Shown here: piece after piece, positions 1 through 27,314 of the stretch | How the letters are laid out: each line of letters opens with the position of its first letter | Numbering within the stretch: the first letter of the stretch is position 1 | Origin: a virus | Reading direction: 5' to 3' (one strand) | IMG/VR virus record: IMGVR_UViG_3300030099_003958 | Coordinates: 1 to 27,314 of that record | Length of the DNA: 27,314 nucleotides | Position numbers and translations under genes: made by a program | The notes under the pieces: model-generated | Databases searched by the model: none | Seen by the model: only the letters and a program-made list of their open reading frames with translations | What the model was told of the DNA's origin: nothing

Positions 1-1323
1 GAATCCGGTAAATGGGAGAAGCCAAACAACATCCTCAACAACTGGCGTGTTACGAAAACCACCTTACGATTAGGTAGTAAAATAATTGGTAAGTGTATGA
101 TGGGTTCAACTAGTAACTCATTAGACAAAGGTGGAAGAAATTTTAAAAAATTATACGATGATTCAGACGTCACAAAAAGAAACAGCAATGGACAGACTCG
201 CTCAGGATTATATAGTTTGTTCATACCTATGGAATGGAACTACGAAGGCTACATTGATTCTTATGGATTACCTGTATTCGAAACACCTAAAAAACCAGCA
301 AAAGATCCACAGGGCGCTTTAATAAAACAAGGCGTTATAGAATATTGGGATAACGAAGTAGCTGGGTTAAAAGGTGATCAAGATGGTTTAAACGAATTTT
401 ATAGACAATTTCCAAGAACTACTAAGCACGCGTTTAGAGATGAATCTAAACAATCATTATTTAATCTAACAAGAATATATGAGCAAATAGATTTTAATGA
501 AGATTTACAAAACAGTATAAACGTAACTCAAGGTAATTTTCAGTGGGAAAATGGTGAAAAAGACACTAAAGTAATATTTATACCTAATAATAATGGTAGA
601 TTTTATATTACTTGGATTCCAGATATATCTTTGCAAAACAGAAGATATAATAAAAACGGAATTAATTATCCAGGTAATGAGCATATAGGTGCTTTTGGAT
701 GTGATCCTTATGATATATCAGGTACTGTAGATAAAAGAGGTTCTAATGGATCATTACACGGTTTAACTAAATTTAGCATGGAAAATGCACCGCCAAATCA
801 TTTTTTCTTAGAATATATTGCAAGACCACAAACTGCAGAAATATTTTTTGAAGATGTATTAATGGCTTGTGTTTTTTATGGCATGCCAATACTTGCAGAA
901 AATAACAAACCAAGATTATTATATTATTTTAAAAAGCGAGGTTATAGAGGTTTTGCAATGAATAGACCTGATAAAAAAAGAAATAAATTATCGGTAACAG
1001 AAAGAGAAATAGGTGGTATACCTAATTCTAGTGAAGATATAAAGCAAGCTCATGCTGCTGCTATTGAAACATATATAGAACATTTTGTAGGTTTAAAAGA
1101 AACTGGATATGGAGATATGTATTTTCAAAGAACATTAGAAGACTGGGCTAAATTTAATATAAATAATAGAACAACTCATGATGCGTCAATAAGTTCTGGC
1201 CTAGCTTTAATGGCATGCAATAAACATAGATACACGCCATCAGTTAAAAGAGAATTAAAAGCAGTTGATTTAGGTATAAAAAGATATAACAATCAAGGAG
1301 CTACATCAAAAATTATAGATTAA
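1..1323 (+). CDS. Terminase large subunit, C-terminal part (5' end outside window)
   Basis: The reading frame is open from base 1, so the first methionines at codons 33-34 are internal and the gene begins upstream. The visible 440 residues hold the end of the ATPase domain and the whole nuclease domain of a phage DNA-packaging motor. The GSTSN stretch at fragment residues 35-39, followed by a KGG and an FKKLY segment, fits the ATPase coupling motif (motif III). The RNase H-like nuclease shows its expected acidic residues: D235 in FGCDPYD, E284/D285 in FFEDV, and D394 in HDAS. The Walker A and B motifs must lie upstream. The enzyme would pump DNA through the portal encoded next and cut the concatemer. 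The stop codon directly abuts the portal ATG. The order terminase-portal-scaffold-capsid supports the call. The resemblance to terminases of crAss-like and marine Bacteroidota phages is from memory of such sequences. Confidence 0.93.
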   Translation, partial: ESGKWEKPNNILNNWRVTKTTLRLGSKIIGKCMMGSTSNSLDKGGRNFKKLYDDSDVTKRNSNGQTRSGLYSLFIPMEWNYEGYIDSYGLPVFETPKKPAKDPQGALIKQGVIEYWDNEVAGLKGDQDGLNEFYRQFPRTTKHAFRDESKQSLFNLTRIYEQIDFNEDLQNSINVTQGNFQWENGEKDTKVIFIPNNNGRFYITWIPDISLQNRRYNKNGINYPGNEHIGAFGCDPYDISGTVDKRGSNGSLHGLTKFSMENAPPNHFFLEYIARPQTAEIFFEDVLMACVFYGMPILAENNKPRLLYYFKKRGYRGFAMNRPDKKRNKLSVTEREIGGIPNSSEDIKQAHAAAIETYIEHFVGLKETGYGDMYFQRTLEDWAKFNINNRTTHDASISSGLALMACNKHRYTPSVKRELKAVDLGIKRYNNQGATSKIID

Positions 1324-3717
1324 ATGAATATATATACTAATACTAATAGTCCTTTTCCGAGTCAAGTAGTAAGTGACGCAGAAAAAGCTAGTTGGGAATA
1401 TGGCTCTCAAGTAGCTCAAGCCATTGAACAAGAGTGGTTTTCACGAGGAAGAACTAGCGGTAATAGATACTTAACTAATTGGAATAACTTCCACATGTTA
1501 AGATCATATGCAAGAGGAGAGCAATCAATACAAAAATACAAAGATGAATTAGCTATTAATGGCGATTTATCTTATTTAAATTTAGACTGGAAGCCAGTAG
1601 CAATATTATCTAAGTTTGTAGATATAGTTGTAAACGGTATTTCATCAAAGACTTATGATATAAAAGCATACGCTCAAGATCCTGAGTCAATAAAGAAAAG
1701 AACTAGTTATGCTTCTAAAATATATGAAGACATGCTTTCTCAAGAGTATTTAAATAATTTAAATCAAACATTAGGTATAGATTTATATCAAGCTCCTAAT
1801 AAAGATATAGTTCCTGAAACTACTGAAGAACTAGAACTACACATGCAACTTTCTTATAAACAAAGTGTAGAGATAGCAGAAGAAGAAGCAATATCTAGTG
1901 TACTAGCCCAAAACAAATATGATTTAACTAGACGTAGGTTAAATATGGACTTAGTTACTTGTGGTATTGCTGCGGCTAAAACTAATTTTAATACAGCTGA
2001 AGGTATTACTGTAGATTATGTTGATCCAGCTTATATGGTATATTCTTACACAGAAGATCCTAATTTTGAAGATATATATTATGTAGGTGAATTAAAAGCA
2101 ATTACTATACCAGAACTTAAAAAAGAGTTTCCAAATATTTCTAAAAAAGAATTAGAAAGAATACAAGCTATGCCTGGAAACAGATCTTATATTACTGGTT
2201 GGGGCGATTATGATTATAATACGGTTCAAGTATTATATTTTGATTATAAAACTTATCACAATCAAGTATTTAAAATAAAACAAACTGATCAAGGTTTAGT
2301 TAAAGCTATTGAAAAACCAGATACATTTAATCCGCCAGAAAGCGAAATGTTTGAAAGAGTCAGTAGATCAATAGAAGTATTATATAGTGGCGCTAAAGTT
2401 TTAGGAACAGATACAATGTTAAAATGGGAATTAGCAGAAAACATGTCTAGACCTTTAGCAGATACTACTAAGGTAAAAATGAATTATGCTATTTGTGCGC
2501 CTAGAATTTATAAAGGTAAAATAGAATCTTTAGTTAGTAAATGTACAGGTTTCGCTGATATGATTCAGCTTACACATTTAAAATTACAACAAGTTATTTC
2601 TCGTATGGTTCCTGATGGTGTTTATTTAGATATGGACGGACTAGCAGAAGTAGATTTAGGTAATGGTACTAATTATAATCCTGCTGAAGCATTAAATATG
2701 TATTTTCAAACTGGTAGTATTGTAGGTAGATCATTAACACAAGAAGGCGAAATGAATCCTGGTAAAGTTCCAATACAAGAATTACAATCAGGAACTGGTC
2801 AAGGTAAAATACAAAGCTTAATTAGCACATATCAATATTATTTACAGATGATTAGAGATGTGACGGGGCTAAATGAAGCTAGAGATGGTAGTTTACCAGA
2901 TCGTAATACGCTCGTAGGATTACAGAAATTAGCCGCTAATGCATCAAATGTTGCAACTAGACATATCACACAGTCTAGCTTATATTTGACTCTTAAATTA
3001 GCAGAAAATATAAGTTTAAAAGTTGCAGATGCTTTAGAGTTTCCATTAACAAAAGCTTCATTGCAAAACTCTATATCAACTTATAATATTAAAACATTAT
3101 CTGAAGTTGTTAATCTTAATTTACATGACTTTGGTATATTCTTAGAATTAGAGCCAGATGAAGAAGAAAAACAACAATTAGAAGCTAATATACAAATAGC
3201 TTTACAAGCTAAAAATATTGATGTAGAAGATGCTATTGATTTAAGACAAATAAAAAATCTTAAATTAGCTAATCAAATGTTAAAGGTTAAACGTAAAGAG
3301 AAGGCTAAACAAGATCAAGCTAATCAGCAAGCTAATATAGCCGCTCAAAGCGAAGCTCAAGCAGCCGCCGCTGAAAAAACTGCAATGGCTGAAGTACAAA
3401 AACAACAAGCTATATCAGGTGCTAATGTAGAATATGAAAAAGCTAAAAGCGAATTTGAAAAAGATCGCATGCAGTTGCAAGCTCAACTTGATCAACAAAA
3501 AATGATGCTACAACATAAAAACGATATGGAACTAGCAAATTTACAAGAACAAGGTGTTACAAAAAGAGAACAACAAAGAGAAGCAAGTAAAGATAAAAGA
3601 ATAAAAATGGAAGGTACTCAACAAAGTAAAATGATTTCTCAAAGAAAAAATGATAGTGATCCAATAAACTTTGAATTAGATAGTATGCCTGGTCCAGCAC
3701 CGGCTCCTACCGTTTAG
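1324..3717 (+). CDS. Portal protein
   Basis: This 797-residue protein would form the dodecameric ring at one capsid vertex through which DNA enters and leaves and on which the neck assembles. Three things support the call: its place between terminase and scaffold, its size (large portals near 800 residues occur in crAss-like phages), and its N-terminal third. That third has the pattern RSYARGEQSIQKYKDE, then a DLSYLNLDW patch at about residues 80-90 and a FVDIVVNGIS patch just after, which I recall from portals of Bacteroidota phages. Residues from about 650 to 775 are rich in Q, A, K and E and predict a long coiled coil, which could be a barrel or crown inside the head. The end is proline-rich (PGPAPAPTV). 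Translation starts at the first ATG right after the terminase stop, with no ribosome-site consensus, so coupling is likely. The stop is TAG, followed by non-coding leader sequence. Confidence 0.88.
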   Translation: MNIYTNTNSPFPSQVVSDAEKASWEYGSQVAQAIEQEWFSRGRTSGNRYLTNWNNFHMLRSYARGEQSIQKYKDELAINGDLSYLNLDWKPVAILSKFVDIVVNGISSKTYDIKAYAQDPESIKKRTSYASKIYEDMLSQEYLNNLNQTLGIDLYQAPNKDIVPETTEELELHMQLSYKQSVEIAEEEAISSVLAQNKYDLTRRRLNMDLVTCGIAAAKTNFNTAEGITVDYVDPAYMVYSYTEDPNFEDIYYVGELKAITIPELKKEFPNISKKELERIQAMPGNRSYITGWGDYDYNTVQVLYFDYKTYHNQVFKIKQTDQGLVKAIEKPDTFNPPESEMFERVSRSIEVLYSGAKVLGTDTMLKWELAENMSRPLADTTKVKMNYAICAPRIYKGKIESLVSKCTGFADMIQLTHLKLQQVISRMVPDGVYLDMDGLAEVDLGNGTNYNPAEALNMYFQTGSIVGRSLTQEGEMNPGKVPIQELQSGTGQGKIQSLISTYQYYLQMIRDVTGLNEARDGSLPDRNTLVGLQKLAANASNVATRHITQSSLYLTLKLAENISLKVADALEFPLTKASLQNSISTYNIKTLSEVVNLNLHDFGIFLELEPDEEEKQQLEANIQIALQAKNIDVEDAIDLRQIKNLKLANQMLKVKRKEKAKQDQANQQANIAAQSEAQAAAAEKTAMAEVQKQQAISGANVEYEKAKSEFEKDRMQLQAQLDQQKMMLQHKNDMELANLQEQGVTKREQQREASKDKRIKMEGTQQSKMISQRKNDSDPINFELDSMPGPAPAPTV

Positions 3718-3719
3718 TA

Positions 3720-3746
3720 TTAATTATTTAATTATATTATATTATG
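3720..3746 (+). promoter_or_regulatory. A/T-only translation leader, copy 1 (scaffold gene)
   Basis: The 20 bases ATTTAATTATATTATATTAT, followed by the G of the start codon, lie directly against and include the scaffold ATG. The same 21 bases recur at the start of the gene at 6562, and the match extends to 27 bases with one mismatch (T here, C there). There is no Shine-Dalgarno sequence. In Bacteroidota, unstructured A/T-rich leaders often take over that role, so a shared translation-initiation leader is the simplest reading. A short repeated promoter tail is an alternative. Confidence 0.5.
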
Positions 3747-4967
3747 TCAGAAAAACAAGCAGCCGTAGAGGCAAAGCAAGAAGGTGAATTTACTTTAAAA
3801 GGTAAAACAAAACCTAAAAAACCAAAACAACTTGGAAACAAACAAGCTGAAATAACTAAAATTAATTTAAAAGAAGAATTAACAAGTACAGACAGCACTG
3901 TAGACAAGGTTGTAATTAAAAATGAAGATTTAAAACAAAAAGAAGATGCCATTCAAATCGGAGAAACAAAGGAGGTATCTGTGGAAGTTCCATCCGGAGA
4001 TAGCGCAAAGGTGGGAGAACCTGTACAAAAGTCCGACGAGACTACTGAAGGGTTTTCTCCGATCCAAGAAGTTACAGAAGAAGAAGTAAAACAAGTTAAA
4101 GCTGAAGTTAAAGAAGCTAAAAGAGACGAGCAAGTATTAGGTAGACAATTACCTGAAAATGTAGAAAAACTTGTAAACTTTATGGAAGAGACAGGTGGCA
4201 CTGTAGAAGACTATGTTAGATTAAATGCTGACTATAGTAATGTTGATGAAAAAACTTTATTAAGAGAATATTATAAAAAACATAAACCTCATTTAGATTC
4301 AGATGATATAAATCTTATTTTAGAAGATTATCAATGGGACGAAGATATACATGAGGAAAAAGAAATACGAAAGAAAAAACTAGCTTTTAAAGAAGAAGTT
4401 GCTAAAGCTAAAACTTACTTAGATGAGTTAAAAGGTAAATACTACGACGAAATTAAGTTGCGTCCAGGTGTTACGCAAGAGCAACAAAAAGCAATGGATT
4501 TTTTTAATCGTTACAATAAACAGCAAGAACAGGCCGAGCAAATGCACACGGAGTTTAAACAGCGTACTAAAGAGCTATTTGGCGAAAATTTCAAAGGTTT
4601 TGATTTTGAAGTCGGAGGTAAAAAGTACAAGTATAACATACAAAACCGAGATGCAGTTGCAGAAAACCAATCAAACATTGAAAATCTGATAGGGAAGTTC
4701 CTAGATTCAGACGGAAATGTAGTAGACCCGAGCGGTTATCATAAAGCAATGTATGCTGCTGAAAACGTAGATAAAATCGCTACACATTTTTACGAGCAAG
4801 GCAAAGCCGATGCAGTTAAAGACGTAGTTAAATCATCTAAAAATCTTTCTGATGTAAAAGCAAGAGAAAGTAATACAGGTGAAGTCTTTGTCGGTGGCTT
4901 TAAAGTTAAATCTATTAGCGGTGCAGATTCTACAAAATTGAAAATCAAAACACGTAAGTTTAACTAA
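3744..4967 (+). CDS. Capsid scaffold / assembly protein
   Basis: A 407-residue, very charged protein without cysteine, lying between portal and major capsid protein, where phage scaffolds are encoded. Residues 1-130 are lysine- and glutamate-rich and look disordered. From about 140 (LPENVEKLVNFMEETGG) to 300 the protein predicts helices and coiled coil, including a long KEEVAKAKTYLDEL helix and a Q-rich stretch near 255-275. The C-terminus is basic (KLKIKTRKFN), which suits binding to the inner capsid surface. The role as an internal chaperone for capsid assembly is inferred from position and composition; no motif proves it. The gene is compositionally patchy: 3961-4080 is about 48% GC while the 60 bases on each side are 27-30%, and that island contains an in-frame GTG with a good Shine-Dalgarno sequence (see findings). 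No protease gene is visible beside it. Confidence 0.72.
   Translation: MSEKQAAVEAKQEGEFTLKGKTKPKKPKQLGNKQAEITKINLKEELTSTDSTVDKVVIKNEDLKQKEDAIQIGETKEVSVEVPSGDSAKVGEPVQKSDETTEGFSPIQEVTEEEVKQVKAEVKEAKRDEQVLGRQLPENVEKLVNFMEETGGTVEDYVRLNADYSNVDEKTLLREYYKKHKPHLDSDDINLILEDYQWDEDIHEEKEIRKKKLAFKEEVAKAKTYLDELKGKYYDEIKLRPGVTQEQQKAMDFFNRYNKQQEQAEQMHTEFKQRTKELFGENFKGFDFEVGGKKYKYNIQNRDAVAENQSNIENLIGKFLDSDGNVVDPSGYHKAMYAAENVDKIATHFYEQGKADAVKDVVKSSKNLSDVKARESNTGEVFVGGFKVKSISGADSTKLKIKTRKFN
3961..4080 (+). other. GC-rich island inside the scaffold gene with a possible internal start
   Basis: Counting bases gives 57 G or C in 120, against 16 of 60 just upstream and 18 of 60 just downstream. The frame stays open and encodes an acidic linker (EVSVEVPSGDSAKVGEP and following). 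GGAGGT at 3971-3976 stands four bases before an in-frame GTG at 3981 (codon 80). That could give a shorter scaffold lacking the charged N-terminus, but Bacteroidota rarely rely on this signal, so the start itself is doubtful. Confidence 0.3.
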
Positions 4968-4981
4968 TTAATTTAATAATT

Positions 4982-6478
4982 ATGGGTACATTAAGTCCAC
5001 AATTTGGGAGTTTAATACCATCGCAAACGCAACAATTATTAGCTACAAACTATTTACAGTTTACTAATAACGGTGGTGGTGCTGGTATTCCTGATAATTT
5101 CGCTGACTTCGCTCAGCAATACTTACCAGAGGTCTACGAACAAGAAGTAGAGCGTTATGGAAACAGAACGTTATCTGGTTTTTTAAGAATGGTTGGTGCA
5201 GAAATGCCAATGACCTCAGATCAAGTAATCTGGTCTGAACAAAATAGATTACATATTGCATATAACAATGTTACTTTAGGCGCAGGTGCTGCTGTAAACT
5301 CTACAAACATCCAAGTTCCAGCTAACGCTGACATGGTGATGAGTGTAAACGATACTGTTGTAGTTTTAGATCCAGCTACTGGATTAGAAGCTAAATGTAT
5401 CGTAACTGTAGTAAACGCTTTAGGTGCTGGTGGTGACGTAGATGTGCAATGTTTTGATCCTGTAACAGCATTAGTTGCTGGACAAGGATTCTCAGCAAAT
5501 GGTTGTAAAGTATTTGTATATGGTTCTGCCTATACAAAAGGAACAACTACTGTAGGTGCTGGTTCAGTTAATAGTAACTCAGCAGTTAGAAATAGCGTAG
5601 AGCCTAGCTTTACTCAATTTTCTAACTCTCCAGTTATTATTAGAGATCAGTATGTTGTATCAGGTTCTGATATGGCGCAGATTGGTTGGATCGAAATTGC
5701 AACTGAAGATGGTGCTTCTGGATATTTATGGTATCTAAAAGCTGAGTCTGAAACTAGACTAAGATTCGAAGATTACTTAGAAATGGTATGTTTAGAAGGT
5801 GAATTAAACGCTGGTATTGGTGACCTTGGTGCAAGTCAAGATTACAGTGCTACAAGACTACCAGGTACGCAAGGTTTATTCTCTGCTATCCAAGAAAGAG
5901 GTAATGTTGAAGTTGGATTCTCTGCTGCAAGCGGTATTAACGACTTTGATGAAATTCTTAGAAACTTAGATACTCAAGGAGCAATTGAAGAAAACATGCT
6001 TTTCTTACAAAGACAAACTGCTCTTGACTTTGATGATATGCTTGCTGCAATTTCATCTGGAGTCAGTGGTGGTGTTGCTTATGGATTATTTGAAAATTCA
6101 GAAGAAATGGCGCTTAACCTTGGATTCTCAGGATTCAGAAGAGGTTCTTATGATTTTTACAAAACTGATTGGAAATACTTAAATGACGCTTCAACTAGAG
6201 GTGGTATTAACGGTATTAACTCAATTGAAGGTGTATTAATTCCTGCTGGAACTTCTACTGTTTACGATCAAATCTTAGGAACTAATATCAGAAGACCTTT
6301 CTTACACGTTAGATATAGAGCTTCTCAAGCTGACGATAGAAGAATGAAGTCTTGGATTACTGGTTCTGCGGGTGGTGCATTTACTTCACAACTTGATGCA
6401 ATGGAGGTTAACTTCCTTTCAGAAAGATGTTTAGTAACACAAGCTGCTAATAACTTTGTATTATTCAAAGGTATCTAG
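4982..6478 (+). CDS. Major capsid protein
   Basis: This 498-residue protein directly follows the scaffold gene and has the size and look of an HK97-fold capsid protein of crAss-like or marine Bacteroidota phages. The N-terminal 40 residues are Q/N/G-rich (a likely N-arm). Then comes the segment YLPEVYEQEVERYGNRTLSGF (residues about 48-68), whose helix plus RYGNR pattern I recognise from such proteins. An alanine/glycine/valine-rich beta region spans about 98-200. A helical, acidic core (about 230-360) and a C-terminal strand region follow. Codon choice is less extreme in A/T than in the neighbours, with more C-ending codons (aac, ttc, atc), as expected for the most abundant product. The short leader ends AATTTAATAATTATG, a loose variant of the repeated A/T leader. 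The gene ends in TAG and is followed by an RNA hairpin. Confidence 0.88.
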   Translation: MGTLSPQFGSLIPSQTQQLLATNYLQFTNNGGGAGIPDNFADFAQQYLPEVYEQEVERYGNRTLSGFLRMVGAEMPMTSDQVIWSEQNRLHIAYNNVTLGAGAAVNSTNIQVPANADMVMSVNDTVVVLDPATGLEAKCIVTVVNALGAGGDVDVQCFDPVTALVAGQGFSANGCKVFVYGSAYTKGTTTVGAGSVNSNSAVRNSVEPSFTQFSNSPVIIRDQYVVSGSDMAQIGWIEIATEDGASGYLWYLKAESETRLRFEDYLEMVCLEGELNAGIGDLGASQDYSATRLPGTQGLFSAIQERGNVEVGFSAASGINDFDEILRNLDTQGAIEENMLFLQRQTALDFDDMLAAISSGVSGGVAYGLFENSEEMALNLGFSGFRRGSYDFYKTDWKYLNDASTRGGINGINSIEGVLIPAGTSTVYDQILGTNIRRPFLHVRYRASQADDRRMKSWITGSAGGAFTSQLDAMEVNFLSERCLVTQAANNFVLFKGI

Positions 6479-6487
6479 TATTTATAT

Positions 6488-6538
6488 AAGGTAAAGGGCG
6501 TCAAAAAGCAAATGCTCAAAAAGGCGCCCATATGCCTT
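6488..6538 (+). terminator. RNA hairpin after the major capsid gene
   Basis: GGGCGTC (6496-6502) pairs with GGCGCCC (6523-6529), seven pairs including one G-U. An inner AGC/GCT stem (6507-6509 with 6514-6516) and an outer AAGG/CCTT stem (6488-6491 with 6535-6538) add to it. The GC-rich stem stands out in this AT-rich DNA. There is no strong T-run afterwards, so it may be an attenuator, an mRNA-processing site or a 3' stabiliser rather than a full terminator. The loop flanks repeat CAAAAAG (6502-6508, 6517-6523). Confidence 0.5.
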
Positions 6539-6564
6539 TAACTATTTAATTATATTATATTATG
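6538..6564 (+). promoter_or_regulatory. A/T-only translation leader, copy 2
   Basis: This is the second copy of the 27-base leader found at 3720-3746, with one mismatch, again ending on the start codon. Both copies lie before genes for head components. The block sits immediately after the hairpin, so the ribosome-binding region of the next gene is left single-stranded. Confidence 0.5.
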
Positions 6565-7383
6565 GCAAAAGAAAAAAAAGAGGTAGTAGTCGAAGAAACA
6601 GTTGTTGAGACTAAACCTGTCAAAAAAGAAAAAAAGGTTGAAAAACCTAAATGGGAAAATAAAGATAGAACATACTATTTAAAAGGAACTAAAAGTCCAT
6701 TAACTTTAACTATACCAGCTAAGCATACAAGAAAGCATGCTTTATTATGGTTTGACACTGAAAAACAAAAGCAAAGAGAACTTAGATATGCAACAAATAT
6801 GTCTAGTCCATTTGTTGATGAGCAAAACGGTGAGGTTACATTAGGACATATTACTTTTAAAGATGGTGTACTTCTAGTTCCTAAAAGTGATATATGTTTA
6901 CAAAGACTGTTAAGCTTATATCACCCTTTAAAAAATAAATTATATTACGAATGGCAACCAGCTGCTGTAGCAGAAAATGAACTTGATATTCTTGAGTGGG
7001 AAATTGACGCTTTAAATGCTGCTAGATCAATTGATATTGATCAAGCCGAAGCAATAATGAGAGTTGAGCTAGGATCAAAAGTAAACACAATGAGTTCTAA
7101 AGAAATAAAAAGAGACTTATTGTTGTTTGCTAAGAAAAATCCTCAGTTATTCTTACAGTTAGCTAATGATGAAAACGTAATGTTAAGAAACCTAGCAATT
7201 AGAGCTCAAGAGTTAGGTATAATAAAATTATCTCAAGATCAAAGAACATTTATGTGGGGTTCAACTAATAGAAAGTTAATGAACGTTCCATTTGATGAAA
7301 ATCCATATTCAGCTTTTGCAGCTTATTTAAAGACTGACGAAGGTGTTGAAGTTTTTAAATCTATAGAGAAAAAACTAAATTAA
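6562..7383 (+). CDS. Conserved head-associated protein of unknown function
   Basis: A 273-residue protein. The first 35 residues are a K/E/V-rich, probably disordered tail. Residues 38-110 form a beta-rich part (YYLKGTKSPLTLTIPAKH, then ELRYATNMSSPFVDEQNGE). From about 128 the protein is helical (AENELDILEWEIDALNAAR, ending in SIEKKLN). Two segments I recall from phages of marine Bacteroidota are QDQRTFMWGS (about 225-234) and NVPFDENPYSAFAAY (about 240-254). I recognise no enzyme motif. Placed between the major capsid and ring-protein genes, it could be a minor head, decoration or head-completion protein; that is inference. It has its own A/T leader copy and a hairpin on each side, so its level may be set separately from the genes around it. 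Confidence 0.65.
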   Translation: MAKEKKEVVVEETVVETKPVKKEKKVEKPKWENKDRTYYLKGTKSPLTLTIPAKHTRKHALLWFDTEKQKQRELRYATNMSSPFVDEQNGEVTLGHITFKDGVLLVPKSDICLQRLLSLYHPLKNKLYYEWQPAAVAENELDILEWEIDALNAARSIDIDQAEAIMRVELGSKVNTMSSKEIKRDLLLFAKKNPQLFLQLANDENVMLRNLAIRAQELGIIKLSQDQRTFMWGSTNRKLMNVPFDENPYSAFAAYLKTDEGVEVFKSIEKKLN

Positions 7384-7389
7384 CAAGTG

Positions 7390-7431
7390 ATAATAATATA
7401 GGGGTGACATTAGTCACCTCTGTATTATAAT
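7390..7431 (+). terminator. Strong RNA hairpin between head and tail genes
   Basis: Bases 7393-7408 pair with 7413-7428 in an unbroken 16-pair stem (two G-U pairs) around an ATTA loop; two more pairs form beyond one mismatch. The inner part is GGGGTGAC/GTCACCTC. The following bases are TAAAAATATT, not a T-run, so full intrinsic termination is uncertain. A processing or attenuation site is equally possible. It occupies almost all of the 60-base gap before the next gene. Confidence 0.55.
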
Positions 7432-7443
7432 AAAAATATTAAA

Positions 7444-8190
7444 ATGGTAGATGTAAATACAGTATATACTACGGTCTTGTATATTTTAAACAAAGAACAA
7501 AGAGGTTATATACCACCTGCTGAATTCAATAGTTTAGCTACTCAAGTTCAAAAAGAAATATTTGAGTCATATTTTCCAGATGGAAATCAATTAGACAGAG
7601 CTAATCAACAAAATATACAAAATGACACAGAGTTCTTTAACATGTATAAAGACAATGCTTATAAAGTTTCTTATTTTGAAAATGACGTTGTTTTTAATTA
7701 TGATGCTGTAAATCAAGTTTGGCTTGATAATGCGCCTAGAACTCTTTATAGAGTAGGAGAAATTATATCTACATATATAGGAAATCCTACTTTAGAATCT
7801 ATAACTGATTTAGTAAGTAAAAAAGATTTTACTGAAACAACAAAGTCTAAATTAACAACTCCCACAACACAATATCCTTTGTGTTATTTAACCAATATTT
7901 TAGAGACGTTCCAATATAGAATAGCATTAAAAATATTTCCTTTACCCGACGCGGTAACGGTTAATTGTATAGTAGCTCCAGAAGATCCAAATTGGGCTTT
8001 TACAACAGGAACATTAGGTCAATATTTATATGATTTTAATAATTCAACTCAGTTTCAGCTTGATGTTTCTGAGCAAACAAATTTAATAATAGGTATATTA
8101 AAATATGCTGGTGTAATAGTAAGAGACCCTGAAATAATTCAAACAGCAACTCAAGAAGCAGCTGCAGTTCAACAAAACGAAAAATCATAA
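7444..8190 (+). CDS. Neck ring / head-tail connector protein
   Basis: A 248-residue protein. Its N-terminus has the pattern VNTVYTTVLYILNKEQRGY, then PPAEFN and QVQKEIFESYF (residues 3-44), which I recognise from a ring or connector protein of crAss-like and marine Bacteroidota podoviruses. The rest mixes helices and strands and ends in an alanine/glutamine-rich tail. It would sit below the portal and extend the DNA channel. Its stop overlaps the next start by one base (TAATG), so the two connector proteins are probably translated in a coupled way. The ring role is known for relatives; which ring it forms here is inference. Confidence 0.68.
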   Translation: MVDVNTVYTTVLYILNKEQRGYIPPAEFNSLATQVQKEIFESYFPDGNQLDRANQQNIQNDTEFFNMYKDNAYKVSYFENDVVFNYDAVNQVWLDNAPRTLYRVGEIISTYIGNPTLESITDLVSKKDFTETTKSKLTTPTTQYPLCYLTNILETFQYRIALKIFPLPDAVTVNCIVAPEDPNWAFTTGTLGQYLYDFNNSTQFQLDVSEQTNLIIGILKYAGVIVRDPEIIQTATQEAAAVQQNEKS

Positions 8191-9428
8191 TGGAACAAAT
8201 ACTAGAAACAAACGCACAATATTATCAAGGCGCGCAGATATTTAAATCTGCAGGAGCTGCTACAGAGTATAAAACTACTTTTGATACAAATTTAGTTTTT
8301 TTTACATCAGATCCTAATGCTATTGATTATGGTAGAAATAATTTTAAAGTTTATTCTAGTGCTACAGGTATGCCTGGAACTTATGTTGAAGTAGCTGGAT
8401 TACCTGAACCTTATACCGTTGAAAATAATGAAATTAGATTTGCTGGAGGATTACAACCGCCTGCTGGAACTTATGTGGCTGTTCAGTTAAAAAAATTAGA
8501 CGGAGGATTATATGGTCAAACTGAGCAAGAAAAAGCTTTTGGACAAGCAGTAGAAGATAATTATGGAGGTTATCAATATGTAAAATTAATTGATATAGTT
8601 AATAATTTTATGGTTGGCTATGTTGGTGATGGTAAAGTTATACAAACATGTAAAAAATCTGATGTTGTGTTTTTTGCTAAAAGAAGTTTGCAGGAGTTTA
8701 GCTATGATACTTTAAAAAGTATTAAATCTACAGAGCTAACAATACCTGATTCTTTATCTTTAGTAATACCTCAAGACTATGTTAACTATGTTTCATTATC
8801 TTGGATAGACCGTTTAGGAGTTAAACACCCTATTTATCCTGCAAATAACTTAACTATTGATCCTTATTATACAAATATACAAGACAACGCAGGTGTTCCT
8901 ACTCAAGATAATTTTGGTGAAAATATAGAAGGAACTTCAATAACTGAAGAGCGCTGGAAAAAAGCAAATCAAAGACTTATAAATGGAAGTTGGTATGCAG
9001 ATTTTGAATTTTTTGGATATGCAAACCCAGACTTATGGAGTTTAAATGGACCGTGGAACTGGGGTAGATTATATGGTATTGAACCACAAAGAAGTAATTT
9101 TAACGGGTGGTTTGGTATAAATGAAAGAGAAAATAAATTCACTTTTTCAAGTAACTTATTAAATAAATTAATTGTTATAGAATACATATCTGATGGACTT
9201 GCTTATGATTTAGATACTAAAGTACCTAAATTAGCTGAAGAAGCAATGTATAAAAGTATATTATATAATATTGTATCAGTTAGAGCGAATCAACCAGAAG
9301 GAATAGTTCAAAGGTATAAAAAAGATAGATACGCTGCTCTGCGTAATGCTAAAATAAGATTATCTAATATCAAGCTAGAAGAGTTTACTCAAGTAATGCG
9401 TGGTAAATCTAAATGGATAAAACACTAA
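8190..9428 (+). CDS. Neck ring protein with an N-terminal beta-sandwich-like extension
   Basis: A 412-residue protein whose core (about 128-412) carries patterns common to neck ring proteins of crAss-like and marine Bacteroidota phages: KLIDIVNNFMVGYVGDGKVI, QEFSYDTLKSIKSTEL, IPQDYVNYVSLSW, and the ending RNAKIRLSNIKLEEFTQ followed by VMRGKSKWIKH. This core resembles the adaptor that joins portal to tail nozzle. Residues 1-125 are an extra module with alternating strands (FKVYSS, EPYTVENNEIRFAGG, PPAGTYVAVQL) that recalls the N-terminal virion-anchoring domain of T7-type tail fibres. Translation is coupled to the upstream gene by TAATG. The nozzle gene begins six bases after the stop. The core assignment is firm in type; the extension's role is inferred. 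Confidence 0.75.
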   Translation: MEQILETNAQYYQGAQIFKSAGAATEYKTTFDTNLVFFTSDPNAIDYGRNNFKVYSSATGMPGTYVEVAGLPEPYTVENNEIRFAGGLQPPAGTYVAVQLKKLDGGLYGQTEQEKAFGQAVEDNYGGYQYVKLIDIVNNFMVGYVGDGKVIQTCKKSDVVFFAKRSLQEFSYDTLKSIKSTELTIPDSLSLVIPQDYVNYVSLSWIDRLGVKHPIYPANNLTIDPYYTNIQDNAGVPTQDNFGENIEGTSITEERWKKANQRLINGSWYADFEFFGYANPDLWSLNGPWNWGRLYGIEPQRSNFNGWFGINERENKFTFSSNLLNKLIVIEYISDGLAYDLDTKVPKLAEEAMYKSILYNIVSVRANQPEGIVQRYKKDRYAALRNAKIRLSNIKLEEFTQVMRGKSKWIKH

Positions 9429-9434
9429 AATTTA

Positions 9435-12400
9435 ATGGCAAAAATTGTTAATACCTTTGTTAAAGGTAAATTAAATAAAGACCTAGACGCTCGTTTGCTA
9501 CCAAATGGAGAATATAGAGATGCTAGAAATATTCAAGTTAGTAAATCAGAAGGGCCAGATGTAGGTGAACTAGAAAATGTATTAGGTAATGAATTATTGT
9601 TTGATTTTGCTACAGATATTCAGCTTACTAATGTATTTAACAAATGTATTGGTTATTTAGCTGATGAATCTAACAGTAATGTATATTTATTTATAACTAG
9701 TTATACTGATCCTGCACCAGACCAAATAAACTACAATAGAATGGCTGAAAACGCTATTGTGAGGTATAACACGCAGGATCCAATTATTGTAGGTAATAAT
9801 CCTAAAAAACTTGTAGAAGGTAATTTTTTAAATTTTTCTACTACAAACCCTATATATGGCGTTAATTTATTAGAAGGTTTATTATATTGGACTGATAATA
9901 GAAATCAACCAAGAGTAATAAATTTAGATAAAGCTGAATCAGAGGGTTTAACTTATTATACTAGTGAAGATCAAATATCTGTTGCTAAATATAATCCTTG
10001 GCAAGCAATACAATTATTTCAAGAAAGCGCTTTATCTCCAGGTGATTATGAAACAACAATGAAAGACGTAACTAGTTTAGTTTTACCTAATGGTGGAACT
10101 TGTTTAGCTGGTAGTAATGGTGGTGCTGGTTGGAATGGTGCTGCTAATTCTGATGTTACTGATGCGCAAGGTATTTATCCGCCTGTTGGTACAAGAATAT
10201 ATTATGAAGATGCAAACGGTGATATTATTGACACAAATGGAAACGTGGCGCTTGGCTCAACACCTCCTAATACAATTACATCTAGTCCATCACCTAATCC
10301 TGCTGGACCTTTACCAGAAGGTACTAAGTTAGTTTTTAATCCTAATCCTTATTATGATAAAAACTTTGCAGGTGATCCATCTTATTTAGAAGATTTATTT
10401 GTTAGATTTAGCTATAGATATAGATATGAAGATAATGAATATTCTTTAATGGCGCCATTTACTCAAATTGCTTTTATTCCTAAGCAAGATGGTTATTTTT
10501 TATATATAAAACAAGACGCACCTAGATTAAGTATAGATGATCAATCTGATGCTTATAGAAGTACTGTCGTACAATTTGTTGAAAACAAGGTAGATGATAT
10601 AAAATTAATATTTAATTTACCATATACAGGTGATACATTAAGAGATTCTTTAAAAATAAAAGAAATGGAAATACTTTTTAAAGAGTCTGATGGAGTAGCA
10701 ATTAAAATTATAGATACAATAACTATTGATGAAATAGAAAATCAAGCTGGTACTACTTCTGTTTTTACATATGATTATTTATCTAAAAAACCTTTTAAAG
10801 TATTAACAACTGCAGAAAGCACTAGGGTTTCTGATCAAATACCTGTTAGAGCTTTTTCTCAAGAAATTAGTGGTAATAGAGTTATTTATGGTAATTTTCA
10901 AAATAAACATACTCCTCCAAAATTTATAGATTACAATGTTGGTGTTAGTGAGAAAGATCCTTTTAATTTATTAACAGGTACAGCAACAGTTGATGGTGAT
11001 CAAAATAATGTTGCACCTGGTGCTACCATATTTTTAAACGCTGGAAGCTGGACACCTTTTATTCTAGGTTCAGATATATTAGTAGGAAGTGAAGTATATA
11101 ATGCTGCTGGAGATTTATTATTTATTGTTGCAGGTTTAGTAAATCCTAATAATGAAATAACAGCTGATAGAACTGTTTCATTAACAAATGGTGAAGTATT
11201 AACTTTTAGACCTGCAGGAGCAGACACTACAACCACTAGTATTATTGAATATCCTAATTCTACATTAAAACAAAATAGAAATTATCAAGTTGGTATAGTT
11301 TTATCTGATAGATTTGGTAGACAATCATCTGTTATATTATCAGAAAATGATACCATAAGTACTATAGGACAGCAATCTTTTATTGGAGACACAGTATATA
11401 ATGCTTATTTAGATCCAAGTGTAGAGCCAGAGCAATGGCCAGGTGACTCATTAAAAGTTTTATTTAATAGCACTATTGGTCCTTCTTCTTTTAATAGAGC
11501 AACATTAGAACCAGGTTTATATAATGGAGATAGTAATAGTAGTTTTTATAATCCATTAGGTTGGTATTCTTACAAAATTGTAGTTAAACAAACAGAGCAA
11601 GAATATTATAATGTATATTTACCTGGTATTATGGCTGCATATCCAGAAGATTTAATATTAGAAGAAAATGCTACATCGCATACAGTATTAATAAATGATA
11701 ATATAAACAAAGTACCTAGAGATTTAACTGAAGTTGGACCTGATCAAAAACAATATAGAAGCTCTGTTCAATTATTTGGTAGAGTAGAAAATACAGCTAA
11801 TGAATTAACTGTTAATGGTTTTGCAGGTTTACCATTTTTTGACGATGTAGGTGAAGCTAATACACAATATTATCCTGAAATCAAAGCAGATACAGTTTCT
11901 ACTATATCTGTAGTACAAGATTTATTTGATTTTAATCCTATAGATCCACCTAGACCAAACTTTTTTCCACAGTTTTATTTATTAGAATCTAATCCTTCTA
12001 TTGCTAGAATTAGTACTCAAAAGAAAATAGGTCAAGTAGCTAATACAAATTATTCAGCTTCACCACCTCCACCTAATATTCCACATATTGGTAGTGGTAG
12101 AGTTGTAACAGGAGCTACTGTACCCGCGGGTGTTTTAATTCCACTTAACAATATAAATGGAGTACTAGAATTAGATCAAGTAGCATCATCTCCAGGTATT
12201 GCTGATGGTATATTTGTTACAAATGTTAATCCAGCAGTTAATCCAACAGAAATAGCATTAAGCGAAGAAGTAACATTGGTAGCTGATCAATTAATACAAT
12301 TAGCACCTGGTTATCCATCTCCAAATCAAGGAGAATTATATTTACCAGGTATACAGTTTTTAAGTGTATATGAAACATCTCCATTTGTATCTAATTTAGA

Positions 12401-13679
12401 TATATATTGGGAAACAACAAGTAGTGGTTTAATAAGTGATTTAAATAGTTTAATAATAAATTCAACTGAAGGAGCTGCAGGAGTAGATGGAGATAATTTT
12501 AGTGGTTGGGACGAAGGATTAGAACAACCTGCTCTTCCTGGTACACCAAGATTTATTAGTAATACTAGTTTTTTCCCAGTAGATGCTTTTGGTGTGGCTA
12601 TAGACCCAGCTGATATTACAGGTATAGAACTATTATCAGTAACTGATCAAGATAATAATTCAAGAACTAATTATTTTGAACTATTTGGTGCGCCTGCAAA
12701 TCCATTTGGATTACCAGCTAATGCTGCGATTCCAGTAGGAAAGTTTAATATTTCTACTACTCAAGATTATTATGATAATATATATTTTACAGAGGCGCCT
12801 GGTAATGATAGACTTTTCAATTTTTATTTAAAAGTTGTTACTAATGTGTCAGGTGTTGCTACTTTAAATTTTGAATTTATTGCCAAAGGACCTCAAAATG
12901 TTGATCCAAGTTTTACTATATCTCCTGCTACAGCTATAGTTAATACTGACAGACAAGATGCTAGTAATTTATTTACATTTACAGGTGACAACGGAGCAGA
13001 TAATAATAATTTAAATTCATTACCACCTCTTGAATGTAGTATAACTAATATTCAAAAAACTTTTAATGGTGTAGTTACACAAATAAATCAACAAGCTGAA
13101 ATTAACGAAACATTTACTATAAGTGATATAAATGTAACTCCTCCAGATTTAGTTACAGCATTAAGTATAGCAGACTCTTCTATTGATCCAGGTAATTACG
13201 TAGCTACAGTTGTTTATCAAGATGCAGGAGGTAGTTTTTCAGATCAAGTAGCTATTAATTTTGATAGAACACCAACTGTTGCACAATTTTTAACAGATAC
13301 ATATACATGTTACGACAATGATGGTGATGGAACATCTGCTGGTACGATAGTTACTTCAACTGTATTATTAATAGAAATAAGTGGTTCACCTATATCAGCT
13401 CAAAATGGTTCATATTTATATAGAGGTAATTTAAATGCAATAGCTAATGGTACTAATAATGTTATAACTATAAACGCAAATCAAGCTGGTGATCCTAGTG
13501 TTTCTTGCTTAGGTCAATTATTTTATAGTTCTACTCAAACTTTAACACAATTAAGAGATTCATATACTTCAAATGATTGTGTAGCTGGTGGTGGTGATTG
13601 TGGGAGTGATAGCGGTTGGTTTGGTCCTTCAGCTGTAGATATAACTGGTTATACAGTAGAAATAATTGGAACACCTTAA
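9435..13679 (+). CDS. Tail nozzle ('muzzle') protein, N-terminal portion, with Ig-like extension
   Basis: A 1414-residue protein. The start (VKGKLNKDLDARLLPNGEY, then RDARNI) is the typical opening of the large tail stabilisation or nozzle proteins of Bacteroidota phages, functionally like T7 gp12, which caps the short tail with beta-propellers. GLLYWTDNRNQPRVINL (about 155-171) and DLFVRFSYRYRYEDNEYSL (about 318-336) continue that pattern. The middle is beta-rich, with many N, D, T and S residues. From about 1150 it looks like immunoglobulin-type domains. Near the end come a DNDGDG loop (1294-1299), which looks like a calcium-binding loop, and several cysteines (C1292, one in VSCLG and the CVAGGGDCG pair). 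The segment normally expected next is in the following, separate gene. It lies on the particle's outer end and could contact the host. Function by family; extension role unknown. Confidence 0.7.
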   Translation: MAKIVNTFVKGKLNKDLDARLLPNGEYRDARNIQVSKSEGPDVGELENVLGNELLFDFATDIQLTNVFNKCIGYLADESNSNVYLFITSYTDPAPDQINYNRMAENAIVRYNTQDPIIVGNNPKKLVEGNFLNFSTTNPIYGVNLLEGLLYWTDNRNQPRVINLDKAESEGLTYYTSEDQISVAKYNPWQAIQLFQESALSPGDYETTMKDVTSLVLPNGGTCLAGSNGGAGWNGAANSDVTDAQGIYPPVGTRIYYEDANGDIIDTNGNVALGSTPPNTITSSPSPNPAGPLPEGTKLVFNPNPYYDKNFAGDPSYLEDLFVRFSYRYRYEDNEYSLMAPFTQIAFIPKQDGYFLYIKQDAPRLSIDDQSDAYRSTVVQFVENKVDDIKLIFNLPYTGDTLRDSLKIKEMEILFKESDGVAIKIIDTITIDEIENQAGTTSVFTYDYLSKKPFKVLTTAESTRVSDQIPVRAFSQEISGNRVIYGNFQNKHTPPKFIDYNVGVSEKDPFNLLTGTATVDGDQNNVAPGATIFLNAGSWTPFILGSDILVGSEVYNAAGDLLFIVAGLVNPNNEITADRTVSLTNGEVLTFRPAGADTTTTSIIEYPNSTLKQNRNYQVGIVLSDRFGRQSSVILSENDTISTIGQQSFIGDTVYNAYLDPSVEPEQWPGDSLKVLFNSTIGPSSFNRATLEPGLYNGDSNSSFYNPLGWYSYKIVVKQTEQEYYNVYLPGIMAAYPEDLILEENATSHTVLINDNINKVPRDLTEVGPDQKQYRSSVQLFGRVENTANELTVNGFAGLPFFDDVGEANTQYYPEIKADTVSTISVVQDLFDFNPIDPPRPNFFPQFYLLESNPSIARISTQKKIGQVANTNYSASPPPPNIPHIGSGRVVTGATVPAGVLIPLNNINGVLELDQVASSPGIADGIFVTNVNPAVNPTEIALSEEVTLVADQLIQLAPGYPSPNQGELYLPGIQFLSVYETSPFVSNLDIYWETTSSGLISDLNSLIINSTEGAAGVDGDNFSGWDEGLEQPALPGTPRFISNTSFFPVDAFGVAIDPADITGIELLSVTDQDNNSRTNYFELFGAPANPFGLPANAAIPVGKFNISTTQDYYDNIYFTEAPGNDRLFNFYLKVVTNVSGVATLNFEFIAKGPQNVDPSFTISPATAIVNTDRQDASNLFTFTGDNGADNNNLNSLPPLECSITNIQKTFNGVVTQINQQAEINETFTISDINVTPPDLVTALSIADSSIDPGNYVATVVYQDAGGSFSDQVAINFDRTPTVAQFLTDTYTCYDNDGDGTSAGTIVTSTVLLIEISGSPISAQNGSYLYRGNLNAIANGTNNVITINANQAGDPSVSCLGQLFYSSTQTLTQLRDSYTSNDCVAGGGDCGSDSGWFGPSAVDITGYTVEIIGTP

Positions 13680-13713
13680 TTGTAATTAAAGATAAAAATA
13701 AGTAATAATAAAT

Positions 13714-15228
13714 ATGGGAGCTACAGTAGAAGTTAAGTATTTCAATTCCTTTGTGTTAAAAAAGAGTATAGGCATTACACCCGATGATAATCCTAGATGG
13801 TATGGTTCATGGGGTATACCCGCTTCTGTTGCTGGTGGTTTTGACCCTGCATTACCTCCTGCTAAGCCTAATAATTGGGCTATAGAAGAATCTAGAATAC
13901 GAGGTGGTTTTAATAATACCTCTGTAGATTTTGGTGCTAAAGCTTATTTAGTAGAAGAAGAACCTGCTGGTTATGTAAGATTTAATGCTTTAATATATTC
14001 TGGTATATTTAATTCTAGAACCGGTATAAATAACACTAATGTTTTTTCTACAGCAGACGATATTACAAAAGCAACAGATCCAGCAAATGGAAGTATACAA
14101 AAACTTTACGCGGAAGACACTAATTTAAACATATTTCAAGAGTTTAAAGTAAGTAGAGCGCTTATTGATAAAGACGCTATATTTACAGCTGAAGGTAATC
14201 CAGCGGTTACCTCTAGTAATTTAGTTATTGGTGTTATTCAACCTTTAGCTGGAAAATATGGTATATCGCAAAATCCAGAAAGTTTTGCTGTATATGGTAC
14301 GAATAAATATTTTACTGATAAGTTCAATAATGTTGTGATGAGCTTGCGAGGTGGTAGTCTAGTAGAAATATCTCAATTAGGAATGAGAGATTTCTTTAGA
14401 GATCAATTAAATGATTTAGATACTGGTAATATTTTAGGTCAATGTATAGGTGGATGGGATATATACAATCAACAATATGTATTATCTTTACAACCATCTA
14501 GTGCAGCTAAGAGTTCTAATAAAACGTTTAGCACTGTAACCTATGATGAAGGAGTACAAGGTTGGACTAGTTTATTTGATTATGAACCAAGTCAAATTAT
14601 TAGTATACGTAATAAAATGTATACTACCGGAATTAAAACTCAAGGTTTTGGTAATGTTCAAGGTTTATTTGAACATTATTCATTAAATGTTCCACGTGGT
14701 CAATTTTATGGAGAAGATTATAATAGTACTGTTACTGTTATATTTAATCCAGAGCCTACAAGATCAAAAACATTTAGTACTATAAACTATGAAGGTGCTA
14801 ATGGCTGGTTTGTTCAATCAGCAATTTCTGATCAAACAGGTTTAAATCAAAACCCTGTAAGTGGTTTATATTCTAATAGTGTAGACACTACAAATAGTAT
14901 TCTTAGTTATTATGAAGGAGAATATGTAATTAATCCTGCAACTAATTTGCCTGTAGTAAGAGCAGATTATAATTTAGTTTTTGGAACAGATGATCCTCCT
15001 TTGTCAAGAAATTATGCAGGTTTTAATAGAAAAGAAAATTCATATGTAGCCAATGTTATAAATACTACTCCGGCTACAGCGGGTGAAATAGTTTTTGGAA
15101 ATGAAATAAGTGGTATAAAAGGTTATTTTATTGAAACAACTTTTTCAACAGATACAACAACAGATCCTGGAGGTACAAAAATATTATTTTCTGTAGGAGC
15201 AAAATTTGATTCAAATAATGGATATTAA
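13714..15228 (+). CDS. Tail nozzle ('muzzle') protein, C-terminal portion
   Basis: A 504-residue beta-rich protein. Its sequence reads like the C-terminal half of a tail nozzle or stabilisation protein: EVKYFNSFVL and ESRIRGGFNN near the start, LIYSGIFNSRTGINNTNVF, then NPESFAVYGTNKYFTDKFNN and ISQLGMRDFFRDQL (about 190-235), and TVTYDEGVQGWTSLFDYEPSQ (about 272-292). In homologues I recall, these follow the upstream gene's segments in one chain. Here two in-frame stops and a 34-base A-rich gap separate them, and the new ATG is in another frame, so this is a true separate gene rather than a single frameshift. It probably assembles with the 1414-residue product into one nozzle. The final 70 residues may be a small terminal domain. 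Confidence 0.68.
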   Translation: MGATVEVKYFNSFVLKKSIGITPDDNPRWYGSWGIPASVAGGFDPALPPAKPNNWAIEESRIRGGFNNTSVDFGAKAYLVEEEPAGYVRFNALIYSGIFNSRTGINNTNVFSTADDITKATDPANGSIQKLYAEDTNLNIFQEFKVSRALIDKDAIFTAEGNPAVTSSNLVIGVIQPLAGKYGISQNPESFAVYGTNKYFTDKFNNVVMSLRGGSLVEISQLGMRDFFRDQLNDLDTGNILGQCIGGWDIYNQQYVLSLQPSSAAKSSNKTFSTVTYDEGVQGWTSLFDYEPSQIISIRNKMYTTGIKTQGFGNVQGLFEHYSLNVPRGQFYGEDYNSTVTVIFNPEPTRSKTFSTINYEGANGWFVQSAISDQTGLNQNPVSGLYSNSVDTTNSILSYYEGEYVINPATNLPVVRADYNLVFGTDDPPLSRNYAGFNRKENSYVANVINTTPATAGEIVFGNEISGIKGYFIETTFSTDTTTDPGGTKILFSVGAKFDSNNGY

Positions 15229-15243
15229 TAAAAATTTAAATAA

Positions 15244-15903
15244 ATGGCAGCAGGTGCAATTATAGGTGGCGCAGTTAGTGTCATAGGTGGTATTTTCGGT
15301 TCTAGTAGAGCTAGAAGAGAAGCAAGACGTAGAGAAAATCAAGCTAGAGCTTTAGAATCTAAACTAAATGAATTAGAAGCTAATAGACAAGAGATTATTG
15401 ATCCTTATGCTAATATAACTGATTTAAGCTCAATGCTTTCAAATCCGTTTGCAAATTTGTCTGTAGCAACTAAAGCTACTGAAATACAAATGGAGCAAAC
15501 TGATATTGCTTTAGCTAACACACTAGATACTATTAGAGCTACAGGTGGTAGTGCTGGTGGAGCAACGGCTTTAGCACAAGCTGCGTTGCAAGCTAAAAAA
15601 GGAGTTGCTGCTAATATTGAAGCTCAAGAAGCAGCTAACGAAAAACAAAGAGCTCAAGGTGAGGCCACGCTGATACAACAACGTATGTCTGAAGCTCAAA
15701 GACAACAACAGGCAGATGTTTCTGGCGCACAATTTGTATTTCAACAACAAGAAGCAAGAGACATGCAACAACTTAATAGATTATCTAATCAAATCGGCGC
15801 ATTACGTGGTGCTGCAGCACAAGCTAACGCAGACGCAACAGCTGCATTAACTGGTGGTATTGGAGCTGCCGCTTCCTTTTTAGGTAATTTAGGAGGAGAA
15901 TAA
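15244..15903 (+). CDS. Small internal virion (ejection) protein, T7 gp14-like
   Basis: A 219-residue, cysteine-free protein. It begins with a glycine/alanine/isoleucine segment (AGAIIGGAVSVIGGIFG, residues 3-19), then a basic patch (RARREARRR) and a long coiled coil rich in Q, A and E (about 30-190). It ends with another small-residue segment (GGIGAAASFLGNLGG). This layout, and its place right after the tail nozzle genes and before a giant protein, matches the small ejected protein of podoviruses, which enters the host outer membrane and helps form a channel for DNA. Family membership is judged from layout, not alignment. The gene starts 15 bases after the nozzle gene. A scaffold-like or tail-plug role cannot be excluded. 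Confidence 0.6.
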   Translation: MAAGAIIGGAVSVIGGIFGSSRARREARRRENQARALESKLNELEANRQEIIDPYANITDLSSMLSNPFANLSVATKATEIQMEQTDIALANTLDTIRATGGSAGGATALAQAALQAKKGVAANIEAQEAANEKQRAQGEATLIQQRMSEAQRQQQADVSGAQFVFQQQEARDMQQLNRLSNQIGALRGAAAQANADATAALTGGIGAAASFLGNLGGE

Positions 15904-15913
15904 TAGTAAAAAC

Positions 15914-17017
15914 ATGGAAGATAAAAATATAAAAATTAATTTATTTATTAAGCAGCTTAACAAAAGCAATGCGCTTGGCTATAATAAAACATATGTAGCT
16001 AGTAAGCATAATTATAATTTTAAATTATTAGATAGAGCTTATGAAAATACTGGTAAATTATATGCTAAGTTAAAAACTATTATACAAAATAATACTTGTC
16101 AAGATCCTACTTGTTTTGTAGAAAACCAACAATTAAAAAGATTAATGGAAGCTCCTCAAAAATCATTAGATTTTTTAACAAACATTGGGTCTCAATTAAT
16201 TATTACTGATGATAATTATTATGATGTTAATCAAGATTATAAATATGCTGTAGCTAACGCTATACTTACTGGTAAACCAACTTTTGCTAAAAGTGATGGT
16301 TATAATGTAGAGTTATATTTAAACGAAGATGGTAGTCAAACTATAGTATTTAAAGGACCTTTATTAGAAGATCCTTTTGTTATTAACAGCTCTGCTTTAG
16401 AAACATTACTAGATTCAGGAACAGGTATAATAGCTGAAACTCCTGACATTAACAATGACATGCTAAGATTATTAGGCGAAGTTGGTGTTTTAGCAGGTGG
16501 TTCAACTAATCCTGAAACAGGTCAATTAACGCCAAAAGCAAAAATAGCAGATGAGTTTGTTTTAAAAAACCCAGACGGATCTTATGATTATGAAATAATA
16601 GATATTGGTAATGGTAAAGGTAGAAATATACTTAAATTTGATCTAGATAAAATTGAAAGAAAAGTAACACCATTTATAAACGCAGAAGTTGCAGGTATGT
16701 TAAGCTCAGAACAATCAGTTGTAGCAGCGTGGAATGTATTTATTGGTGCGCAAACTAGTGTATCTGAAGATGATCAAATGGCGCAAAATGCTAACGCAGG
16801 TTTTGTAGCTTGGGATTATCAAGAAGATTTACCACTACAACAAGATAAAAAAGATTTATTTATGGTAAAATACAAAGAGTATTTTATGAACAACTATTTA
16901 AAACAGTTTACTAGAAATCAAATACCTACCGTAAAAGCTGATGCAGTTGTATTTGACTTAGAAGAAGGAAAAAGAAAACAAGCTCAAGACATTTTAAAAG
17001 ATAATCCACGTAAATAA
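15914..17017 (+). CDS. Probable virion protein of unknown function
   Basis: A 367-residue protein I do not recognise. Residues 1-115 are helical and basic to neutral, with a paired-cysteine spacing C62-x4-C67. Residues 125-230 are beta-rich with turns (NEDGSQTIVFKGP, LKNPDGSYDYEIIDIGNGKG). From 245 to the end it is helical again, closing with a charged segment. No signal peptide or membrane span is seen. It sits between the gp14-like gene (10-base gap) and the giant gene (6-base gap), the position held by the middle ejection protein in T7-like order, so an ejected or cargo protein is plausible. An AGGAGG at 15891-15896 is 17 bases from the ATG, too far to be its ribosome site. Confidence 0.5.
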   Translation: MEDKNIKINLFIKQLNKSNALGYNKTYVASKHNYNFKLLDRAYENTGKLYAKLKTIIQNNTCQDPTCFVENQQLKRLMEAPQKSLDFLTNIGSQLIITDDNYYDVNQDYKYAVANAILTGKPTFAKSDGYNVELYLNEDGSQTIVFKGPLLEDPFVINSSALETLLDSGTGIIAETPDINNDMLRLLGEVGVLAGGSTNPETGQLTPKAKIADEFVLKNPDGSYDYEIIDIGNGKGRNILKFDLDKIERKVTPFINAEVAGMLSSEQSVVAAWNVFIGAQTSVSEDDQMAQNANAGFVAWDYQEDLPLQQDKKDLFMVKYKEYFMNNYLKQFTRNQIPTVKADAVVFDLEEGKRKQAQDILKDNPRK

Positions 17018-17023
17018 AATTAA

Positions 17024-20000
17024 ATGACAGACGAAGAATTTTTAATGTCTTTACCACAAGATCTTCTTAGAGATGAAAAAATAAGAAGACTTGAAGAGTA
17101 CAGGCAAGAAAATCCTCAACCTGAAGTTGAAGAAGAAACTGTAGAAGAAGAGACTGTAGAAGAACCAACAGAAGAACCTAATGTTGACTTATTAAATTAT
17201 CAGTTTCAAAGAACTGATCTAGTACCAAGTTTATTTGGTGAACCAGCAGGGACACCACCTCAATCAACTATTCAATATGATAGTGATGGTGCTATAAGCA
17301 TTAATTCTAATAATATATTTAATACTGATTATAGTAATTTAACATTAAGCGACATTAATACAATGATACAGCCTCAACAGCAAAATCAAGAGTATTTAGA
17401 AGCTATTGAAAAATTAAGTGTAATTGCTAAACCTGAAGAAGTTATTAAAGAAAGAGGTTATGAATATAAATATGAAATAACTGATGATGGTAAGTTAATG
17501 TATTATACTAGAAAAGAAGGTTCTGAAGATTTTACACCAATACAAAGCGGTGACAAATACTATGAAGAAATAGGTGGTAGAGTATTTAAGCATTTTGATT
17601 TTCCTGAAGATCAATATAATCAAGCAAATAAAACTTTAAAAGTAGCAAAAAATCTATCTACTAGTATGTATAATCAGCTAGAAAGTTATGCTAATGATAT
17701 TACAGGCGCAACTGAAACTGAAGTTCCTGAAGAATTTATAGAAATAGCTGAGCAGTTTGAAAATGAAGTTGCAATAAATGAAGATGATAGAAGGCAAATA
17801 AATGAAGATGCAATGAGTTTTGTTTTAAATAATTCTAAAATAGACGAAACAAAACAAGGTGTTAATGTATTAGCTAAAGGTGGTAGCTCTGGTGTTTATG
17901 AATATAAAACTGGTAAAAAAATAGATAATCCTCAGTGGACAGAATTAAATGAAGCCGCAATAAGTCAATATGCTAAAGAAAACAAAATACACGCAGATGA
18001 TGTTGATTTAAGCGATCCACAAGTGGAAAAAGAAATTTTTGATATAATGGCTGCTAACAAAGCTATAGAGTTAACAGACAAGCGTCAAAAAAGAAAAATG
18101 ACTGATTTTATTGAAAGTCAACCTAGTGGATTTAGTTGGAATAAATTTGGTACTTGGCTTTATAGCGAACTAGCTATGCCAGGTGATTTACTGGACGCAG
18201 AAGATGTTTGGTCTGTTAATGATGTTCAAAAAAACATGGAGGCTTTGCAAAAATGGAAACAAACAAATGTAAGTCAACAGTCTAAAGATATAGGTAGTTT
18301 TATTAAAAAATCAGAAAACTATTTAATATTATTACAAGATACCGCTGAAAAAATACAAAACGGAAAATATACAACTAGCGCTCAATTAGCAGCAGCAAAT
18401 AAAGAGTTAAAAAATATTAACCAGTTGAGAAATCAAACATTTGATTTAATGCGTACCAAGTACGATGAATTAGCTGTTAATATGGAAAAATCAAAAGATA
18501 TAGCCGCTGATATAAATCTGTTAGAAAGAAACTTTAATATTATACCCTTAATAACTAATAACATAGAAAATTCTACTATAGATGCGTTACAAGGTATAGA
18601 AGAAATAGTTTTTCAAGCTGTTAATTTACCTAATAATTTATCGCCTGATGCTAAACAAGCTTTCCAGTTATTTAATCCAGCTTGGTCTATTATGAATAAT
18701 TTAGGTATTATTGGTAATTGGGGTGATTATAGAAAAGATTATAATAAAAGAATAGACGCGTATCAACAAGGTATGATGAGTGGTATTGCTGAAATGGGAT
18801 CATTAGATGATATTGAAAACATGGATGATTTTGGAAGATACTACGCCTCTATGCTTGGGTCTGTACTTCCTCAAGCAGCTGTAATGATTGGTACAGGAGG
18901 ATATGGATTAGGTGCTGTAGTTTTAAGTTCCGGTGGTAGCAAATGGAAAGAAATGGATGCCGAAATGAAAGCTAGTCAAGATGCTCACAAGCTATGGGAA
19001 CAAAGAAAACCAAAAAAAGGTAAGTTAGAAAGTGAAGAAGATTATAAAAAAAGAGTAGCTGCTTGGAACGACACAGAACCCGCGGTAATAGATTATAATA
19101 TGGTTCAAATGTGGGGTGGAGCTCTTACTAACATGGCTATTGAAGGAACTGCTGGATATTTTATAAGTTTACCTCTTTCTCAAGGAAAATCTTTTATGAA
19201 ACCTTTACTTGATAGAGTTAAAGCTTTTAACTCACCAGCTGTAAAAAATGGATTTACTAAACAATTTACTAATATACTTAAACCTACAGGTGACATACTT
19301 ATTGAAGGTGGAGAAGAAGGTTTAGTTGGTATTGGTAATAATGTTTATGATAGAATTTTTTTAGGTAAAGATGTTAATATATTTGAAGGATTTAAAGATA
19401 ATGTAGCGGGTGGTATTATAGGTGGTAAAATATTTCAAGCACCTGGACTTCTTAAACCTTATTTAAATATGTCGCAAACACCTGGTGATGTTTCTAATAT
19501 TACAGGTTATCAAAATCAAATTAAAAGTATAGCTAATAGCATTACTCAAAACCCTATGATGTCAGCTAATACTAAAAATATATTAAACGATAAAATAGCT
19601 GACTTAACTTTAAACATAAATAATAGTGTTGTAAACTCTTTAAACAGGTATACTCAAATGCCTGTAGAAACAATATCTCAATTAGGTAATATTGAACAGA
19701 GCATGTTTAGAGTGGATCAACAAATTGAGCAAGTTCAAAATGATGAAGGTATACAGGTTGGTAAAGATCAATTATTAGAAGATTTAAATAATCAAAAAAA
19801 TAATCTAACCGGAGAAAAAAATAGAATATTAGAACCTTATGTAGATGTAGATGCTGAAGGTCAAGTAGTTGGTGGTGGTAATTTAATAGCTCCTATATCA
19901 AAGAAAATTGATACTGGTGCTGAGGTAATTGCTGATCAATTAGGTGTAGGAATTGAATCAGTAGATAATACAGCTGATTTTATTGGTAGTGTAGAAACTA

Positions 20001-23000
20001 TAGAGCAATCAGGTGGTCAAGTAATAAATTTAGAAAGAGATGCTAATGGTGATATACTACCTGCAGAAGATCAAGCATACGGCTTTATTACTAGAATACC
20101 TAATGATGATGGTACTTTTGAAACTCAAATTATAATAAACAATGCTTCTAATGAAGCAGATGGTGTAGTAACAACTAAGCAACACGAGGTTTTACATGCT
20201 GCTTTAATGAAAGTTGACCCAGAAGTTAAATCTAAAATGGGTAGAGACCTATTAAATTATTTAGAAAGTAGCAATGTAGAAATGAGTGATAGGCTTAAGT
20301 CAAGGATCGAGCAATACCAAAATGATCCTAATGTTGATGAGTCTACGTTAATGGAAGAAATTATGACATTAACTAGTGAAGGTCTTACTAATGGTGATAT
20401 AACAATAAATCAACCAACTGGTTTACAAAATATTATACAAAAAGTATTGCGAACATTTGGCATTAACAAATCTTTTTCAGAAGGCGAAGGTGTGCTAAAC
20501 TTTATAAAAGACTTTAATGCAGACATATTAAAAGGCGAAGGTTTAACTCAACAAACTCAAGATCAAGTAGATATGGGTCTTGAAACAGAAGTTGATTTAG
20601 GTGTTGTACAAAGTAGAAAACTACCCGAAGCAACTGAGGTTTACATGGATGTAGATAATAATACGCTGCAGCAAGGTTTAAACAATGCAATACAAAACCA
20701 AACAGATCAACAGTTTCCAATAGCTCAAGCAATTGTAGAAAAAAACTGGCCATTAATAAGTAAATCATTAAATATTAATAACGAAGCAGAAATGAACGCT
20801 GCTAAAGAAGTTGTTATTGATCAAGTATTAGGACAGTTTGAAGGATCTGGCCAAGGTAAATATGGTCCTAGAAATACTAGTGCATTATCTGGTTTTTCAT
20901 TAGAAGGTGGAGCACAAGTAAGTACATATTTAGCTGAAACAATAAGAACTAGAAAACCTGAAATAGATGCAGCTATAGTTGATAGAACTGGTGGTCCAGG
21001 TATACAAGCTGATCAAGTAGGTGATGTAGCTGTAGAAACTGAAGTAGCAGAAGTTGCAACAACTAGACGTACACCTAGTCAAACAACTACATATTCCGAT
21101 GCTCTTTTAACTAACGCAAATACAGATAAAGCAGGATTAGAAACTAATATAACAGAAGCTATAACAACAGCTTATGATGGTAGAACTGATGTTACTCTTG
21201 CTGAAACTAGAAATATACCTCAAGAAGTTGCTGAAGTATACGCTACAACTTTTGGATTAAACCCAGAAACCATTGTTGATAAAAGAAGAAATTTTTCTAA
21301 AAAAGATGCTGATGGATTAAATGCTGCTAAAAGATTTTTATTATCTAATGCACAAGCTGATTTTAACAGATTACCAGAAACTGTAGACGCTAGTGGTAAA
21401 GGTACTTTTATTCCTAAAAACGTAAGAGATGCTTTATATACTGACGGTAAACTTACAGGTACATTATCAGATTATCAAGATTTAATTAGAACTCAACCTG
21501 AAAAACCTATTTATAGAGATAGAGTTGGTCAAACAATTAGAGGTTTATTAAATACTCATATTAGAAATAGAATATTAGAAACGGCTAATCCTGATTCTGC
21601 TTCAAGAATAGCAAGTGGTGCTAAATTTAGTGCAAAACCAAAAACAAAAACAAAACCAAAAGAAGCTAAAAAACCAAAAGTAGTTACTGTTAAAGAAATA
21701 CAAAGTCTAGAAAGAAAAGGAGCAGAGTCTTTGCAACCTGAAGTAAAAAAAGGTACAATAGTAATTTCAGAAAAAGAAGGTAGAAAAACTAGTCGTAGTT
21801 ATATACCTAAGTTGGACGAAGTATTTAATAAAGATACAGGTGAAACTGTTGAGCAAGCTAGAAATAGAGTAGCTAATAACTTTTTAGATAGATTTCCTAA
21901 ATGGAAAAATTTACTAGGTAAAAGCATGCAAGGCGGTTTAACAGGTGGTTTATTTTTAACAAAACCCGTTTATAATGACGCTACTAAAAATGTACCTAAA
22001 GCTAGACAAGTAGATGTAAGTCAAGTTGCAATTAATAAGACAGGTTCTAAATTAAATCCTAAAAGTTTAGAAAATATTGGAACTAAAGAGTTTAAAGACG
22101 AACAATTAGAAAATATAGATACTTATGTTGATTATTGGAAAGACGTATCAGAGTATTTACAAGATAATAAAAAAGATTCTTGGTTTTTTGGAGTTCAAGC
22201 TATTGATTCGCAAAGTATAACAGCAGGTCCTTTTAGAAAAGCTGCTATATACGGTTTTTATAATATAAATAATCAAACAGGAAAACCAGATTTTAAAACT
22301 AAAATAAAAGTAGAACATAGTAAACCAAATTCATCAACTACAGATCCTTTCTATGAAGCGTCTCAAAAAGGACCAGAGTATGTAGAAGCTTTAAGACCTA
22401 TTATTAAAGCAAGTTATATGCAAGGAGCAGTAAAAGATGATGGCATTTATTCTGATGACACTAAATTAGATAACGCTGGTTTTAAAAGTGTTATGCCTGA
22501 AGTTTATTATACTGATATAATACCTGCTATTTTAGATGGTAAACTAGATTATTTAATAGATAAATATCCTGGTATAGTTTCTGTAGTAAGAATGGCTGAA
22601 GCTGGTATTAATTTAAATGATTATAAATCTACTTTTGATGGTAAAACAATACCTGAAATATTTGGTGTAGAAGTAGATCCACAGTTTAGAAACGATCCAA
22701 ATGTAATTAAAGCACAAAATACAGCTATAGTTAATACTTTAAAAGTTGATCAAAAAACTGCTAAAACTGATGTAATAAAACCATTTAAAGAATATATAGA
22801 AAATATAGCTGAAAGCAAAACTAACGCAACAGATAAATCACTTGTAGATTCAGGTCCTGAAGTGTTTAATCCTGAAAGAACAGCTGAAGAAATGAAAACT
22901 ACTGCTATAAACTCTCTACAAACTAGAGTTTTAGCTAGCAAGAAAACACCTAAGCCAAAAGGTATAAGTATATTTGATTTTGATGATACTTTAGCTAATA

Positions 23001-25726
23001 CAAAAGAAAAAGTTATAGTTAAAATGCCTGATGGTAAAACAAAAGAAATAAGTGCTTCTGAGTTTGCTAGAGAAGCTGGTAATCTTACTGAAGCTGGCGC
23101 TACTTTTGATTTTAGTAATTTTGAAAACGTAGCTAAAGATACAGCTGAAGGACCACTAGCTGATCTTGCTAGAAAGCGTCAAGGTAAATTTGGTAGCGGT
23201 GATATATTTGTTTTAACAGCTAGACCAAATTCTGCAGGTCCAGCTATACAACAATTTTTAAAAAGCATTGGTATAGATATACCTTTATCAAATATAACTG
23301 GTTTAGCCGATGGATCACCGCAAGCTAAAGTAGATTTTGTATTAAATAAAACAGCTGAAGGATATAATGATTTTTATTTTGCTGATGATTCATTTGCAAA
23401 CGTTAAAGCTGTTAGTGAAATATTAGATGCTATTGATGTAAAAAACACAGTAGAACAAGCTCAAAGTAAAGAAGTTAGATTAAATAATGAGTTTAATAAA
23501 CAAATAGAAGAAGTTACAGGTAAAGAATCATTTAAAAAATATTCTGATACAAGAGCTAGACTAGAAGGAAAGAAAAAAGACGGTGGTTGGATTAAAAGAT
23601 TTGTTAGACAGTTTACTATAACACCATCTGCTGATGATTTTATGGGGCTTTTATATGCTATGGCAGGAAAAGGTGAACAAGGAAATAAGCATTTAAAATT
23701 TTTAAAAGATAATTTAATTGATCCTTATAATAAAGCAGAGCTTGAGTTATTAACTGCTAAGGTAAATGTTGGTAGAGACTTTGCTGCTTTGAGATCTAAG
23801 TTTCCATCACTAAAAGGTAGTACGCTTAGTTTAACTAATCCGTTGTTAAAAGAAATAGATGGTGGACCATTTAACAAAGAACAAGCGGTAAGAGTTTATT
23901 TGTGGAGCAAGCAAGGTATAGAAATACCTGGCATGTCTAAAAGAGATGTAAACGCATTAGTAAAAGCTGTAGAAGCAGATAATGAGTTACAAACTTTTGC
24001 GAACGAACTTGAATCAATGCAGAGAACGCCTCAATATCCACCTCCAGGAAAAAACTGGTTAGGTGGTAGTATTAAGTCAGACATATTAGAAAGCATGGAT
24101 AAATCATTTAGAGCTGATCTTATGTCTGAATTTAATGAAAATGTAGATATTATATTTAGTCCAGAAAATTTAAATAAAATTGAAGCTATATATGGTTCTA
24201 AATATAGACAAGCATTAGAAGATTCTATACGTAGAATGAAGTCTGGAAACAATAGACCTAAAATTACTGGTAGTGGTTCTGGTTTAGTAAATGAAATGTT
24301 AGACTGGTTAAATGCTTCTGTAGCAAACGTAATGTTCTTAAACATGCGATCTGGATTACTACAGACTTTATCTACGGTAAATTTTATAAATTGGGGTGAT
24401 AATAATATAGTAAACGCTAGTAAAGCTTTTGCTAGCAAAGAAATGTGGCCGACGTTTATGAAATTAATGAACTCTGATTATTTAGTTAATAGACGTGATG
24501 GATTAAAAATAAATGTTAATGAAGCAGAACTTGCTGATGCCGCTAAAAAAGGTGGTATAAAAGGTGCTTTTAGTTACATACTAGATAAAGGTTTTGCAAT
24601 AACAAGAGTTATGGATAGTTTTGCTATTGCTCTTGGTGGTTCTACATTTTTTATTAATCGTAAAAAAGCTTTGTTAAATAGAGTAAATGAAAAAACAGGT
24701 AAGTTATATACCGAAGCTGAAGCTGATCAAAAAGCATTTGAAGATTTTTATGAAGTAGCTGAAGAAACACAACAATCAAGTAATCCTAGTAAAATATCAT
24801 CTCAACAAGCCAGTATTGCCGGGCGTTTATTGTTATCGTTTCAAAACGTTACAATGCAGTTTAATAGAAAAACTAAAAAATCTATACAAGATCTGTATAA
24901 TAGACGTAAAAAGCCTGGTATGACACAACGTGAAAGTGATATGAGTAATTTATCTAGTGTTGTTTATTATGTAGGTATGCAAAATTTAATGTTTAACGCA
25001 TTGCAACAAGGAATATTTGCGTTAATGTTTGATGACGAAGAAGAAGAAGAGCAAAATCTAACTAAACAAGAAAGATTTGCTAATGTTTTAAATGGAATGG
25101 CCGACTCATTATTGTTTGGACTTGGTTTCGGTGGCGCAATAGTATCTACAACAAAAAATATACTTATGCGTATAGCTGATGAAACTACTAAAAAGAAACC
25201 AGACTATAGAGATATACCTGATGATGTATTTGATGTTAGCTCTGTTGTTGATGCTAAATTTAGAAAACTTAAATCAGCGGCTAAAACTTTTACTTTTAAT
25301 AGAAAAGAAATAAGAGAAAGAGGTTGGAGTATAGATAACCCAGCTTATTTAGCTATAGCTCAAATAATATCAGCTGGTTTTAATGTTCCAGTTGATAGAG
25401 TATTACAAAAAGTAAATAATTTAAGACAAGCTTCTGACGAATCAGTTAGAACATGGCAAAGAGTAGCTTTAGTAATGGGTTGGAACGGTTGGAACTTTGG
25501 TTTACCATATTGGGGAAGACAAAGTACTATCGATAAAGAAAACAAAAATGCAGAAAAAGTAAAAGAAAATTACGAAAAGCAAGTTAAAGAAATAAAAAGT
25601 AAAGGATTTACTAAAAAAATCCCATTATCAGGACCAAATCATTATAAGCCAAAGGGTAAATTAGGTGTTGATTATGTACAAGTAGAAAGACCCAGCGGCG
25701 AAATTCAATATTATATAAAACCATGA
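17024..25726 (+). CDS. Giant 2900-residue internal virion / polyvalent-like protein
   Basis: One frame encodes 2900 residues, a third of the window. Order of parts: acidic repeat (34-52, VEEETVEE type); helical and coiled-coil region (about 200-560); glycine-rich hydrophobic segments at 608-636 and 693-718 and VAGGIIGG at 794-801; an HExxH metallopeptidase-like domain (H1054, E1055, H1058; candidate third ligand E1111 or E1112); a lysine/proline linker near 1537-1553; an unassigned region; a HAD phosphatase-like domain (D1985, D1987, T2065, K2102, D2121/D2122); and a helical C-terminal region with two more hydrophobic stretches near 2645-2668 and 2691-2714, resembling the LPD38-type domain of large polyvalent proteins. 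I find no cysteine anywhere. Size and position fit the largest ejected podovirus protein. It may open the envelope and deliver enzymes with the DNA. No lysozyme, transglycosylase or RNA-polymerase motif was recognised. It overlaps the next gene by ATGA. Confidence 0.72.
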   Translation: MTDEEFLMSLPQDLLRDEKIRRLEEYRQENPQPEVEEETVEEETVEEPTEEPNVDLLNYQFQRTDLVPSLFGEPAGTPPQSTIQYDSDGAISINSNNIFNTDYSNLTLSDINTMIQPQQQNQEYLEAIEKLSVIAKPEEVIKERGYEYKYEITDDGKLMYYTRKEGSEDFTPIQSGDKYYEEIGGRVFKHFDFPEDQYNQANKTLKVAKNLSTSMYNQLESYANDITGATETEVPEEFIEIAEQFENEVAINEDDRRQINEDAMSFVLNNSKIDETKQGVNVLAKGGSSGVYEYKTGKKIDNPQWTELNEAAISQYAKENKIHADDVDLSDPQVEKEIFDIMAANKAIELTDKRQKRKMTDFIESQPSGFSWNKFGTWLYSELAMPGDLLDAEDVWSVNDVQKNMEALQKWKQTNVSQQSKDIGSFIKKSENYLILLQDTAEKIQNGKYTTSAQLAAANKELKNINQLRNQTFDLMRTKYDELAVNMEKSKDIAADINLLERNFNIIPLITNNIENSTIDALQGIEEIVFQAVNLPNNLSPDAKQAFQLFNPAWSIMNNLGIIGNWGDYRKDYNKRIDAYQQGMMSGIAEMGSLDDIENMDDFGRYYASMLGSVLPQAAVMIGTGGYGLGAVVLSSGGSKWKEMDAEMKASQDAHKLWEQRKPKKGKLESEEDYKKRVAAWNDTEPAVIDYNMVQMWGGALTNMAIEGTAGYFISLPLSQGKSFMKPLLDRVKAFNSPAVKNGFTKQFTNILKPTGDILIEGGEEGLVGIGNNVYDRIFLGKDVNIFEGFKDNVAGGIIGGKIFQAPGLLKPYLNMSQTPGDVSNITGYQNQIKSIANSITQNPMMSANTKNILNDKIADLTLNINNSVVNSLNRYTQMPVETISQLGNIEQSMFRVDQQIEQVQNDEGIQVGKDQLLEDLNNQKNNLTGEKNRILEPYVDVDAEGQVVGGGNLIAPISKKIDTGAEVIADQLGVGIESVDNTADFIGSVETIEQSGGQVINLERDANGDILPAEDQAYGFITRIPNDDGTFETQIIINNASNEADGVVTTKQHEVLHAALMKVDPEVKSKMGRDLLNYLESSNVEMSDRLKSRIEQYQNDPNVDESTLMEEIMTLTSEGLTNGDITINQPTGLQNIIQKVLRTFGINKSFSEGEGVLNFIKDFNADILKGEGLTQQTQDQVDMGLETEVDLGVVQSRKLPEATEVYMDVDNNTLQQGLNNAIQNQTDQQFPIAQAIVEKNWPLISKSLNINNEAEMNAAKEVVIDQVLGQFEGSGQGKYGPRNTSALSGFSLEGGAQVSTYLAETIRTRKPEIDAAIVDRTGGPGIQADQVGDVAVETEVAEVATTRRTPSQTTTYSDALLTNANTDKAGLETNITEAITTAYDGRTDVTLAETRNIPQEVAEVYATTFGLNPETIVDKRRNFSKKDADGLNAAKRFLLSNAQADFNRLPETVDASGKGTFIPKNVRDALYTDGKLTGTLSDYQDLIRTQPEKPIYRDRVGQTIRGLLNTHIRNRILETANPDSASRIASGAKFSAKPKTKTKPKEAKKPKVVTVKEIQSLERKGAESLQPEVKKGTIVISEKEGRKTSRSYIPKLDEVFNKDTGETVEQARNRVANNFLDRFPKWKNLLGKSMQGGLTGGLFLTKPVYNDATKNVPKARQVDVSQVAINKTGSKLNPKSLENIGTKEFKDEQLENIDTYVDYWKDVSEYLQDNKKDSWFFGVQAIDSQSITAGPFRKAAIYGFYNINNQTGKPDFKTKIKVEHSKPNSSTTDPFYEASQKGPEYVEALRPIIKASYMQGAVKDDGIYSDDTKLDNAGFKSVMPEVYYTDIIPAILDGKLDYLIDKYPGIVSVVRMAEAGINLNDYKSTFDGKTIPEIFGVEVDPQFRNDPNVIKAQNTAIVNTLKVDQKTAKTDVIKPFKEYIENIAESKTNATDKSLVDSGPEVFNPERTAEEMKTTAINSLQTRVLASKKTPKPKGISIFDFDDTLANTKEKVIVKMPDGKTKEISASEFAREAGNLTEAGATFDFSNFENVAKDTAEGPLADLARKRQGKFGSGDIFVLTARPNSAGPAIQQFLKSIGIDIPLSNITGLADGSPQAKVDFVLNKTAEGYNDFYFADDSFANVKAVSEILDAIDVKNTVEQAQSKEVRLNNEFNKQIEEVTGKESFKKYSDTRARLEGKKKDGGWIKRFVRQFTITPSADDFMGLLYAMAGKGEQGNKHLKFLKDNLIDPYNKAELELLTAKVNVGRDFAALRSKFPSLKGSTLSLTNPLLKEIDGGPFNKEQAVRVYLWSKQGIEIPGMSKRDVNALVKAVEADNELQTFANELESMQRTPQYPPPGKNWLGGSIKSDILESMDKSFRADLMSEFNENVDIIFSPENLNKIEAIYGSKYRQALEDSIRRMKSGNNRPKITGSGSGLVNEMLDWLNASVANVMFLNMRSGLLQTLSTVNFINWGDNNIVNASKAFASKEMWPTFMKLMNSDYLVNRRDGLKINVNEAELADAAKKGGIKGAFSYILDKGFAITRVMDSFAIALGGSTFFINRKKALLNRVNEKTGKLYTEAEADQKAFEDFYEVAEETQQSSNPSKISSQQASIAGRLLLSFQNVTMQFNRKTKKSIQDLYNRRKKPGMTQRESDMSNLSSVVYYVGMQNLMFNALQQGIFALMFDDEEEEEQNLTKQERFANVLNGMADSLLFGLGFGGAIVSTTKNILMRIADETTKKKPDYRDIPDDVFDVSSVVDAKFRKLKSAAKTFTFNRKEIRERGWSIDNPAYLAIAQIISAGFNVPVDRVLQKVNNLRQASDESVRTWQRVALVMGWNGWNFGLPYWGRQSTIDKENKNAEKVKENYEKQVKEIKSKGFTKKIPLSGPNHYKPKGKLGVDYVQVERPSGEIQYYIKP
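17123..17179 (+). repeat. Acidic tandem repeat near the start of the giant gene
   Basis: A roughly 15-base unit (GAAGAAACTGTAGAA type) is repeated about three times imperfectly, encoding VEEETVEEETVEEPTEEP. Short in-frame repeats of this kind change copy number easily. The product is a negatively charged, probably disordered tether after a short helical N-terminus. Confidence 0.6.
19976..20398 (+). other. HExxH metallopeptidase-like domain within the giant protein
   Basis: Residues about 985-1125. The core is KQHEVLHAALMKVDPEVK: H1054 and H1058 would bind zinc and E1055 would be the catalytic base. Before it comes a strand-like IIINN, as expected ahead of an active-site helix. A downstream helix with LMEEIMTLTSEG offers E1111 or E1112 as third ligand, a gluzincin-like arrangement. 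Related HExxH domains occur in phage polyvalent proteins. Possible roles are self-processing, scaffold cleavage or cutting a host protein after ejection. Confidence 0.55.
22955..23473 (+). other. HAD-superfamily phosphatase-like domain within the giant protein
   Basis: Residues about 1978-2150. All four HAD motifs are present: I, FDFDDTLA (nucleophile D1985, acid D1987); II, VLTARP (T2065); III, K2102 in PQAKVDF; IV, FADDS (D2121, D2122). The roughly 75 residues between motifs I and II include a short strand pair (KVIVKMPDGKTKEIS), a small cap. Stand-alone phage HAD proteins with this cap style exist, acting for example on phosphorylated nucleotides or RNA ends. The substrate here is unknown. 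Confidence 0.75.
24326..25243 (+). other. Helical LPD38-like region of the giant protein
   Basis: Residues about 2435-2740. Patterns such as NFINWGDNNIVNASKAF, NRRDGLKINVNE, FEDFYEVAEETQQSSNPSKIS and GRLLLSFQNVTMQF recall the C-terminal region of very large proteins in marine phages, matching my memory of the LPD38-type polyvalent-protein domain. Two hydrophobic helices (near 2645-2668 and 2691-2714) are separated by an FDDEEEEEQN acidic stretch, so this part could insert into a membrane. The domain name is tentative. Confidence 0.4.
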
Positions 25727-25950
25727 AACAATTAATTATAATTTTATTAGCTTTTACACTAACGACTAACGCGCAAGAAGTTAAAATTAAAAAATGTGTA
25801 GAAGTAAAAGTAGAAAAATTAGACGCTTATAGAGTAAAAGTAACAAAAACAAATAACTGTGTAGAACCTAAAGAAGTTACTGTACAAGCTTATTTACGAC
25901 ATGAGTGGAACAAAAAACAAAAGCAACGTAAAAAAAGAAAAAATGACTAA
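25723..25950 (+). CDS. Small exported basic protein with signal peptide
   Basis: A 75-residue protein with a clear signal peptide: MKQ, then a hydrophobic core (LIIILLAFTLTT) and NAQ before a likely cut at about residue 18. The mature part, about 57 residues, has two cysteines (in KKCVEV and NNCVEP) that could form a disulfide in the periplasm, short strands (EVKIKK, AYRVKVTKT, EVTVQAYL) and a very basic end (KKQKQRKKRKND). There is no lipobox cysteine, so it is not a lipoprotein. It overlaps the giant gene by ATGA and the next gene by TAATG, so translation is tightly coupled. It may act in the host envelope in lysis or exclusion; a unimolecular spanin is unlikely because there is no C-terminal membrane span. 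Confidence 0.65.
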   Translation: MKQLIIILLAFTLTTNAQEVKIKKCVEVKVEKLDAYRVKVTKTNNCVEPKEVTVQAYLRHEWNKKQKQRKKRKND

Positions 25951-27131
25951 TGAAACAAATTTTAACTGTCCTTTTTGCCCTGTGTGTATTTGTAAGTAAT
26001 GCACAAGATAAGAAAAACTTATTTAAAAGTATATACGAAGATATATTTAAATACAGTAGTATTTATGTAGCAGGTGATGTACAAAATCCAAAAGAAAATC
26101 CTAAAGATTATTTTGTAAGAACTAATCCTAGCGGAAATATATATGAACCACCAGTTGTAGTCGATGGTACTGATTATTATGACTTTGATTATCGCTACGG
26201 TTTTGGTATACGTAAGCTTGCTAGGTTTGATTATGAAGTTAAAGGCAAACAATATTACGATGGGACTGAATCTAACGTAGGTCTCGCGGCTTCTAATTCA
26301 CCGATTAAAGGTTTAGAATACGTAGTACATATTGAAAAAGAAAGATCCAGAGATGAAGTATTTAAAAATCATCGATATTTCTTAAAACACAGCGGAAAAT
26401 ACCACATTGCTAAGGTGGAAAGCAGAAAACAAGGTAAAATTAATTTTAACTATAAATCTGCAGAGCTAAGAGCTAAATTACCTATTGGTAAAAAGTTCTC
26501 TTTAAATGCTGGTGCAATATATCGTACACATGAAAGACCTTATGGATATAATCCTATAGAGATATGGTTAAACGAAACAGATGATAATGGTTGGCCAGTT
26601 AATTATTGGTATCAGTTAGGTTACAATTATGGTTTTACTGATCAATATGTTACTATAAATATTGACGGTGAAGATGTATATGATTATTACTGGTATGATC
26701 CACAAGGAAACGTAGTCGCTTATACTGATTTACAGTTTCGCGACACGGTGTTTGAAAACCTTATTAATCGCTACAATAATGAAGTGTGGGGTAATTTAGA
26801 TGAGTTTGGTGTAGTTTCACCTGTTGTCGGTTTTGACTTTTACCATTACAAAAATAACTTCTGGCTTCATGCTTATGGATCTTATTTATTACCATATCAC
26901 AAGTATGTTAGAGGTGACGAAGACTTTAGTTATTTAAATAGAAATAATTGGGGTCTCGGTGGACTAAGACATGATTCTGAGTTAGAACAATGGGACGATT
27001 ATCAAGCAGGCGTAGTGTTTGGCTGGAAACTAAACAAAGCATTAGGAGTTTTTGTTGAAGGCGAATATACAAAATTTTGGGATAGTAAAATTTATAACGG
27101 TTCAGTTGGTCTGAACATAACACTAAGATAA
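25950..27131 (+). CDS. Outer-membrane beta-barrel-like protein with signal peptide
   Basis: A 393-residue protein starting with a signal peptide (MKQ, LTVLFALCVFV, SNAQ; cut near residue 19). The rest alternates polar and hydrophobic or aromatic residues as membrane beta-strands do: KINFNYKSAELRAKLPIG, FSLNAGAIYRTH, VVSPVVGFDFYHY, NFWLHAYGSYLL, YQAGVVFGWKLN, LGVFVEGEYTKFW. The last strand, GSVGLNITLR, reaches the terminus as in many barrel proteins, though it ends in arginine rather than phenylalanine. Aromatic-rich loops (near 225-260) could face outside. A virion protein would not normally need a signal peptide, so it most likely goes to the host outer membrane during infection. Masking or altering the receptor, blocking superinfection or aiding lysis are possible; none is shown. 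Overlaps the previous gene by one base. Confidence 0.7.
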   Translation: MKQILTVLFALCVFVSNAQDKKNLFKSIYEDIFKYSSIYVAGDVQNPKENPKDYFVRTNPSGNIYEPPVVVDGTDYYDFDYRYGFGIRKLARFDYEVKGKQYYDGTESNVGLAASNSPIKGLEYVVHIEKERSRDEVFKNHRYFLKHSGKYHIAKVESRKQGKINFNYKSAELRAKLPIGKKFSLNAGAIYRTHERPYGYNPIEIWLNETDDNGWPVNYWYQLGYNYGFTDQYVTINIDGEDVYDYYWYDPQGNVVAYTDLQFRDTVFENLINRYNNEVWGNLDEFGVVSPVVGFDFYHYKNNFWLHAYGSYLLPYHKYVRGDEDFSYLNRNNWGLGGLRHDSELEQWDDYQAGVVFGWKLNKALGVFVEGEYTKFWDSKIYNGSVGLNITLR

Positions 27132-27132
27132 A

Positions 27133-27314
27133 ATGGCAAAGAAAATAGGTGAAGAAACACAAGTAACTCTTGATCTTAAAACAATAGGCATGATCATTGG
27201 CTTTGTATTAATGTTAGCAGGTATGTGGTTTACACTGCAAGCAGATATAGCTCAAGCTAAAGAACTACCTGTACCAGTTATCGATAGAGTAGAATATGAT
27301 TTAAAAGACGAGTT
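27133..27314 (+). CDS. Single-span membrane protein, N-terminal part (3' end outside window)
   Basis: Starts at the ATG one base after the barrel gene's stop and stays open to the window end, giving 60 full codons. A short charged cytoplasmic-type N-terminus (MAKKIGEETQVTLDLK) precedes one hydrophobic helix (about residues 17-36, TIGMIIGFVLMLAGMWFTLQ). A charged stretch with LPVPVIDRVEYDLKDE follows. One span near the N-terminus followed by a soluble part would suit an inner-membrane spanin or a small holin-like protein, and similar starts occur in marine phages as unnamed proteins. Its place after two exported proteins supports an envelope function. The missing end prevents a firmer call. 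Confidence 0.6.
   Translation, partial: MAKKIGEETQVTLDLKTIGMIIGFVLMLAGMWFTLQADIAQAKELPVPVIDRVEYDLKDE

Follow-up and report, generated by a model that had tools for sequence, protein, structure and literature searches.

A HAD phosphatase domain in an apparent exchange slot of a probable virion giant protein

What is a phosphatase domain doing inside a giant and probably virion-borne phage protein? The question is raised by the full 27,314-nt stretch of IMG/VR record IMGVR_UViG_3300030099_003958, referred to here as the window, in which an ORF on the plus strand (17024..25726, +) encodes 2,900 amino acids with zero internal stops, including a segment that resembles a HAD phosphatase. A sequence-only reading of the window had proposed that this segment is an intact HAD domain within a probable virion protein, that it is delivered with the first DNA, and that it could act on RNA ends, nucleotide signals or protein marks. 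These proposals were followed up by homology searches, structure prediction and comparison of gene order.

Position of the giant protein in the virion module

The giant ORF is the last large gene of a virion module, whose upstream part (1..17017, +) was assigned using PHROGs and relatives of its proteins. Matches to PHROGs identified the terminase large subunit (1-1323, +), the portal (1324-3717, +) and a major-capsid-type structural protein (4982-6478, +) together with other structural genes. Two further ORFs of the window (9435-13679 and 13714-15228) each match a different part of phrog_14478, which is one virion protein family, and this suggests that a protein of this type is split in the window phage. 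For the terminase, the portal and the capsid-type protein, the nearest relatives are those of Manatee Spring podovirus MW202828, the Flavobacterium elemo phages, the Cellulophaga phages phi38:1 and Calle, and the Maribacter phage Panino. The phage is of podovirus type and most likely infects marine Bacteroidota. Relatives are also present at nine loci of marine MAGs (L082-L090), in bins labelled Woesearchaeota, Ilumatobacteraceae, Aliivibrio and others; since the labels are mixed and the loci are probably phage contigs that were placed in these bins, no host was inferred from them.

Gene order is conserved between the window and the cultured relatives, and the giant takes the place of elemoE gp18, phi38:1 gp101 and phi18:3 gp123. 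Of these proteins, elemoE gp18 is annotated as a structural protein, phi38:1 gp101 is structural by similarity, and the record of phi18:3 gp123 describes a virion structural protein with an “annotation based on experimental MS/MS proteomics analysis”. A tblastn search of 50,697 phage records with the whole giant gave zero matches, and relatives were obtained from IMG/VR; homology to the cultured giants was detected at the level of individual blocks. An N-terminal-half block (residues 600-900; 18821..19723, +), which is shared with giants of cultured Bacteroidota phages, matches those of elemoE (gp18), phi38:1 (gp101), Panino and Calle_1 with 23-25 bits, where the best decoy scores 11 bits, and residues 900-1200 match elemoE gp18 (residues 1459-1664) with 32 bits, as against 6 bits for the next best. 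The N-terminal half of the giant is thus directly homologous to phi38:1 gp101 and elemoE gp18, and is linked to the MS/MS-annotated phi18:3 gp123 through phi38:1 gp101 as an intermediate (blastp, 77 bits between the two Cellulophaga phage proteins), a chain that is weak in bits. A hydrophobic, Gly-rich stretch was found by hydropathy at residues 614-634. The conserved block at residues 900-1200 contains the HExxH motif HEVLH (residues 1054-1058; 20183..20197, +) of a candidate zincin metallopeptidase, a region for which no Pfam peptidase match was obtained; a Pfam search of 16 whole giants likewise returned no useful domain.

Homology and synteny together make a virion location likely, and the giant is probably packaged. 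The enzymatic part of the packaged giant would then enter the cell with the DNA, possibly after cleavage by the giant's own HExxH domain, a step that we consider somewhat more probable than not. An improbable alternative is that the giant, synthesized late, remains in the cell that made it and serves there in assembly or self-processing, for instance, in which case the HAD domain would never be delivered. This possibility draws on the fact that the relative with MS/MS evidence has neither the HAD domain nor the C-terminal module of the window giant (residues 2165-2850; 23516..25573, +), neither of which was found in the giants of phi38:1, phi18:3, elemoE, Panino or Calle_1; it is opposed by the position of the gene as the last of the virion module, by a gene order shared with proteins that carry structural annotations, in one case from MS/MS, and by an architecture that is typical of packaged polyvalent proteins.

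A divergent HAD domain with conserved catalytic residues

The HAD phosphatase domain occupies residues 1978-2150 (22955..23473, +), where it forms the content of a slot directly upstream of the C-terminal module, and is identified by its homologues and by its fold model. All four motifs are intact, with the catalytic residues exactly where the sequence-only reading had placed them: motif I (FDFDDTLAN) with the nucleophile D1985 and the acid/base D1987 (22976..22984, +), motif II (VLTARP) with T2065 (23216..23218, +), motif III (QAKVDF) with K2102 (23327..23329, +), and motif IV (YFADDS) with D2121 and D2122 (23384..23389, +). Relatives of the domain are encoded in 555 IMG/VR stretches, and when the best 80 of these 555 relatives are aligned with the window, none of the six catalytic residues varies (81/81 sequences); the same holds for 80/80 sequences of a second sample that was collected with a divergent bait. 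In an extended set they are intact in 93/95 sequences, the exceptions being L397, where the contig is cut within the domain, and L347, which has a decayed remnant. Overall, the catalytic residues are invariant in ~170 homologues down to ~55% identity, and loss of the motif IV aspartates, which would have spoken against an enzyme had it been frequent, was seen in the decayed remnant only. This remnant, at residues 1698-1777 of the L347 protein, retains the sequence GYNDFNF. Every HAD homologue that was examined lies inside a giant; in L043 and L067 the HAD-bearing ORF is only ~1,100 amino acids long, the giant being split by a frameshift, an assembly error or a real gene splitting.

Family searches with single sequences gave weak signals. 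Pfam HAD_2 matched the whole window giant with E=0.04, and tblastn with the HAD domain alone against the 50,697 phage records gave a chance-level match only. Across the domain and its relatives, the best matches were 6e-5 for DUF2608, 3e-4 for TIGR01681 (HAD-IIIC) and 1e-6 for phrog_415, the best phage family by profile, which is named “polynucleotide kinase” and was matched by 32/36 members; a DNA-3′-phosphatase model was weakly matched by 6/36. No solved HAD structure in the PDB was matched in a sequence-profile search, which indicates that the domain is a divergent HAD. Because single-sequence searches are weak, the assignment was made from the homologues and the fold.

An AlphaFold2 model built from 36 sequences (mean pLDDT 78; ~90 over the C-terminal half of the core) shows the Rossmann-like core of a HAD protein with a flap after strand 1. 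The flap is a beta-hairpin that follows motif I (residues ~1997-2009; 23012..23050, +), as defined by the secondary structure of the model and by the alignment, and the insert between motifs I and II is small, with no full cap. Foldseek searches of the PDB returned mostly HAD phosphatases among the best folds, with E values of 3e-3 to 4e-2 and probabilities of 0.97-0.99 for the top ones; the matches include Ceg4, MDP-1, BT2542, Lem4 and bacterial Pnkp1. In a viral library, large proteins (giants) from uncultured viruses gave the best matches, and the hits also included polynucleotide kinase/phosphatases. The presence of a HAD domain is thereby confirmed and is not a chance resemblance, and its invariant catalytic residues argue for activity.

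The same fold matches bear on what the enzyme would act upon. In HAD enzymes an open active site usually goes with a macromolecular substrate, and the top PDB folds for the domain alone include capless or small-cap protein or phosphotyrosine phosphatases, namely MDP-1 and two bacterial effector HADs. These matches count against a nucleic-acid substrate and for a delivered protein phosphatase that would reset phosphotyrosine, phosphoserine or aspartyl-phosphate marks on host proteins. We regard such an enzyme as unlikely, although it is the most probable of the alternatives considered: an ART-like candidate found at the same place in sister giants would also modify proteins, whereas the phage family nearest in sequence bears the name polynucleotide kinase, not protein phosphatase, and the partner that is nested in some HAD domains (see below) is a kinase of the small-substrate or nucleic-acid type rather than a protein kinase.

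An apparent exchange slot upstream of the C-terminal module

The distribution of the domain was determined with the terminase as a HAD-independent bait, and records with enough downstream sequence were counted. The HAD domain was found in 9/9 records close to the window, in 0/10 of the MW202828-like set and in 5/11 elemo-baited records, one of the five being a decayed remnant; IMG/VR records are partial genomes, so that absences are provisional. The C-terminal module lies immediately behind the HAD domain, and a second survey started from this side of the border, with the C-terminal module of a HAD-less giant as bait. Of the 35 module-bearing giants obtained, 4 contain HAD, 12 have a P-loop kinase there instead, and the other 19 contain neither. 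An ART-like candidate (YAGAP...GVNFFAT...EYARMN) occupies the slot in two of these 19 giants (protein positions 1296-1445 in both L379 and L386) and has no Pfam match above the cut-off. Across the relatives, the slot thus holds HAD, a zeta/PNK-type P-loop kinase, a kinase nested in the HAD flap, the ART-like candidate, other domains or nothing.

A tree of the C-terminal module alone (84 rows, among them 13 with the kinase and 17 with neither; quick method, some long branches) requires at least 11 changes of slot content. One case is a pair of sisters, L366 with HAD and L392 without it, whose giants are 79% identical before the slot and 91% identical after it, and in which the domain is either wholly there or cleanly missing. 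The proposal that HAD is required for virion assembly was rejected on account of this HAD-less sister. The interchangeability of the domain in the slot and its clean absence from the sister giant argue that it is dispensable and an accessory cargo rather than a structural part, and the position before the conserved C-terminal module looks like an exchange site for enzyme cargo. We therefore consider it very improbable that the HAD domain is a structural or binding module that is no longer an enzyme. Its embedding in a probable virion protein and the L347 remnant without motif IV aspartates would fit such a role; the invariance of six residues in ~170 homologues to ~55% identity, together with the absence from a close sister, shows that the domain is neither generally decayed nor needed for assembly.

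A short motif, [KR][FY]S (often KFSK), was observed at the edges of the exchanged domain, as at protein positions 1248 and 1442 of L366, 1417 and 1441 of L392, 1905 and 2105 of L355, and 1294 and 1446 of L379. It is present at the 3′ border of the slot in 107/204 giants, as against ~3-4% expected per 40 amino acids, an excess that is partly due to common descent; across whole giants its enrichment is modest and concentrated at this border. The motif may serve as a linker or be a site of processing, or it may be the trace of recombination.

In L348 the kinase is inserted within the HAD domain, between motif I and the remainder, and five further contigs show the same arrangement; in a model of the L348 unit, the kinase exits from and re-enters the HAD domain at the flap hairpin. 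A copy of the kinase that stands alone in the slot matches Pfam Zeta_toxin (1e-14) and AAA_33 (7e-14) about equally, which counts against a strictly nucleic-acid role, and its best folds in Foldseek are epsilon/zeta toxin and the bacterial and T4 polynucleotide kinases. That the kinase passes the Pfam cut-off for Zeta_toxin, with epsilon/zeta structures as best folds, favors a small-molecule HAD acting on nucleotides, nucleotide signals or sugar phosphates, in which case the zeta-like sister kinase would phosphorylate UDP-N-acetylglucosamine and the enzymes in the slot would be directed at signal nucleotides or at precursors of the envelope. Fusions of zeta-toxin-like kinases to MuF proteins of phages have been described, with cell-wall weakening suggested as their effect (PMC5512222), and the proposed action of such kinases on cell-wall precursors counts against nucleic-acid ends as substrate. 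This alternative is judged to be still less likely than a protein phosphatase: the insert that the model shows between motifs I and II is small and falls short of a full cap, and a nested kinase and phosphatase that shared one small substrate would undo each other's work.

Nucleic-acid ends as possible substrate and comparison with known systems

The explanation that we favor, at slightly less than an even chance, is that the domain is a catalytically competent HAD phosphatase, an exchangeable cargo of a polyvalent-type giant, which is delivered and acts on nucleic-acid ends. For the substrate itself, removal of a terminal phosphate (3′-phosphate, PNKP-like) is our best guess and is put forward tentatively; it is suggested by the name of phrog_415, the weak DNA-3′-phosphatase model matches, the nested PNK/zeta-type kinase and the Pnkp1-like folds. 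The HAD enzyme would strip terminal phosphates from nucleic-acid ends and would thereby clean up the damaged ends that host nucleases leave on tRNA or on the phage genome as it enters; where a kinase is nested, phosphorylation of 5′-OH ends would be added by the same HAD-kinase unit.

Searches for partner enzymes gave a mixed result. A small ATP-dependent DNA ligase (~285 amino acids), which favors this explanation, is encoded in 8/20 related records (G004, G005, G006, G009, G010, G015, G045 and G046). Counting against it, RNA ligase PF09414 was not found in the 20 related partial records, and no separate partner enzymes were detected: a separate AAA_33 kinase was present in 0/15 HAD-only records and a separate phrog_415-type phosphatase in 0/8 kinase-only records, from which it follows that the two activities do not always occur together. 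A search for RNA ligase PF09511 gave no signal in its controls and carries no weight here. The idea that HAD phages carry a stand-alone kinase, and kinase phages a stand-alone phosphatase, is unsupported by these counts. Separate phrog_415-like proteins were observed in phi38:1 (gp014; KC821614 8448-9377), where the gene adjoins replication genes, and in a phage with the nested unit (G041 56344-56793). The RNA-end substrate proposed in the sequence-only reading thus gains from the adjacent or nested zeta/PNK-type kinase of relatives and from the phrog_415 name, and loses from the missing PF09414 ligase and separate AAA_33 kinase.

Were the phosphatase delivered, it would be at work ahead of all phage gene expression, at the time of greatest exposure of the entering genome. 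That the contents of a fixed slot are swapped among close relatives suggests a cargo on which selection keeps changing, as would be expected for enzymes of counter-defence or host takeover, and an anti-defence role of the HAD domain is plausible. The wider picture is more doubtful: in a widespread lineage of marine phages, a single fixed site of the virion giant would be the slot for delivered enzymes, and HAD or HAD-kinase would be a pre-made end-healing enzyme for nucleic acids that arrives with the genome. The slot supplies specific candidates for virion-delivered enzymes in phages that abound in marine viromes, among them, in the kinase nested in HAD, an unusual candidate bifunctional enzyme.

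Among known systems, T4-type Pnkp and bacterial Pnkp1 share with these giants the fold classes of a HAD phosphatase and a P-loop kinase, which in some relatives are likewise joined in one polypeptide. PNKP is defined by a 3′-phosphatase HAD and a 5′-kinase in one protein; the window giant contains the HAD domain only, and the nested kinase is present in some relatives only. The domains of T4 Pnkp are arranged in tandem, whereas in at least six contigs the kinase is inserted in the HAD flap, and unlike T4-type Pnkp, most giants carry one of the two enzymes and all of these enzymes are parts of giants. The RNA-repair HADs of jumbo phages occur in PNK-fused or stand-alone forms (PMC7824862), and the phrog_415 phosphatases, the best phage family by profile (E ~1e-6), are stand-alone proteins of ~218 amino acids, whereas the HAD domain described here always lies within a giant. 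Phage T4 Alt and the ejection proteins of podoviruses offer a parallel as a virion-borne enzyme and large internal proteins delivered at infection, as the giant would be; their activity differs from that of a HAD, and the likeness is drawn without a sequence relation.

The closest counterparts are the polyvalent proteins (Iyer et al., 2017; PMC5512222), and nothing closer to a virion HAD cargo was found in the open-access papers searched, nor was a description of a fixed slot before a C-terminal module or of a kinase nested in a HAD flap. Like the window giant, polyvalent proteins are large, multidomain and encoded with virion genes; a metallopeptidase domain is common in them, if not universal, and the HExxH region of the window giant is a candidate for it. 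Their exchangeable effector domains are matched by the zeta-toxin-like kinase and the ART-like candidate of the sister giants, and HAD or phosphatase domains are unmentioned in the main text of that paper. In most of its features the giant fits the published class of polyvalent proteins, to which its HAD content and apparent fixed slot seem to be new additions.

Follow-up and report, generated by a model that had tools for sequence, protein, structure and literature searches.

The described systems closest to the locus reported here are spanins, such as lambda Rz/Rz1 and T1 gp11, and the exported barrels of phages and prophages, such as phage porins and the Lom/OmpX/Ail barrels. The phage porins and the Lom/OmpX/Ail barrels are single genes with bacterial homologues. 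To our knowledge, the passage through the outer membrane by phages of marine Flavobacteriia-type hosts is poorly described, and spanins are rarely recognised in these phages. According to a 2025 survey, the only spanins used by Bacteroidetes phages are unimolecular ones (PMC12596118).

The DNA analysed here is a stretch of 27,314 nucleotides from a virus (IMG/VR record IMGVR_UViG_3300030099_003958, positions 1 to 27,314), hereafter the window. It carries a gene for a predicted outer-membrane beta-barrel, which in its relatives is accompanied by genes for a small membrane protein (TMCC) and a thioredoxin-like protein (TrxL). This module is similar to lambda Rz/Rz1 and T1 gp11 in that it adjoins an endolysin gene and sometimes a holin gene. 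TMCC is similar to Rz in having a single membrane helix near its N-terminus, probably followed by a coiled coil in the periplasm, and the module would span from the inner to the outer membrane as spanins do, if the inferred topology holds. In contrast to spanins, it would place a 12-strand barrel instead of a lipoprotein in the outer membrane; it has a third, thioredoxin-like part, and no sequence relation was found. The small lipobox lipoprotein or proline-rich o-spanin of the Rz/Rz1 type is missing, and in the sequences read, no module protein combines an N-terminal lipobox with a C-terminal membrane helix as T1 gp11 does. By the membership criteria applied to the sequences, the module is not a spanin. 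As with the phage and prophage porins and the Lom/OmpX/Ail barrels, its predicted outer-membrane barrel is exported and encoded by a phage; in contrast to them, the barrel belongs to a family that matches no porin or OmpX model in Pfam, is predicted to have ~12 strands and always occurs with the same partners.

Gene row and phage type of the window

The barrel ORF is the third gene in a tight row of the giant gene, the 75-aa ORF, the barrel gene and the TMCC gene (Table 1). The start of the 75-aa ORF overlaps the stop of the giant gene, the ATG of the barrel gene shares one base with the stop of the 75-aa ORF (TAA, ending at 25950), and the next ATG after the barrel is at 27133. The dN/dS of the mature barrel is 0.08-0.12 in seven pairs, with relatives at 82-88% nucleotide identity. 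The barrel ORF is real and under purifying selection. The family of the 75-aa protein satisfies the signal rule described below in 24 of 27 members. The giant protein has no Pfam or PHROG match; two of its stretches, FDFDDTLANT and HEVLHAAL, nevertheless resemble, by eye, a HAD-type and a metallopeptidase motif.

Table 1. Features of the window.
Feature	Position	Strand	Remarks
Match to crAss muzzle, N-terminal part	9435-13679		1414 aa; PF25731, E 2.3e-12
Match to crAss muzzle, C-terminal part	13714-15228		504 aa; PF25729, E 1.5e-10
Giant gene	17024-25726	+	2900 aa; directly upstream; end of structural arm; context, outside the module
Small secreted basic protein	25723-25950	+	75 aa; in the row with the barrel gene; some window-type loci lack it
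Outer-membrane beta-barrel gene (predicted)	25950-27131	+	393 aa; signal peptide ~aa 1-19 (25950-26006); mature protein 26007-27128
TMCC gene, start	27133-27312	+	first 60 of ~94 aa; cut by the window end

The terminase of the window matches phrog_6681 and the portal matches phrog_6547. The terminase, the portal and the major virion protein match those of Flavobacterium, Cellulophaga and Maribacter phages, and the virion gene after the portal also matches phi38:1 (Pervagoviridae). The search with the portal returned 87 phage records, all but one of which are named for Flavobacterium, Cellulophaga, Tenacibaculum or Maribacter. A crAss-type muzzle is apparently split over two genes of the window. 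The packaging and structural genes thus match, at the sequence level, those of a Pervagoviridae-type flavophage with a crAss-type muzzle.

Given these matches of packaging, structural and muzzle genes, the gene order is not T7-like. The preliminary description had assumed a T7-like order, in which a tail fibre gene is expected after the gene for the largest internal protein, and this assumption is ruled out by the flavophage matches of the terminase, portal and virion genes and by the crAss muzzle tail genes. In MW202828, Panino, elemo 6-9C, phi38:1 and phi18:3, to whose giant genes that of the window was likened by position alone, the giant gene is the last in the structural arm. It is followed there by opposite-strand genes, RNA genes or the end of the record, and no fibre gene is due after it. 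The barrel as a tail fibre is itself ruled out by the fold and the gene content, by the signal peptide and by the window barrel matching no PHROG family up to E = 1, and the earlier argument that a signal peptide speaks against a fibre is supported. The barrel profile found no member in MW202828, Panino, elemo 6-9C and phi38:1 (0 of 4, in a search run without a positive control).

Export signal and predicted fold of the barrel

The first residues of the window barrel look like a signal peptide with NAQ at its end. Under a homemade rule, a hydrophobic stretch must be followed by [ASG]Q; among the barrels that have a start codon, 196 of 211 conform, versus 45 of 1658 other ORFs of at least 100 aa and none of 164 M15 enzymes. 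An earlier, stricter rule is satisfied by just 85 of 211 barrels versus 177 of 1806 others. These signal and feature counts (211 barrels and up to 212 in other rows) leave out sequences that lack a start as their first residue. Conservation is lower in the first 19 residues of the barrel (0.56) than in the mature part (0.74). There is no conserved lipobox in the barrel family; the signal mostly ends in xAQ or xSQ, and the length is ~390 aa.

AlphaFold with 21 close sequences gave a poor model (pLDDT 55). With a deeper alignment of 55 diverse sequences, whose mutual identity goes down to ~52%, the mature barrel was modelled at pLDDT 76.3 and pTM 0.67, with ~12 long strands and an N-terminal helix. 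Matches of this model in the Foldseek PDB search were mostly outer-membrane barrels, and the top Z-scores were also for such barrels: Tsx (14.1), EstA (13.9), KdgM (13.8) and NalP (13.4). Together with NanC, these proteins have the same outer-membrane fold as the model (Z 13.1-14.1) at just 8-12% identity to the phage barrel, and the shared fold shows no function. A viral protein in BFVD, A0A516LKJ4, matches over the whole length (E 9.4e-26, TM 0.61/0.66, 23% identity) and is, going by the models, probably a distant member of the barrel family.

The strands have one conserved, polar face (conservation 0.87, polar fraction 0.54) and one more variable, apolar face (0.71 and 0.27). Compared with shuffling within strands, the alternation is reached by 37 of 5000 shuffles for conservation, 44 of 5000 for the Kyte-Doolittle scale and 50 of 5000 for polarity; on a Wimley-White-type scale it is not above chance (647 of 5000). 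The C-terminus is L, R or K, where an aromatic residue ending the last strand is the usual criterion. Outer-membrane barrels with variant, non-aromatic C-terminal ends exist. On this model, the gene product is almost certainly an outer-membrane barrel. The barrel prediction and the structural search thus came out as the preliminary description had proposed, and its view that the phage makes an exported barrel destined for the outer membrane of its host is supported by the signal rule and the ~12-strand model.

At least 541 relatives of the barrel were found in IMG/VR, and 264 barrel loci were analysed, of which 215 are unique, the window included. The tblastn search of 50,697 phage records with five barrel variants found nothing credible, one E = 1 match in a Bacillus phage being discounted, and tblastn with TMCC and TrxL gave no matches in the phage records. 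The 55 barrel members showed weak matches to phrog_13874, which has no function, in 12 cases (best E 0.0069); in Pfam, they matched nothing credible, and porin and OmpX models were absent from the matches up to E = 1. The sequence search of solved structures with the barrel found nothing meaningful. Two short peptide patterns, which are blind to distant host relatives, were searched in 84,980 genomes and matched two contigs from one MAG; both contigs look phage-type. The barrel may derive from a host gene, as the preliminary description suggested, but this pattern scan gave no host-type match. The MAG is a 600-kb assembly whose title is Candidatus Woesearchaeota isolate RS366 (G001; matching loci L177, L178 and L447-L451); it contains five barrel places, and its barrel contigs are probably misbinned marine phage contigs.

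Linkage of the barrel with TMCC, TrxL and wall enzymes

TMCC is ~95 aa long. Its membrane helix starts near residue 17, and ~60 residues follow it; the helix is single in 210 of 216 TMCC sequences. The charged, regular segment after the helix is a probable coiled coil. TrxL is usually 107-136 aa long and satisfies the signal rule in 199 of 206 sequences. It matches Pfam Thioredoxin (E 4.5e-07 for L067), and no CxxC was found beyond the signal region in any of 209 TrxL sequences. It is considered to be a secreted, thioredoxin-like protein without the redox-active CxxC site.

The window ends inside the TMCC gene, and TrxL and the endolysin would fall beyond that point. The locus L068, 98.5% identical in nucleotide sequence to the window end over 1062 bases, has a complete 94-aa TMCC gene and then TrxL after the barrel. 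There is no M15 match in the examined stretch of L068, which ends before any endolysin; the M15 enzyme is present in the relatives L002 and L003. Small, very basic ORFs (48-149 aa) run after TrxL in window-type loci, at 1.6-3.1 kb in L068, and in L003 the run precedes the endolysin.

Linkage was counted in the 118 unique loci that extend at least 3 kb to either side of the barrel; 97 of the 215, which are shorter than this on one or both sides, were excluded. Profiles, built from these same loci, detected both TMCC and TrxL on the barrel strand within 3 kb in 118 of 118. Clustering alone found TrxL in 115 and TMCC in 112, and several of its misses relative to the profiles are places where the gene picker kept a long opposite-strand ORF. 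The commonest family other than TMCC, TrxL and M15 is present in 58 of the 118 loci. Starting from TrxL, the barrel was found in 86 of 93 loci, and in the remaining seven the contig stops on the barrel side; many of the 93 are contigs already in the barrel set, and the test is therefore independent in method, not in sample. In G001, TMCC and TrxL accompany the barrel at four of the five places (L448-L451), three of which (L449-L451) are outside the profile-building set; neither was seen in L447, which is cut ~900 bases past the barrel. We are highly confident that the three genes are a constant set in the kind of loci sampled. This linkage of the barrel to two constant envelope-protein genes is the new observation here.

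A peptidoglycan-cutting enzyme lies within 3 kb of the barrel in 115 of the 118 loci (M15 in 107, amidase in 8), and a 3-TM holin is present in 42. The endolysin gene directly follows the barrel in 47 of the 215 unique loci and overlaps it in 39. Since the loci are centred on the cassette, proximity to the endolysin is common for any gene in them: 408 of 567 genes of at least 150 aa in the same loci are also within 3 kb of it. The 80 portal loci contain no barrel; they are portal-centred and mostly too short to reach it, and so provide no control. The most frequent gene orders are BAR-TMCC-TRX-M15 (53 of 118) and TMCC-TRX-BAR-M15-HOL (27 of 118). In L204, L230, L235, L240, L253 and others, the TMCC-TrxL pair is observed twice, flanking the barrel on both sides. 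The divergence of the barrel correlates with that of TMCC at r = 0.41, of TrxL at 0.47 and of M15 at 0.47, versus 0.78 between TMCC and TrxL. The barrel tracks TMCC and TrxL no better than M15, and sequence co-evolution therefore adds no support.

The module is observed together with different head genes: the terminase phrog_6681 (the window and L231), the portal phrog_33693 (L038) and the terminase phrog_2 (L229). L452 is of the HK97 type, with the portal phrog_12, terminase phrog_38, protease phrog_80 and major head protein phrog_10, and its TMCC-TRX-BAR-M15-HOL row comes after the tail terminator gene. The barrels of L450 and L452 are 32% identical to the window barrel, and their TMCC is 55% identical to that of L030. 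In L231 the module is between groEL and the terminase gene; the annotated wall enzyme of Panino, the elemo phage and MW202828 is likewise upstream of the terminase.

Candidate roles of the module

With constant envelope-gene partners and a wall enzyme as neighbour, the barrel is probably a part for lysis, not a tail fibre. More specifically, we see an even chance that it belongs, as the component in the outer membrane, to a lysis module of three proteins, which would resemble spanins in its role and not in its sequence. Among the three roles offered in the preliminary description (blocking or replacing the receptor, preventing superinfection and weakening the wall for lysis), the last fits the neighbourhood best, and it is carried forward at this strength. 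The phage would express the module late. TMCC would sit in the inner membrane with its N-terminus inside and its C-terminus outside, reaching into the periplasm, where TrxL may act as an adaptor or chaperone, and the barrel would provide the outer-membrane anchor. After cleavage of the peptidoglycan by the endolysin, the three proteins may join and breach or fuse the outer membrane, taking over the step done elsewhere by spanins. Alternatively, the neighbourhood could reflect late co-expression only. The wider proposal, in which a redox-dead thioredoxin, TMCC and a phage barrel constitute an undescribed trans-envelope lysis machine for Bacteroidota-type envelopes, opening the outer membrane with a barrel as its anchor where spanins have a lipoprotein, and in which the genes have spread by exchange between unrelated marine phages, is offered tentatively as a whole, with the balance somewhat against it. 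In the open-licence PMC literature (titles and abstract openings), no description of such a module was recognised.

Proteins of 181-207 aa are encoded in the wall-enzyme/terminase region, near terL, of MW202828 (L162, 13227-13850), Panino (L163, 15850-16452) and elemo (L164, 15970-16515). By eye, they have an N-terminal membrane segment, a Thr/Asp-rich linker and C-terminal strand-like stretches. They have no Pfam match and at most weak PHROG matches. From this layout, they may be one-protein envelope spanners with the same job as the module; they differ from it in being single proteins, and they have no sequence relation to it.

The main rival of the lysis role is superinfection exclusion or receptor masking, in which a late barrel hides, replaces or occupies the host receptor, so that progeny are not wasted on debris, while TMCC and TrxL act against incoming DNA at the inner membrane and in the periplasm. 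Phage-encoded porins are a precedent for this. The predicted placement of the barrel in the host outer membrane and its large outer loops, modelled from 55 sequences at 34, 91 and 36 residues, speak for such a role. The conservation of these loops, however, is 0.69-0.77 versus 0.71 at lipid-facing strand positions, a shortfall of at most 0.02, and there is no receptor-like diversification. The carriers have unrelated head genes, including those of the HK97-type phage, and need not have a receptor in common, and the linkage is to wall enzymes, not to fibre genes. We regard exclusion as rather unlikely. A channel that raises outer-membrane permeability late, by nutrient inflow or osmotic weakening, with TrxL as an assembly helper, would suit the presence of the specific channels Tsx, KdgM and NanC among the best Z-scores. 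The presumed lumen lining contains the near-invariant charged residues R88, E123, R142, K155, E157, R174, R192, D296, D350, K360 and E370, which read more like a closed salt-bridge network, and a channel alone leaves the constant TMCC partner unexplained, making this role quite improbable.

An outer-membrane enzyme of the phospholipase A kind, attacking outer-membrane lipids at lysis, would agree with the lysis neighbourhood and with the match to the 12-stranded OMPLA (1fw3; Z 11.4, 3.9 A over 167 residues). This match is no better than those of many unrelated barrels, and H147-S148, considered in view of the Ser-His-Asn catalytic residues of OMPLA, is H-T in many members and Y-V in L450, so that these two residues are no fixed catalytic pair; an enzyme is thus very doubtful. 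A tail or ejection protein that enters the virion despite its signal peptide is suggested by the position of the barrel directly after the giant gene in window-type loci. In other lineages the barrel is away from the giant gene, beside the wall enzyme and holin, and the signal peptide, the barrel fold and the lack of a PHROG tail family also speak against a virion component, which we consider extremely improbable.

A three-gene set that stays constant across hundreds of uncultured phages, from several head-gene lineages, is a concrete candidate for lysis. If exclusion were true, phages would be altering the surface of their hosts widely by means of the barrel. Either reading links three gene families without a named function.
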